A program made the translations under genes and the position numbers. 46,129 nt of DNA from a virus. The stretch's first letter is position 1; each line of letters begins with the position of its first letter. Under the pieces are notes generated by a model, which was not told where the DNA came from, made no database searches, and worked only from the letters and a program-made list of their open reading frames with translations. The stretch is taken from IMG/VR virus record IMGVR_UViG_3300036804_000175, positions 1-46,129 of that record. One strand, written 5' to 3'. Shown piece after piece: positions 1 through 46,129 of this stretch.

Positions 1-127
1 CGCTCCCTGATTTGCAGAAAATCCACAGGCGTTCCCTCCTTTGCGTGTTAGTACATTGCATTTTCGGTCATCCACTCCCCCATCTGATACCAGAGTTCTA
101 CCTGCCTCTGGTCTTTAGATGGATCTC
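1..127. repeat. Left copy of 127-bp contig-end repeat
   Basis: These 127 bases recur exactly at 46003-46129. A perfect repeat at the two ends of a contig, with one gene (start at 46028, equal to position 26) crossing it, is the mark of a circular assembly. The odd length of 127 fits a common assembly k-mer size, so it is probably not a biological terminal repeat. Confidence 0.9.
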
Positions 128-614
128 TAAGTGGGAACAAGCCACCGGTTCCGTGCGCGGTGTATGCCCGGTCGTTGAACCTGTTAAGAATTTTGATGAC
201 TTTCCCGGAGCGCTTTATATTGAATACACAAGCGCCATCAGTCCAGATGGACAACCTGAGATTTTGCAGGAACAAGCCGAACATCTCTTGCATGGGGCGG
301 TCTATCATGAACCCGCCACGATCAGCAAGTGCTATAAGAACTTCCAGAACACTTATGTCTGGGTACAGCAAAGCTGAGGTTTCCAGTGGTTCCAGGCCGC
401 CGCGGCTTATCTGGAAAGATTTCCGGAGTTCATCTCCATCAGCTATTCGGTTCTCATCATGCGGCACCAGCACTTTGAAAATCAGCTGGTGCATCTTCTC
501 CATCACGTAAGTGTAACTGTCCGGTGAGCCCTTTTGAGCGTTTGGGAATACTTGCGCGTGCAACCACTCAAAATATTCGGTGCCGATTCCTTCCATGTAG
601 GCTGGAGCAGACAT
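48..614 (-). CDS. Conserved phage protein of unknown function (188 aa)
   Basis: No function is known to me. The 188-residue protein is soluble, with no membrane segment or signal. Visible marks are YFEWL (residues 14-18), an acidic PHDENRIADGDELR block (51-64) and a C-terminal WYQM motif. From memory this pattern recurs as a hypothetical protein in siphophages that also carry DUF6353 membrane proteins. The ATG at 614 shares its A with the TAA of the upstream gene (TAATG), so the two are translationally coupled. It is the last gene of the 6.7-0.05 kb block; the polymerase fusion begins 21 bp further on across the circle. A virion or assembly role is possible but not shown. Confidence 0.8.
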   Translation of the reverse strand: MSAPAYMEGIGTEYFEWLHAQVFPNAQKGSPDSYTYVMEKMHQLIFKVLVPHDENRIADGDELRKSFQISRGGLEPLETSALLYPDISVLEVLIALADRGGFMIDRPMQEMFGLFLQNLRLSIWTDGACVFNIKRSGKVIKILNRFNDRAYTAHGTGGLFPLRDPSKDQRQVELWYQMGEWMTENAMY

Positions 615-1327
615 TATGTCTCCAGAGACGGGTCACCGTAGTTGAGAACCGCATCTGCATATGACCGTGCATCCAGAGTTATCTCGAAGTCGACCTCAAG
701 CTCCTCGTTCCGGACGTAGCAAATATGCGGATCTTCTGAGATACCACCAAAACTCAATGGTGTGAGTGCGCCGACGATCCTGGAGACCTCCAGAACAGGC
801 TCATCCTTGTCGTCAACGAGTGTTTTGTCGCCGGCGTAGTAAGTGATGGCAAGCTGCTGTGTGCCGACTGGTGATTCCGAGAAAACGGAACGTGAGATGC
901 GGTAAGGCTTCTTGGGCTTGTGCTGTGCGGCGTTTGCGAAAGCATTCTGCTGAACCAGCTGTTCCTCAACGAGCACAGCAGCAGCTGCGAGCTCCTCCTC
1001 ATCCGGAAAGCCCTCGAGGGGATGCGGTGTGGTTGCGGGTTCTCCAGGCGCGGTGTCTGGCACAGAATCGCCTCCCACGGTGGGTAGTTCTTCGTCTTCG
1101 ATGTGCACACCTGAGTGAGGGCCGATGAAAGGTGATCCAGTTTGAAGGAACGCCTTTGACTTGTCGTTGTAGTGGGATTTGATTCTGGCGACTTCTTCAT
1201 CAAGTCGCCGATCCATAGCGGCCCGAAGATGGTGACGGCAAAGAAGATAGCCAGCAGCACCACCAGCCAGCAGACCGCCGGCAGCACCACATATTGCGGA
1301 TTTTCCATCGAATTTCATTCCTTTCAT
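614..1327 (-). CDS. Membrane-anchored conserved phage protein (237 aa)
   Basis: Unknown function. Residues 12-30 form one glycine/alanine-rich membrane segment (ICGAAGGLLAGGAAGYLL), followed by a basic stretch, a helix containing KSHYNDKSKAF, an acidic proline-rich linker (about 75-125) and a C-terminal region near 135-237. The topology suggests an N-terminal anchor with a long hydrophilic domain. ATG at 1327 is used; a second in-frame ATG lies three codons in, but an AAAGGA would then touch the start. It lies 5 bp after the DUF6353 gene and overlaps the 188-aa gene by one base, so the three are one unit. Confidence 0.8.
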   Translation of the reverse strand: MKGMKFDGKSAICGAAGGLLAGGAAGYLLCRHHLRAAMDRRLDEEVARIKSHYNDKSKAFLQTGSPFIGPHSGVHIEDEELPTVGGDSVPDTAPGEPATTPHPLEGFPDEEELAAAAVLVEEQLVQQNAFANAAQHKPKKPYRISRSVFSESPVGTQQLAITYYAGDKTLVDDKDEPVLEVSRIVGALTPLSFGGISEDPHICYVRNEELEVDFEITLDARSYADAVLNYGDPSLET

Positions 1328-1332
1328 GCCGA

Positions 1333-2196
1333 TCAGATCTTTATCGGACCGTCGACATTGAAATCAAGGAGAACCGTGTGCTCGATCCCGTTTATGAACG
1401 CACGGTTGCACTCATCCCCGATATTGTACAGGCCAAAATCCACATGGCCATCACCGTTGCCGTTGAGCCGCCAGCCAACGATCTGGCCGGCTTGGCTTCG
1501 CTCGAGACCCAACGCCTCATACACCTCATTCAGGAATATGAAGCCGTGCGCCTGGAGCCGGTCGTTTGCCCAGTTCTGCTGAGATCTGAGAAACAGCAGG
1601 TTGTACTCTGGCGTTCTGGTCCAGTTGACGCTGGCCTCGTCGAAGAACCTTGCGTAAGGCGATGGCATCACATCGTCGTAGTCGATGACTTCGCCTTCTG
1701 TCCCGTCGTCCGTGACGCCTTTGACGGTACGGGCTCCGCGGTACAGGATTTCTTCCTTCTCGTCACCCAGAACTTCGGCAACACGACGGCGGTATGCCTT
1801 GTAGCCAGCGTCGAGAGCCGTATAGGCCGCGACGAGACTTGTCTGGCGCTGCAGCATCAGACCGTGCGCAGAGATCACGCAGACGACAGAAGCTGAGCCT
1901 GTGACCAGGACCGGCCAGTAGAGTTCTGCCAGCTTGACACTGCTCTTCAGGTAGACCTTGGTAAGTGCCTTCTGCTTCTCCACCCTTGGGGCATCCTGAG
2001 TGGCGTTCTTGACTTCGACGACATCCTTGGAGATCTCGGGGAAGACATCAGCAGCCTTTGCTGTGGCTCTGATGGTGAGTGCAGTGGTAATCGCGAAGCC
2101 GGCTATCCCGGCGCCGGTCAGGATTGTTGGGGCGTTCCGCTGCAGGAAGAACTTGGATGACCCAAGGATCCGGCTTGAGAGCAGTGACGAATTCAT
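1333..2196 (-). CDS. DUF6353-like membrane protein, copy A (287 aa)
   Basis: Member of the phage DUF6353-type family, recognised by the N-terminal pattern NAPTILTGAGIAGFAITTAL followed by a conserved second hydrophobic segment (PVLVTGSASVVCVISAHGL). It has two predicted membrane helices and a C-terminal soluble domain with FIFLNEVYEALGL and GWRLNG. The frame is open 35 codons further upstream, but the ATG at 2196 is preceded by AAGGGA at good spacing and starts the family-like sequence. Its function is not known. A paralog lies at 4965-5750, so the genome carries two copies of this rare family. Confidence 0.85.
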   Translation of the reverse strand: MNSSLLSSRILGSSKFFLQRNAPTILTGAGIAGFAITTALTIRATAKAADVFPEISKDVVEVKNATQDAPRVEKQKALTKVYLKSSVKLAELYWPVLVTGSASVVCVISAHGLMLQRQTSLVAAYTALDAGYKAYRRRVAEVLGDEKEEILYRGARTVKGVTDDGTEGEVIDYDDVMPSPYARFFDEASVNWTRTPEYNLLFLRSQQNWANDRLQAHGFIFLNEVYEALGLERSQAGQIVGWRLNGNGDGHVDFGLYNIGDECNRAFINGIEHTVLLDFNVDGPIKI

Positions 2197-2222
2197 CAGT
2201 GTCCCTTGGTTGTGAGACTGGG

Positions 2223-2411
2223 TTACCAGATCTCTTCGACTTTCATAACTGTGTATTTCAGGTAAATATTCCGTGGTACGCCGCTTCCAGGCACACCACA
2301 CTCGCCCTCTATGTGGTCGACCAGAGTATCCTCTATTACTGAAACCGGTACTGGCTGAAGTCCCCCGTTGTACGAAACCTCAGCCTGCACGCGGATAAGA
2401 TACTCTTTCAT
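2223..2411 (-). CDS. Small hypothetical protein (62 aa)
   Basis: A 62-residue protein of unknown function, with no membrane segment. It has a slightly acidic middle with EDTLVDHIEGECG and a C-terminal KVEEIW. It sits between the lipoprotein gene (4 bp away) and DUF6353 copy A, in the same direction, which supports it being a real gene of the operon. I recognise no motif. Confidence 0.6.
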   Translation of the reverse strand: MKEYLIRVQAEVSYNGGLQPVPVSVIEDTLVDHIEGECGVPGSGVPRNIYLKYTVMKVEEIW

Positions 2412-2415
2412 CTGC

Positions 2416-2847
2416 CTAAGAAGTTACCGATGGATAGATGACCGACGTCTCGGTTTCCCACTTGGGAATAACGGGCACGCCAGCGTTATGCGCCATCTGC
2501 AGCCATGCGTCCCGGCCGTTCTTGGTGATGAAGGTGTTGATGCCGTACTTCTTGCCGTTTTTCCAGCAGTGGCCGCCGTCGATGGTGTACGGTGTAGTTG
2601 CCGAGTTCACGGGCCAGTCGCGGAACCGGTTGCATCCTGCGGCCTTTGCGGCTTCGGCCGCGGTCATTGGCGGCTTCGGAACCGACACGACAGGAGCGCT
2701 CACTGCATGAGACAGTGCTGTGACCGGCTTCACCGTTGGCGTGCTGTCTGAGTGTCCGCCGCAACCTGCGACGAATATGATCAAAACGGCGAAGATGCAA
2801 GCCGAGATGATGAGTTTGAGGACTCCGTGATATCTGCTGTCGGACAT
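2416..2847 (-). CDS. Small secreted lipoprotein (143 aa)
   Basis: Residues 8-29 form a classical lipoprotein signal: basic start, hydrophobic core (LIISACIFAVLIIF) and lipobox VAGC with the modified cysteine at 29. A low-complexity Ser/Thr/Pro/Val linker follows, then a small domain with two cysteines (AAGC at about 71 and GGHC) and the pattern ITKNGRDAWLQMAHNAGVP. It should be anchored on the outer face of the host membrane. ATG at 2847 has GGAG about 9 bases upstream; the longer open frame lacks such a site. Phage lipoproteins of this size are often superinfection-exclusion factors; that role is inference only. Confidence 0.75.
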   Translation of the reverse strand: MSDSRYHGVLKLIISACIFAVLIIFVAGCGGHSDSTPTVKPVTALSHAVSAPVVSVPKPPMTAAEAAKAAGCNRFRDWPVNSATTPYTIDGGHCWKNGKKYGINTFITKNGRDAWLQMAHNAGVPVIPKWETETSVIYPSVTS

Positions 2848-2872
2848 TGAAATGCTCCATTTCTTGATGTAG

Positions 2873-3541
2873 CTAGGTGATTGGGTGGGTTCTCGGCAGA
2901 TTGAGAAGGTAACCTCCACGAATAGCCCTGATGCTGGCACTTCTGAGATCATCCCATCCCCATTTGTCATCTGTGAATTCGCCGGTCAGGCCGACCAGAT
3001 CATACAAATCGGAGACCGTCGCGACCTCGTACTGATTGATCAGATCTCTGAGCCGGTCGAGAACTTCTTCTGCTTCGGCTCTGCTCGCGATGATGATGTC
3101 ATCGAAATCGTGTGATGCTCTTGCTTGTCTGGAGAGTGGAGGACGCGGATCGCTCATGGGACTACCTGGAATATAGCGCTGCCCAGTGGCGTTCCTGCTG
3201 TAGTTCGTGTATGCACGATGGCCAGACCGGCTTGGTTTTGCGTCTCCAAAAAGAAGACGTTCTATTCCCTGGCTGACTGCATCGGAAACCATGTTTTTTG
3301 CTGCAGGAAGCAAAACCTCCATGATAACATATTCGCCGACACCTTGTGAATCATCGCTTATGAATTTGCTCAGAAAACGCCCAGCAGTGCTCTTCTTCCG
3401 CTGGACTACTTCTCCTTCGACAACTTTTTCTGGCTTGGCTCGCTCTGATTCCCTTTTTTGACCTTGCTTTGAGTTTGAAGGATAGTTTACGCGAGCTGTT
3501 GATTCGCGGCCACCTCCTTGGTCGACTTTCATTTCACTCAT
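2873..3541 (-). CDS. Conserved phage protein of unknown function (222 aa)
   Basis: The N-terminal third is low-complexity and basic. A helical region follows (GVGEYVIMEVLLPAAKNMV, about 77-95), then a C-terminal domain with FDDIIIASRAEAEEVLDRL and DDKWGWDDLRSASIR. From memory this combination is typical of a widespread phage family that travels with DUF6353 genes; its biochemical role is unknown. The amphipathic middle helix could associate with membrane. It is followed after 25 bp by the lipoprotein gene and preceded by about 100 bp of non-coding DNA. Confidence 0.8.
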   Translation of the reverse strand: MSEMKVDQGGGRESTARVNYPSNSKQGQKRESERAKPEKVVEGEVVQRKKSTAGRFLSKFISDDSQGVGEYVIMEVLLPAAKNMVSDAVSQGIERLLFGDAKPSRSGHRAYTNYSRNATGQRYIPGSPMSDPRPPLSRQARASHDFDDIIIASRAEAEEVLDRLRDLINQYEVATVSDLYDLVGLTGEFTDDKWGWDDLRSASIRAIRGGYLLNLPRTHPIT

Positions 3542-3643
3542 TGTGCTCCTTGCCAGAAAAGAGAGGGCACATAACCTCGCAGGAAGATTGCTGTCGTTTA
3601 AGCCTTAGCGACGGTGAATCACGCTAGGCCCCTCCGAAAATGA
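3542..3643. other. Short intergenic region with weak hairpin
   Basis: This 102-bp gap holds an imperfect hairpin (about 3596-3633, arms related to CCTTAGCG and CGCTAGG) placed just downstream of the 208-aa gene on the minus strand, possibly a weak terminator. I see no copy of the phage promoter motif and no open frame with a ribosome site. Confidence 0.3.
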
Positions 3644-4270
3644 CTAGCTACGGCCGACCGGTGCTTCCCAGCCAGTTGAGCGGCGCTTGAACACGTCCTG
3701 GAGCTGAGGATGGCTCATCTTCGTGAGCTCTGTATCCGTCGGGTCACGGAATGCCCAGGGCAGAAGTTTGTCATCTTCATCTCGCGGTGACTTCAGGCCG
3801 CTGAGCTCGTTCTCCTCGTGATACGTAGCCCCCGTCGATGCTCCGGGTACCGGCTTGGAAGTACCGGCTGTTGCTGAGCTGTTCTGCTCTTTCGCAACGG
3901 TTTTCACGAGATCCTTCGGCAGCAGACCGTTCACGAATTCCGAAGCGGTCTCCTCCGAAGTAAGGAGCTCGTCAAAGAACGCGTCGAAAGCCGGCGATGC
4001 CATAAAGGCTTCGGAGATTTTCGGCGACTTACGGAAAACAGTTCCGCTGCCCTCTTCGCGCTGGCCGTAGGACGCCATGATGATGTCTTTGAAGGCCCGG
4101 ATGATCTCGTTCGGCTGATTGGAGCTGAGGATCGTCTGGTACTTGGCCGCCATTCCGCCAGCAGTGCTGAGCTCCAGGTCGATCAGCTCAGCCTTCGACA
4201 GGTGGAAGTAATGCGTCTCCACCACCATGTGGCCGTCGAAGTCCTCGAAGCGGATCTCCTTCTTGATCAT
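3644..4270 (-). CDS. Conserved phage protein, tail-chaperone-like pattern (208 aa)
   Basis: The protein begins MIKKEIRFEDFDG and contains FHLSKAELIDLELST (about 21-35), an FKDIIMASYGQREEG segment and an AFFDELLTSEETA segment, a pattern I recall from a common hypothetical phage family in Gram-positive siphophages that resembles some tail assembly chaperones. The C-terminal half is low-complexity and acidic. ATG at 4270 overlaps the TGA of the upstream gene (ATGA), which fixes the start. It lies far from the tape-measure gene, where a true tail chaperone would be expected, so its role stays open. Confidence 0.75.
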   Translation of the reverse strand: MIKKEIRFEDFDGHMVVETHYFHLSKAELIDLELSTAGGMAAKYQTILSSNQPNEIIRAFKDIIMASYGQREEGSGTVFRKSPKISEAFMASPAFDAFFDELLTSEETASEFVNGLLPKDLVKTVAKEQNSSATAGTSKPVPGASTGATYHEENELSGLKSPRDEDDKLLPWAFRDPTDTELTKMSHPQLQDVFKRRSTGWEAPVGRS

Positions 4271-4704
4271 TCGGCGTCTCCCGCCAGCAGTGACACCTTG
4301 GTGTTGTTGACCTTCTTGTAGACCTCGATGTAGGCCTCCTGCTTGTAGGTGTTGCAGACGACGCTCCACATCAGACCGCGGGCGACTGGCGAGGTCAGAG
4401 TCGCCTGCCAGTTGTTCATGGTCTTCGCGAACTGCGTGATGTAAACGCCGTCCAGCGTCAGCGCGGGGGATCGCGTCTCGTCCCGGTGAAAGTTGTAGTT
4501 GTCGATGACGATCTGCTTGGCCTGGGTGAAGACGCGGTCAGAATTCGCGCCGTTGCTGGCCGGTGCCGAAGTGGGAACGGTCACGGGCTCCACCCGCATC
4601 TTCGGAGGACTTGGGACAGGCACGCTCGAGGCAGACGGACTTGCCTCTTCCGGCGAAGAGAACACTGGAAGTTCCGGGACATCGACCGTAACGTTGTCTG
4701 ACAT
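4267..4704 (-). CDS. Conserved phage protein with Pro/Ser-rich N-terminus (145 aa)
   Basis: Residues 1-55 are low-complexity (Pro, Ser, Val). The conserved part is 56-145 with VFTQAKQIVIDNYNFH, FAKTMNNWQATL and AYIEVYKKVNN. The last stretch resembles the 59-aa protein at 41423-41602 (both end in a Tyr-x-(D/E)-x-Tyr-Lys-Lys motif after a TLSDGMYYEV-like segment), so the two are probably distant paralogs. It is the first gene after promoter-like motif 4791-4816 and hairpin 4731-4761. ATGA overlap with the next gene. Function unknown. Confidence 0.75.
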   Translation of the reverse strand: MSDNVTVDVPELPVFSSPEEASPSASSVPVPSPPKMRVEPVTVPTSAPASNGANSDRVFTQAKQIVIDNYNFHRDETRSPALTLDGVYITQFAKTMNNWQATLTSPVARGLMWSVVCNTYKQEAYIEVYKKVNNTKVSLLAGDAE

Positions 4705-4730
4705 GTACTGCTCCTGATCTGTGTGAAGAG

Positions 4731-4761
4731 AAAATCAGGCCACTTGTATTAGTGGCCTGAT
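4731..4761 (-). terminator. Hairpin with T-run between promoter and gene
   Basis: The arms ATCAGGCCACT (4734-4744) and AGTGGCCTGAT (4751-4761) are perfectly complementary over 11 bp with a 6-base loop. On the minus strand the hairpin is followed by TTTTCTC, so it reads as a terminator or attenuator. It lies about 20-50 nt after the start expected from promoter 4791-4816 and before the 145-aa gene. Confidence 0.65.
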
Positions 4762-4790
4762 ATGGTGATGCTTGAAGCGCATCGGGCTTC

Positions 4791-4816
4791 ATTATAGGCC
4801 CTGTAATTCTCGCGAG
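4791..4816 (-). promoter_or_regulatory. Phage promoter-like motif, copy a
   Basis: Minus strand: CTCGCGA, 13-bp gap, TATAAT, then GAA. It lies between DUF6353 copy B and the 145-aa gene and is followed at once by hairpin 4731-4761. It shares both boxes and the exact gap with six other sites in the genome. An open frame without a clear start also covers this stretch (4705-4964), so part of it could be translated, but no usable start codon with a ribosome site is visible. Confidence 0.7.
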
Positions 4817-4964
4817 ATCTTTGCGAAGTTTGCCTATTTCCTCCTTCGTCATGACGCGGCCCGTGTACTTAAAGCAGTATTGCTTTGTCTGACGAGCTAC
4901 TATATACGGCCAGAGAATCCAGAACAGAAAACCGCCCAGTTTAGGGAACAGTCTCCTGATCCAG

Positions 4965-5750
4965 TTACATCTTCCCGTAATCGGCTCTTGGAAGATTTTT
5001 GTAGCTGATGGCGAGACAGGGCCGCCCGTCATCGGAAAGATGGGATGAGAAGACAAGATTGACGAGGTTGTCAACATTCCATCCCAGCTCATCGCCGATA
5101 GATACTGGACCCAAGTCCAGAATTTCATAGAAATCATTCTGGCTGGCATACATATCGCCGCCGATGATTCTCTGATTGAGCTCATTCTGGGCTTGTCTGA
5201 GCAGCTCGATGTCACTTTTGAAATACCGACCGGTCAGCGAGTCGTAGCACAGTTGATCACCCCCAGCGGTGACAATAACCGTCTGAGCCGAAACGGGGCG
5301 TTCTTCCATCTGCTTCTTGGTGATCTCGTCCCTGATCTTCTGCTCTTTGTTGTCACCCAGCTGCTTGACAACCTCGTCCTTGTACTCTCTGAAGGCTGTA
5401 TCGGCCAAGGTATACACGCCTAGCAGCGCAGCATTGCGCTTGAGACCCACCTGGTTTGCGCCGATGATGCACGCGATTGTGGCAGTGCCGGAGACGGCAG
5501 CAGGCAAATATGAACGCCATGCAACTTTGATTTCTTCGGCGATTGTCAGATCGTCCAGTTCCTGTTGCGGATCTGACATGTCGGTTTTCCCGACCTTGGT
5601 TATTGTCCTTGCCCGCATGACCTCTGGTGTTGCCCTGACAGCCAGGACCACGGTGGTGATTACACCGGCAACAGCGACACCCGACAGAATTGTTGGCGAG
5701 TTGTTTTTGAGCATGCGGCCGACCGCGTCTAGCCTTCTTGATGTATTCAT
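4965..5750 (-). CDS. DUF6353-like membrane protein, copy B (261 aa)
   Basis: Second member of the DUF6353-type family in this genome. Residues 18-38 give the family pattern (NNSPTILSGVAVAGVITTVV), and a second hydrophobic stretch (PAAVSGTATIACIIGANQV) follows at about 81-99, then GVYTLADTAFREYKDEV and a soluble C-terminus with NDFYEILDLGPVSIGDELGWN. It aligns in order with copy A at 1333-2196. ATG at 5750 has CAGGAGAGG just upstream. Terminator 5786-5805 precedes it, so expression needs read-through or another promoter. Role unknown. Confidence 0.85.
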   Translation of the reverse strand: MNTSRRLDAVGRMLKNNSPTILSGVAVAGVITTVVLAVRATPEVMRARTITKVGKTDMSDPQQELDDLTIAEEIKVAWRSYLPAAVSGTATIACIIGANQVGLKRNAALLGVYTLADTAFREYKDEVVKQLGDNKEQKIRDEITKKQMEERPVSAQTVIVTAGGDQLCYDSLTGRYFKSDIELLRQAQNELNQRIIGGDMYASQNDFYEILDLGPVSIGDELGWNVDNLVNLVFSSHLSDDGRPCLAISYKNLPRADYGKM

Positions 5751-5785
5751 GCTGCCTCTCCTGAAATATGGCCGGAGAAAAGCGT

Positions 5786-5805
5786 GAGCCCTTGTTACGG
5801 GGCTC
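5786..5805 (-). terminator. Terminator after the 65-aa membrane-protein gene
   Basis: GAGCCC (5786-5791) and GGGCTC (5800-5805) form a 6-bp stem with an 8-base loop; on the minus strand CGCTTTTCT follows. It lies just after the stop of the 65-aa gene and before DUF6353 copy B. Confidence 0.6.
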
Positions 5806-5811
5806 GGTGCT

Positions 5812-6009
5812 TTACTCCTCTGAATCGTTCTTGTCTTCGGGGATGATGGCGTCGTGGACACGGCCAGCGATCTTGCTGATGAGGACGTTCGCGGCAAGAC
5901 CAAGCGCGACAGTCACGGCAGTAGTGGCAACTACGGCGGTAACCTGGCGCTTGGTGCTAACAGCGGCGGTTTCATCCTGCTCGGTCTGCTGGGGGGCGGT
6001 CTGCTTCAT
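5812..6009 (-). CDS. Small single-pass membrane protein (65 aa)
   Basis: The hydrophilic N-terminus is rich in Gln, Glu and Thr. One membrane helix follows at about 24-45 (VTAVVATTAVTVALGLAANV), then a short charged tail ending DKNDSEE. ATG at 6009 has AGGAGAGG at good spacing; the longer frame upstream would start inside the promoter motif. The gene is a self-contained cassette: promoter copy b (6040-6065), gene, terminator 5786-5805. Function unknown; it could be a holin-like or envelope-modifying peptide. Confidence 0.7.
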   Translation of the reverse strand: MKQTAPQQTEQDETAAVSTKRQVTAVVATTAVTVALGLAANVLISKIAGRVHDAIIPEDKNDSEE

Positions 6010-6039
6010 TGCCTCTCCTAAAACACGATGTGGGGTTTC

Positions 6040-6065
6040 ACTATACCCCTTGTTTTTCTCGCGAG
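6040..6065 (-). promoter_or_regulatory. Phage promoter-like motif, copy b
   Basis: Minus strand: CTCGCGA, 13-bp gap, TATAGT, GAA. It directly precedes the 65-aa gene (start 6009) and comes straight after the terminator of the preceding cassette. Confidence 0.75.
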
Positions 6066-6074
6066 GCAAAACCT

Positions 6075-6093
6075 AGACCCCTTGTGGGGGCCT
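6075..6093 (-). terminator. Terminator after the 61-aa membrane-protein gene
   Basis: AGACCCC (6075-6081) pairs with GGGGCCT (6087-6093) with one mismatch; on the minus strand the stem is followed by AGGTTTTG. It separates the 61-aa gene from promoter copy b. Confidence 0.5.
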
Positions 6094-6098
6094 TTGGT

Positions 6099-6284
6099 TT
6101 ACTCTTCATCGAGGGCGTAGAATTCGTCGAGCAGGTTCTTCTCCTTGAGGAACTCGTTGTGCTGACGCAAGCCAGCCTGCTGGGCAACGGCAACTGTCGC
6201 GGTGACGGCAAGTGCGGTGGCCAGGATGGCGGTCTTGTGACTTTCAAAATGAGTCTTCACGGATACAAGCTTCTGCTTTAGCAT
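6099..6284 (-). CDS. Small single-pass membrane protein (61 aa)
   Basis: A 61-residue protein with a basic N-terminus, one membrane helix at about 17-35 (TAILATALAVTATVAVAQ) and an acidic C-terminal helix with FLKEKNLLDEFYALDEE. ATG at 6284 has AAAGGA upstream. An in-frame ATG at 6311 lies inside the TATAAT box of promoter copy c and cannot be the start if that promoter is used. Cassette: promoter 6310-6335, gene, terminator 6075-6093. No function recognised. Confidence 0.7.
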   Translation of the reverse strand: MLKQKLVSVKTHFESHKTAILATALAVTATVAVAQQAGLRQHNEFLKEKNLLDEFYALDEE

Positions 6285-6309
6285 TACTTTTCCTTTCAGT
6301 TTGAGGTTC

Positions 6310-6335
6310 ATTATATGGCTTGTTTTTTTCGCGAG
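6310..6335 (-). promoter_or_regulatory. Phage promoter-like motif, copy c
   Basis: Minus strand: CTCGCGA, 13-bp gap (A-rich), TATAAT, GAA. It sits directly upstream of the 61-aa gene and directly downstream of terminator 6366-6393. Confidence 0.8.
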
Positions 6336-6365
6336 GAAAAGTTTACAGGCCAGGTAAAACAGAAA

Positions 6366-6393
6366 CCCCCTGCAGTTTTTACACTGCAGGAGG
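6366..6393 (-). terminator. Strong hairpin terminator after the 100-aa gene
   Basis: On the minus strand CCTCCTGCAGT pairs with ACTGCAGGGGG around a 6-base loop (one G-T pair), followed by TTTCTG. It lies between the end of the 100-aa gene (6426) and promoter copy c (6335). Confidence 0.7.
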
Positions 6394-6425
6394 CTCTGCT
6401 CCGAGGTTCTCTTTTGGTCTGGTGT

Positions 6426-6728
6426 TTAGACGGTGATCTTGGGAACGAACGCGAGTGACTTGGTTGTCAGCACGTTTGCTTTCTCGAAACCGAGGATCAG
6501 TGCGATTCCCAGAAGACTACCTGCGATACTGGCGATCGCGTCATAGCTCATGGTATCAGGTTTCGCGAACTCCCTGTCGGAGTTGCGAGCATCCATGAGC
6601 ACTTTCAGCGATGTGGCAGCAGCGGTGTAATCTTCGGAACCGGCATCTAGTCCGGCGATTTCCGAAATAAGATTCGTGATGCTATCATCAAGTTCGTGCG
6701 GTTCGGCAGTCTTAATTCGACTGAACAC
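6426..6728 (-). CDS. Small conserved phage membrane protein (100 aa)
   Basis: The N-terminal half is a soluble helical part (SITNLISEIAGLDAGSEDY). A single membrane helix follows at about 66-83 (ASIAGSLLGIALILGFEK), then a short tail with VLTTKSLAFVPKI. I recall a related hypothetical family in siphophages with the same order (acidic helices, one membrane helix, a TSKALGFV-like tail). The start is GTG at 6728 with AAAGGA upstream. Cassette: promoter copy d, gene, terminator 6366-6393. Function unknown. Confidence 0.75.
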   Translation of the reverse strand: MFSRIKTAEPHELDDSITNLISEIAGLDAGSEDYTAAATSLKVLMDARNSDREFAKPDTMSYDAIASIAGSLLGIALILGFEKANVLTTKSLAFVPKITV

Positions 6729-6751
6729 GGCATTCCTTTCGGTAGACTCTC

Positions 6752-6777
6752 ATTAGAGCCCATGTTTTTACCGCGAA
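6752..6777 (-). promoter_or_regulatory. Phage promoter-like motif, copy d
   Basis: Minus strand: TTCGCGG, 13-bp gap, TCTAAT, GAG. This is the most divergent copy, but gap and position are kept. It begins one base after the stop of the 89-aa gene and precedes the 100-aa gene. Confidence 0.65.
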
Positions 6778-7047
6778 TCAGCCGAACTGATCGAACCAGA
6801 TGTGTGCTGTGATGAAGATCACGAATAGCATCCACATGATGAATGACAGCCACCAGGCGAGTGTGTGCACCGTGCTCTGGATAGCGACGGCCACACCAAG
6901 CTCTGAGCGCGAATAATATGACAGCGTGTTGTCAACATGCAGTGGGTGCTGAAACAGCGCGATTGTTTCTGGGATCCCGAATCCTGTAATCAGCCAGACC
7001 GAGCTGATAATCAGGAATATAGGCCACCACTTCGACCCCCAGGTCAT
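6778..7047 (-). CDS. Two-pass membrane protein in lysis cluster (89 aa)
   Basis: There are two hydrophobic segments: about 7-25 (WWPIFLIISSVWLITGFGI) and about 62-83 (LAWWLSFIMWMLFVIFIT). The protein is rich in Trp. It overlaps the end of the r1t-like holin gene by 4 bases, so it is translationally coupled to it. A hairpin-shaped two-pass protein next to a holin could be a second holin, an antiholin or a membrane modulator; the sequence does not decide. Confidence 0.75.
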   Translation of the reverse strand: MTWGSKWWPIFLIISSVWLITGFGIPETIALFQHPLHVDNTLSYYSRSELGVAVAIQSTVHTLAWWLSFIMWMLFVIFITAHIWFDQFG

Positions 7048-7400
7048 CTTGGAGACCCTTGCGACGAAAGCTCTGCTGGCTCGATGTTCAGGGAGACGGA
7101 CTTACGGCCGCTGTCAACGACTTCCTGAGGATGAGTAGTGAGATCGAGCCGGTAGATGTTCTTGGCCGGATCACGCGTGTCGATCAGCAGTTTCCCATCG
7201 GCCGGAGGCACATACCCCAGACTTGAAATTGACAGGACTACTCCCAGGAACGCATCCACTGCCACGATAGTTCCCACGACGGCCTGGGCATCTGGAAAGT
7301 TCCACAGTCCCGCTAGAGCGAAATACAGTGTTCCAGCGGCAGGAAAATAGATCTGTGCCAGAGATTTTAGGGTGTTGTATACTAGGTTTGTAAATTTCAT
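7044..7400 (-). CDS. r1t-like holin (118 aa)
   Basis: Likely holin, forming lesions in the cytoplasmic membrane at the end of infection. The pattern YFPAAGTLYFALAGLW - ~10 residues - VVGTIVAVDAFLGVVLSI is that of the phage r1t holin family: two membrane helices at about 18-35 and 40-60. A hydrophilic tail of about 55 residues follows, longer than in many members. It lies in a run of four overlapping membrane-protein genes (8172-6778). The GH25 endolysin is not here but 22 kb upstream in the operon. Confidence 0.8.
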   Translation of the reverse strand: MKFTNLVYNTLKSLAQIYFPAAGTLYFALAGLWNFPDAQAVVGTIVAVDAFLGVVLSISSLGYVPPADGKLLIDTRDPAKNIYRLDLTTHPQEVVDSGRKSVSLNIEPAELSSQGSPR

Positions 7401-7756
7401 AATGCCTCTCCTGTTTTTCCCTCAAGCGAGGAAATACGTTCCCTAAGCCATTCATTGTCATGTTCCAGATCAGTCACACGAGACCGCAATCTGTCGTTTT
7501 CGACACGAAGCAATGACATTTCTGAAATATGACCTCTGAGCTCATCTATCTGATCTTGAGCATCACGAAGCTGATGACGCAAGTCAGTTATCACACCCGA
7601 CTGTACTATGACTGCGCCTTGTGCAGCATCTACCACTATTTTGGATCCTTCAGGACGAGCCCGGATCAAAGCGGCCAATCCTCCGCCGCCAAAAATAGCA
7701 ATAATGACTCCTACAATATATGGAATCCAGCCAGGAGGAAGACCCGAATCACCCAT
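7397..7756 (-). CDS. Membrane-anchored coiled-coil protein (119 aa)
   Basis: An N-terminal membrane helix (about 10-30, WIPYIVGVIIAIFGGGGLAA) is followed by a long heptad-rich coiled coil from about 55 to 112 (DLRHQLRDAQDQIDELRGHI, then further Leu-rich heptads). The layout matches spanin-like or holin-accessory proteins of Gram-positive phages. It overlaps both neighbours (7756 start/stop and 7397-7400), so it belongs to the lysis cluster. Exact role unknown. Confidence 0.75.
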   Translation of the reverse strand: MGDSGLPPGWIPYIVGVIIAIFGGGGLAALIRARPEGSKIVVDAAQGAVIVQSGVITDLRHQLRDAQDQIDELRGHISEMSLLRVENDRLRSRVTDLEHDNEWLRERISSLEGKTGEAL

Positions 7757-8172
7757 TATTCCCCCCTTTGCTCATTCCGGATCCGGACCAAAGTATCTCC
7801 TCGACGAATCATCCTGAATCGGGCGATGGCTGCCCATACCACAGCAGCGTAAAATATACCTGTTTCTGCGAACGCGGAGTCAACGAAACCGAACAAGTCA
7901 CCGAACAATATGAACCGGGAAGCAAACACAGCAAGCACTAGCAGCAACCCCGCCATTTCGATTCGCCGAACAGCAGTCATAACTCCTGTGGCTATCATGA
8001 CTCCGGCAATGACTGTAACGACATTAAATATATCTGCTTCCCAGAATGGAAGCGCGTCTAGCACAACGTCAGTAGATCCCCAGTGAGCAATTTGCGCGAT
8101 CCCAGAAATAATCAGCAATACAGCAATCGCAGTTTCGAATGGCGCGATAGTTGCAAGCCGGAATGGTTTCAT
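7756..8172 (-). CDS. Four-pass membrane protein (138 aa)
   Basis: Four predicted membrane helices: about 10-30, 44-66, 70-88 and 100-120, with short loops and a charged C-terminus (RMIRRGDTLVRIRNEQRGE). No conserved motif recognised. It is the first gene of the membrane cluster after the tail genes, and its stop overlaps the start of the coiled-coil gene. It may assist lysis or modify the envelope; this is inference from position. Confidence 0.7.
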   Translation of the reverse strand: MKPFRLATIAPFETAIAVLLIISGIAQIAHWGSTDVVLDALPFWEADIFNVVTVIAGVMIATGVMTAVRRIEMAGLLLVLAVFASRFILFGDLFGFVDSAFAETGIFYAAVVWAAIARFRMIRRGDTLVRIRNEQRGE

Positions 8173-8183
8173 ACCTCTCCGTT

Positions 8184-8999
8184 CTAGTTAGTAGTTTCCC
8201 AGACGCCGTCTTTACGTACAAACGGAGTTGCTGGAGACCACACGCCTGCATTACGGACATACGGAATAACAGTCACCCACGAACCCGAGTGACGAATATG
8301 GATTCCTGTGTTGGCTGTAACATAAAGCGGAGCAGAAGGAAGAGAATATCCTTTATTGTACTTCGCTTTGTTAATGGCATAAACTACATATGTGTATTGC
8401 TGACCAGGGACAAGATCTGTGAAATTCCTTGTCTTGCTTGGGCTTGATGGATATGCAAGTGGTGTTCCAGACATCCCATGACCAAGATATCTTTTCACTA
8501 CGTACTGAATGGTACTTGGGTCATACCCGCCGCCATCACTTGGTGTTTGCCAGCTTACTGTTACCGAATTTGGCGTGAGGTTAGTAGCTTGCACATTCTG
8601 AGGTGCAGTTGGAGGTGCTTTTATGTGGTCCAGGACTAGCTGAGTCCATTGGGATTGGTTGTTCCCAAATGTCGACTTGCCAGTAAACCCAAAGTTGACC
8701 TGGAAATTGACAGTCAGGTCTCCACGGTTACTGTGCCTGCAGGCAAACGTATGGTCTATAAACACCATTTGCTCACCAGGGTCGAGGTTATACGGCCACC
8801 TGTTGCCCTGGTAGAAATGGAAGCCAAGAATCCAGGAACCTCTTCCGGCACCAAAGACACGACCGCTAGCCAGGCTTTGCACAAAGCCCTGAACACGAAC
8901 CTGGGAAGTGAGAGTGGATTCATCTTGTGAGACCTGTGTGACTGTATTGATCAGCCGGCCAGCCGTGCCAATTCTTCCCTGTTCTGAGGCCGAATTCAT
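8184..8999 (-). CDS. Minor tail protein with FN3 domain and W-repeats (271 aa)
   Basis: The N-terminal beta-rich domain (1-125) is followed by a fibronectin type III domain at about 129-230 (start APQNVQATNLTPNSVTVSW). The C-terminal tail has three 13-residue repeats with Trp at 241, 254 and 267 (pattern VRxxGVWxxAxPF). The same 13-residue Trp repeat occurs in the 675-aa tail protein at 26230-28257. It is the last gene of the tail operon, and its start overlaps the stop of the 96-aa gene. Likely located at the tail tip, perhaps binding carbohydrate. Confidence 0.8.
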   Translation of the reverse strand: MNSASEQGRIGTAGRLINTVTQVSQDESTLTSQVRVQGFVQSLASGRVFGAGRGSWILGFHFYQGNRWPYNLDPGEQMVFIDHTFACRHSNRGDLTVNFQVNFGFTGKSTFGNNQSQWTQLVLDHIKAPPTAPQNVQATNLTPNSVTVSWQTPSDGGGYDPSTIQYVVKRYLGHGMSGTPLAYPSSPSKTRNFTDLVPGQQYTYVVYAINKAKYNKGYSLPSAPLYVTANTGIHIRHSGSWVTVIPYVRNAGVWSPATPFVRKDGVWETTN

Positions 9000-9289
9000 C
9001 AGCCCACAATCCTGAGATAGATGTTTCCGTCCACTGACCCGCCTACTGCATCAGAAGGAGGATCGGTACCCGCACTGATCCCCAGGTTGGCTCGTCCTGT
9101 GACTGTATCTGAGGCCCCTGTGCCACCGTTAGCAACAGGCCAGACAGTAGGAATTTTGCCCAGAACCTGTGCTATGAAGTCTCTTGTTCTGTTGATCTCT
9201 TGTGCGCCAAGTTTGACCTCACCGTCAGGATCCCCAGACCCAGGAACAAGTGGGTAACCCGCTGCTGCAGCATCATCGCCAATCGCCAT
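8999..9289 (-). CDS. Short tail-fibre-type protein (96 aa)
   Basis: The centre carries the tail-fibre signature VANGGTGASDTVTGRANLGI (about 51-70), found where fibres attach or trimerise. The N-terminus has a helix EINRTRDFIAQVLGKI. At 96 residues it is only a base-plate or fibre-connector fragment compared with complete fibres. It lies between the gp37-like and FN3 tail genes. Confidence 0.75.
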   Translation of the reverse strand: MAIGDDAAAAGYPLVPGSGDPDGEVKLGAQEINRTRDFIAQVLGKIPTVWPVANGGTGASDTVTGRANLGISAGTDPPSDAVGGSVDGNIYLRIVG

Positions 9290-9300
9290 AAATATACCTC

Positions 9301-10467
9301 CTAAAGATCATCCCAGTGAACAGACGGATCGACGTCGTCCCAGACCTGAGTTCCAGGCCATGCGTTCCAGGATCCCGGTGTAATGGTGTCCACCAGTGTG
9401 AGCGTAGGATATGCGTGTTCTCCGGTGTTATCCGAGGAGAATATCTGCTCAGTGATAAGCATGAAGTTTCCCTGGTTAAGGTCATTACGCTCTTCTACAA
9501 CGTCACCAAGGTTATAGTCTGTGCCATAAATATACGGCGAGTTTGGCGGAAGCTGCCCATCAAATGAGTATATGTTTCTCTGAGCGGCAAGAGCCATCAT
9601 TCCTTCTTGCTGAAGAGCGGCATCAAGATCTGGTCCTGCAACGCCGTTGTTGTTTGAGTTCACAAGAAGCACACGACGATCTCGTCCAGATCCGCTCAAA
9701 TTTGCCCCCGGGGCAAACACCATCCTGCTTCCGTTCTGGGCAAACACATAGGCAACAGACTTAAACGGGGCGGTGGATGATAGGTAGCTTATCTTGCTGA
9801 GATTCTCCATGTTTGGGCCAAATATAACAGGTTTGCGGACAGTCTGGCCTGTCGTTAGGTCATTCCCAGTGTAAATCTCGAAATATATGCGGCCTTTATC
9901 GCCATCTTTAACAAGGCGGAAACCAAGATTGTAAGTACTGCAAAGCTTCTGCAACGTATTGTAAAGCGTGTCCGGAGCCGCGGTCAGTGTGATGTTGTCG
10001 GTCGGTTGCGGAATACTTCCTGTAGGAAGAAGAGTCCCGAATGTGTAAAACGGAATGCTATCGTGAGTGTCAAACACTGTCCGGACGCAAACGGCATTGA
10101 ACAGCTCATTAGCTATCACTGTGGGTGTTCCAGACAAGACCCAGTTTGGGGTTGTGGTAGTGTCTGTGAGCGCCGGCATCGCTACACGATCGTCGAGCAG
10201 CGCTTCGAGCGTTTTGCCAGTAACTGTGATCAGGCGTGTTCCGTCATCTGCGGTATCGTCAGTAACAGTATCGACAATAGCAACGTAGTTCGAGCCTTTC
10301 CTGGTGATCCAGGTTTCCGGTGCCAACTGACTTCGGCTGGACACCGTTGACTTGGTTATTATCTGGAAGTCTCCAAAAGCGAAATATCGCTCAGTCCAGA
10401 TTACCGACTCGAAACCTTCTATTACTTCGTTTCGGCGAAGACTATCGTCAAGAGTATAATACTCCAT
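9301..10467 (-). CDS. ReqiPepy6 gp37-like minor tail protein (388 aa)
   Basis: This matches the Siphovirus ReqiPepy6 gp37-like family, a tail-tip or base-plate hub protein of actinobacteriophages: an N-terminal VIWTERYFAFGDFQI motif, the PxTWITRKGSN segment, VTGKTLEALLDDR (about 83-95) and a C-terminal YNLGDVVEERND region. ATG at 10467 overlaps the TGA of the upstream gene (ATGA) with GGAGG six bases before it; a TTG one codon earlier is not needed. It is preceded by the distal tail protein, as usual. Confidence 0.85.
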   Translation of the reverse strand: MEYYTLDDSLRRNEVIEGFESVIWTERYFAFGDFQIITKSTVSSRSQLAPETWITRKGSNYVAIVDTVTDDTADDGTRLITVTGKTLEALLDDRVAMPALTDTTTTPNWVLSGTPTVIANELFNAVCVRTVFDTHDSIPFYTFGTLLPTGSIPQPTDNITLTAAPDTLYNTLQKLCSTYNLGFRLVKDGDKGRIYFEIYTGNDLTTGQTVRKPVIFGPNMENLSKISYLSSTAPFKSVAYVFAQNGSRMVFAPGANLSGSGRDRRVLLVNSNNNGVAGPDLDAALQQEGMMALAAQRNIYSFDGQLPPNSPYIYGTDYNLGDVVEERNDLNQGNFMLITEQIFSSDNTGEHAYPTLTLVDTITPGSWNAWPGTQVWDDVDPSVHWDDL

Positions 10468-11291
10468 CAAAGTCCTCCGTACAACGGAGTATACGATATT
10501 GTGAAAGGAACACCCGCGGTTGGCGTCACAATCTTAAGTGAGTTGCTTCCCCTCTTCAGGGAAATCCATGCTGATGTCAAATCGTAATACGAGAGAAGTG
10601 AACTTGGCAAACCACTTCTTATAAGCGTAATAGCTTTTGAGCCAGGAATAGTGTTGATGACAACTGTGTCGCCAGCAATGAAGTTGCTGGTTATTGTCAT
10701 TTTCTGCAGCTCTCCATCTGGAGCTGTATTAGTTAGAACCAGTTCACTGATAACTCGATCGACATTCAGAGTAAATATGAATCCTGTGTCAGACGTGCCC
10801 CCGTAGTCAATTATCGTGGGAGAAGTGTTATCAGTCCTTGAGACCCCACTGATAGTTTGCAACATTGGCCCATAGAAATCTGGCTTATAGCAAATGATTG
10901 ACACATCTACCTCGGGGTCGGCCGAGAACATCACATTTGCGAAACTCTCGACCTGACCCGGGGTAACAGCAAACAAGACGCCGTCAAATATAAAGCCCAT
11001 TATTATCAGAGCCTTGGGCATAAGATAGTCATACAAAGCTGAACGCAGAGACCGGACATCGTTTGTTGCCCAGTTTGGCTCGATCCCTAGCTTCATGGTA
11101 ATGTTGCGTGTGCCTCGCTGAGCATTCTGGGGGTCAGCTCCATCTTGCTGGGCAAGTGATGAAGTAGTCAGAGTGGCGTCGACTGGGTCCAGACCTTCAA
11201 TGTCTCTGACCGCATATCCCGACGAAGTATCGGCCAGGGGAAGAGTCAGCGTGTTGCCGCGATTATTAGTTATTGTTACTGCTGTTAGCAC
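10467..11291 (-). CDS. Distal tail protein, Dit-like (274 aa)
   Basis: Probable distal tail (Dit) or siphovirus tail component linking tail tube and tip. Seen: an N-terminal beta-strand VTITNNRGNTLTLPL, GLDPVDATLTTSSLAQQDGA and a central PGQVESFANVMFSADPEVDV, then a C-terminal galectin-like beta-rich half. Its position directly after the tape-measure gene and before the gp37-like gene is standard. The start is GTG at 11291, overlapping the end of the tape-measure gene by 26 bases. Confidence 0.85.
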   Translation of the reverse strand: MLTAVTITNNRGNTLTLPLADTSSGYAVRDIEGLDPVDATLTTSSLAQQDGADPQNAQRGTRNITMKLGIEPNWATNDVRSLRSALYDYLMPKALIIMGFIFDGVLFAVTPGQVESFANVMFSADPEVDVSIICYKPDFYGPMLQTISGVSRTDNTSPTIIDYGGTSDTGFIFTLNVDRVISELVLTNTAPDGELQKMTITSNFIAGDTVVINTIPGSKAITLIRSGLPSSLLSYYDLTSAWISLKRGSNSLKIVTPTAGVPFTISYTPLYGGL

Positions 11292-14200
11292 TCAGTGCCC
11301 CCTTTGCGATTGATAGCTGGTTCTTCGTCTTCCGGTAAATATCAGTAGCCGACAAAGCTGTCGGTGAAATGTTGGTCTGATTGAACTCGAGATATGTTCC
11401 GTTTTGTTTTGCAAGTCCTGCTGCAAATGCTGCCGCTGCATTGGCTGCAGATATGGAAGCAGCAGAAGTAGACGAGGCTGAAGCAGCAATCAGCTGATTC
11501 TTGCTGAGTGATGTCAGAGTGCCAAAGCCCTTCTTAGCCTGAGTAAGGTCTACCACAGGCGTTATTGTGGGCTGAAGTTCCAGGTTTGAATTGATCGCAT
11601 CATTGAGGCCGGTCATTGTCCTGGCGATCGCACCAAGCATGGCATTACCCATATTCGTGACCTCAGTTGTCGCAAGATGCGTGTTATCACTGACTCCTAG
11701 TGCTGTTCCAGCTGGAATCTGTGCTCCCACTTCATCCCTGAAACGCTTGGAAGGAGAACCAATGTGCAGGAAGTGCAACGCGCCGGACAAAGCACTCTTG
11801 GCCATACTCACCGCAGCGCTTACCACGCCGCCAATGCCGCCGACTATACCAGAAATGGTTCCTTGGATAATCGCACTGCCAAGGTTGTATGCTGCTGCCT
11901 GGAACTGCCCACTGCTCGAGCGGATCCTGTTAGCAACACCATTGACGAAACCTATGACCATGTTTATGCCAGCTGAAATTATACGAAGCTGAGCTCCAGC
12001 GATAGCATTTATAAATGCAATTACCAAGCCCACTGCGGCAGAGATAATGCTGCCAATTTTCCTGGATATACCGTTGATCAAGCCTACTATAAAGTTTGTT
12101 CCCGCGGAGACAAATTTGGGTATGTAACTTGTGGCTCTGTTGATCAACCCCAGAAGCAAATTCAGGAAGGTTGTCTCGATTCTGGGCGCATACTTGTTAA
12201 CGCCGCTGAGAACAGCATTCATGACTGCGCCAAATGCCGTAGCAGCTTTTGGAACCAGCTTTATAACAGCGTCTAGTACGGCAGACATGATAACCGTGAA
12301 TGCTTCAGTTATTGCTTTGCCGCCGGCGCCGATAGCCTTGGCGAATGCGACAACTCCCTGCCCGATCTTTGTGAATGCCAATGGAATAAGACCGAGCACA
12401 TTTCCAACGAACGACAATATAGCCACACCGGAAGCAGTTACTGCCACTGCCAGAGCGGTGAGACCGAGGCCAAACAAAGCTACTCCAGCACCGGCAGCCA
12501 GCAATCCCACTCCGAGAAGTGTGATAGCGACACCTAGCAGAAGCAGCGATGGAATAAGTGGTGTGAGCACAATTCCCGCCGCGGCCAAAATCACGAAAAC
12601 GCCAACCAGAGTAATTAGACCCTTGGCGATTCCTTCCCAGGAAATACCAGCCAGAGCAACTAGCACTGGTGCGAGAAGTCGCAAAGCCACTGCGACGACG
12701 AGTAGTGCTGCTGCTCCTGGAAGAGCCTCCGTCATCGCAATCATCGCGGCGGCAATGAGAATCAGTGATCCTGCCAGCACCACAAGGGCTTTGGCAATGC
12801 CCTCCCAGGACATCCCCCCCATGGATTTAAGTGCTTTGGACAGAATCACGAGAGCTGTGGCAACTAGCAGCAGGCCTACTGATGTGGCAATCATTTGCGG
12901 TGGCATCAACTGCATTGCAAGAGCAATGATCACCAGTGCTGCACCAACAGAAACAAGTCCTTTTACCAGTGTCCCAACAGACAAGGATCCGAGTGTCTGC
13001 ACAACTTGGGAAATGACGAGAAGTGCTGCACCGAGCAGCAGCATTGCAGAAGATGTGCGAAGAGTCTGCTCACCACTTATCTTATTGAATCCAGCGAGCA
13101 CTAGCAGCAATGCCGCAATCGTGCCTACACCCTTAGCCAGGTTGCCAAGTGACATACCACCAAGACGGCCAACAGCCAAAGCCAGAATGTTCAGCGCAAC
13201 AGCCATGACTTGCATGGAATAAGCAGTGGCAATTGAGCCCTTAAGGTCTTTAGACAGAACCAGCATCGTGATGCTGAGTTCGGCGAGAAGAACACCAATT
13301 GCGGTTAGTCCCTTGGCAAGCTGAGTCCAGCTGAACTGTGCAAAGATCGCAACAGCGCCGGCCAAGATCAGAATGGCCACAGCCAGTGCATTCAAGGCCA
13401 GGCTGATGGCTGCCATTTTGACTATGCCGGCCGAACCTGCAACCTTGACCACTACTGACATGGCAGTAATGAGCTCAGTCATTACAACTGTGATCGCGGT
13501 AAGCGCCTTGACCAGGTTCTTGGTATCAATGAGAGACAAGACCAGCAATGAGACTGTCAGCAAGCCTACGGCTATTGCTATCTTCTGCAGGATTCCGGCC
13601 TTCAGGTTTGCCTGCATGGTCTTGAGCGTAGTTGTCAGGCTTTCGAACGACTCCTTGATGGTGTCGAACAAGCCTTTTCCTGATCCCTTGCCGAAGTTGG
13701 CTATGAGCGCCTTGATCTTAAGCAGAATGCCACCGACGATGATCTCGTTCAGCAATCCAACGATTATGTTGAAATTGCCACTCCTGATCCCGGCCGCAAT
13801 TGCCGAAGCAAGATGCGAGAAGATCTCACCAATCTTCTGAACGAAGGAATTAGCACCTCCGGCAGCTGAAGAAGCAGCACTTCCAAAGTGAGCAAAGTAG
13901 CCGATGACTGTTCCGAGTATTTTGATCGGAATTGACAACACCGTACCGAGAAATTGGAAGAACTTGGTGAACGCGTCACCGGCTTCTATTGCTTTTCGCA
14001 GGTTGGTGATCCAGGATGCGATCATGGCAATAAACGTGAGAAAGCCACCGCTACTGTGCGATGCTGCGCCGCCTACTTTGCTGAACCCACCAACAAGAGA
14101 ACTAATCAAATCTCCGACAATTTTGAAAACTGAGAAGACACCTTCGAAGATTGTCTTCACATCTGCTGCATCTTTAGCACTGAGCTTAAGATGCTTAGAG

Positions 14201-15483
14201 AAATTGTCAAGAGCGGTTGTTAGTGTATATAGTGAGTTGCCAGTACCTGCCGGCGGGAAGACATCGTGGAAAGCGCTCCCCACCACATGCATAATCGATG
14301 CGAGGAATTTAAACCCATTCGTGAAAGCATCAATAAGTTTTGCGCGTCCGCCGAGATCATTCCATTGCTGAAGAAATCTAGCCAGATCATAAATCGGTTT
14401 GGTGAAGAAATTTTCCAGATTATTGTGAAGTTTTGACAAAGTTCCAGTTGCCTGGCCTATGTTGCCAATAAGCGCTTCAAATACTCGCGACCAAGCAGTA
14501 GCTACCTCTTCCTTAAGAGCCTGGAAGAGCTGACTGATAGTCCTGATCTGAGTCGCCGACTGAACAGCAATATGCGCCTGCTTCAGAATGGCGTCTGCTT
14601 CTTGTTTGGTGTACCCCAGCGCAATCAGCTGATGCTTGCTCAGATCACCGGTGAAAGTATCAAGCGTCTGTGTCAGAATCTTAGAAGAAAGCCACCCTTG
14701 CTGCAGCGAGTTGCGGAAGCTTCCAGCTTTCTTGATGATTGCATCGATATTGACGCCGGTAGCTCTTGCTGTCGTTACAAGAGCATTCTGGAATACCTTA
14801 CCGCCAAGTCCAGCATTTACGACTGAGTTCCAGTCTTGCAGTTTAACGCGTCCTGCTGCAATGGCCTGTGACAGCTGATACATTGCATTCGAAGCTTGAT
14901 CTGCGCTTGAGCCAGACAAAGCCGCCAGGTTTGCAATGCCCTTGATTGAGGACACTGCGGTTTTAAGCCCAACACCTGCAGCAGTAAACGTTCCAATGTT
15001 TTTGGCCATTTGGCCGAAGTTATACACAGTAAGATTTGCATAAGTATTGAGCTGGTTTAGAGCAGCTGTAACTTGTTTGAGTGTTGTTCCCTCAGAAGAT
15101 GTGTTGGCAAGAATAGTCTGGATAGCGTTGATTTTGGTTTCGTAAACGTCCAGGCCTGCTTTGATTGGATCAATCGTCAAAGCCTTTACCGCAGTTATTC
15201 CTGCATTAACTGCCCGGTTTGCAATCGTTGCCAAGGCCGTGGTGCCCACAATGCCCAGATGAGTAAATTTCCCAGCAAGGCCCTCTAGGCCGTTGGAAAT
15301 GCCCTTAAGCGAGAAACGTTTGCCAGCAGCATCTAGGCTGTTCAGATCTCCTTCAGAGCCTTTCAGGCTGTTAAGACCACTTTTGAGGGTTTGCAGAGCG
15401 TTAACACTGGCTCTTATCTCAGCTACAAACGAAGAGCCCCTGAAGGACATTTCAACGATACGTTCATCGATATTACCCGCCAC
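11266..15483 (-). CDS. Tail tape-measure protein (1405 aa)
   Basis: The longest tail gene; it sets tail length and fills the tube. The N-terminal 400 residues hold the conserved tape-measure domain (ETKINAIQTILANTSSEGTT, SAMYQLSQAIAAG-like segment, WNSVVNAGLGGKVFQ). The middle is extremely hydrophobic, with about six repeats of 56-65 residues, each beginning LAKGLTAI or similar and containing two hydrophobic helices. Near the end a LHIGSPSKRFRDEVG segment matches the conserved tape-measure C-terminal motif. A tail of about 200 nm would fit 1405 residues at 0.15 nm each. Confidence 0.95.
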   Translation of the reverse strand: MAGNIDERIVEMSFRGSSFVAEIRASVNALQTLKSGLNSLKGSEGDLNSLDAAGKRFSLKGISNGLEGLAGKFTHLGIVGTTALATIANRAVNAGITAVKALTIDPIKAGLDVYETKINAIQTILANTSSEGTTLKQVTAALNQLNTYANLTVYNFGQMAKNIGTFTAAGVGLKTAVSSIKGIANLAALSGSSADQASNAMYQLSQAIAAGRVKLQDWNSVVNAGLGGKVFQNALVTTARATGVNIDAIIKKAGSFRNSLQQGWLSSKILTQTLDTFTGDLSKHQLIALGYTKQEADAILKQAHIAVQSATQIRTISQLFQALKEEVATAWSRVFEALIGNIGQATGTLSKLHNNLENFFTKPIYDLARFLQQWNDLGGRAKLIDAFTNGFKFLASIMHVVGSAFHDVFPPAGTGNSLYTLTTALDNFSKHLKLSAKDAADVKTIFEGVFSVFKIVGDLISSLVGGFSKVGGAASHSSGGFLTFIAMIASWITNLRKAIEAGDAFTKFFQFLGTVLSIPIKILGTVIGYFAHFGSAASSAAGGANSFVQKIGEIFSHLASAIAAGIRSGNFNIIVGLLNEIIVGGILLKIKALIANFGKGSGKGLFDTIKESFESLTTTLKTMQANLKAGILQKIAIAVGLLTVSLLVLSLIDTKNLVKALTAITVVMTELITAMSVVVKVAGSAGIVKMAAISLALNALAVAILILAGAVAIFAQFSWTQLAKGLTAIGVLLAELSITMLVLSKDLKGSIATAYSMQVMAVALNILALAVGRLGGMSLGNLAKGVGTIAALLLVLAGFNKISGEQTLRTSSAMLLLGAALLVISQVVQTLGSLSVGTLVKGLVSVGAALVIIALAMQLMPPQMIATSVGLLLVATALVILSKALKSMGGMSWEGIAKALVVLAGSLILIAAAMIAMTEALPGAAALLVVAVALRLLAPVLVALAGISWEGIAKGLITLVGVFVILAAAGIVLTPLIPSLLLLGVAITLLGVGLLAAGAGVALFGLGLTALAVAVTASGVAILSFVGNVLGLIPLAFTKIGQGVVAFAKAIGAGGKAITEAFTVIMSAVLDAVIKLVPKAATAFGAVMNAVLSGVNKYAPRIETTFLNLLLGLINRATSYIPKFVSAGTNFIVGLINGISRKIGSIISAAVGLVIAFINAIAGAQLRIISAGINMVIGFVNGVANRIRSSSGQFQAAAYNLGSAIIQGTISGIVGGIGGVVSAAVSMAKSALSGALHFLHIGSPSKRFRDEVGAQIPAGTALGVSDNTHLATTEVTNMGNAMLGAIARTMTGLNDAINSNLELQPTITPVVDLTQAKKGFGTLTSLSKNQLIAASASSTSAASISAANAAAAFAAGLAKQNGTYLEFNQTNISPTALSATDIYRKTKNQLSIAKGALSANSSNNN

Positions 15484-15862
15484 CAGACGTCACCTCCCTC
15501 CAGACATCATTTGCTATCTCATCAAATATAGGCTGAATCGCAGGGTTAATATAATCTCTTCCCTGAACATAGCCTCCTGTGCCAGTTCCATGGCCGAACT
15601 GAAGCATTATGGCAATCGGAGTCCCGAACTCATCTTTGTGAGTGTTAGTCCACCAGATAGTCACATCGCTTCCGCTTTTTACAATCTCGTAATCCCAGGA
15701 AGCGGCAGTTACGCCCGACCTTTCAGGAGTTGCAGCAGCCAGAGCGGCAACGCCCCGGCGTGCATATGTATCAAGAAAGGCATACTGACGCCCTTTAGTC
15801 AGTGCGGAAAGAAACCTCTCTGTGCGATCAAAAGAGCCAGTGGTAGTGATTTGCAGAGGCAT
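15473..15862 (-). CDS. HK97 gp10-like neck/tail completion protein (129 aa)
   Basis: The pattern RRGVAALAAATPERSG, SWDYEIV and LQFGHGTGTGGYVQGRDYIN is the conserved core of the HK97 gp10-like family (minor capsid/tail completion). Such genes usually lie between head-connector and tail-tube genes; here it sits directly before the tape measure, its stop overlapping that start by 11 bases. ATG at 15862 has AAAGGAG upstream. Confidence 0.85.
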   Translation of the reverse strand: MPLQITTTGSFDRTERFLSALTKGRQYAFLDTYARRGVAALAAATPERSGVTAASWDYEIVKSGSDVTIWWTNTHKDEFGTPIAIMLQFGHGTGTGGYVQGRDYINPAIQPIFDEIANDVWREVTSGGG

Positions 15863-15877
15863 TGAGCTCCTTTCGCA

Positions 15878-16558
15878 CTAGAATTTGATAATAAAACACA
15901 CGTTCAGGAATGGCGGCAAATTATCAGCAGTATCGTTAGTGTTTCCCGAGACCACTGCGCCTGTAGTTTTTGACGCTGTGCTGAATGCCGGCGCAGTAAC
16001 ACTGCCTTCAAAATCTGCGGTCCATGCTGCGGTATCCTGGCGATCCATGAACAGGCTGGGACTGCCAACAGAATAAAACGCAATATGTGCGACTGCAGCA
16101 GGAGTTCCACCATCTATCTGGTGATGGTGAGTTGTTGGGGCCACGCCGCCGGCCACTGCAAAGTTCGCGTTATCTTGCCTGGGCATTCTGGCTGCGAAGT
16201 TTGGCAAATTGAATGTGGTGGCCCCATCGCCGGGACCAAAGCTTGCAGCGAGAACTGCAAACAGTGCCGCGTAGGTGGTTCTGGATACAGCAGAGCCGTC
16301 GCAAACGAGCCAGCCGGTTGGCGGAATAAGAGCACCGAACATGGTTATGGCGCCGGGAGGTGCATTGCCGGTAGATCCTGCTGGGCCCTGTATTCCCTGT
16401 ATTCCCTGTGGGCCTTTGACGTCGCCAGCATCAACCGTACTTCCGCCACTTGTAGTGAGCTGAAGATGCCCTGAACCGTCTACTGCTCCAGTCACAACAG
16501 ATGCGTCAGCGATTTCTTGCATTTTTTCTGCAGTAAGGCCGGTTACCTGGGCCATCAT
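15878..16558 (-). CDS. Tail collar fibre protein (226 aa)
   Basis: A collagen-like stretch (GPQGIQGIQGPAGSTG, about 50-65) is followed by a phage tail collar domain: PPGAITMFG and GWLVCDGSAVSRTTYAALF (about 82-100), GDGATTFNLPNFAARMPR, a THHHQ motif and C-terminal NLPPFLNVCFIIK. Proteins of this type form trimeric fibres. Two ATGs (16558, 16555) follow GGAGG; the second has better spacing. Its place between tail-tube paralogs and the tape measure is odd, since collar fibres usually lie after the tip genes. Confidence 0.85.
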   Translation of the reverse strand: MMAQVTGLTAEKMQEIADASVVTGAVDGSGHLQLTTSGGSTVDAGDVKGPQGIQGIQGPAGSTGNAPPGAITMFGALIPPTGWLVCDGSAVSRTTYAALFAVLAASFGPGDGATTFNLPNFAARMPRQDNANFAVAGGVAPTTHHHQIDGGTPAAVAHIAFYSVGSPSLFMDRQDTAAWTADFEGSVTAPAFSTASKTTGAVVSGNTNDTADNLPPFLNVCFIIKF

Positions 16559-16565
16559 GCCTCCA

Positions 16566-17300
16566 TCACAATGAATAGACAGTATATGTGTCGCTGTCTA
16601 TGAGCACAGCTGATGACCAGTTTATCTGAAATGAATCTGTTCCAGTCATGAACACCACACTGTCTGGACCTGATGCTGTCCAGGACCCATCGCCGTTGTC
16701 TGTTATTCGGAGAGTCGTGTTCGACTCAAATATGCTGATTACAGTAAGCGGATCTGGAAGTGACGGGTCGTTTGCATCATCACCATAAAGCAGCGCTTCG
16801 AGTTCAGCTAGCGCTGCAGTGTTCGCTTGCGCTAGAACTATTACAAGATGCGGTGTAGGCCTTGCTGCGGGAATATCCATGGGAACAGTACTTATGTCCC
16901 ACGAAAATGCTACAGGATTAGGAGTGTCAGACAGTGAATTGTACTGATCACTGGATGGTGCTGCAGATGCGTTATACACAATATGCAATTTGTTGTTATC
17001 ACGATAACATAGCCCAAAAGACTTTCGTTTTTGTGCAGTTAGTCCTTTGGTAATTCCATTGTATTGCTCGAATTCATCAGGATATGTGAATGCAACAACA
17101 GTTCCATCGAATTCCGACAACACAGAATCTTCCTGATACTTCTGGCCATCGAAATATAGTGGATTGGATGACGCGTCACCTTTTTCGGTAACTGAAATCA
17201 ATCCGTTCCATGCTACCCCCGGGGAATTTTGAGGATACAAAACTCCCTGGCTGACTCCTTCTGGGTAAAATCTTGTTCCCGTGTCCCAGGATATTCGCAT
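16566..17300 (-). CDS. Tail-tube paralog 3 with Ig-like C-terminal domain (244 aa)
   Basis: Residues 1-190 match the tail-tube protein at 18731-19600 in order: WDTGTRFYPEGVSQGVLY, AWNGLISVTEK, FTYPDEF, SFGLCYR, KLHIVYN, FSWDIS, LEALLYGDDANDPSLPDP. The last 50 residues (195-244) are a different small beta domain (LRITDNGDGSWTASGPDS). It is therefore a third version of the tube protein carrying its own decoration domain. It might replace the main subunit at selected rings or form another tube-like part; this is inference. Confidence 0.8.
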   Translation of the reverse strand: MRISWDTGTRFYPEGVSQGVLYPQNSPGVAWNGLISVTEKGDASSNPLYFDGQKYQEDSVLSEFDGTVVAFTYPDEFEQYNGITKGLTAQKRKSFGLCYRDNNKLHIVYNASAAPSSDQYNSLSDTPNPVAFSWDISTVPMDIPAARPTPHLVIVLAQANTAALAELEALLYGDDANDPSLPDPLTVISIFESNTTLRITDNGDGSWTASGPDSVVFMTGTDSFQINWSSAVLIDSDTYTVYSL

Positions 17301-17307
17301 CTGCGGC

Positions 17308-18174
17308 CTACCCTGTGTTTTTCCAGACTTCGCCGGTTACAGTATCGTAACCCCAGTCGTTTACAAGTGCTTCAGGCGGGAAATCGAGATCACCTGTAAG
17401 ATCCCACCAATAGGCTCCGCTGTCAGGAGACATGTCGTAGTAAACATCTCCAGTGCTGAAGTCCAGCCCCATGTCGCCGATAAGTGCCTCAGGCGGAAAG
17501 TCGATATTGCCTGTAAGGTCCCACCAGTTGGAATCTGGAGGAGAAATAAGCAAAGTGCTCACCTCATCTGGCGTTGGCATTCGTGGATCGTGATTGTCAT
17601 CTCCGTAAAGAATCGCTTCAAGGCGGCCTATTATGTATGGCTGGACATATCGGGTGTCAAATATGAAGTGCGAAGTTGGCTTATAGCCAGCAATGCTAAC
17701 TGGATACGTTGCGACATCCCATGAGTATGTTTTAACTGAAGGAGTATCGGCATCGGTAGTATGGACATTGTCTGCAGCCTTGGCTACCGCATTGTAAACC
17801 AAATGTATCTTATAACCATAATCAATATCAACGAGATCGTTCCCTATAAGGGTTCTGTAAGAGAAGTTAAATGGTGCTTTAGGCTGATTTGCTGCGTACA
17901 ATCCTTGCGAAAGACGTGATCGGCCGATGCATGGATTAAACACGGTGGGTGCTGAGAACGCTTGAATAGTTGCTGCGAAATCTTCCACTGCTGAACTGTT
18001 CAGGATCTTTCTTCCATCGAGATAAAATGGCTGAAGGCTGCCTCCTGATGGCGCCTCAGTCACACTTGCCAAACCTGACCAGATAGTGACCGCAGAGTTT
18101 ACGTAAAGTATCCCGCGATCTGTTCCTGTATGGTACAATCGTGTCCCTGGATCATCCCAGGTGATTCGTGGCAT
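17308..18174 (-). CDS. Tail-tube paralog 2 with duplicated C-terminal repeat (288 aa)
   Basis: The first 210 residues follow the tail-tube pattern (ITWDDPGTRLYHTGTDRGIL, IWSGLASVTE, FSYRTLIGND, KIHLVYNA, YSWDVATYPV, LEAILYGDDNHDPRMPTPDE). The C-terminus has two near-identical 31-residue repeats (protein 217-247 and 256-286), each WWDLTG-(N/D)-x-DFPPEAL and ending TG-(D/E)-V. ATG at 18174 is preceded by AGGGGG; a longer frame overlaps the upstream gene. It is the second of three tube paralogs in this operon. Confidence 0.8.
   Translation of the reverse strand: MPRITWDDPGTRLYHTGTDRGILYVNSAVTIWSGLASVTEAPSGGSLQPFYLDGRKILNSSAVEDFAATIQAFSAPTVFNPCIGRSRLSQGLYAANQPKAPFNFSYRTLIGNDLVDIDYGYKIHLVYNAVAKAADNVHTTDADTPSVKTYSWDVATYPVSIAGYKPTSHFIFDTRYVQPYIIGRLEAILYGDDNHDPRMPTPDEVSTLLISPPDSNWWDLTGNIDFPPEALIGDMGLDFSTGDVYYDMSPDSGAYWWDLTGDLDFPPEALVNDWGYDTVTGEVWKNTG
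17317..17526 (-). repeat. Tandem 31-residue coding repeat in tail-tube paralog 2
   Basis: Two copies (17434-17526 and 17317-17409) encode the WWDLTG...DFPPEAL...D...TG unit. The DNA copies are clearly related but not identical, pointing to an old duplication rather than recent slippage. Confidence 0.7.
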
Positions 18175-18175
18175 G

Positions 18176-18715
18176 CTACCCCCTGGATCCCATTGAAGCG
18201 CGTCGCTGTGCATTCAGTTCGCGATTTTGCTGAGCTAGATCACGAGGACTTAGCTTCTCTTTCGAGTTGTTTTTGATATTGCAAACCTTAATTAGCGTTA
18301 GCAAACGATTAAGATGCCAGTTTTCGCATTCAAAAGGAATACCCAGCGCTATCATCCAGTAGTAGATAAGTTCAGCAGTGACTATTTCACGGCTGTTTGT
18401 TTCTCTGCTGTTACTAAACCAGGTAGCGGTCATCTTGGCGTTGATGTACTTGTTAATTGCTTCATAGTTGCGTTCAGTGAACTTGGGGAAAACATGCTCC
18501 GGAAATTCGCTTCCAGTATGCATCATCCTGATATAATCCAGGACTTGCTCGTCAGTCTTCTGGGTTGCATCCAAGAATGGAATTTCCCACTTTGACTCCC
18601 ATTTTGACAGTGAGACCAGCGAATGCTCCAGCTCAAGCACAACTGAGACTGAAGCAACAAACTCGTTAGTCGCTTCATCAAAATCTTCAGCGGTGGTGAC
18701 AGACAGCCGGAGCAT
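18176..18715 (-). CDS. Tail assembly chaperone-like protein (179 aa)
   Basis: The pattern LELEHSLVSLSKWESKWEIP, REIVTAELIYYWMIALGIPF, ENWHLNRLLTLIKVCNIKN and C-terminal ELNAQRRASMGSRG is that of a conserved protein always found between tail-tube and tape-measure genes in Gram-positive siphophages; it is generally taken as the tail assembly chaperone. It is a single frame here; I found no slippery site or second frame as in the lambda G/GT pair. It follows the main tube gene by 15 bp. Confidence 0.8.
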   Translation of the reverse strand: MLRLSVTTAEDFDEATNEFVASVSVVLELEHSLVSLSKWESKWEIPFLDATQKTDEQVLDYIRMMHTGSEFPEHVFPKFTERNYEAINKYINAKMTATWFSNSRETNSREIVTAELIYYWMIALGIPFECENWHLNRLLTLIKVCNIKNNSKEKLSPRDLAQQNRELNAQRRASMGSRG

Positions 18716-18730
18716 TCGCTGGTCCTTTCT

Positions 18731-19600
18731 CTACGTGTGCTGGAAGAACCACTCGTCGACCGACGGATCGGGGAAGATGTAACCCTGAGCCGGCCGAGCA
18801 TGCACGACCGTGTTCTGCGTGATGGCTGGCTGAGCACCAGCGTCCACGTCCACGCCGTCGATGCTGTAGATGACACCAGTAACGGCCGGAATCGTGATGA
18901 CATCGGCTGTCATGGTTGGAACAGCAGGCTCCGCGGTCACGGTGACAGTGCCACTGAATAGAGCAAGGACATCGTCAGGCATGGGAAGCGACGGATCGGT
19001 GCCCTCAGTGCCGTAAAGAAGATCCATGAGATCGGTGAGTGCGCCGGCATTGACCTTTGTTGAATCAATGGTGAGCTGGCATGTCGGCTTCATGTTGGTC
19101 ATCGGGACGGGCGAGCACTCGAATGCCCAAGAGAACTGAACAGAAGACGGATTGTCGTTGATCGTGGCGAAGTCACGCTCTGACGCGGCCGCGAGAGCGC
19201 CGTAGACGAGATGCAACTTAAAGCCAGCGTCCGACGAAATGTCATTCCCGATTTTGCTGCGGTAGCAAAGACCGAAGGTCTGGCGCGTCTGCTGGCCAAC
19301 GACAACACCCGCAACCGGAGCCGCCGTGCCGTCGCAAACACCCCACTCGTCCGGATAGGTCCAGGCCTCGATCGTGCCGGAGTAGGTTTCGGTCGACAGC
19401 AAGTTGAGGTACTTGATGTTGTCCGCGTAACTCGGGTTCGGAGCGGCGCCACCAGGCTGCTCCTTGACCGTAGTCAGGCCGTTCCAGGCGAACCCAGAGT
19501 CGTACTCGCCTGATTCGGAGTTGAGAAGGTACAGAACGCCATGATCGACGCCTGCTTCGAATTTCCGCTGTCCTGTGCCATCCCAGACAACAGCTGTCAT
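18731..19600 (-). CDS. Major tail-tube protein with Ig-like C-terminal domain (289 aa)
   Basis: Major tail protein forming the tube. Core (1-215): WDGTGQRKFEAGVDHGVLYL, FAWNGLTTVKEQPGG, WTYPDEWG, TRQTFGLCYRSKIGND, KLHLVYGALA, LMDLLYGTEGTDPSLPMPDD. Residues about 222-289 are a separate Ig-like domain (VITIPAVTGVIYSIDG, then HARPAQGYIFPDPSVDEWFF) that is related to the C-terminus of the capsid fusion at 20249-22282. Its position after the neck genes and before the chaperone makes it the main tube subunit; two paralogs follow. Confidence 0.9.
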   Translation of the reverse strand: MTAVVWDGTGQRKFEAGVDHGVLYLLNSESGEYDSGFAWNGLTTVKEQPGGAAPNPSYADNIKYLNLLSTETYSGTIEAWTYPDEWGVCDGTAAPVAGVVVGQQTRQTFGLCYRSKIGNDISSDAGFKLHLVYGALAAASERDFATINDNPSSVQFSWAFECSPVPMTNMKPTCQLTIDSTKVNAGALTDLMDLLYGTEGTDPSLPMPDDVLALFSGTVTVTAEPAVPTMTADVITIPAVTGVIYSIDGVDVDAGAQPAITQNTVVHARPAQGYIFPDPSVDEWFFQHT

Positions 19601-19609
19601 TACTGCTCC

Positions 19610-19915
19610 TTAGAAGTAAACGTCGTAAATGTCGTGATTCAGGCCTTCAGTCGTGAAATGCCGTACATATTTCGTCAACGGCAATGCTGCGACCTTATCT
19701 GGTATAAGACTGTCTGGATCAGAGTCGATCACAGTAACTTGCCAGCGAACTTTCCTGGTATAAGGAGTATTGTCAGCGAACTGCACCGTCTGATAATCCC
19801 GATTGTAAACAATCGCAGGATAGTTCATTATGGTGTTTGGTGGAGGCTGAAAATATACACTCACTCCATCTTGAAGTGAGCTAAGAAGGGCTTGCAGATC
19901 AAGGCGTAGGCCCAT
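19610..19915 (-). CDS. Tail terminator-like protein (101 aa)
   Basis: A short alpha/beta protein: LRLDLQALLSSLQDGVSVYF, MNYPAIVYNRD, WQVTVIDSDPDSLIPDKVAAL. The fold pattern and its place directly before the tail-tube gene suggest a tail terminator/completion protein that caps the tube at the neck. ATG at 19915 has GGAGG eight bases upstream; it overlaps the upstream neck gene by 17 bases. Confidence 0.75.
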   Translation of the reverse strand: MGLRLDLQALLSSLQDGVSVYFQPPPNTIMNYPAIVYNRDYQTVQFADNTPYTRKVRWQVTVIDSDPDSLIPDKVAALPLTKYVRHFTTEGLNHDIYDVYF

Positions 19916-20231
19916 TCCACAGTCCTCCAATCGTCAATATAAGCCTTGGCCGCAGAACCTCCACATTGGTTATGGCCCAGCGAGATCCTTCCCACTCGAC
20001 GTACCGGAAGTTCATGAAATTAGCGTAGGCTTCGGCATCGCCCAGAATGCTGAATGAGTTTTCCAGTGATAGGTTGTCATTCAGCTCAGGTGGAACCAGC
20101 GTCGGCGGCAACAGGCGCCTGGAGTTTCGTACAACATCCCCGTAATATGTTCTTTCGGTGATGATGTCAGACCAGACACCTGGTGCCGTCTCCGTGGAGG
20201 TTGCATAGCCTACGGCTCCGGAGAACCGCAT
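19899..20231 (-). CDS. Head closure/neck protein (110 aa)
   Basis: The motif set MRFSGAVGYAT, VWSDIITERTYYGDVVRNSR, NDNLSLENSFSILGDAEAY, FRYVEWEGSRWAITNVEVLR and LILTIGGLWNG is a highly conserved small neck protein placed between capsid and tail-terminator genes in this type of phage. It probably closes the connector after packaging. It is 110 residues, normal for the family. Confidence 0.8.
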   Translation of the reverse strand: MRFSGAVGYATSTETAPGVWSDIITERTYYGDVVRNSRRLLPPTLVPPELNDNLSLENSFSILGDAEAYANFMNFRYVEWEGSRWAITNVEVLRPRLILTIGGLWNGPTP

Positions 20232-20248
20232 TCATTCCTCCCCTGGCG

Positions 20249-22282
20249 TCAGCCGGTTCTGGTGAAAGTCCAGTCCGTCTCGGCCTGGTCACCGAACTCG
20301 TAGGTGGATGCCGCAAGGGCCCGCACGCGAACAGAGCTTGCCACCGCAATAGCACCCTGGGCGCCAGCGGTCAGTGCAGATCCGACAGTCCCATCGTCGG
20401 CCACGTCCACGTAGGATACATGCGCGGTAGTTGGGATTGTGACAACACCGGTGACCGTGTCGAACGCAGGAACAGTCGGGTCGGGCAGCAGAGTGCCGGC
20501 ACCGGTGAACTCGGTCACCACGAGTGCACCCTTGTACTTGGTCATGGCACCGGAAACCCGGGTCTCCATCAGGTACTTGAACTGGTTGTAGTCGATGTCG
20601 AAGAAGTCGAACATCGACACTTCGCCACCCTTGTCGGCGCCGACCGTATAGTCCGTTAGGTTGACGATGATGCCGATCAGCCCCGGAGTCGCCTCGAGAG
20701 CTTCGCACGGAACGACGTCGGAAACACTCAGTGCTGCGGCGAGCTCCACCTTCGTGGGGTAGAGCCGGCGGCCGAGAGTGTCCTTGGCGAGAAGCATCAT
20801 GGCCAGGTATGGCAGTGTGGTGTACATCACTGGATTGCCCGAACCCCGGTAGTGCCTCATGCCCATGACAACCGCGTCGACGATGTTGTCCGCCTTGGCT
20901 TCCCCGACATTCTCAGCACCAGCGACCCGGAGGTCGACATTGAGCTGAGTCACGTACATCTCGTCATCGCCGTAGATCGGCCGGACGTTCGCCGGATTGA
21001 TCTTGTCGAGGTCTGCGATGTCACGCCCATCACCAACGAGAATGGCCCGGGCCAGTTCCTCATCGAGCATGATGCGGAGCTCGGTCTGCAACCAGACGAC
21101 GACGTCAAAGTCCGTGATGTCCAGGATGTCATCGCGGTCGAGCTTCTGCTTCTTGTAGATGGTCTGTGGCGTCGTGATACGCCGGGCCACGCCGAAGAAC
21201 TCCTCGCGCTTCAAGTTGGCCTTGATGTAGCCCTTGGCGCGAGCCTCTTCCTGTGTGATGTCAGCGGTCCAGCTGCGGATCCTGCTGAATGGAGTCTTGC
21301 GGGTTCCGGTCAGAACACCAGCAACCCATTCCATCCGCCTCGAGATCCACTCAGGCGAATCGGTGACTGCCTGGTCGTATGGGAATAGCGTCTCGATGCT
21401 GTCGATGCCGTGCGCGATGGCAAAGCCTTCGACAGCTTCCTTCAGTGAGCCACTCTTGCGTGCAGAGGAGAAAATCTCCTCGACATCGGAGTGCGTCAGC
21501 TCAGAACCGGCCCTCGACGGCTTGGTCTGTCCGTCTTTGGTCTGGTCGAATACGTTACGGGACACTTGGCCGGCGCCTTCCTTGTCGTGATGTGTGATGG
21601 CGTTGCTTGGGTTGTTGTCGGTTGTTTCGCCTTGCTGCATTGTTGCAGCACCGATAAGGCCGTAAACAACCTGCTTCTGCTGATCGGTCAAGCTGCCGAT
21701 GACTTCTTCCACCGTGGCATCTGGTGGAAGATCGTCGCCATCGTTATCATTGACCGCCGGCGCTGAGGGCATCGGCCCTTTCTGCGCTGGAACTACCTTC
21801 TTTGCGCCAGGCACCGTGGTGCTGGCATGCTCGAGCTCGGCACCGCTGTAAATGATGGCCTCATCTTCCAGCACTTTGTCATCGTCTCCGTGCTGGAGAT
21901 GCAGATTGTCGATGAAGGCGCCGGGATTGGCCCCAGCGAGCACCAGGCTGCCCTCACGGATGTTTCCATGCGTGACCGTTTGCCCCTTATGGATGAGCTT
22001 GTTGGCGTAGATGCTCAGCGCGGTGATGTCCTTGTGCAGGACAAGGGCTTTTGCCTGCTGTCCGGCGACCGTGTCGTTGAAGAAACCATCTGCGCGGACG
22101 CCGTCGTCGACATGCTGCAGAATGAGGTGACCGAGAACGTTCTCAGGGTCGTTGTGCTGATGCTGCCACACAAGCGGGATCTGGTCTCCGTCGTTCGCTT
22201 TGAAGGCATGGGCGAGAATCGTCCGGCCATCAGAGCACTTGATCCCGTACCTCGTGACGTACCCACTGAAATCAGGTACCAT
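20249..22282 (-). CDS. Fused prohead protease, scaffold and major capsid protein (677 aa)
   Basis: One polypeptide carries: an S78-type maturation protease at 1-160 (WQHQHNDPENVLGH with the catalytic His near 41, GSLVLAGANPGAFID with the candidate Ser at 112); a low-complexity/helical linker at about 160-265, probably the scaffold; an HK97-fold capsid protein at about 265-600 (TPFSRIRSWTADITQEEARA, KRE.FF segment, MYTTLPYLAMMLLAKDTLGR, SGAMTKYKGALVVTEF); and an extra Ig-like domain at 612-677. The fusion links protease dose to capsid dose. The C-terminal domain resembles that of the major tail protein. It overlaps the portal gene by 11 bases. Confidence 0.9.
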   Translation of the reverse strand: MVPDFSGYVTRYGIKCSDGRTILAHAFKANDGDQIPLVWQHQHNDPENVLGHLILQHVDDGVRADGFFNDTVAGQQAKALVLHKDITALSIYANKLIHKGQTVTHGNIREGSLVLAGANPGAFIDNLHLQHGDDDKVLEDEAIIYSGAELEHASTTVPGAKKVVPAQKGPMPSAPAVNDNDGDDLPPDATVEEVIGSLTDQQKQVVYGLIGAATMQQGETTDNNPSNAITHHDKEGAGQVSRNVFDQTKDGQTKPSRAGSELTHSDVEEIFSSARKSGSLKEAVEGFAIAHGIDSIETLFPYDQAVTDSPEWISRRMEWVAGVLTGTRKTPFSRIRSWTADITQEEARAKGYIKANLKREEFFGVARRITTPQTIYKKQKLDRDDILDITDFDVVVWLQTELRIMLDEELARAILVGDGRDIADLDKINPANVRPIYGDDEMYVTQLNVDLRVAGAENVGEAKADNIVDAVVMGMRHYRGSGNPVMYTTLPYLAMMLLAKDTLGRRLYPTKVELAAALSVSDVVPCEALEATPGLIGIIVNLTDYTVGADKGGEVSMFDFFDIDYNQFKYLMETRVSGAMTKYKGALVVTEFTGAGTLLPDPTVPAFDTVTGVVTIPTTAHVSYVDVADDGTVGSALTAGAQGAIAVASSVRVRALAASTYEFGDQAETDWTFTRTG

Positions 22283-23606
22283 TTTGACTGTTATCTCCTT
22301 GTGTCTCTGTCGGTACTGGTGGGACCGACGGTATGGCCGGACGCTGAGGGAAGGGCGACCTTGGCGGTAGTTTTGGTCTGCCTAGTGCAACTCCGTTCTC
22401 AGGAAGCTCTCCGTAAGCAGCTGGAATGTTCTTGTTGAGAAGCTGATCAGCCTTCGGGTCGCTGGACGGCCTGAAGCCGACGACAGAGCGCATGTCATTG
22501 GAGCTGAGAATCTCGTTTCTGGTGAACTTGTCAGCAATCTCTGCTAGATCCTTAACCGGCACCAGTTTGAACGGATCCCTGACATATAGGATCCACTGAC
22601 CTTGTGACCTAGCTGTCTTAGTCAAGAACGTTCGGACCATTGCTTCAGTAATAGCACCAAGCACAGGCTCAATTGTACGGTTGTAATAATTCAGCATCGT
22701 AGGTTCATCTGCAGTACCGTTCATAACGGCATCAGTCAAGCCTAGCTGACCATAAAGCATTGTCGTCAGGAACGTAACCTGGCTCATCAAGTTGTTCTCA
22801 GCAGGACGATTAAGCTGGACAATCTTTTCTGTGCCATCAGTGTATGCAATTCCGTATTGAGAATCCTTTAGCTGAAACTCAATCTCTTTGAGTCTTTTCT
22901 GGGCTTCCAGACGGCGTGCCTCAGTTTTAATGACATAGGGAAGCTGAATTATGATGTCCAGATTTCCAGAAGCGCTTTGCTCATCCACAGCATCCAGCAA
23001 ACTTAGCTTTCTAAGTAGCCTCTGCAGCGTGGAACTTGGCTCATTCATAACCGAGTACAACGGGTTTTCTACAATAGCAACCATAGATTTTGGCATAAGC
23101 ACATCTTCCTGCATACCCTTGTTCTCATTATAAGCTCTAACGAGAACATGCCTTGGGTACCAGTTCATGATTTGGCCAACGCGCATGGAGTTAATGTCGT
23201 AACTGCCTGTAACAAGAGGATTAAGAGTAGTATCGACTGGAAGGATGGCAACGACGCCTACATCGAAAAGAGTTTGCACAACATCCTGAATGAACTGCCG
23301 GGCACCTTGGTCGCAGTTCGCCTGTACTGTCAGGCAATCGTTGAGTGCACTAGGCATGTCTTGCTGATATTGCCGGTTGTCATTCAGCCGCACATGTCGT
23401 ATTGGAACTGCGGCGGTATCTATAGCAAGACGAGTATAAATTGCAGTAACAATAGTTTTTTCGTTCGTGTAGCGAAAGCGCGCACGATCTGGTCGTCGTG
23501 TGTATGATGGGCCAAGATCTATTGCCTTCGTTACTTCTTGTGGATGCTTATCTAGCCACAAAAACGCGTTCCATGCGTGCTTCAGGCGATCCTTAAAATC
23601 ACCCAT
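22272..23606 (-). CDS. Portal protein (444 aa)
   Basis: Portal forming the dodecameric ring for DNA entry at one head vertex. Seen: an N-terminal segment ending IYTRLAIDTAAVPIRHVRL, SMRVGQIMNWYPRHVLVR, a long helix with ARRLEAQKRLKEIEFQL, the QLGLTDAVMNGTADEPTMLN signature and the EILSSNDMRSVVGFRPS C-terminal segment. Length is typical for this class. It lies 15 bp after the terminase gene and overlaps the capsid fusion. Confidence 0.9.
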   Translation of the reverse strand: MGDFKDRLKHAWNAFLWLDKHPQEVTKAIDLGPSYTRRPDRARFRYTNEKTIVTAIYTRLAIDTAAVPIRHVRLNDNRQYQQDMPSALNDCLTVQANCDQGARQFIQDVVQTLFDVGVVAILPVDTTLNPLVTGSYDINSMRVGQIMNWYPRHVLVRAYNENKGMQEDVLMPKSMVAIVENPLYSVMNEPSSTLQRLLRKLSLLDAVDEQSASGNLDIIIQLPYVIKTEARRLEAQKRLKEIEFQLKDSQYGIAYTDGTEKIVQLNRPAENNLMSQVTFLTTMLYGQLGLTDAVMNGTADEPTMLNYYNRTIEPVLGAITEAMVRTFLTKTARSQGQWILYVRDPFKLVPVKDLAEIADKFTRNEILSSNDMRSVVGFRPSSDPKADQLLNKNIPAAYGELPENGVALGRPKLPPRSPFPQRPAIPSVPPVPTETQGDNSQNGT

Positions 23607-23621
23607 ACGTTACCTCCTTTC

Positions 23622-25367
23622 TTACTCGAAGGAATCTTTGTTAAGTTTGTAGGCTACATACGCATCCATCAATGCCGAGACATTATCTATCTTTTGCTCC
23701 TGACGTCGTTTGAAAAGCTTCCGGTTGCCATTGGTGTCCTCCACAGTAATTGAGTTACCCATAGCAAAACTCATCAATTCTTCGTCAAATATGAGCAGTC
23801 TTTCCTCAGACAACTTTTTGAGTTCGCCGAGAGGAACTGACTCAGTTCTGGCACCCTGAATGACTTTTTCTATACCAAATGGACCATTTTCGGATTCCCA
23901 TCGGGTCACGAATTCTTTCGCATTATACGGATCGAAACCAAAAGCCCGGACATCAAACTCGTTGTCCAGAACATATCGCTCTAGATCATCATAAATTTCC
24001 ATCATGTCCAAAACAGTGCCCTCGAGAACGTGAAGGCTTCCCTCATTGATGAATTCATCATATTTTTGGCGCATCGCACCGGGAAGCCTGGACATTGTCA
24101 GACTTGAAATATAGCTTCGGGTCTTTATACCAAACGCACCAGTCGAAAGTGGAAACAAGAATGTAAATGCTGTAAAGTCGTCGCCCTGAGAGAGGTCTGC
24201 GCCCATTGCACATGGCATTTTCCAGAACTCACGCTTGCGGTGAGGCAACGTTTCTTCGTAAGTGAAGAAATATGTAAAACCTTCCATCGGAATGCCAAAT
24301 CTCTTTGCCAGTATGTCGTTTCTCGAAGCTGGCGCATTCTCTGCTCGTTCGACATCAAGCTGGTATGTTTCATAACTGACAGTTTTCCCAATATTCGGGT
24401 TGGCTTTTGGCCACATGTCAGGATCAGAAACCTCTTCTAGTTCATCCAGTTTGTAGTGCCAGATGGAAACATGAGGATTAATGTAGTCCCCTTTAAGAAT
24501 ATCCGCAAGTTCCAGCTTTATAGTATCACCAGAACCATTACGGATTGTGCCTTCAGAACTAATGGCAACAATAACATAGTCGTCGATTTTTGATGCACCC
24601 TGCTCGAGCGCACCAATAACATCTTCGCGGAGGTCTCCTGACAACCACTCGTCGACTGTTGAAACTTTAGGTCTCAATCCCTGAAGTTTGGCAATAGCCA
24701 TTGGTCTTACTTCAAGGAGAGAACCTGTAAGAAAGTTCTCGACTCCTTTTTTAGTAGAAGCAAGTTTGACGCGATTAGCCTTTGAGCCAGTCGTGTTCTG
24801 AAGTGATCCTTCAGTAAGAAACTTAAAGAGTGGTCCCCGGGCCCGCGTGATAGCGGTCCTGAACGGTGACATAACCTCTTCAGCTTGCTTCATTGTGGGA
24901 GCAGTCGTGATCTGGTGTGTTGTAGAAGTGTCTACGGTAAGAAAATATGCCTGAACGCATTCGGCGTACATAGATTTAGCTGAGCCACGTGCAACAATCA
25001 GAAATTGCTTGTTTCGGAGTCTTTTGCGAATCCTTTTCCTGATGTAGTGACCGCCATGACCATCAGGATTGGGAACATAAACACTCCGTTCCACGAAATA
25101 AAACCAGGAAAGAAGTGATTCTGCCCAAAGCTTGAAGCTATCAAGCAGATGAAAATCACTGCCGTCAGTGAGAGTTAGTTCATTCTCACAGTATTTGATA
25201 AAACCGTCGATCGCCGCATCGTCATAGAAGAAGTTTGGATCACTAATGAGATCGTCGATGCGGTTCATCTCCATGGAAATTTCCCGGTTTACCGGAATTT
25301 CCCCGCGGATGACAGCAGCACGGAACTCGCCATAATACTTGGGAGTTGCCGTGTTCGACAACGTCAT
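23622..25367 (-). CDS. Terminase large subunit (581 aa)
   Basis: ATPase/nuclease that packages DNA. ATPase domain: a Walker A-like ARGSAKS at 126-132, TAPTMKQAEEV (about 155-165), Walker B STVDEW with Asp239/Glu240. Nuclease domain: Asp391 in GADLSQGDDF, Asp479 in FGFDPYNAK and a C-terminal DNVSALMDAYVAYK. The layout is that of HK97-type large terminases. ATG at 25367 follows AAGGAG. The operon order is terminase, portal, capsid, but three unrelated genes separate it from the small subunit. Confidence 0.92.
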   Translation of the reverse strand: MTLSNTATPKYYGEFRAAVIRGEIPVNREISMEMNRIDDLISDPNFFYDDAAIDGFIKYCENELTLTDGSDFHLLDSFKLWAESLLSWFYFVERSVYVPNPDGHGGHYIRKRIRKRLRNKQFLIVARGSAKSMYAECVQAYFLTVDTSTTHQITTAPTMKQAEEVMSPFRTAITRARGPLFKFLTEGSLQNTTGSKANRVKLASTKKGVENFLTGSLLEVRPMAIAKLQGLRPKVSTVDEWLSGDLREDVIGALEQGASKIDDYVIVAISSEGTIRNGSGDTIKLELADILKGDYINPHVSIWHYKLDELEEVSDPDMWPKANPNIGKTVSYETYQLDVERAENAPASRNDILAKRFGIPMEGFTYFFTYEETLPHRKREFWKMPCAMGADLSQGDDFTAFTFLFPLSTGAFGIKTRSYISSLTMSRLPGAMRQKYDEFINEGSLHVLEGTVLDMMEIYDDLERYVLDNEFDVRAFGFDPYNAKEFVTRWESENGPFGIEKVIQGARTESVPLGELKKLSEERLLIFDEELMSFAMGNSITVEDTNGNRKLFKRRQEQKIDNVSALMDAYVAYKLNKDSFE

Positions 25368-25381
25368 TTAGAGCTCCTTAT

Positions 25382-26008
25382 TTAACCAGCTTTCTTCATG
25401 AGCTGCTCAAGACCTTTAGCCGCATATGTATTAGCGTAAGTAGTTGCTTGCTGTTTAGCTACATTGCCGCCAATTTTGAGAACTTCGCTGACAACCCTTT
25501 TTCCAGCACTGACATGTTCTGGATTAAGTCTGCCATGCTGCTGCTCAAGACTCATTCTTGTAACGAGATGCTGAAGCTCTACATTAGACAAAGCGCTTGT
25601 TCCGTGCTTGCTCGCCGTAGCTTTCAGCGCACTTGCTCTTGCTGCGTCATCCGAAACCGGACTTGAAGAGGAATTCTTGCGAACTCCCCAATGCATACCT
25701 TTAACTCCGAAATGCGCAAGAAACTCATCTATATTGAAATGTTTAAGAGAACCATCAGGGCTCCACGTGTCCGGAACCTTATCGTATAGCCCAACAGCTT
25801 TGGCTCGCGCCATTATGTGCCGGCGAACGGAATTGCGGCGCTCAATCTCGCTTTCATCCCCATTTGGGCTAGCTTCTCCAACTGCCTGGATGGCACTACT
25901 CAGGTCGCTAGCAGCTTGCTGACCGTTCCGAATGTAGAACGATCCGTCCGGCATCGACACGCCTGTTTTGATGAAAACTTTTCGTTGCGCCGCAGTAACA
26001 TCTGCCAC
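25382..26008 (-). CDS. Virion-associated protein with HFGVKGMHWG motif (208 aa)
   Basis: The centre carries HFGVKGMHWGVRK (99-111), a short motif recurrent in phage head-gene products of Gram-positive hosts, often appended to MuF, portal or peptidase proteins. Before it lie DGSFYIRNGQQAASDLSSAI and RRNSVRRHIMARAKAVGLYD, resembling a prohead/virion protein module. The C-terminal part is helical and basic. It lies directly before the large terminase. The motif is thought to mark ejected or internal virion proteins; that is weak inference. Confidence 0.7.
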   Translation of the reverse strand: MADVTAAQRKVFIKTGVSMPDGSFYIRNGQQAASDLSSAIQAVGEASPNGDESEIERRNSVRRHIMARAKAVGLYDKVPDTWSPDGSLKHFNIDEFLAHFGVKGMHWGVRKNSSSSPVSDDAARASALKATASKHGTSALSNVELQHLVTRMSLEQQHGRLNPEHVSAGKRVVSEVLKIGGNVAKQQATTYANTYAAKGLEQLMKKAG

Positions 26009-26020
26009 GTTGACCTCCTC

Positions 26021-26221
26021 TCAGCCACTCGTGTCAAACCAGATAGACCCGTCAGCCACAACCCCAGGATCGGTTGGACCTACGAGGTTAATGGCGCCAT
26101 CTTGGACTACATAATCGGTTCCATCGTACACCGCATTGACGCCGGTGTCACCAGGAGGACCAGGATCGCCTTGAGGGCCGACAGGACCCTGAATATCGCC
26201 TATGAGAAGTTTACTACCCAT
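26021..26221 (-). CDS. Short collagen-like protein (66 aa)
   Basis: A small protein with a collagen-type stretch (GPVGPQGDPGPPGDTG, about 12-27) followed by a short beta-rich end with DGSIWFDTSG. Such pieces act as trimerising fibre stalks. It follows the 675-aa enzymatic tail protein by 8 bp and may be a small fibre partner of it. Confidence 0.65.
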   Translation of the reverse strand: MGSKLLIGDIQGPVGPQGDPGPPGDTGVNAVYDGTDYVVQDGAINLVGPTDPGVVADGSIWFDTSG

Positions 26222-26229
26222 GTTCCTCC

Positions 26230-28257
26230 TTACAACGAGTTGGCCATACTCCGGAGAGTTGACACATAACTTCCACTGGCGTTGAATGATGGCGGTGTGG
26301 CCGTAGGATCAGTTCCCCACCAGGTCATGTAGAATTTCATTCCCCGGGCTTTGGCTTCATTGAAACCATCTAGGAAGAACTGATTGTATGCTGAAACAGT
26401 GTCTTGTGAATCGTTAGTTTCGATCACAGCAAGAACCGCATCTGGAACAACATTCAGGATGTTCTGGAACGCTACATCTGATGCTTGCGCGAAAGTTTGA
26501 GTGTTCTTTCCACCATAAATATCCAGGCCATACCAGTCAAGCCCAGGAGTAATCCATGGCGAATTTGGGTTCGGCACACTAGACGTGAAAAGAACTTGGC
26601 CAACGGTGTGTGTCGAGTTAACCTGATTTGCAAGTTGCTGCAGTTTCTGATGTGCAGCTACGAACTGATCAGCAGTACCATTGATTACAGCACGGAAATA
26701 GTTCGTGGTCAGATTTCCTTCATGGTAAACACATAGCGCGGTGTTGTCAGGCAATTTGGCGAGCCAGGATTTTGTCGGCCCATCATACGCACCGTTTATA
26801 AATCCCACAACGTCGTTTGGCCTGAAACTGATAATATAAACAGCTGCACCCGAAGCAACTTGCCCCGATGATATAGGCCATGTGATGGGAATTCCGGCAA
26901 CGCCTTCTGTCTCTTTGGCGTAAACACGGGCAACTGTGACATGGGGCAAAGTTGCCTTGTAAAGCGGAAAGTTCTGGCTGTCACACCCAAACAGAAGTGA
27001 GGTGTCTGTTCCGGAAACACCGGCCAGTTTCATCTTCTTAAGTTTGACAGAGCCGAATCCACTAACTTCTTCTGAGCCAAACACGGAAAGGCTCATCTTT
27101 GCCAAGTCAACACTTCCGGTGCCTGTGATAGTTTGCTTAGCGGAACCAGCCAAGCGCATCTTCTTCAGCGCAACGCTGCCGTTTGCCTTGAAAAGGCCAC
27201 TTGGAAGGTCTGTGATTGGATACCAAACCCCGCCAACTGAAACCTTTGGCAGCGCTGGCGTCCACATCCCGTTGATCATGGCTTTAACCGTGCAACTTTG
27301 CCAAATGCCGTTAAGACGCACTGACACTGGGGTAAGCTTGGCTCCAGCAACAATCATCTTTTTTACTTGAACGGATCCTGAGCCAGTTGCCCCGACTTTT
27401 CCAGTACCTGCGAAGCGCGGTTTCTTCAGACTGATACTGCCCGCAGCTGAATCAGTTTCTTTTCCAGATCCAGATAGGCCCATCTTCTTCAGGTTAACGA
27501 AACCTGTAAGAACAAGCTTCGCGCCTCCAGATCCGGAAGCCGATATCTTTTTCAGGCTAACTGAGCCTGTACCCGCGTCGAGGGAAGGGCCAAGATAGCC
27601 TGTATCTGAAACTCCAAGATCATCAAGAAAGAACAAAGCGCTGGCGACAGCAACGGCACAAACACCGAAACGGACAACGGCTATCGGGCCAGTGGTATTC
27701 AGTGTTGCCACCGAAGTTTTTGTGTCATCTGCTGTTTGAGAATCCGCAGTGTTGAACAACTTAAACTCGAGTTGCCCAGTTGTGGCAGATCCAGTTACAT
27801 AGCCAGCAATACGAATCCACTTGCCTGTGGCGATTGGCGTCGTAGCAGTAATCTGCACTGTGTTGGCTGCATCTGTGAAAGTAAGAATGCCAATTGAGCT
27901 TAGGTTAAGTCTTGCACACTGGCCACCGGCCGACACAGTAGGCTGGAACAGAGTTTGGGTACTCGATGGAAGCGACGGAAAGAACGCGTAAATCCGAAAG
28001 AATATCTGGGTGATGCTTCCACCAAGCTGACCAGACCAGGCAACAAACGACAACTCGCCAGTAGCGTCTGTGGTGAATTTGGCTGACAAAGGAGTACGCG
28101 ATGGGTGGTTGTTGCTAAACGCTACATTAGCCCCAGGATTGGTTGTAATAATATTGAAGAAGGACCCTGATGCGCCGCCGGTGTTTCCGGATGAGCCCGC
28201 AGTCAGTGCAGTGCTGTCAGTGCCGCCTTCAAACGTATTGAATATGGTTAGAGCCAT
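26230..28257 (-). CDS. Tail/receptor-binding protein with LamG-like, repeat and hydrolase-like domains (675 aa)
   Basis: Domain order: LamG/jelly-roll-like N-terminus (1-220); seven repeats containing LKKM, spaced exactly 21 residues (Leu at 235, 256, 277, Val at 298, then Leu at 364, 385, 406) and split by three 13-residue Trp repeats (Trp 319, 332, 345); and a C-terminal domain (420-675) with a TIM-barrel glycosidase look, including YHEGN (Glu513), LDWYGLDIYGG, AVIETND (Glu613) and MTWWGTD. It probably binds and cuts a host surface polysaccharide. The ribosome site lies in a hairpin (28258-28299). Its place among head genes is unusual. Confidence 0.75.
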   Translation of the reverse strand: MALTIFNTFEGGTDSTALTAGSSGNTGGASGSFFNIITTNPGANVAFSNNHPSRTPLSAKFTTDATGELSFVAWSGQLGGSITQIFFRIYAFFPSLPSSTQTLFQPTVSAGGQCARLNLSSIGILTFTDAANTVQITATTPIATGKWIRIAGYVTGSATTGQLEFKLFNTADSQTADDTKTSVATLNTTGPIAVVRFGVCAVAVASALFFLDDLGVSDTGYLGPSLDAGTGSVSLKKISASGSGGAKLVLTGFVNLKKMGLSGSGKETDSAAGSISLKKPRFAGTGKVGATGSGSVQVKKMIVAGAKLTPVSVRLNGIWQSCTVKAMINGMWTPALPKVSVGGVWYPITDLPSGLFKANGSVALKKMRLAGSAKQTITGTGSVDLAKMSLSVFGSEEVSGFGSVKLKKMKLAGVSGTDTSLLFGCDSQNFPLYKATLPHVTVARVYAKETEGVAGIPITWPISSGQVASGAAVYIISFRPNDVVGFINGAYDGPTKSWLAKLPDNTALCVYHEGNLTTNYFRAVINGTADQFVAAHQKLQQLANQVNSTHTVGQVLFTSSVPNPNSPWITPGLDWYGLDIYGGKNTQTFAQASDVAFQNILNVVPDAVLAVIETNDSQDTVSAYNQFFLDGFNEAKARGMKFYMTWWGTDPTATPPSFNASGSYVSTLRSMANSL

Positions 28258-28299
28258 TAGCGACCTCCTTTCTTCTTTGAACGAGAAGTGGAGTCGCTA
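28258..28299 (-). promoter_or_regulatory. Hairpin hiding the ribosome site of the 675-aa tail gene
   Basis: On the minus-strand RNA, TAGCGACTCC (28299-28290) pairs with GGAGGTCGCTA (28268-28258) with one bulged G, and an inner CTTCT/AGAAG stem adds stability. The left arm begins with the stop codon of the 144-aa gene; the right arm contains the AGGAGG ribosome site and ends at the ATG of the 675-aa gene. Translation of that gene should be low or depend on ribosomes arriving from upstream. Confidence 0.6.
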
Positions 28300-28731
28300 C
28301 TCGGTCATCGTGATGGAGAAACTCGTAACTGAGACGTCTTCCGCGGCCACAATGGAGGTTGAGGCGAGCAGAAGATCGGCCGTTCCGCCAGTAGCGGCAA
28401 TGGTGCCATCGAAGCAGATCGATGTGCCATCGGCCTTGACCACCCGGAACCATGCTGCGGTGCCAGTAGCGTCCGCTGAGGTGTCGTCGCTGATAGCGTT
28501 AGCGACTGCGGTGACAATCTTCGAGCCGGCGGTGCCGGAGGCAACCGAAGCGGCAAACGCAGTGCCATTCAGGCCGAGCGTAGCGAGCAGGACCTGAGCA
28601 CCGATCGCTGTGTTTGCGTCCGTGGGCTGGGCGCCCGAGTAGATCTTGAGAAATCCGCCATTGCACTTGGCAGCGGCAGCGTCGACGGCGGCCTTAGCCA
28701 CCTCGTCGGAGAAGAATGGGTTGTGAGCCAT
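28297..28731 (-). CDS. Small virion protein of actinophage type (144 aa)
   Basis: Beta-rich, alanine/threonine-rich protein with CNGGFLKIYSGAQPTDANTA, DTSADATGTAAWFRVVKADG and DGTIAATGGTADLLLAST followed by VSVTSFSITM. I recall the same layout in many actinophage structural proteins (minor tail or decoration). It lies directly before the enzymatic tail gene and may be its anchor or a decoration protein. Confidence 0.7.
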   Translation of the reverse strand: MAHNPFFSDEVAKAAVDAAAAKCNGGFLKIYSGAQPTDANTAIGAQVLLATLGLNGTAFAASVASGTAGSKIVTAVANAISDDTSADATGTAAWFRVVKADGTSICFDGTIAATGGTADLLLASTSIVAAEDVSVTSFSITMTE

Positions 28732-28732
28732 G

Positions 28733-29119
28733 TCACTCAGCTTCCTCCGCGGCGAACGGGTCGCTTGGCGGGGTTATTTGTTCGGAGGCGATGTTGATAC
28801 GGCAGGAAAGCTCTTCAATCTGATCTTTAATTGCGGCAATAGCATACGATGTCGCCGGAGGATCGAACGCTAGCCTGACATTCATGTAAATATACTGCTG
28901 CACCATACCAAGATACTGCAAGCTGGTCACATAGTCAGACCAGAGCGTGGCATCATCGTTTATGGTGAAGCCAGAAGGGTTGCCAACACCAATCTGAAGA
29001 AGAGACCCGAATGCCGAGTTGATATGCATGATAATATCAACATCAAACGCAGTGTACTCTGCGTCGAAACCAAGAACCTTCTTGACTGAGTCCAGAATAC
29101 TGGACGCGTTTGTGGACAT
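28733..29119 (-). CDS. Head-tail connector, gp6-like (128 aa)
   Basis: The pattern ILDSVKKVLGFDAEYTAFD, IIMHINSAFGSLLQIGVG, YIYMNVRLAFDPPATSY and IKDQIEELSCRIN is a gp6-like head-tail connector (adaptor) that docks on the portal. All-helical, 128 residues. Normally it lies after the capsid gene; here it is before the terminase, which fits a rearranged operon. Confidence 0.8.
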   Translation of the reverse strand: MSTNASSILDSVKKVLGFDAEYTAFDVDIIMHINSAFGSLLQIGVGNPSGFTINDDATLWSDYVTSLQYLGMVQQYIYMNVRLAFDPPATSYAIAAIKDQIEELSCRINIASEQITPPSDPFAAEEAE

Positions 29120-29134
29120 TCGGGTCTCTCCTGG

Positions 29135-30052
29135 TTAGCTAGTGAAAATGAAGCCGAGATCGGCAGTCGCCGTCTCTGACCCCGGAGCGTCGGACCGGTG
29201 AAGCGTGGCTCCGCGGCCGCCTGGGATTTCCACGTCCACGACATTCCCATAGCCGACGTTGACCTGTGTGTCCGGTGCCGTGATGTACCAGTCGATCTTC
29301 ACCGGGACTGGCTTGGTCGGGTCCGAGTTGCTGACGAGCCGGACTGCCTTGGCTCCGTCCGGCCAGGTGATCGGAAGCGCGTCGCCTGCGGCGATGTACT
29401 GCAGCATGTTGTCCTCCTGAATATGAGTTGGTGATGGAGTTGCTGGTGGACTGACCATCTTCAGCCAGTCATCCAGCGTCCCCTTGTAGATCGAGGCGTC
29501 ACAAGGACCTTGAACACCCGGAACGTCCCGGTTGTCGGCGAACTGCCAGAGATCCTCGCCGGCCAGTTTCGGGTCAGCTGAGCCGTACGACGCCACCCAG
29601 CGATGCAGGCCGGATGGAAGCGATCCGAGATGTGCGACCCAGAAAGCAGCTCCCGAGTAGACGCCTTCGTCGATCAGGGCATCGTGGAGAACAGAATGCG
29701 CTGCTCCCAGAAAGTTCATGGCACGAGGAGTCTGAATGCCCGAGCCTTCCTCGTCGTCGCACCAGACACTGTCGCCGAGCTTGAGACCACCGTGGTCGAG
29801 AATCGTACGGGCGAAGAAAGTGCCTTCGCTGACAGGATTGCCTCCGGCCGTCAGATAGCCGTAGTGACCGATATGGAGACCTGCTGCCCGGGCAAGATTA
29901 ATAGTGGACACATATGCGTTGTCCACGTGCGTGTCCGAGTAGGTTGCTCTTGCGATGATGACCGGATGATATGTTCCATCCGGCTCCCGTGAAGACTTGT
30001 ACTGTTCTGCGTTGATCAGTGGATGGAACTCGTTTGTGTCTGCGATAAGCAT
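29135..30052 (-). CDS. Endolysin, GH25-type muramidase (305 aa)
   Basis: Cell-wall hydrolase. The N-terminal 200 residues match the glycoside hydrolase 25 fold: ADTNEFHP with Asp5, IIARATYSD, HIGHYGYLTAGGNP, VWCDDEEGSG (99-102, catalytic acid pair), VASYGSADPKLAGEDLWQF and the closing CDASIYKG. The C-terminal 215-305 is a separate beta domain (YIAAGDALPITWPDGAKAVR), probably for wall binding. ATG at 30052 has AAGGAG just upstream. It lies among packaging genes, 22 kb away from the holin. Confidence 0.85.
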   Translation of the reverse strand: MLIADTNEFHPLINAEQYKSSREPDGTYHPVIIARATYSDTHVDNAYVSTINLARAAGLHIGHYGYLTAGGNPVSEGTFFARTILDHGGLKLGDSVWCDDEEGSGIQTPRAMNFLGAAHSVLHDALIDEGVYSGAAFWVAHLGSLPSGLHRWVASYGSADPKLAGEDLWQFADNRDVPGVQGPCDASIYKGTLDDWLKMVSPPATPSPTHIQEDNMLQYIAAGDALPITWPDGAKAVRLVSNSDPTKPVPVKIDWYITAPDTQVNVGYGNVVDVEIPGGRGATLHRSDAPGSETATADLGFIFTS

Positions 30053-30060
30053 AGCACTCC

Positions 30061-30465
30061 TTACCAGAGCTTTGTGTCTCCTGGCCGTCTTTTGACAGCC
30101 GGGCGGTCGAGTTGCTCAGCTGACCCGAAGTGAATAGCATTATGTGTTCGAAGTGAAGCTGAGATCAGGTATTCAGGATCAAGTATTGATGAATCGTGAT
30201 TCTTAACATCAGTTGCCGAGATTGGGTTCATGTGATGAATGTAAACATCTTTCCAGATCTCATGGCCAGGAACACCAAGATCACACCCAAGATCTCTTGC
30301 GATAACTTCCTGTCTTATCCGCCGCCATTCGGTGGATGTATAAAACGCCTGGTTTAGCCATCGTTCGAAGCCAAACGTTGCAACTCCAACAAGCGAGTAA
30401 ACTCGCAAGTACTTATAACGTTCTTCGAACTCGGAAATACTGCAGAGCTCACTGTAAGTTCTCAT
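30061..30465 (-). CDS. HNH-type endonuclease next to terminase (134 aa)
   Basis: Small nuclease with the conserved layout EWRRIRQEVIARDLGCDLG (46-64), a YIHHMNPI motif (His77-His78) and THNAIHFG (His112). The ILDPEYLIS segment between them is typical. HNH proteins beside terminase genes, as HK97 gp74, assist DNA cutting during packaging; this role is inferred from context. ATG at 30465 overlaps the small terminase end by 17 bases. It lacks the four-Cys zinc site of larger HNH enzymes. Confidence 0.8.
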   Translation of the reverse strand: MRTYSELCSISEFEERYKYLRVYSLVGVATFGFERWLNQAFYTSTEWRRIRQEVIARDLGCDLGVPGHEIWKDVYIHHMNPISATDVKNHDSSILDPEYLISASLRTHNAIHFGSAEQLDRPAVKRRPGDTKLW

Positions 30466-30787
30466 CGAGTTCTTCTTCCGGATAACCGTTATAAGCACGC
30501 ATGGCCGCAATGGCTTTAGTATAGAGCTCCTCAATTCGGTCTGCAGATTGCAGGCTTTGCACTTTGGCTGCAAGCAGCGAGTTCTCGTTTCTGATTCGTT
30601 CTTGCTCAAGACGTTCACGACTGGAAGCAAGTTTGAGATAATGAGTAATTACTTGTGATGACGCTTTACCGTTAAGAATTTGCTGCTCAGCAAGGTCGAC
30701 CGCCGCTGCGATGAGCTGATTCTCTCTAGACTCAGGCGTAGTGGCTGGCGGACGCCCAGGTTTTGCATTCTCACGACGAGAACCCAC
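30449..30787 (-). CDS. Terminase small subunit-like protein (112 aa)
   Basis: Helical DNA-packaging protein: basic start (GSRRENAKPGRPPATTPESR), then NQLIAAAVDLAEQQILNGKA and SSQVITHYLKLASSRERLEQ, and a coiled-coil end with RIEELYTKAIAAMRAY. The GRPP...SRENQLI...SSQVITHYLKL pattern is shared by small terminase candidates in this phage type. The GTG at 30787 after GGGGGTGA is the likely start; an upstream GTG at 30832 would add 15 residues. A structured element lies just upstream (30840-30936). Confidence 0.75.
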   Translation of the reverse strand: MGSRRENAKPGRPPATTPESRENQLIAAAVDLAEQQILNGKASSQVITHYLKLASSRERLEQERIRNENSLLAAKVQSLQSADRIEELYTKAIAAMRAYNGYPEEELDENLQ

Positions 30788-30839
30788 ACGTTCACCCCCA
30801 CTTCTGAGTAGTTTTAAGTACTTGCAAAGCACTTAATGA

Positions 30840-30936
30840 GGAGACACCGGAGTTTTCCTTGCCTTTCGGAGAGGCCGAAAAGTCAGATCACTGGCGAGTG
30901 CGGGACCAGTCACCCGAAGAGAACTACGGTGTCTCC
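30840..30936. other. Structured element upstream of small terminase (three-way junction)
   Basis: GGAGACACCG (30840-30849) is a perfect inverted repeat of CGGTGTCTCC (30927-30936). The pairing continues inward with AGTTTTC/GAGAACT after a mismatch, making a stem of about 20 bp. Inside lie two hairpins: CTTTCGG/CCGAAAAG (about 30863-30882) and ACTGG/CCAGT (about 30890-30910). No gene is here. It could be the packaging site, a leader RNA of the late operon or a small RNA. Confidence 0.55.
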
Positions 30937-30954
30937 ACATGAGGCGCTTTGCAA

Positions 30955-30980
30955 GTCGCGGGAAAAACAGGGAGTATAAT
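30955..30980 (+). promoter_or_regulatory. Phage promoter-like motif, copy h (plus strand)
   Basis: Plus strand: GTCGCGG, 13-bp gap, TATAAT, GAA. It is the only plus-strand copy and sits 24 bp upstream of the only plus-strand gene, which is strong support that the motif is a promoter. Confidence 0.85.
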
Positions 30981-31004
30981 GAACCGACTAGTAAGGAGAA
31001 TAAA

Positions 31005-31223
31005 ATGGCTATACCAACTGAATGCCAGACACCTGGTGCGCAGTTCCGCACGCACATCAGCGAAGTCGCCGCAACAGTAAGCATTGAGTTCGGAAGAAAG
31101 ATTATCATGAGTGAGCATGAGGCTAGACTTCTGGAAGCAAACTTGCACAACGCGGCTGAGCTAGTGTTTGCCAGATACTATACATCAGATCAAACACAGC
31201 AAGTGCCAGAGATCACCCACTAG
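31005..31223 (+). CDS. Small protein, the only plus-strand gene (72 aa)
   Basis: The 72-residue protein has a helical C-terminal core with MSEHEARLLEANLHNAAEL and VFARYY. I recall a similar small phage protein with a LLE-x-NLHNA motif but no function. ATG at 31005 has AAGGAG upstream and follows promoter copy h; terminator 31230-31259 closes the unit. It divides the replication and structural blocks and runs against both. A regulator of the switch between them is conceivable but unproven. Confidence 0.8.
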   Translation: MAIPTECQTPGAQFRTHISEVAATVSIEFGRKIIMSEHEARLLEANLHNAAELVFARYYTSDQTQQVPEITH

Positions 31224-31229
31224 TCATCT

Positions 31230-31259
31230 AAGAGAGCTCGACAAGGGCTCTCTTTTTTT
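31230..31259 (+). terminator. Strong terminator of the plus-strand gene
   Basis: AGAGAGC pairs with GCTCTCT around a 9-base loop, followed by eight T residues. It begins 7 bp after the stop codon of the 72-aa gene. Confidence 0.9.
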
Positions 31260-31260
31260 C

Positions 31261-31538
31261 AGTGAAGAGGCAGGGCGGCCTCCAGGGACCTCTGCGGCCC
31301 GGGACAGCATGCCGTCCGAGGAAACGGCCCCGCCAACTTCGCTGCAGATCACAAGGTAGCTACAACCTGTAATCAGCGATCCTGGCACCACGTGTGAAAC
31401 GCCACGCCAGGAGCTAAATGATCTTGAACCTTCCCCGGGACATTCCCCCGGGGCATTTTTAGGCAGCGGGCGATGCAGGGTGGGGGTATGCTTTGCGAGC
31501 ACCCCCCGCCCTACCCTTATCATTCTTTTGAAGTTTGG
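31261..31538. ncRNA. GC-rich structured non-coding region, possible RNA or packaging site
   Basis: This 278-bp stretch has no supported gene and is clearly more GC-rich than its surroundings. It contains a row of hairpins: GGAC/GTCC (31302-31317), a 28-nt hairpin (31347-31374), TCCTGGC/GCCAGGA (about 31379-31411), CCCCGGG/CCCGGGG followed by CATTTTT on the plus strand (about 31433-31460), and a long G/C hairpin at about 31476-31514. In the 31347-31374 hairpin the minus-strand RNA has a G-U pair where the plus strand would have A-C, which favours a minus-strand RNA. The strand and function are not settled. Confidence 0.4.
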
Positions 31539-31799
31539 CTATGCTGCCTCTGCTGGCTTGCTTGCCTTCTTGTACATTCCATTGATGTTCATTTGACAGA
31601 TCTCGTCAATGGCTTGCTCGATAGATGAATCGATCTCCGTGTCTGGCAAATCAAGAGATACTTTTGAAATTCGTGCTAGTAGGCCAGGTGTGTCGTATCC
31701 TGCAGCACGATCCCATGAGTACCACTCATCGTAGTTCGTGAATGGATTCCATGGATTGTCAACAGTAGTTAGCATGTGCTCGACGTCGTCAACCATCAT
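31539..31799 (-). CDS. Small conserved partner downstream of phage RNA polymerase (86 aa)
   Basis: Acidic small protein with VEHMLTTVDNPWNPFTNYDE, WYSWDRAAGYDTPGLLARI and IEQAIDEICQMNINGMYKK. I recall this pattern directly after YonO-like polymerase genes in other phages. Its ATG overlaps the TGA of the polymerase gene, so the two are made together. It may be an accessory subunit of the polymerase; that is inference from conserved context. Confidence 0.8.
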   Translation of the reverse strand: MMVDDVEHMLTTVDNPWNPFTNYDEWYSWDRAAGYDTPGLLARISKVSLDLPDTEIDSSIEQAIDEICQMNINGMYKKASKPAEAA

Positions 31800-34456
31800 C
31801 CTCCTTCACGATGTAGTGCAGCGTTGAGTGTACTCACAGGTACGCCCAGCGAGTCCGCTATCTCTGCCTGGGTGTAACCAGATGCCAGCCTTGCTTTAGC
31901 TATAGCTAGCTTGGTAGAGGTCATCACTACCGAAGACCTAGGTGTGGCTAGTTCTCTAACACGATCAGCGTTAGCATTGTCTAGTATCTGACTGAGCTTG
32001 CTGCCACTGATGGCTCCTGCTTGGATCGCCTTCCACTCGGTATCAGTAATGCTAACCTGATTCTTCTTAGCGCCTACTCGTTCACGGGCAGCATTCAGCG
32101 CTTGGCCTTTGATCTTCTTAAGATCGGCGGCATCCATGTTGGGGTTATCCTGGCGCCTTGCTGTGACGATGGCGTTCGCCAGCAATTGTGCTTGACGTTC
32201 AAGAGGTTTATTCTTCAATGCTATGTTTAGTTTAGCATTGAGAGAGTTGACCTCAGAACGATACGTTTGTTTTGCGGTGGGGGAGTATTTCATAGATCCC
32301 GTTGACAGCGCTGCCTTTCGTGCTTCGTTTGCCAAAGATTTCAAAGCATTCGAATGATCAGCATAGATGTTCTCTATAGGCATGCCGCTTGACAAGGACC
32401 TAGCATCTTTGGCTTCAGCGAGTTTAGTGGATGATACGGTACGTACAATAGTACGGCCTTTAGCATCCTTGAACGACTCGCCTGTTTCTTCATAGACCTT
32501 TTGACCAGTCTTTGGATCTATAGGTCCACCTTTAGATGCAGATCTTAGTCTGCGATCAGGCACACGAACTTCAGAACTGGCTCTTGAAACAATGGTTGAT
32601 GCACCAGCCAGACGGCCTGTGGATCCACGGCCCTGATACTTCTCTTTAAGTGATGCAATTCCATTGTCGATGTAAGACTGCTTATAGTTTAGATTGTGCT
32701 TTTCGGCATCAATCACAACCATAGAATGACGGACTGCTCGAGCAAGTTCGTCAGGTCTGGCGCCCTTAATCGACATGTCTGTAATCAGGTTCGACACATC
32801 GCCCATCTGCTGTTGCTTTGCGCGTGCTGAGATAGGCTTCATGCCTTCATAGCCCGGATAACTTTCTTTGGGCTCGAAGCTCTTCAGTCCCGCGAGTGGT
32901 GCAGAAGTCTTGACTTCACGTTTGTTATTCGGTATAACGAGTACCGTATCGCCGTCAAAATCTGCGCCAGACAAACGTTCGGCCACTTTAGGATGAATGC
33001 CTACGGCATCTATCGCGTTGCCAAGAGCGGCCCTCGCATCGGCGTGTTTATTGTTTACCGTAACTTCCGGGATCTCGAACGGTCCGCCATGAGGAAAGCG
33101 AACTAGCGCTACCTTCTCACCATTACGGTAATTAGGCGCATAGACTTCGCCTTCTTTAAGTGTTTCGATTGGGAGAATTACATGAGTACCTTGTCGTGGC
33201 AGAGCAGCTGCTTTCAGATGCACAGATGCACTATCGGCACTATCAGCGAACTTTTCCAGAAGTGCCTTTCTCACCACTGGATTTGTGAGGCGTGTTATCT
33301 CGCTATACTCATCTCTGCGTGAGGCAAGAGCAAGATCCAGTTGGCGCCTCGCAAGGGCTGTGCTTTGTTTTGAAAGAACTTGACTAGACAGACTGCGACT
33401 CCAGTCTCTCCAGTCACCTTCTTCATTAACAATGTTCATTGGTGAAAGACGGCGCTTACCAGAAGAGTCCGTATAATGCCTCTGACGAACTGTGGCCCCA
33501 AACGGGTTGTCTTCTTCTTTTTGCGGCTTCATAGCGTCGAGCTTGTTGCCAGTGTTTCGCTTATTTGTGTTAAACATAAGATCTGTCCCAGCAGGCAGAT
33601 CATTCTTGTACATCGCCATACCTTTGAGGTAATGTGTACCGTCTACGGCGATGCGAACTTGTGCGTATCTCGATGCACCAAGTGAGATGTCATGAACACC
33701 GGGGCGCACGTAGATGACTCCATCGGCTTTGGCACCGCCGTCTTCGGCGTAGCGAACACCAATACGGCTAGAATTGACGTTGCGAGGAGGCTGGATACCG
33801 AGATATGTATGGCCGCCATCTTCGCTATATGCGGCAACCGACTTGATTCGTTCTGGGTTCTTGACGATGTCGACATACTTCGTTCCTGGTGGTGCAAGAA
33901 CCTTGATTGTGGTCTTTTTGCCCGTTCCGAGCTGATCGACCTGGACATTATGAACTTCAAAACCTTCTTCGCGAAGAACAGCGACAGATGTCGCAAGCTT
34001 AGTTGCAGTAATACCCAGATGGTTTTCTGTGCCTGCGCCTATGTCAAGGTATTTATCTTTGCCGACTTTGTCACGAAGCAGGTTAGATGTTGTTATTAGA
34101 ACATCTTTCCTGTCCGCGGTTGAGGGATTAAGCAATGCACGAACAGAGGACTCATTGATTCCACCTAGTCGTTCGCCAATAGCGGCATTTGACATTCCTT
34201 TTGCTTTTAGTCGAACAGCTTGCGCCGTATCAGCAGCACGAGTTTCGTTCTTAGCTATTGCTCTGGCAGCACGAAGAGCAGTTGTTGAAGTACTGAAACC
34301 AGCAGCGATCTGTGTTTCAGAGAGACCTTTTGATTTCAGGTCTTCAACATAACTCAGAAAGTTGCGGCTTTGCTCTACGCTTTGCCCTGATCCCCAGGGA
34401 TAACGGCCTGACCGGCGAAGAACGCCGTAGTGGTAAAGCTCTGCAGTATCGGTCAC
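31796..34456 (-). CDS. YonO-like phage-encoded RNA polymerase (886 aa)
   Basis: Probable single-chain DNA-directed RNA polymerase of the YonO/QDE-1-like double-psi beta-barrel class. The key site is GADFDGDTVLVIP (497-509), with the three metal-binding Asp residues 499, 501 and 503. Flanking family motifs: RFPHGGPFEIPEV (453-465) and SNLITDMSIKGARPDELARA (555-574) followed by RHSMVVIDAEKH. The N-terminus has two helix-turn-helix-like segments (about 37-70 and 78-110) and the C-terminus a third (YTQAEIADSLGVPVSTLNAA). It probably transcribes part of the phage genome. Enzyme activity is inferred from motifs. Confidence 0.8.
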   Translation of the reverse strand: MTDTAELYHYGVLRRSGRYPWGSGQSVEQSRNFLSYVEDLKSKGLSETQIAAGFSTSTTALRAARAIAKNETRAADTAQAVRLKAKGMSNAAIGERLGGINESSVRALLNPSTADRKDVLITTSNLLRDKVGKDKYLDIGAGTENHLGITATKLATSVAVLREEGFEVHNVQVDQLGTGKKTTIKVLAPPGTKYVDIVKNPERIKSVAAYSEDGGHTYLGIQPPRNVNSSRIGVRYAEDGGAKADGVIYVRPGVHDISLGASRYAQVRIAVDGTHYLKGMAMYKNDLPAGTDLMFNTNKRNTGNKLDAMKPQKEEDNPFGATVRQRHYTDSSGKRRLSPMNIVNEEGDWRDWSRSLSSQVLSKQSTALARRQLDLALASRRDEYSEITRLTNPVVRKALLEKFADSADSASVHLKAAALPRQGTHVILPIETLKEGEVYAPNYRNGEKVALVRFPHGGPFEIPEVTVNNKHADARAALGNAIDAVGIHPKVAERLSGADFDGDTVLVIPNNKREVKTSAPLAGLKSFEPKESYPGYEGMKPISARAKQQQMGDVSNLITDMSIKGARPDELARAVRHSMVVIDAEKHNLNYKQSYIDNGIASLKEKYQGRGSTGRLAGASTIVSRASSEVRVPDRRLRSASKGGPIDPKTGQKVYEETGESFKDAKGRTIVRTVSSTKLAEAKDARSLSSGMPIENIYADHSNALKSLANEARKAALSTGSMKYSPTAKQTYRSEVNSLNAKLNIALKNKPLERQAQLLANAIVTARRQDNPNMDAADLKKIKGQALNAARERVGAKKNQVSITDTEWKAIQAGAISGSKLSQILDNANADRVRELATPRSSVVMTSTKLAIAKARLASGYTQAEIADSLGVPVSTLNAALHREGG

Positions 34457-35010
34457 TACCCCCCCACTTTCATGTTCTCGATGTGCTGATCGAACACTAT
34501 TATCTTGCTCATGATATGAGCGACAGTGTCAACTTCAGGAATTGCAACCTGAATGTCATCGTTTTGATAGATTCTGAGTTCTATCTCAATTGCACCTGGC
34601 TTACAGGCATACTCGAGACAGAACAGCGCTGCATAAATTTCAAGCTGATGAACTGACCCATTAACCGCACCGGTCTTCAGGTCATGAATTCGCAAAAGAT
34701 CTTTAGAGAAAGAAATAGCGTCAGAAGTGCCAAAACAATTAGGCGAATAGAAGAGAACTTGCTCAGTAGTCATGCGGTAACCTATTGCATCATTGACGTA
34801 CATGTTAAGCGTCTTGCTAGATCGCGGAAGTTTAATGCCCAGGCGAATCGCATTGTGAGCGAAAGCGTGAAGCTCAGTTCCTCTTCTTGCTGCTTGTGCA
34901 TTAGTGTAAGACTCAGCCAGCTTGTCTGCGTCGTAGTTTATCCAGTGATACTTGCTGGCGGACAGAAAGGCGTGCTGGCCTACGAGATCCAAATGCGAGT
35001 TGAAGTTCAT
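34456..35010 (-). CDS. RecB/Cas4-like PD-(D/E)XK nuclease (184 aa)
   Basis: Nuclease core in order: HAFLSASKYHW (13-23), RGTELHAFA (His48), GTSDA with Asp97, IHDLKTG with Asp110/Lys112 and QLEIYA with Gln122/Tyr126. This GTxD - DxK - QxxxY series is the RecB/Cas4 exonuclease signature. There is no four-cysteine iron-sulfur site as in true Cas4. It likely acts in phage recombination or replication. ATG at 35010 is preferred; 35019 is an alternative. Its end touches the polymerase start. Confidence 0.8.
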   Translation of the reverse strand: MNFNSHLDLVGQHAFLSASKYHWINYDADKLAESYTNAQAARRGTELHAFAHNAIRLGIKLPRSSKTLNMYVNDAIGYRMTTEQVLFYSPNCFGTSDAISFSKDLLRIHDLKTGAVNGSVHQLEIYAALFCLEYACKPGAIEIELRIYQNDDIQVAIPEVDTVAHIMSKIIVFDQHIENMKVGG

Positions 35011-35224
35011 GCAGGACATCTTTCTCGTTTGCGCAGTTGATGAATGATGCAAAAGACATGGCATCCATCAAATCCACGTAATATTCCTGATTAGGCTGCA
35101 GTGGAGATCTGGGACTGTCCTTGCATTCGAGTGCGGCCCACATACTACGCCATAGCACAAGAAGGTCGGGAACACCTTGAAGATAGTTGGGATCATTCTT
35201 CAGTATTACGCAGCCCGGAAACAT
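34913..35224 (-). CDS. VRR-NUC-like nuclease (103 aa, probably longer)
   Basis: Small PD-(D/E)XK nuclease of the VRR-NUC (Holliday-junction resolvase-like) type: GVPDLLVLW with Asp20, WAALECKDS with Glu33/Lys35, then QPNQEYYVDLMDAMSFASF. Residues upstream of the first ATG, ESQFQASIINKLRN, continue in frame and look like the family's N-terminus, beginning right after an ATA codon at 35269 that has GGGGGTGA at good spacing. The real protein may be 118 residues with ATA as start. Overlaps the next nuclease gene by 98 bases. Confidence 0.75.
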   Translation of the reverse strand: MFPGCVILKNDPNYLQGVPDLLVLWRSMWAALECKDSPRSPLQPNQEYYVDLMDAMSFASFINCANEKDVLHELQLAFGSRRPARLSVRQQVSLDKLRRRQAG

Positions 35225-35287
35225 GTTCCGCAGCTTGTTAATGATAGATGCCTGGAATTGGCTTTCTATCTAGCTCACCCCCTGACT

Positions 35288-35401
35288 TTATGCCCGAACC
35301 ATTCCCAGCAGTGCAGGGGGGAAGATCACCGCTGAGAACGGCCCGGACGTGTTTAGATGATCCGCGTCGGTTAGAAACTCCGATACTAGAGCATTGCGCA
35401 T
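35288..35401 (-). CDS. Possible small protein (37 aa)
   Basis: An ATG frame of 37 codons with GAGG close to the start, between hairpin 35423-35456 and the VRR-NUC gene. The product begins MRNALVSEFLTDADH and ends ALLGMVRA. Protein-like composition is the only support; it could be chance. Confidence 0.25.
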   Translation of the reverse strand: MRNALVSEFLTDADHLNTSGPFSAVIFPPALLGMVRA

Positions 35402-35422
35402 CACCTCGCTTAACAAAAGATC

Positions 35423-35456
35423 AGAGGACCAGTCTGCTAATTAGCAGGCGTCCTCT
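35423..35456 (-). terminator. Hairpin with T-run right after promoter copy f
   Basis: On the minus strand AGAGGAC and GTCCTCT form an outer 7-bp stem and CTGCT/AGCAG an inner stem; GATCTTTTGTT follows. It starts within a few bases of the transcription start expected from promoter 35466-35491, so the promoter would make an RNA of roughly 45 nt unless read-through occurs. Confidence 0.65.
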
Positions 35457-35465
35457 ATTCCTTCT

Positions 35466-35491
35466 ATTATAGTCCCAGATTTTCTCGCGAG
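35466..35491 (-). promoter_or_regulatory. Phage promoter-like motif, copy f
   Basis: Minus strand: CTCGCGA, 13-bp gap, TATAAT, then AGAA. It lies upstream of hairpin 35423-35456 and of the nuclease and RNA polymerase genes, and could drive them if the hairpin is passed. Confidence 0.8.
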
Positions 35492-35743
35492 TAAACAGAC
35501 ATTAAGGCGGATAATTCCCTACTAGATTGGTAGAGTGTGCGAAAGTGCGACTTTTTTTTGTAAAAGAGTTCAAAACTAGATTATGTGCGTTTCCCTATAT
35601 ATTATACTACTACTACTACTACTATAGTAATAATAATAACACAACTAGCACATTCACACGCTGACCTGCATCTTTATCAAGAAAAAAGGTCAACAAAAGT
35701 AGCACATTGCGCGGATTTTAATAGCGCAAAAGTCCATAATGTC
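35492..35743. other. AT-rich non-coding region with triplet repeats, possible origin
   Basis: There is no supported gene in these 252 bp. The region is AT-rich and holds a microsatellite (about 35612-35640): five ACT units followed by four TAA/AAT units. It also has two ACTAGATT copies (about 35520 and 35574), two TAGCACATT copies (about 35648 and 35699), homopolymer T and A runs and a GCGC...GCGC dyad near 35710-35728. An easily melted, repeat-bearing stretch beside a helicase gene suggests a replication origin or control region. Confidence 0.4.
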
Positions 35744-36895
35744 CTATTGTGAGCCAGACAACTGTTTTAGTGCATTTGTCTCATTGAACTCACGTTTGCT
35801 AGAAAGCGCGGAAAAAAGCGCACAGTCTATCCCGCTCTGGGACCGAAACACGTAGTAATACAGGTCTATGTATGGGGTGTTAAGGCGGTCAATGCGTCCT
35901 TTCGCTTGTTCTGTCGCTCTGTACGAGTAGTTCATGGAGTAGAACACGATAGTATCCGTGGTTATGCAGTTCCACCCTTCAGCCCCGGCAGCATACTGAA
36001 CGAGGTAGACCCACTCATCTCCATCTGGAACAGGTTCATGATTGTGGCCATTCCACTCAGCCACCTTCACGTAGTCCAGAAGGTCCCGGAGCATTTCGAG
36101 CTCGTAGTCGAAGTTGTAGAAGATGATCATCCGCGGGTGAGTGATCATAAGATTCTTGATGTTGTCTATCCGTGACGGGTCCAGATTGACAACCCGGCGC
36201 AGGAGACTGAACAACTCACTCACATTGCGGATGGGCCGGCCTTCGAGATAGTTCCATCTTCTCTTCCACACGGTGCTGTACAGTTCCCGGTTATACTCTG
36301 CGAACACGTCAATTGTATGGCGGACTGTTGTTCTCTTGTACGGCATCTCCACAAGTATGCTCCTAAGATGCTCAGTCAGTTTGCGTGTCTCCAGAAACCT
36401 CTCCACTTTCGGGAACTTTGCCCATCTGCTGAAGACAACGTGCTCTCTGCAGAATTCGGTTCTTGTGGAGTAAAAGCCATTCGCCAAGAACACTGGGATA
36501 TAGTCCATCCAGGTGTCCCCCGGTGTAGCACTCAGGAGAATCCACTCGTTCTTTCTGGTGACCTTCAGGAACGCTTTCACCCATATGCCAGATCCCACCA
36601 CTCTCTGCTCGTCGAAGATGAAAAACGCGTCTTCCACATCTTCATAGTTTATCAAGTTGTTCCATGAGTCGACGATTGGCTCGACTCCATACAGCAATGC
36701 TTCTGCCTGCCAGTCCCCGCTGTCACGTTTTTTAGATGTCGTGATGACATATAGTTTCACCCAGGGTGCAAGAGTAACATAGTACGCCATAGCGGTTCTT
36801 GACTTACCTGTCCCGACGCCTCCCTTCAGGATCTTCCCGTTACTGAGCTCGTCGACTGCCTTCTGCTGGTGTGGCATAAGTGGTGGATTGATCAT
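35744..36895 (-). CDS. SF2 DNA helicase (383 aa)
   Basis: Superfamily 2 helicase with the two RecA-like lobes: Walker A GGVGTGKS (25-32), motif Ia near KLYVITTSKKRD, motif II DEQR (95-98), motif III SAT (122-124) and motif VI QAKGRIDR (330-337). The motif II DEQR and the SNF2-type order match phage helicases of the DEAD/H group. At 383 residues it is compact. ATG at 36895 shares its A with the TGA of the zinc-ribbon gene (TGATG). Likely acts in phage replication or recombination. Confidence 0.9.
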   Translation of the reverse strand: MINPPLMPHQQKAVDELSNGKILKGGVGTGKSRTAMAYYVTLAPWVKLYVITTSKKRDSGDWQAEALLYGVEPIVDSWNNLINYEDVEDAFFIFDEQRVVGSGIWVKAFLKVTRKNEWILLSATPGDTWMDYIPVFLANGFYSTRTEFCREHVVFSRWAKFPKVERFLETRKLTEHLRSILVEMPYKRTTVRHTIDVFAEYNRELYSTVWKRRWNYLEGRPIRNVSELFSLLRRVVNLDPSRIDNIKNLMITHPRMIIFYNFDYELEMLRDLLDYVKVAEWNGHNHEPVPDGDEWVYLVQYAAGAEGWNCITTDTIVFYSMNYSYRATEQAKGRIDRLNTPYIDLYYYVFRSQSGIDCALFSALSSKREFNETNALKQLSGSQ

Positions 36896-37023
36896 CAGCG
36901 GTTCCTTTGCCGGCGTCTGCGCTTACCACACTGCAGACATTTCCAGTTACCAGACAGCTTTCCGTTCTTCCATTGCAGCCACGAATGAATTCCGCTCGGG
37001 TAAAGTGAATTAGGGCAGCTCAC
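36895..37023 (-). CDS. Zinc-ribbon-like mini-protein (42 aa)
   Basis: A 42-residue protein encoded from GTG at 37023, with AAAGGA upstream, to a TGA overlapping the helicase start. It has WLQWKNGKLSGNWKCLQCGK with a CxxC pair at 29-32, a further Cys at 3 and His at 13, and a strongly basic tail (RRRRQRNR). This suits a DNA- or RNA-binding zinc ribbon, perhaps working with the helicase. It overlaps the 93-aa gene by 14 bases. Too small for routine gene finders. Confidence 0.65.
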   Translation of the reverse strand: MSCPNSLYPSGIHSWLQWKNGKLSGNWKCLQCGKRRRRQRNR

Positions 37024-37291
37024 TTTCTTTCCTTTCATTACCGGCTGCAAGATTGTCTTTCAGGAACCTTACTACGTCGCTGGGATCGCCTCCATCTTCC
37101 AGAAAGCTTATTACACCGACAGCGCAGCCATTCCATCCTTCGGTAAGCGAGAGGTGCTGTACTTCTGCCACAGTGCTGGTCATGACTTCTTGCCAGATCT
37201 TGTAGCACTTTGTGAGTTTTCGTTCTCCCAGAAGCCCCGTTACTATTACAGCAACAATCACGAGAACAGCTTCCATTACCGCAGTGTTCAT
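37010..37291 (-). CDS. Small membrane protein, paralog of next gene upstream (93 aa)
   Basis: N-terminal membrane helix (about 4-22, AVMEAVLVIVAVIVTGLLG) followed by ERKLTKCYKIW and a helical soluble part with EGWNGCAVGVISFLEDGGDP. The same layout (membrane helix, L-x-ERK, a WxxC middle and a VxxxLK end) occurs in the 83-aa protein at 37339-37590, so the pair arose by duplication. Function unknown. Confidence 0.7.
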   Translation of the reverse strand: MNTAVMEAVLVIVAVIVTGLLGERKLTKCYKIWQEVMTSTVAEVQHLSLTEGWNGCAVGVISFLEDGGDPSDVVRFLKDNLAAGNERKESELP

Positions 37292-37313
37292 AGCATTCCT
37301 TTCTTAAAACTAA

Positions 37314-37333
37314 GAGCCCCAGTTACAGGGCTC
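37314..37333 (-). terminator. Terminator after the 83-aa gene
   Basis: GAGCCC (37314-37319) and GGGCTC (37328-37333) form a stem with an 8-base loop; on the minus strand TTAGTTTTAAG follows. It lies between the paralogous 83-aa and 93-aa genes. Confidence 0.6.
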
Positions 37334-37338
37334 ATTAG

Positions 37339-37590
37339 CTACTTTTCAGTCTTCAGCATTGCTTTGAGGACGTTATGAAGCGATTCATTTGATCCTTCGA
37401 ACTCGAGCATGTATTTTGCACAGTCATCCCATCCCTGATGAAAAGACGTAGTGTGCGCGTTGCTCACTTCGAATGACTTTTCTTTAAGCCATTTCTCGTG
37501 AAGGCGTGCAATCTTACGCTCTTCGAGCAGGATTGTCAGGATTACTGTAAATACGAACACGAATACGACGGCTACAGATATTGCTATCAT
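37339..37590 (-). CDS. Small membrane protein in promoter cassette (83 aa)
   Basis: N-terminal membrane helix (2-22, IAISVAVVFVFVFTVILTIL), then LEERKIARLHEKWLKEK and a helical end with SFHQGWDDCAKYMLEFEG. Paralog of the 93-aa protein. ATG at 37590 has AAAGGA upstream; in-frame ATGs further up lie within the promoter. The cassette is promoter copy g (37616-37641), gene, terminator 37314-37333. Unknown function; the position suggests early expression. Confidence 0.7.
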   Translation of the reverse strand: MIAISVAVVFVFVFTVILTILLEERKIARLHEKWLKEKSFEVSNAHTTSFHQGWDDCAKYMLEFEGSNESLHNVLKAMLKTEK

Positions 37591-37615
37591 GTCTGTTCCT
37601 TTCAGTAATGGGTTC

Positions 37616-37641
37616 ATTATAGGACCAGTAAAACCTGCGAA
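37616..37641 (-). promoter_or_regulatory. Phage promoter-like motif, copy g
   Basis: Minus strand: TTCGCAG, 13-bp gap, TATAAT, GAA. The left box is the weakest match but the gap and the TATAATGAA end are perfect. It directly precedes the 83-aa gene. Confidence 0.7.
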
Positions 37642-37692
37642 ACAGATAGCCCCGGGCAACCTGGGCCAGAGGACAGGATCCGGAGACCCCAT

Positions 37693-37935
37693 CCCCTGGC
37701 GCTAACTAATTGGTTGTGACATACGGATGACGTCGGTGCCATTCATTGTTCAGTGGTAACTACGGTGGTTGTGCAGTAACATACCTCTGCCCTCCTTAAG
37801 TCCGTAGTCGGTCTGGCAATGTGTTCCACTTAAGCCACCCTGATGTACGGCGGCGGACGATAGCTTAAGCGTCTATAAAACCCGCGCTATTGATGTGCCC
37901 AGAACAGGGTCCAGGCTTAATCTTCTCAGGGAAAA
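37693..37935. other. Intergenic region with three evenly spaced CTTAAG palindromes
   Basis: No supported gene. CTTAAG occurs at 37795-37800, 37829-37834 and 37864-37869, spaced 34 and 35 bp, a regular series that could bind a dimeric protein. On the minus strand a GGAGG precedes an ATG with only ten codons, perhaps a leader peptide. I see no clear tRNA or phage promoter motif here. Confidence 0.35.
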
Positions 37936-38301
37936 TTAGTGCTGAACCGGCGTGCCGGGAACATTCTCTGAAGGTGCCTCCGGCGTGGGTGTAGTGCCAG
38001 TCGGGGTCACCTCTTCCACGACACTTCCCGTGGTTCCGGCCGTGGTGTCCTGTACCGGAGCGGTGGGCGCCGGCGGCGGGTTCTCCATCGAGGTTTCAGC
38101 AACGCTGACGTCGGTCTTCACGTCCTGCACGGCCTCCTCCCCGAGCTGCTCCGCCTGCTGCGTGCCGTCCCGCCTGACGTTGTGCCAGACCAAGTCGGCG
38201 AAGGACTCCATCTCGCTGACGAAGCTCGCGAATGACGGGTGCTTGGCGGCGATCTTCTCGATCTCCTGGCGAGCGGTGTTGGACAGGCTGTCCAGTCCCA
38301 T
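37936..38301 (-). CDS. Hypothetical protein with Pro/Thr-rich tail (121 aa)
   Basis: The N-terminal helical part (1-55, TARQEIEKIAAKHPSFASFV then FADLVWHNVRRDG) is followed by a long low-complexity Thr/Pro/Glu tail (about 70-121) without structure. No membrane segment. ATG at 38301 has AAAGGA upstream. I recognise no family; the tail could serve as a flexible linker for interaction. Confidence 0.6.
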   Translation of the reverse strand: MGLDSLSNTARQEIEKIAAKHPSFASFVSEMESFADLVWHNVRRDGTQQAEQLGEEAVQDVKTDVSVAETSMENPPPAPTAPVQDTTAGTTGSVVEEVTPTGTTPTPEAPSENVPGTPVQH

Positions 38302-38353
38302 GATGATCCTTTCTTGTTGTGGGTTTTCCAGGGGGTGGGGGTTTGTTTGCGGA

Positions 38354-38707
38354 CTAGCTGTGGTCGCTGGGCTTTCTCAGGCCTTCCAGAAAGCCGGCGT
38401 GCAGTACGGCGCTGTTCTTGCTCTCCCACAGCTTGCGGAGAGCTTCTGTGAGCTCCGGGCCGCTTCGCATGTGGTCCACGAGATACTGGCCGAGCTCGGC
38501 GAACTGCTTGGACACTTCCCGCAGCTCCGGCGGAAGATGACCGTAGCCGAAGTGCCTGGCCATGTGCTGAACCGACTGGTGGTGGTTGAGCGAGACCTGA
38601 AGGCCGTAGCTCAGATCCCTGGGTGCATCCTGATTCTCTTCTCCCACTTTTCCTTCTTTCTGTGCGACCGGTTTCCATTCTCCGTACTGGTTCATTCTGC
38701 GGGTCAA
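38354..38707 (-). CDS. Acb2/Tad1-like hairpin-domain protein candidate (117 aa)
   Basis: Residues 40-110 are helical: HHQSVQHMARHFGYGHLPP, LREVSKQFAELGQYLVDHM and GPELTEALRKLWESKNSAVL. This layout (an aromatic-Pro entry, two helices, then a Ser/Gly-x-Glu...ALxxLxExK helix) resembles the Acb2/Tad1 hairpin family that sponges cyclic nucleotides to block CBASS and Thoeris defence, and also a common actinobacterial/actinophage family of unknown function. The link is pattern similarity only. The TTG start at 38707 overlaps the previous stop (TTGA) with AGGAGG upstream. Confidence 0.6.
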   Translation of the reverse strand: MTRRMNQYGEWKPVAQKEGKVGEENQDAPRDLSYGLQVSLNHHQSVQHMARHFGYGHLPPELREVSKQFAELGQYLVDHMRSGPELTEALRKLWESKNSAVLHAGFLEGLRKPSDHS

Positions 38708-38961
38708 GGCAAGTTGCCTCCTGGCGGTGACCCCGTCGTCTTGGCGAGGTAAGCATCTACCAGTTCAAGACGTTTTTTGTACTCTTCGCGCTCTTCTCCG
38801 GCCTCGTCACTGACAAGGTCATACTCAGCACCCGGATTGAGAATTGCGGTGACGAGCTCTTGACGGTACTCTGTAACGTCTCTCAGGCTCATCGCAGCCA
38901 GGTTCAGGGGATCAGCGAACGGGACTGTTTCCCCGCCGGTGCTGGTTATGTCACGGCTCAT
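38704..38961 (-). CDS. Small hypothetical protein (85 aa)
   Basis: Mostly helical and acidic: MSLRDVTEYRQELVTAILNP, DEAGEEREEYKKRLELVDAY. ATG at 38961 overlaps the stop of the 96-aa gene (ATGA), and its own stop overlaps the next TTG start, so it is tightly coupled to both. No motif recognised. Confidence 0.6.
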   Translation of the reverse strand: MSRDITSTGGETVPFADPLNLAAMSLRDVTEYRQELVTAILNPGAEYDLVSDEAGEEREEYKKRLELVDAYLAKTTGSPPGGNLP

Positions 38962-39248
38962 CGCAGTTCCCTGAACAGAATCCCGGCGCCCTGCATTTGT
39001 CGGATAGCTTTCATGGTCTGGTTAAAATTGAGACCAGAGTCATACAAGGCTTGCGCCACTTTGACGAATATGATGCTCTCCTGCTGCTCAGTCTTCTTTT
39101 CTTTGAAGGCTGTTGCTATTGCTACACCCGAACCAGCATCAGTAGCACATTGACTGCATAGAAGAGGGCCGCCGCAATTGACGACTCCGTCTGGCAGATC
39201 TGGGCTTATCGCAGTTCCAGAAATCTGATGGCCGTGTCTAGTCCACAT
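38958..39248 (-). CDS. Small Cys-containing protein with shared C-terminal module (96 aa)
   Basis: The N-terminus HGHQISGTAISPDLP is followed by CGGPLLCSQC (Cys pairs, perhaps a zinc knuckle). The C-terminus VAQALYDSGLNFNQTMKAIR then AGILFREL matches those of the 100-aa protein at 39273 and the 66-aa protein at 40231, so three proteins share this module of about 35 residues. Function unknown. Confidence 0.65.
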   Translation of the reverse strand: MWTRHGHQISGTAISPDLPDGVVNCGGPLLCSQCATDAGSGVAIATAFKEKKTEQQESIIFVKVAQALYDSGLNFNQTMKAIRQMQGAGILFRELR

Positions 39249-39272
39249 TGTATGCTCTCCTATGATTTGCTG

Positions 39273-39575
39273 TTATGTGCTAACCATCCGGAAGAAGACA
39301 CCTGCGGCATGAGATTTCCAGATAACTTCAGCGGCCTGATCGAAAGTGTAACCGAGATCCAGAAAGACTTTCATGAAAAGTACAAGCGCTTCGTTGTTGG
39401 TGAAATTCTCGGCCCCGGACTTGACTTCAGAAGTTTTGTGATGACTGTACCAAGCAAGCATTTCTTCCTGGCATGTTCCGCAAGGACTAGGACCAAAACA
39501 TCCTATGATTCTGTTTTTTGGTGTTGGCTCGTAAGCACTGCCAGGAATATGATGCCCGTGACTAGTTACTGCCAC
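39273..39575 (-). CDS. Small Cys-containing protein, paralog of the 96-aa gene (100 aa)
   Basis: The same layout as the 96-aa protein: HGHHIPGSA at the start, CFGPSPCGTC in the middle, and a C-terminal LFMKVFLDLGYTFDQAAEVI followed by AAGVFFRMV. The two genes are adjacent, so this looks like a tandem duplication. The start is GTG at 39575 with GAGGGA upstream. Confidence 0.65.
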   Translation of the reverse strand: MAVTSHGHHIPGSAYEPTPKNRIIGCFGPSPCGTCQEEMLAWYSHHKTSEVKSGAENFTNNEALVLFMKVFLDLGYTFDQAAEVIWKSHAAGVFFRMVST

Positions 39576-40103
39576 TTATCCCTCACTTCCGCGTTTGCGC
39601 CACTCGCTTGCCCACATGAAGTCCATGCCGGCGAGCTCTGCGCATTGCTTATCTGACTCCATGTCTCCCACCATCAGGGCGAGATAAGACGGGTAACGTT
39701 CGCCGTATACCGGCTCCATGTTAATGACTGCAGCAACTATGAGCCCTGGCGACGGTTTTCTGCACCAGCACTTAACCATAGGAGGAGCAGGTGCTGATGG
39801 GTGGTGAGGACACCACACGATCACATCGATCAGGTTCCCGGTGAGCTCGTTGACATGCTCCAGCTTTTCCTTGACTTCTGCTGAAGTAGTAAATCCCAGA
39901 GCAATTCCACCCTGATTGCTCACTGCCAAGATCCGGCCGTTACCTGCTTTCCATTCCAGAAGCAGGTTAATAACGCCAGGAAACAGCTCAACATCGCTAG
40001 CTTTGTTGACAAACTGGCCATCCTTGTTCCCCAGTTTGATTAAAGTACCGTCGACGTCGACCACCAGCAGACGCGTTTCTTTCATCTCTCTCATGTCGTT
40101 CAC
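39576..40103 (-). CDS. HAD-family phosphatase, GmhB-like (175 aa)
   Basis: HAD-type hydrolase that removes phosphate from a small substrate or nucleic acid end. Motif I is DVDGT with Asp16 and Asp18; motif II SNQGG with Ser62; the RKPSPG segment (about 115-120) gives the motif III Lys; motif IV is GDMESD (146-151). WCPHH and CWC (98-114) form a loop with Cys98, His100, Cys112 and Cys114, like the zinc loop of the GmhB subgroup. The start is GTG at 40103, overlapping the previous stop (GTGA). Substrate unknown; phage HAD enzymes of this kind may mend nucleic acid ends. Confidence 0.8.
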   Translation of the reverse strand: MNDMREMKETRLLVVDVDGTLIKLGNKDGQFVNKASDVELFPGVINLLLEWKAGNGRILAVSNQGGIALGFTTSAEVKEKLEHVNELTGNLIDVIVWCPHHPSAPAPPMVKCWCRKPSPGLIVAAVINMEPVYGERYPSYLALMVGDMESDKQCAELAGMDFMWASEWRKRGSEG

Positions 40104-40270
40104 AGGCTGAATTCAGCTCCTGAGCGATTCTCTTCCACGTCGTCGAAAGCCCGATTGATAATCTTTGCGTCAATACCAATCCAGGTCAGTCTCTGCAAGA
40201 CTTCCTTGGCGGTATCGCCACTGCACAGACCTATCCGGTCTCTGGTTTCTGGCAGTGAGCGTTCGCGCAT
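40100..40270 (-). CDS. Small hypothetical protein (56 aa)
   Basis: ATG at 40270 preceded by AAAGGAG with good spacing; the stop TGA overlaps the GTG start of the HAD gene. The product is basic at the start (RERSLPETRDR) and helical after (AKEVLQRLTWIGIDAKIINR). No family recognised. Overlap with both neighbours supports a real coupled gene. Confidence 0.65.
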   Translation of the reverse strand: MRERSLPETRDRIGLCSGDTAKEVLQRLTWIGIDAKIINRAFDDVEENRSGAEFSL

Positions 40271-40431
40271 TGGTCTCCTTTCTTCAGGCGGAATACCAAG
40301 CCGCCTTTATGAAATTCTTTTATTGCGTTAACTGTCTGTCTCCAGGTCAGTCCTGAGTCAAGAAACGCTTTTGCAGTACGGATGATAATTTCATCATCAC
40401 TTAGATCAGAAACTTTAAGTTTCTGAGCCAG
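40231..40431 (-). CDS. Small protein with shared C-terminal module, start unclear (66 aa)
   Basis: Carries the third copy of the module seen at 38958 and 39273: RTAKAFLDSGLTWRQTVNAI then GGLVFRL, followed by a tail with two Cys. No ATG, GTG or TTG lies in frame between the preceding gene and the module. CTG at 40431 is seven bases after GGAGG and gives 66 residues. A longer frame from 40554 would overlap the preceding gene by 110 bp. The start is therefore uncertain, the module is not. Confidence 0.5.
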   Translation of the reverse strand: MAQKLKVSDLSDDEIIIRTAKAFLDSGLTWRQTVNAIKEFHKGGLVFRLKKGDQCANAHCQKPETG

Positions 40432-40444
40432 GTCATCCCTCCTG

Positions 40445-40630
40445 TTAGGGTTTATTGGAGGAAGGTTCTTCACGGAGATCCCTGCACTTGGCCTCGTCTG
40501 TGGGCTCGCACTTGGCAAGCCACATCTCAGCCTCTTCGAGCTTGGTTCTGACAATCTGCAGTTCCCTGGACGGTTTGTACTCCTTCACAAGTTCCTGCAT
40601 CCGGCCGAAGAAGTATTTGGGATTCATCAT
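40445..40630 (-). CDS. Small helical protein, EAEMWL family (61 aa)
   Basis: Sequence MMNPKYFFGRMQELVKEYKP followed by SRELQIVRTKLEEAEMWLAK. The SRE-x-x-x-x-x-TKLEEA-x-MW helix is close to the second helix of Acb2/Tad1 hairpin proteins (SREKSLALTKLEEAVMW-like consensus as I recall it). ATG at 40630 has AGAGGA upstream; a frame from 40672 is longer by 14 residues. It resembles the 68-aa protein at 40735. Anti-defence function is a hypothesis only. Confidence 0.6.
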   Translation of the reverse strand: MMNPKYFFGRMQELVKEYKPSRELQIVRTKLEEAEMWLAKCEPTDEAKCRDLREEPSSNKP

Positions 40631-40751
40631 TTCCGGCGTATCCTCTTTCCTGCTTTCTTCCCCATTGGACAAAACACCCAGTGGCCCTGCCTGAGTTCAT
40701 CCACTGCCAGGAAACCATGTTGATACCATCAGGCTCAGACCGGTCGGACAT
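40527..40751 (-). CDS. Possible small Trp-rich protein (74 aa)
   Basis: The frame from ATG at 40751 (GGAAG just upstream) begins MSDRSEPDGINMVSWQWMNS and continues GCFVQWGRKQERGY. The first 45 residues look protein-like and cover the gap between two other genes; the last 30 overlap the 61-aa gene and look like out-of-frame sequence. A start at 40802 (MACVELEYPWPEGVW) is an alternative. Confidence 0.4.
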   Translation of the reverse strand: MSDRSEPDGINMVSWQWMNSGRATGCFVQWGRKQERGYAGNDESQILLRPDAGTCEGVQTVQGTADCQNQARRG

Positions 40752-40941
40752 CTTCTTCCAGACACCTTCGGGCCACGGATATTCGAGCTCCACGCATGCC
40801 ATCATTTTGATCCAGCCACATTTCGCACTCAGCAAGTTTGAGAAGTGCCTGCTCCTTATGAATGTCTGATTTGAATGTTTTGCCGATGTCTCTCCGAAGT
40901 TTGGTGAAATGAAGTACGAAGTGTTCCCGGGTTGAACTCAT
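40735..40941 (-). CDS. Small helical protein, EAEMWL family paralog (68 aa)
   Basis: Begins MSSTREHFVLHFTKLRRDIG and continues HKEQALLKLAECEMWLDQND. The LLKLAECEMWL helix matches the TKLEEAEMWL helix of the 61-aa protein, so the two are paralogs. ATG at 40941 shares its A with the stop of the ssDNA-binding-like gene (TGATG). May be a second Acb2/Tad1-like protein; unproven. Confidence 0.6.
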   Translation of the reverse strand: MSSTREHFVLHFTKLRRDIGKTFKSDIHKEQALLKLAECEMWLDQNDGMRGARISVARRCLEEDVRPV

Positions 40942-41453
40942 CACTCCTCCTCGTCGGGCTCGTCGTGTGACATTACCGCAACGGCGGCTGAGTCCGGCAC
41001 ATCGAGGTACTTCATCTCGAGTGCATCTTCCCGGATTGTCACATAGATTGACTTCAGGTAGGCCTTTACTCCTTCTCGTCCGTTCACCTCCCATTCGTAA
41101 GGCCGCACGATCATGTCGACGTTCTCGATGTCCGCCCAGTCAAGCAAGGACACCATACTCTCATCGAGCGGTGTCTTACCCCTGCTGGTGATCAGGACTA
41201 TCCGCGGTGGGTTCTTGCCGAAGTGGACACTCACCTCGAGCCGTGGCTGCGGTGTCTCACCCTCATCGCGCGGCTGAAGGTACTTGACGTTCCAGCCGTC
41301 TTTCAGCATGAGCTCGGCTTCTTCATCTTCGAGCAGCACGTTGAAGTTGCGCTGCCCCTTGGCATTGAACCGGCCTTCCTCACCGGAGAAGTTCCGGAAG
41401 AGAATGCGCCGTCCTTCCAGGACTACGGGCTGGAGCCTTGAACCGGTGCCCAA
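40941..41453 (-). CDS. Single-stranded DNA-binding-like protein (170 aa)
   Basis: Beta-rich protein with RRILFRNFSGEEGRFNAKGQ, LMLKDGWNVKYLQPRDEGE, FGKNPPRIVLITSRGKTPLD, VDMIVRPYEWEVNGREG and an acidic C-terminal tail ending EPDEEE. The pattern is that of a conserved phage protein often taken as the ssDNA-binding protein; an acidic tail is usual for such proteins as it recruits replication partners. The start appears to be TTG at 41453 within the preceding gene. Position beside replication genes agrees. Confidence 0.7.
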   Translation of the reverse strand: MGTGSRLQPVVLEGRRILFRNFSGEEGRFNAKGQRNFNVLLEDEEAELMLKDGWNVKYLQPRDEGETPQPRLEVSVHFGKNPPRIVLITSRGKTPLDESMVSLLDWADIENVDMIVRPYEWEVNGREGVKAYLKSIYVTIREDALEMKYLDVPDSAAVAVMSHDEPDEEE

Positions 41454-41602
41454 TCTATCTCACCTTCTTCCACCGTGACGTGGTCCCACTTCTTGTATGC
41501 GTCTATGTACGCACGCTGCCGGCTTTCGCTGAACGTGACCTCGTAATACATGCCGTCTGAAAGTGTGGTGCTAACCAGGGCCTTCTGTGAAACGTCGAGC
41601 AT
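41423..41602 (-). CDS. Small conserved protein (59 aa)
   Basis: ATG at 41602 shares its A with the stop of the 98-aa gene. The product KALVSTTLSDGMYYEVTF then AYIDAYKKWDHVTV is the same family as the C-terminal half of the 145-aa protein at 4267-4704. It is a complete small version without the Pro/Ser-rich N-terminus. Function unknown. Overlaps the ssDNA-binding-like gene by 31 bases. Confidence 0.65.
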   Translation of the reverse strand: MLDVSQKALVSTTLSDGMYYEVTFSESRQRAYIDAYKKWDHVTVEEGEIDWAPVQGSSP

Positions 41603-41898
41603 CAGAAGATACCCATGCTCTCCAGGAAGCTGGTCAGGTCGTTGATGTACTGCTCCTGGGCGCCGAGCATGTGGTCCTGGCTGCGCTCGTGGATGTACGT
41701 GGTCTGCGACTTGATGAACCGCCGCTGCGCTTTCAGCAGCATGTCGATGGGCGACGGCATTGCGGTGGCCGCTTCCAGAACTCGTTTGCTGGTGAACTCG
41801 GCGGCGTATGATGAGTTCGGATTGTGCTCAAGCCGTTCCTTCGCGTCCCGGCCTATTGCGTCACTCGCTGCTTCTTCGATCGGCATGTTGTTACCCAT
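41602..41898 (-). CDS. Helical hypothetical protein (98 aa)
   Basis: Almost entirely helical: EEAASDAIGRDAKERLEHNP, LLKAQRRFIKSQTTYIHERS, AQEQYINDLTSFLESMGIF. ATG at 41898 has AAGGG at good spacing; the nine upstream codons are not needed. No family recognised. It may be an assembly or DNA-binding accessory of the replication block. Confidence 0.6.
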   Translation of the reverse strand: MGNNMPIEEAASDAIGRDAKERLEHNPNSSYAAEFTSKRVLEAATAMPSPIDMLLKAQRRFIKSQTTYIHERSQDHMLGAQEQYINDLTSFLESMGIF

Positions 41899-41934
41899 GG
41901 TTGCACCCTTCTGAATTAAAGGCAAGTTGCCTGA

Positions 41935-42072
41935 TCATTCCCCTGAATCAGGAATGTTGAGAATTTCGTCGATCAGTTTCTGCTCTCTGGTCTTCTGGTC
42001 TCCTTTCGGGATTTCCTTGATGTCGGCGTTCTCGGCCAGTTTCGCCAGCTCTTCTCTGCTGAGTTTTTTCAT
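41935..42072 (-). CDS. Small lysine/glutamate-rich protein (45 aa)
   Basis: ATG at 42072 preceded by AGGAAG; product MKKLSREELAKLAENADIKE ... LIDEILNIPDSGE. A short charged helical protein. It overlaps the 76-aa gene by four bases (ATGA), which supports translation. Confidence 0.6.
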   Translation of the reverse strand: MKKLSREELAKLAENADIKEIPKGDQKTREQKLIDEILNIPDSGE

Positions 42073-42299
42073 GTGCTTCCTGAGTTGTCCATTGTGATCT
42101 TGAATGGTCCCTTGAATTTCCCGGCCAGTATTTCGGCGAACTCACCTTTTATGTGAGCTGTGAACTCGCCCCGGGTGACAGTTGCTTCACCAATGACGAC
42201 GCTCATGTCATCGATCTGAATGGCGACCGGTACTCTCTTGTTAGATGTGATGTTGGTGCCAAGATGGCCTTTTACCACATGCACGGCTTTCTCAGGCAT
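42069..42299 (-). CDS. Small beta-rich hypothetical protein (76 aa)
   Basis: Sequence MPEKAVHVVKGHLGTNITSN and a central VVIGEATVTRGEFTAHIKG suggest a beta-sheet protein. It is the first gene after the polymerase fusion (24 bp gap) and overlaps the 45-aa gene. No family recognised. Confidence 0.6.
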   Translation of the reverse strand: MPEKAVHVVKGHLGTNITSNKRVPVAIQIDDMSVVIGEATVTRGEFTAHIKGEFAEILAGKFKGPFKITMDNSGST

Positions 42300-42323
42300 T
42301 ATCCTCCTTCGGTGATTTGTTCC

Positions 42324-45300
42324 TCACGCTCTGAATTGTTCGGCGTCTCCGAACTTAGAGATATTGGTGATGGCGGAATCCACGAGAGCTCTGAAGTAAT
42401 CCAGATTGACTGTGTTTTCTTGCCCGAGATCCCGGACGACTACTGCTTCTTTCCAGAAGTATCCTTTGGCTCCCGATGCAGAATGGAACACGCCCTCCTT
42501 GCCACGGAGCAGAACACCTCCTCCAGTCCCTTCATTGACCGGGACAAAGCTTCCAGCGCGGCCAACAAAGTGTGGATCGCCGTCTCCGAAATCCAGATAA
42601 AGGCTCGCTGAAGTGACTGTACGAGTTTCACAGTAATCCCTGAATTCTATCGGTTCGTTACTGAACAGGGTTTTAAAAACGTATGGATGCTGAAACTGTG
42701 CACCCGTGGTTGCCCATGATCCGTCTTCCTTCTTGGCTACATAAACTGCATCATTCACAAGACAGAATTTCTGGTAAGTAACTTCATGCTCGAAGTCATA
42801 ACCATACTTCTGGCCGAAATTGATAATGAATTCCACAATTTCCGGTGTCGCATCTGGTACCTTGATGGAGTCAGTCTTGATGTGAATGACCCTGAAACCT
42901 TGTTCCTGAATAGCCTGCTTGAGGTCTATCATGAACAAAGCGCCACGTTTGGCTACAATATTGTCTTTGTTCCGGACGTCCCGGAATGCGTTGGGGAAGC
43001 TAGCCGATGTGAGACCATAAACAATGTTCAGGATAATCTTCAGAGCATAGGATAGTGCTTTTGCATCTCCCTCACTACCAAGGTATGGAACCAGGGCGCC
43101 ACGGAGCATTCGCCTAGCTGCGTCGTAATCATGATGCTTGATTGCAACACGGGCGGATTTGAGATCAGAATAATTCTTCGTATAAGGGCCAAACAAAGAC
43201 AATATTTCAATTGTTGTCGGGTGCATAGAGGCAACATCGAGCACCGCGACGTCAGTATACATGCCGGGTTCGGCATAGACATAACCTCCTTCCCCGGTTG
43301 TTTCATCTTTGTATGTGCTGGTTCCGGCTTCATAATGATAGCCCGGGAACTCTTTAGACAAGTCTGTGTAAACAAATTTATCCTGAGGATTACGGTCATC
43401 ACCAAATACAATTTTAGCTGTGTGACGCTGAGTTGTGTCATTGACTGACAAGCCGCTAAGCTCTGCAAGAATCTGTCTTGCAACGTAATCTTGCTTTCTG
43501 TCGTCAAACACCTGCTCAGTGGTTACGACATCGTTGGCACAATAGCTGGTAACTTCTTCCCAGAGCTCTTCTGGTACGGGCTCATACCAGGGATGGCTGA
43601 GCTCTTTGTGATTTAGTCCTAGCTCGATCTGGAACCACTTGAGCGACTTCTTGACAGTGGAAAAATCCCAAATGTCAGCATACGACAAGTTATACGCGTC
43701 GCCGAACATGCTGTGCTTTTCGCCTTCTATAATTCGCTGGCTAAGCTGAAACAGTTCTTGCTCGTTGTAGCCCATTATCCGGGCATAGAGAATATGATTA
43801 TCGTAACGGCGGTTGTTGAAGCCAACCAGTTTGAACTTAGTCAGCTCCTCAACTTCGGCACTGCCAGGATTAATCATCTTGGCAACCTGGGCGTCACCCT
43901 GATACTTCCAGCAGACCACAAACAGATTAGGAAAGACTTCCACATCGTAAAACACCAAACGGTCATCTGCAGGTGCTACGGGCTCTGGTGTGACGGGCAC
44001 GTCGTCCGATGCAAACTTCATGCCCATGACTCGTTTAACGCAATAAACCGCCTGATTGGTGGATCCGTTGGCAAACGCAAGGATCCGGCCCCGCATGTCT
44101 GTCACGTCGTAAGTCATGCCTGAACGCCAGGCATCGTCAAGAATCTTCTCGATGAAGTCAATGCTCGGCTTAGTTCCCGGATGTATTTCTTTCCGGAGAT
44201 TTCTCTGAATGAGACCTCTCAGAGATTTCTCGTTTTGCATGGTGTCTGAATCGATCATACGCCTCTCCTTAAACGGCAAGCCACTGTTCAAAGTCGCGAT
44301 GGGGACATCGTTGCAAGTGGTTAGCCGGCGCCGCAATGAAGCATCATCCTTGAAGGTTTTAACTTCAATTCCCGGGCTGTAGCTGTGGCTCAGACCCGAA
44401 ACATCACCGTCGTACATGTAATGCAGGTGGATGCCAGCGCCACTTTGACTGTATTCGGCATAGGTCGCGGGCCACAAGCTGGCTGCCTCCAGATTCAGGA
44501 CAATGCTCTTGTGACCTTCTTCATCCCGCAAATCGAAGTCAATGACAATCTGCTGGAAGTCCAGTTTAACAAAGTGCAGATGTGACGTGTCAAGATCTGA
44601 CAGTACAGTCTTCACTTTAGCCCATGGAACTCCTGGCTTTCCGCTGTCGGTAGCATATTGAGCCGGCTGACTGGAAAAAAGCTCATCGAATAGCGAATCT
44701 GTAAGCTCCATTGCAAGTGACGGTGATGGCTGCGGCGGTGCCGCTTGCACTCCAAGTTTGTCAACTTTAAACCCAGTGAACAGATTTGTCACCTGAACAC
44801 CATCAACCCGGCCACGTTCTGAAAAATGAGTGAAGTAGTTCCGGAGCTCATCCCTGAACTTGCCGAGGTTTAGGCGCCACTCGTAGCCGCCTTCATCACA
44901 GAACGCCTTGTACAAGCCCCAGGCCTGCTTGAGGGTTGTTCCGTCCTGATTCCGGAAAAGCTCGTATTGCTCCGTCAGGTAGTTGTAGAACATGTCAGTC
45001 CGGATAATCATGTCTGTTGGCCGGTATGACGAATAGTAATTTGGTCCCAGTGCCCGGTATACCTGAAGGCAGTGATAGGCAATGGCTCCTAGCTCGAAAT
45101 TGATTCCATGCTTGGCCGCTTCATAATCGCTTGACAGCAGAGTCTTGCCAGTTGGGTGAATATCAATCAGTCGCCGGATAATGCCTGATTTGGCATCGGT
45201 GATTTTAACCGATTGATTCGTTCCGATAAAGAGAAGCGCATTCACACGCCCAGTGTAAGGCGCCTTGTACTTCTCGTTGATGATGATCTCCTCGTGAGAG

Positions 45301-46028
45301 ACTATCGAGTTGAGACGGGTGTTGTCATCTATCTTAGACAGGTCACCGTCGTGTTGGATTGCCACAAGCGGGTTGGTCTTGAACGACTCGGTAGCAAAAG
45401 CGTTAGTTGTGCCAGTCAGGGCTTTCGCGTCGAAGGTTGCTGTGTACCCTTCAAACAGTCTGGCAAGAATATTAAGAAACGTGGATTTGCCCGTTCCCGC
45501 TTCGCCATACAGAACGAAGAACTTTTGCACGTCTTTTGAGTTCGCGGCGACTACGGCACCGATTGCCCACTCGAGTTTCTCCCGCTCATGCGGAGCGTAG
45601 AGTGTGCTCATCAACCGATCATACGCTTCTATTGATCCTTCTTTGAGCGAATACGGAAGCCGTCTGGAACTGTGATCTTCCTTTTTAGCCGGCGTATCTG
45701 AGAACGCCAGCGTACCATCCAGTTGCTCAAACGAACTGGGCAAGTTCGTGCAGTAACTTTTAAAGTCACGCCACGCATTGCTTTTGAAACTGCTCAGGCT
45801 GCGGACCGTCGTAGGCCCGTCGATTTTCTCAGCCCGGGCATAAAGCGCAGCATCGACGAGACGCTGAACCGTGTATTCATCAGTAGACCACAGCCCAGCG
45901 CCCTCGTCCCATACCGCATAGAAGGAGCCGCCACGGACCAGCAGGTCTTGCGACTTACGGACGACGAAGTCTGGGTAAAGCTCAACTCCCGACTTTGTCT
46001 GCCGCTCCCTGATTTGCAGAAAATCCAC
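42324..46028 (-). CDS. SF3 helicase / primase-polymerase / family B DNA polymerase fusion (1234 aa)
   Basis: One chain carries three replication modules. Helicase (about 1-425): D5/SF3-type with Walker A GEAGTGKST (175-183). Archaeo-eukaryotic primase-like (about 465-640): DFD (497-499), SGAGIH (529-534), EVKTF (555-559). DNA polymerase (about 690-1234): exonuclease Asp695/Glu697, Asp743, YxxxD at 829-833; polymerase motif A DVASMHP (Asp931), motif B KxxxNxxYG (997-1005), motif C KTDS (Asp1053) with Lys in place of the usual first Asp. The start is GTG at 46028 with AAAGGAGG upstream; because the contig is circular the start is also at position 26. Confidence 0.85.
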   Translation of the reverse strand: MDFLQIRERQTKSGVELYPDFVVRKSQDLLVRGGSFYAVWDEGAGLWSTDEYTVQRLVDAALYARAEKIDGPTTVRSLSSFKSNAWRDFKSYCTNLPSSFEQLDGTLAFSDTPAKKEDHSSRRLPYSLKEGSIEAYDRLMSTLYAPHEREKLEWAIGAVVAANSKDVQKFFVLYGEAGTGKSTFLNILARLFEGYTATFDAKALTGTTNAFATESFKTNPLVAIQHDGDLSKIDDNTRLNSIVSHEEIIINEKYKAPYTGRVNALLFIGTNQSVKITDAKSGIIRRLIDIHPTGKTLLSSDYEAAKHGINFELGAIAYHCLQVYRALGPNYYSSYRPTDMIIRTDMFYNYLTEQYELFRNQDGTTLKQAWGLYKAFCDEGGYEWRLNLGKFRDELRNYFTHFSERGRVDGVQVTNLFTGFKVDKLGVQAAPPQPSPSLAMELTDSLFDELFSSQPAQYATDSGKPGVPWAKVKTVLSDLDTSHLHFVKLDFQQIVIDFDLRDEEGHKSIVLNLEAASLWPATYAEYSQSGAGIHLHYMYDGDVSGLSHSYSPGIEVKTFKDDASLRRRLTTCNDVPIATLNSGLPFKERRMIDSDTMQNEKSLRGLIQRNLRKEIHPGTKPSIDFIEKILDDAWRSGMTYDVTDMRGRILAFANGSTNQAVYCVKRVMGMKFASDDVPVTPEPVAPADDRLVFYDVEVFPNLFVVCWKYQGDAQVAKMINPGSAEVEELTKFKLVGFNNRRYDNHILYARIMGYNEQELFQLSQRIIEGEKHSMFGDAYNLSYADIWDFSTVKKSLKWFQIELGLNHKELSHPWYEPVPEELWEEVTSYCANDVVTTEQVFDDRKQDYVARQILAELSGLSVNDTTQRHTAKIVFGDDRNPQDKFVYTDLSKEFPGYHYEAGTSTYKDETTGEGGYVYAEPGMYTDVAVLDVASMHPTTIEILSLFGPYTKNYSDLKSARVAIKHHDYDAARRMLRGALVPYLGSEGDAKALSYALKIILNIVYGLTSASFPNAFRDVRNKDNIVAKRGALFMIDLKQAIQEQGFRVIHIKTDSIKVPDATPEIVEFIINFGQKYGYDFEHEVTYQKFCLVNDAVYVAKKEDGSWATTGAQFQHPYVFKTLFSNEPIEFRDYCETRTVTSASLYLDFGDGDPHFVGRAGSFVPVNEGTGGGVLLRGKEGVFHSASGAKGYFWKEAVVVRDLGQENTVNLDYFRALVDSAITNISKFGDAEQFRA

Positions 46029-46129
46029 AGGCGTTCCCTCCTTTGCGTGTTAGTACATTGCATTTTCGGTCATCCACTCCCCCATCTGATACCAGAGTTC
46101 TACCTGCCTCTGGTCTTTAGATGGATCTC
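46003..46129. repeat. Right copy of 127-bp contig-end repeat
   Basis: Exact copy of 1-127. It contains the start codon and ribosome site of the polymerase fusion. Remove one copy when closing the circle; the genome is then 46,002 bp. Confidence 0.9.

Follow-up and report, generated by a model that had tools for sequence, protein, structure and literature searches.

The single-chain two-barrel RNA polymerase YonO of the Bacillus prophage SPbeta was described with its promoter sequence stated as undetermined and left for further work (Forrest et al. 2017, PMC5467207). For the Thermus phage P23-45, which has a non-virion (gp64) and a virion (gp96) RNA polymerase, promoter motifs were inferred from the presence or absence of each enzyme; one is AT-rich and the other a loosely conserved GC-rich motif, and the virion enzyme forms part of a fusion with the tape measure protein (Chaban et al. 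2024, PMC10770324). For the PHROG 4291 family and its member orf75 of Lactococcus phage 1706, no promoter was assigned in the searched literature; the labels in use are structural protein, HTH protein, and RNA-dependent RNA polymerase. QDE-1, the eukaryotic RNA-silencing polymerase, also carries two barrels in one chain in a different biological setting, and we know of no promoter of the kind described below for it.

Here we describe a PHROG 4291 polymerase encoded by a 46,129-bp phage contig, which was analysed over its whole length and is referred to as the window. A 30-letter motif recurring before many of the phage genes is very probably a start signal read by this polymerase, and, as judged by sequence comparison, polymerase and motif go together in hundreds of related phages. 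The features of the locus are collected in Table 1.

The polymerase and its genomic neighbourhood

The window has a direct terminal overlap of 127 bp, consistent with a complete circular assembly. Its minus-strand gene order is that of Streptomyces phage Scap1: HNH, endolysin, terminase, portal, protease, tail genes, and small genes, followed by DNA polymerase, annealing protein, helicase, endonuclease, exonuclease, RNA polymerase, and a gene for an 86-aa protein. The GTG start of the polymerase ORF overlaps the stop codon of the upstream exonuclease gene, while its own stop codon overlaps the ATG of the 86-aa gene. In linear isolates, the polymerase and the 86-aa gene are typically found at the right genome end. 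Two DUF6353 proteins are encoded in the right arm of the window (1333-2301 and 4965-5903, minus strand), and Faecalibacterium phage FP_oengus also has several DUF6353 genes.

The protein matches the PHROG 4291 profile over residues 3-883 of 886 (E=0). Alignment of 44 relatives shows that the aspartates D499, D501, and D503 of its DFDGD motif are invariant, and no second DxDGD occurs anywhere in the window. Comparison with Foldseek of an AlphaFold2 model built with these relatives (mean pLDDT of 80.6) gave QDE-1 as the best match (2j7n, E=1.3e-9, ~11% identity), together with the Thermus phage enzymes P23-45 gp64 (8f72, E=1.1e-7) and P74 gp62 (8f5m, E=1.9e-7). The Foldseek probability for a fold like that of QDE-1 and P23-45 gp64 is 1.00, with low global TM-scores of 0.23-0.36, and the matched P23-45 chains comprise ~590 residues as against 886 here. 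Direct sequence searches of the PDB returned nothing, or HTH and helical-repeat matches only. At the level of its predicted fold and active site, the protein is a single-chain two-barrel RNA polymerase, in agreement with the first-pass annotation, which had recognised a double-psi beta-barrel enzyme from the DFDGD motif. The term YonO-like used there holds for the class, as both proteins are single-chain two-barrel phage RNA polymerases of ~100 kDa with an essential aspartate triad (PMC5467207), but not for sequence homology, which was not detectable when the family profile was compared with YonO as a single sequence (hhalign probability of 4%).

Among 50,697 records of isolate phages, 250 contain a family member, in every case at less than 60% identity. 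These ~250 records are labelled 'RNA-dependent RNA polymerase', 'helix-turn-helix DNA-binding domain protein', or hypothetical. The first label, given by PHROG 4291 and RefSeq, and the best fold match to QDE-1 would both agree with an RNA-dependent enzyme that has no role at DNA promoters. We regard this as very improbable, since the characterised phage single-chain two-barrel enzymes, YonO and that of P23-45, transcribe DNA (PMC5467207, PMC10770324) and such an enzyme would leave unexplained the tight link to a promoter-like DNA element before genes. From its class, the polymerase is expected to be DNA-dependent.

Beside the C-terminal HTH, which resembles sigma-70 region 4, the model and weak profile matches suggest two more HTHs near the N-terminus. 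The N-terminus also bears a conserved tag, L.HYGxxRxSGRYPWGSG (34389-34435, minus strand), loosely like HYGIKGMKWGVRR in Scap1 and FP_oengus proteins. It is a possible virion-targeting signal; a search for HYGxxRxSGRYPWGSG in virion proteins gave loose look-alikes only.

Table 1. Features of the polymerase locus and motif copies in the window
Feature	Position	Strand	Remarks
Single-chain two-barrel (double-psi beta-barrel) RNA polymerase, 886 aa, PHROG 4291	31796..34456	-	profile, model, and fold matches
Catalytic DFDGD codons, residues 499-503	32948..32962	-	D499/D501/D503 invariant
Predicted N-terminal HTH 1, residues 44-72	34241..34327	-	pattern, conservation, and model helices 47-53 and 58-85
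Predicted N-terminal HTH 2, residues 82-110	34127..34213	-	Pfam HTH_28 78-107 (weak, E=0.017); PHROG 3855 HTH 70-106
C-terminal HTH, sigma-70-region-4-like, residues 845-884	31805..31924	-	Pfam HTH_23 E=1.3e-9, Sigma70_r4_2 E=1.7e-7
86-aa partner protein, PHROG 4303	31539..31799	-	alpha/beta model
Exonuclease, PHROG 3953	34456..35064	-	same operon as polymerase, upstream of it
Endonuclease homologue	34913..35224	-	first conserved gene of operon; labelled 'endonuclease' in Scap1, Mudcat, ReqiPepy6
Leader hairpin (terminator/attenuator-like), directly downstream of operon promoter	35412..35465	-	-23.1 kcal/mol, z=-4.4; conserved in relatives
Motif copy (putative promoter), TATAATAGAAGG form, upstream of polymerase operon	35461..35491	-	31.8 bits
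Motif copy	37611..37641	-	26.5 bits
Motif copy	6747..6777	-	36.8 bits
Motif copy, upstream of ORF 6099-6311	6305..6335	-	36.0 bits
Motif copy, upstream of ORF 4965-5903 (DUF6353)	6035..6065	-	36.9 bits
Motif copy	4786..4816	-	36.3 bits
Motif copy, opposite direction, before small divergent unit	30955..30985	+	32.6 bits
72-aa ORF with own Shine-Dalgarno, downstream of + strand motif	31005..31223	+	no PHROG match
Intrinsic-terminator-like hairpin and T-run, end of divergent unit	31229..31261	+	read from sequence

The motif and its co-occurrence with the polymerase

The promoter-like motif noticed in the first-pass annotation is real, although the element is not the 8-bp palindrome CTCGCGAG but a rigid sequence of ~30 bp, YTCGCRnnAAAAACAnnnnCTATAATGARA. 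Scoring with a 31-bp weight matrix built from relatives (consensus YTCGCRnnAAAAACAtGgccTATAATGARA) and a threshold of at least 15 bits revealed seven sites in the window, against 0.05 expected from shuffles, and eight sites in Scap1, against zero expected. Taken alone, the exact palindrome is weak, with three window copies against 1.0 expected, a number reached in 5 of 100 shuffles. It was rejected as a functional unit, being a part of the 30-bp element that is not conserved in relatives, where the box reads YTCGCRnn. No report of the motif was found in open-licence PMC articles, and the matrix gave nothing convincing on 49 kb of SPbeta.

No site falls within the structural operon in four near-complete genomes (the window, G002, G004, and Scap1), and 38 of their 39 sites are oriented with the genes, the exception being the plus-strand site at 30955 of the window. 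The segment 30955-31261 (plus strand) has the layout of a complete divergent mini-unit of promoter, ORF, and terminator, near the genome end and opposite to the other genes. The geometry of the element is fixed: box and block are 14 nt apart at 154 distinct sites, while each other spacing from 8 to 21 nt is represented by 1-10 sites. These counts were made in loci fetched by the polymerase, since those fetched by the motif, through a pattern of fixed spacing, are biased.

Among 2.9 million virus contigs, TCGCNNNNAAAACANNNNNTATAATGA matched at least 120 stretches, as against 4 for the reversed pattern. The polymerase is present in 46 of the 50 distinct contigs of at least 35 kb fetched by the motif alone, and in none of 14 control genomes. 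The four contigs with the motif and without the polymerase (G037, G041, G045, and G052), like G001 from an earlier motif scan, have neither the adjacent endonuclease nor the exonuclease gene; they were on this ground set aside as fragments rather than true motif-only phages. Among the motif-fetched contigs, no complete genome was found that carries the motif and lacks the polymerase.

In the reverse direction, a profile search of bacterial genomes yielded 80 independent polymerase loci, mostly in Clostridia assemblies and none of them used to build the matrix. A motif of at least 15 bits lies upstream of the gene in 76 of them (99th percentile of shuffles, 12.5), nearly always at ~0.9-1.1 kb, and three of the four loci below the threshold show a visibly divergent motif. 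Titles of metagenome-assembled genomes (Bacteroides, Alphaproteobacteria, and others) may reflect misbinning and were left out as host evidence. Co-occurrence, named in the first-pass annotation as a check on its pairing of polymerase and motif, thus speaks for that pairing.

All carriers are members of a single broad phage lineage with terminase, DNA polymerase, and exonuclease in common, and co-occurrence by itself therefore does not identify the polymerase as the reader. Motif and polymerase might be linked by shared descent only, with another lineage-wide phage protein reading the motif, and the many common core genes of the carriers do include unknown right-arm proteins. However, the core proteins without known function match DUF6353, PHROG 4079, or tail-chaperone families and not DNA-binding ones, and no sigma factor or recognised regulator was seen among the right-arm genes kept in all seven genomes compared. 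The polymerase is the sole transcription enzyme recognised among the core genes, and a phage polymerase needs a promoter. We consider a different reader improbable. The case for the polymerase is carried by the fixed spacing, a clade-linked change of the block, the start geometry, and a core in which no other transcription factor was recognised.

The TATAAT block and the probable transcription start

In the window and the actinophage branch, the TATAAT block resembles the host -10 box. This match to the -10 hexamer and the three exact CTCGCGAG palindromes of the window agree with transcription by the host RNA polymerase, an alternative raised in the first-pass annotation together with a phage activator or repressor on the palindrome. 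Here the housekeeping sigma factor would read TATAAT, and a phage regulator at the TCGCR/CTCGCGAG box would help or block. The second A of a sigma-A -10 element is expected to stay conserved. Mapping the block on a tree of 112 polymerases shows that a 53-member clade (support of 100) has T or G at the second base, with one exception, and the block there reads TTTTAT or TGTTAT; outside this clade the base is mostly A, with C or G in a few. The TATAAT-type (A) state takes 4 changes on the polymerase tree, compared to 35 in shuffles. Lachnospiraceae assemblies carry both forms of the block, and of the 11 sites in FP_oengus, nearly all are of the [CT]TTAT type and none retains TATAAT. A block that changes from TATAAT to TTTTAT or TGTTAT in one clade would not be a sigma-A -10 element. 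Moreover, the motif alignment contains no conserved -35 hexamer; the first-pass annotation had called the motif unlike host -35/-10 promoters. The arrangement TTGACn-N17-TATAAT occurs 0 times in 2.3 Mb of motif-fetched loci and 4 times in polymerase-anchored loci, near the level of other spacings.

The position of the start is indicated by structures that follow the block. Among 851 sites, terminator-like hairpins with the 5' arm at most 5 nt from the block number 61, against 8.2 expected, while those beginning at 7 nt or later number 13, against 9.2 expected; tRNA-like genes start -1, +2, +5, and +9 after the block. Because hairpins and tRNA-like genes lie right after the block, its first downstream nucleotides should be transcribed, and we infer a start at or just before the conserved purine directly after the block, not 7 nt later. 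The position of the Shine-Dalgarno sequence is suggestive only in this respect, the hairpins being the stronger test. In five relatives (L206, L256, L153, L257, and L299), tRNA or tRNA-like genes begin at the promoter block or a few nt from it, and their 5' ends pair with the arm before the T-run, as if the tRNA-like body were placed within a terminator stem.

In 53 leaders of polymerase operons, the mean folding energy is -13.6 kcal/mol, compared to -8.1 kcal/mol for shuffles, and the hairpin is usually followed by T's. The leader hairpin is likely an attenuator of the polymerase operon.

Taken together, the loss of the second A across a large clade, the lack of a -35 hexamer, and the intolerance to changes in spacing argue against reading by the host polymerase, as does a start placed directly after the block. 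The non-palindromic YTCGCRnn box of relatives and the lack of a conserved recognised regulator in the core argue against the accessory factor. We judge this alternative improbable.

Proposed promoter recognition and virion carriage

The comparative data strongly support initiation by the phage polymerase at the motif. It appears very probable that this single-chain two-barrel DNA-dependent enzyme initiates at a ~30-bp phage promoter, YTCGCR-nn-AAAAACA-n4-C-TATAAT-RARA. With the start at the purine following TATAAT or TTTTAT, the block would occupy roughly -6 to -1, with the AAAAACA box at around -18 to -12 and the TCGCR box further upstream at around -25 to -21. Such promoters would precede the small right-arm genes and the polymerase operon, whereas no motif copy precedes the late structural genes. 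Transcripts of the operon would probably be attenuated at the hairpin immediately after its promoter.

Recognition would probably be achieved by the HTHs of the polymerase itself, two N-terminal and one C-terminal, perhaps with the 86-aa partner. In a variant compatible with this mechanism, the polymerase transcribes and the 86-aa protein, as a dedicated specificity subunit, mainly recognises the promoter. In number (250 phage records) and host spread, the carriers of the 86-aa gene equal those of the polymerase. The gene is kept in 7 of 7 genomes compared and overlaps the polymerase stop codon in the window, and its product is a serious candidate for a co-factor. As a promoter reader it seems rather unlikely, although clearly less so than the host polymerase, because its model, a small alpha/beta fold, matches nothing in the PDB and shows no recognisable DNA-binding domain, while the polymerase has HTH modules of its own.

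A polymerase operon under its own promoter class poses a start-up problem, which would be solved if the enzyme is carried in the virion, as RNA polymerases of the crAss, N4, and P23-45 gp96 type are. The homologue orf75 of Lactococcus phage 1706, a PHROG 4291 member with an 86-aa neighbour as in the window, was named 'structural protein' in its original GenBank record, and the name is repeated as a note in the ReqiPepy6 record. This one deposited annotation suggests the presence of the polymerase in the virion. If the label goes back to proteomics of the virion, the enzyme is delivered together with the DNA and expression of its operon could begin. The fuller picture is that phages and prophages of Actinobacteria, Clostridia, and Lactococcus use a virion-carried, sigma-free polymerase whose three own HTHs recognise a promoter of 30 bp, that transcription starts immediately downstream of a TATA-like block, and that own-operon transcripts meet an immediate expression-tuning hairpin; we put this picture forward tentatively, at somewhat less than an even chance of holding in all its parts.

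How single-chain two-barrel polymerases find promoters without sigma factors is a general question that this pair of polymerase and motif addresses. Hundreds of genomes, ~250 sequenced isolate phages among them, define a sharp promoter, its spacing, and a probable start, and the change from TATAAT to TTTTAT would be a natural specificity switch that follows the enzyme clade. The pair makes promoter recognition by this class of enzymes directly testable, and, being compact, may serve as an orthogonal tool in Gram-positive hosts. For the PHROG 4291 family, now mislabelled, it provides a re-annotation.

Follow-up and report, generated by a model that had tools for sequence, protein, structure and literature searches.

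A GP55-like HelPrimPolB protein with a motif C lysine as the probable replicase of a phage

The gene at 42324..46028 on the minus strand raises the question whether one polypeptide can unwind, prime and copy DNA, although motif C of its polymerase part has a lysine where the first aspartate is usual. We studied it within the window, i.e., the whole analysed stretch of 46,129 nucleotides. Starting with GTG at 46028 and ending with a stop codon at 42326-42324, it encodes a HelPrimPolB-type replicase of 1234 residues, the length and interval given by an earlier sequence-only reading; a Shine-Dalgarno-like AAGGAGG, read directly from the sequence, lies 8 nt ahead of the start (46037..46043, minus strand). 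The frame is uninterrupted, while the plus strand of the same interval is full of stops. Profile phrog_4210 covers the protein end to end (residues 1-1232, E=0), and 396 phage records match it in tblastn, 252 of them at a coverage of at least 80% and the best with 57% identity. The open reading frame is therefore far beyond chance, and homology along the whole protein length rules out a chance or artefact frame.

Structure models bear out that helicase, AEP primase, exonuclease and family B polymerase lie in one protein, with the N- to C-terminal order SF3 helicase, AEP fold, four-helix domain, 3'-5' exonuclease and family B polymerase (all on the minus strand). The SF3/D5-type helicase region (residues ~40-422, 44763..45911) matches PF19263 (E=9.9e-15) and TIGR01613 (E=7.8e-14) and carries Walker A GKST at 180-183, D227, N271 and R285/R286, for which the motif role names are putative. 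The exonuclease subdomain (residues ~692-860, 43449..43955) shows D695, E697, D743, Y829 and D833. It is followed by palm, fingers and thumb of the polymerase (residues ~861-1234, 42327..43448) with D931 in motif A, K997 and Y1004-G1005 in motif B and K1051-T-D1053-S in motif C. The polymerase region matches NF004421 (DNA polymerase II, E=1.2e-9) and PDB 3k57 (E=5.5e-6). Exonuclease and polymerase together span ~545 residues (690-1234), in accordance with the short module of about 540 residues noted before. In a near-full-length model of 1195 residues, whose pTM of 0.52 makes the relative placement of its domains unreliable, the helicase superposes on the SaPI5 primase-helicase 7ola with Z 23.3 over 333 residues, and the polymerase on KOD polymerase with Z 17.2 over 442 residues and on E. 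coli Pol II with Z 15.7. A Pfam search of the replicase itself gave neither an AEP nor a PolB match.

The AEP/PriS-like primase domain (residues ~442-589, 44262..44705; D497, D499, H534, E555) is modelled with a pLDDT of 92.2 and finds the NrS-1 primase-polymerase in Foldseek (E 4.4e-5). Structural comparison gives Z 9.8 for NrS-1 (142 residues, 3.5 A) and Z 6.8 for pRN1 ORF904. This confident model and the NrS-1 match rule out that the AEP fold is absent, the outcome named beforehand as fatal to the proposal. Its boundaries differ from those first proposed: residues 465-640 cut across both the AEP domain and a separate four-helix domain at ~600-668 (44025..44231). The helices of the latter are seen in the model, and its Y640 and F652 correspond to Y655 and F667 of GP55 from Lactococcus phage 1706, making it the equivalent of the aHD of that protein.

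To assess conservation, we aligned the window protein with 168 loci, 148 rows of which are below 90% identity; 9 of 178 matching loci lacked one complete ORF and had been dropped, because of truncation at a contig end in 7 cases, a split in 1 and a frameshift in 1. In all 148 non-redundant relatives, K181, N271, R285 and R286 of the helicase, D497, D499, H534 and E555 of the AEP domain, D695, E697, D743, Y829 and D833 of the exonuclease and D931, K997, Y1004 and D1053 of the polymerase are invariant, while D227 is kept in 144/148. The helicase Walker type of the window protein, GKST/QHDGD, occurs in 123 of 149 rows.

Motif C reads HIKTDS (residues 1049-1054, 42867..42884, minus strand), i.e., KTDS at 1051-1054 with K1051 for the first Asp, just as first reported from the sequence. 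All 169 aligned members, the window protein included, show [HI/HV]KTDS; 73 of them were contributed by a scan with HIKTDS among its two patterns, and the other 96 are independent of it. The lysine is a family signature, neither decay nor a peculiarity of the window protein. Stand-alone phage relatives have Asn at this position in 96 of 99 aligned rows and none has a readable Asp (the remaining 3 comprise two with T in truncated stretches and one gap); the crAss-group rows show Asn in 15/16 with 1 gapped. Primer-independent PolBs (piPolBs) read KTDG in motif C. As to an earlier publication of the KTDS-versus-NTDG contrast, literature text searches on piPolBs with KTD and on motif C of primer-independent polymerases found nothing.

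For GP55, Zhang et al. 2025 (PMC12205980) purified the protein and found helicase, RNA-primase, polymerase and 3'-5' exonuclease activities in vitro. Its helicase depends on UTP/dTTP; its AEP made RNA primers, with no significant product from dNTPs alone; its DNA polymerase activity is due solely to PolB, and primers were extended at 1.25 nM enzyme (PMC12205980). It was obtained intact as a dimer, its primase and polymerase work in trans, and deletion of PolB damaged the helicase (PMC12205980). Mutation of K189, D509, Y655, F667, D712, E714 and D949 removed an activity (PMC12205980); for D509A this is read also from its role there as the mutant that lacks primase. All seven residues are identical in the window protein (K181, D499, Y640, F652, D695, E697 and D931, respectively), to which GP55 aligns in BLASTP with 36% identity over 1309 alignment columns (E=0).

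The genes around the replicase (all on the minus strand) are conserved as well. Once the record is closed, a 188-aa gene (phrog_4678, 48..614) lies directly upstream (160/182 loci), and further conserved upstream neighbours encode 237 aa (phrog_4695, 614..1327; 113/182), 322 aa (DUF6353/phrog_2152, 1333..2301; 144/182) and 222 aa (phrog_4079, 2873..3541; 131/182). Downstream follow a gene for a phage single-stranded-DNA-binding/annealing protein (40941..41453; PF24083, E=3.1e-66; phrog_4787; 160/182 loci) and a second helicase gene (phrog_62, 35744..36895; E=8.7e-53; 127/182). A PDB sequence search with the 886-aa RNA polymerase-like neighbour gave no match.

With a probability of about 95%, the gene product is a HelPrimPolB-type replicase belonging to the phage itself, i.e., a GP55-like four-in-one enzyme working as follows. 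The N-terminal SF3 helicase would load on single-stranded DNA and open the duplex using a nucleotide triphosphate. The AEP domain, aided by the adjacent four-helix domain, would lay a short RNA primer, which the C-terminal family B polymerase would extend with DNA while the exonuclease proofreads. Polymerase catalysis would be due to Asp931 of motif A and Asp1053 of motif C, with Lys1051 for the missing first Asp as a fixed property of the family. Analogy with GP55 suggests the same four activities in the window protein, as well as a probable dimer in which one subunit is able to prime for the other; the single-stranded-DNA-binding protein encoded downstream may assist. The earlier proposal that unwinding, priming and copying could be combined in a single polypeptide is supported by the modelled folds, the catalytic residues invariant in 148/148 relatives and the activity in vitro of GP55.

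The lysine in motif C could also mean that one module has decayed, i.e., that the protein has either an impaired polymerase behind its helicase-primase or a vestigial AEP in front of its polymerase, while another enzyme copies the genome. The passages of PMC7544198 on archaeal B2 polymerases, which have substituted active sites, state that these were once considered inactive. However, invariance of the remaining catalytic residues together with a lysine fixed in 169/169 members does not look like decay. GP55 shares this lysine and extends primers at nanomolar concentration, stand-alone relatives lack the Asp too, and PMC7544198, where it treats piPolBs without this Asp, calls them highly active. 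Also, no second DNA polymerase is seen among the 28 window proteins scanned, which are a part of all ORFs. We thus consider decay highly improbable. That the AEP is mainly a DNA-synthesising primase-polymerase in the style of NrS-1 or pRN1, with PolB in a secondary role in repair or proofreading, is very unlikely: its best structural match, NrS-1, does make DNA de novo (PMC12205980), but the GP55 AEP makes RNA primers without significant product from dNTPs alone, DNA synthesis there belongs to PolB, and an aHD-type domain replaces the helix-bundle domain of NrS-1.

It is scarcely credible that the replicase is a polyprotein cut or dissociated in vivo into a helicase-primase and a polymerase part. 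This idea draws on Bifidobacterium phage BitterVaud1, which carries the replicase as two genes (959 aa and 368 aa) separated by one of 213 aa, and on the trans action of the GP55 primase and polymerase. Yet the interruption in BitterVaud1 falls within the polymerase module, separating exonuclease from palm just before motif A, and not at the primase-polymerase boundary; moreover, GP55 was purified intact and its helicase suffered from the loss of PolB. What the split implies is that at least one lineage can do without a physical connection just before motif A. For the split gene, an explanation by a group I intron or another RNA element known to Rfam was rejected, as a search at the gathering threshold gave 0 matches in loci L019 and L173. 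Neither Pfam nor NCBIfam gave a match for the 213-aa insert, which finds only itself among 50,697 phage records.

Beyond the four-in-one replicase reading, one may speculate that the invariant HIKTDSxK block is a purposeful active-site change, in which Lys1051, together with His1049 and Lys1056, takes the place of the Asn seen in stand-alone relatives and serves to grip very short RNA primers from the fused primase, and that in most of the family (the GKST/QHDGD type, with the window protein) the helicase is powered by a nucleotide other than the UTP/dTTP of GP55. We regard this combined proposal as unlikely.

HelPrimPolB replicases are common: a scan of viral contigs gave at least 579 relatives, and 129 lie in contigs of bacterial and archaeal genomes. 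Among plasmids, 4 records matched the replicase query, all with a coverage below 80%. Whole-genome amplification would benefit from a self-contained enzyme for priming, unwinding and copying. The fixed residues of the 148-member alignment are targets for testing the primer handover from a primase to a polymerase without the first motif C aspartate, and the split version of BitterVaud1 lets one test on a natural example which links between domains are required.

Among known systems, the crAss-like and stand-alone PolBs (Listeria P35, Enterococcus EF3, Weissella PWc) have a homologous exonuclease and polymerase (22-23% identity) that also lost the first motif C Asp, but they read NTDG/NTDA, have no fused helicase or primase and branch separately. 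In the tree, built from 114 of 117 rows after removal of 3 truncated ones, a split with support 1.0 sets 18 HelPrimPolB rows apart from the remaining 96. The KTDS and fused domains of the window protein rule out a crAss-like identity. Of four stand-alone PolBs searched with Pfam, Listeria P35 alone had PolB matches, both below the cut-off. The NrS-1 primase-polymerase and pRN1 ORF904, which we take to lack a PolB module, resemble the window protein in AEP fold and fused SF3-type helicase (Z 18.1 for the C-terminal region of NrS-1), but their AEP precedes the helicase, so that the order helicase-AEP-PolB rules out this type of PrimPol. Their accessory domains differ, too, in that the helical one of NrS-1 is unlike the GP55-type aHD (PMC12205980). 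With piPolBs, as far as PMC7544198 describes them, the window protein has in common only that motif C lacks its first Asp.

Gp62 of Gordonia phage Tanis ('DNA primase/polymerase') is 57% identical to the window protein end to end, and 'DNA primase/polymerase' loci of Gordonia, Arthrobacter, Streptomyces and Rhodococcus phages have counterparts of the four upstream genes and of the downstream single-stranded-DNA-binding protein gene, all in the same order; the genomes among the records listed are mostly larger (e.g., Tanis with 59,727 bp). GP55 has helicase, PriS-like domain, aHD and PolB in the same order as the window protein, and its motif C HVKTDS contains the same KTDS in an enzyme that polymerises DNA. 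Within the family it is nevertheless an outlier at some distance, being identical to the window protein at 38.6% of the aligned positions, with other Lactococcus phages as its nearest relatives in the analysed set, and is longer by 83 residues in all (1317 vs. 1234 aa). Since its Walker A/B motifs are GKGT/DADSD instead of GKST/QHDGD, nucleotide use by the helicase may differ. The architecture was named HelPrimPolB by Kazlauskas et al. 2020, whose passages on it (PMC7544198) describe a phage-encoded SF3 helicase and PrimPol fused N-terminal to PolB with a divergent motif C, place it in the EpsilonN-like PolB clade with a divergent KxY motif and cite Kazlauskas et al. 2016 as having first shown it. 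The window protein has this very fusion, with no difference found, and a divergent motif C (KTDS) when compared by that description rather than by logo letters. Hence the novelty of the architecture suggested by the sequence-only reading does not hold, the fusion having been named in 2020 (PMC7544198) and a homologue characterised in 2025 (PMC12205980); the window protein is a further member of a known, biochemically characterised enzyme family.

The replicase is encoded on the minus strand by an ORF of 1234 aa that reads from a GTG start at 46028 to the stop codon at 42326-42324, with the sequence AAGGAGG 8 nt ahead of the start. The sequence-only reading had given this location and length correctly, but the strand has to be corrected to minus, i.e., the plus strand over this stretch is closed by many stops. 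It had also proposed that helicase, AEP primase and family B DNA polymerase (PolB) reside in one protein, on which domain searches, structure models and residue conservation agree.

With regard to sequence searches, the PHROGs family phrog_4210 ('DNA polymerase') covers the whole protein (E=0), while the Pfam match is limited to the helicase part (PF19263, E=9.9e-15). NCBIfam yielded two kinds of match under the curated cut-off, namely to the phage/plasmid primase C-terminal helicase (E=7.8e-14) and, for residues 901-1057, to E. coli DNA polymerase II models (best E=1.2e-9). The latter enzyme was also found at E=5.5e-6 when an 11-member profile was compared with solved structures.

The expected AEP fold is recovered in a structure model of residues 430-690 (83 sequences, pLDDT 92.2, pTM 0.66). 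All ten Foldseek matches of this model with E<0.001 are AEP primase-polymerases, with phage NrS-1, plasmid pRN1 and Sulfolobus islandicus as sources, and a VIA-align superposition to NrS-1 (Z 9.8, 142 residues, 3.5 A) covers residues about 442-589. The model shows four helices at about 600-668, whose equivalents are named aHD in GP55, the homologue from Lactococcus phage 1706. For a model of residues 40-1234 (38 sequences, pLDDT 84.9, pTM 0.52), the top PDB matches in Foldseek are family B polymerases (E about 1e-16). In its first part, the model resembles the SaPI5 primase-helicase (Z 23.3) as well as poxvirus D5/E5, African swine fever virus PrimPol and the C-terminal region of NrS-1, and in its last part KOD polymerase (Z 17.2), Pol alpha (16.5) and E. 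coli Pol II (15.7).

Relatives are numerous. A tblastn search of 50,697 phage records gave a match in 396, with at least 80% query coverage in 252, all below 60% identity and chiefly from Arthrobacter, Gordonia and Streptomyces phages. Scans of viral and genome contigs added at least 579 and at least 129 relatives, respectively, of which 80 each were retained, many of those in genome contigs coming from Clostridia. A match was present at 178 loci; in 169 of them the replicase is one full ORF, and the alignment comprises the window and 168 loci. Among its 148 rows under 90% identity, the following residues are identical throughout: K181, N271, R285 and R286 of the helicase, D497, D499, H534 and E555 of the primase, D695, E697, D743, Y829 and D833 of the exonuclease, and D931, K997, Y1004, G1005, H1049, K1051, T1052, D1053, S1054 and K1056 of the polymerase. 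That is, the catalytic residues of every module are fixed, and no degenerate module is apparent in the alignment. The proposal of one polypeptide that could unwind, prime and copy is essentially right.

A few loci deserve mention. The Bifidobacterium phage BitterVaud1 (locus positions 4001-8631) has a natural split of the replicase, with a 959-aa gene for helicase, primase and exonuclease and a 368-aa gene for the polymerase from motif A onward; the unrelated 213-aa gene between them had no other match in phage records. On a contig of an uncultured Bacillales MAG (about 8890-9040), the replicase lies in two overlapping frames broken just past motif A, which looks like a single frameshift, either real or an assembly error. 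Another member (1511-5257, 57% identity to that of the window) sits on a contig of 11 kb that was assigned to an archaeal bin (Candidatus Bathyarchaeum) but seems likelier to be a mis-binned bacteriophage contig than an archaeal virus.

The lysine noted in motif C (HIKTDS, residues 1049-1054) is a family trait: [HI/HV]KTDS occurs in 169/169 aligned members, 96 of which stem from searches independent of the motif and 73 from a scan with the motif as one of two patterns. The stand-alone relatives inspected first, i.e., unfused phage PolBs, read NTDG or NTDA (4/4), and Asn holds the first position in 96 of 99 relatives of crAss-like, Weissella, Listeria and Enterococcus polymerases; three sequences have a gap or are truncated at this site. 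In a FastTree phylogeny of 114 polymerase modules, the 18 rows of the fused family form one side of a bipartition (support 1.0). On the simplest reading, the first Asp would already have been lost in the common stock and Lys fixed with the fusion.

We also surveyed the neighbourhood in 182 loci, many with short flanks and five being stand-alone polymerase or primase loci. Four upstream genes of unknown function, on the minus strand at 48-614 (phrog_4678), 614-1327 (phrog_4695), 1333-2301 (DUF6353/phrog_2152) and 2873-3541 (phrog_4079), were matched in 160, 113, 144 and 131 loci, respectively. Both in actinobacteriophages and in Clostridia genome contigs, they immediately precede the replicase in an unchanged order, suggestive of a replication-linked cassette. 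In the window, this adjacency appears when the record is closed at a perfect 127-base direct repeat of its ends (1-127 = 46003-46129), such that the minus-strand genes from 48-614 onward precede the replicase gene. Of the latter, the first 26 bases fall within this repeat, which explains their extra match at 1-26. With these ends, the record probably represents a complete genome of about 46.0 kb; a repeat of exactly this length is also left on circular contigs by assemblers run with k=127.

Downstream, an ssDNA-binding/annealing protein (160/182) and a second helicase (127/182) are common; an exonuclease gene was matched in 46/182 and an RNA polymerase-like gene near the replicase in 45/182. 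In the window, the latter encodes an 886-aa phrog_4291 protein (31796-34456, minus), which is labelled 'RNA-dependent RNA polymerase', carries an ADFDGD motif and a C-terminal helix-turn-helix and had no match among PDB sequences. It looks like a single-subunit RNA polymerase, presumably of the YonO/QDE-1 type. Further minus-strand features are a 677-aa head protease-major capsid fusion (20249-22282, phrog_3270; Peptidase_S78-like N-terminus, Phage_capsid-like C-terminus), a 675-aa ORF near terminase and lysis genes (26230-28257) without match in Pfam or PHROG, and a 175-aa HAD-type protein (39576-40103; polynucleotide kinase 3'-phosphatase PF08645, E=9.3e-6), possibly a nucleic-acid end-repair enzyme. 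An inverted repeat with 20-nt arms (95% complementary, 71 nt apart) lies at 18614-18724 near one end of the ORF 18176-18715.

The architecture, the motif C divergence and, for GP55, the activities are already published. Kazlauskas et al. 2020 (PMC7544198) name the group, to which the window protein belongs, HelPrimPolB, describe it as having SF3 helicase and PrimPol domains attached on the N-terminal side of the polymerase, crediting their own 2016 paper, and call its motif C and KxY profoundly different; they also note high activity for primer-independent PolBs in which the first Asp of motif C is missing. Zhang et al. 2025 (PMC12205980) purified GP55, a dimer that primes in trans, and showed UTP/dTTP-dependent unwinding, synthesis of RNA primers with preference for 5'-CCAAC-3', primer extension and 3'-5' exonuclease activity; the words 'lysine' and 'motif C' are absent from its main text (term search). 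According to the same paper, phage 1706 has an ssDNA-binding protein and otherwise only a putative RNA-type helicase for replication. The ssDNA-binding gene shared with our loci fits a replisome of one enzyme and an ssDNA-binding protein. GP55 reads HVKTDS as well, so that an efficient polymerase can carry this Lys. The helicase motifs differ, i.e., GKGT and DADSD in GP55 compared to GKST and QHDGD in the window protein (the latter pair in 123/149 rows, window counted), such that we do not assume the UTP/dTTP preference for the window enzyme. Both proteins align end to end in BLASTP with 36% identity, where K189, D509, Y655, F667, D712, E714 and D949 of GP55 correspond to K181, D499, Y640, F652, D695, E697 and D931.
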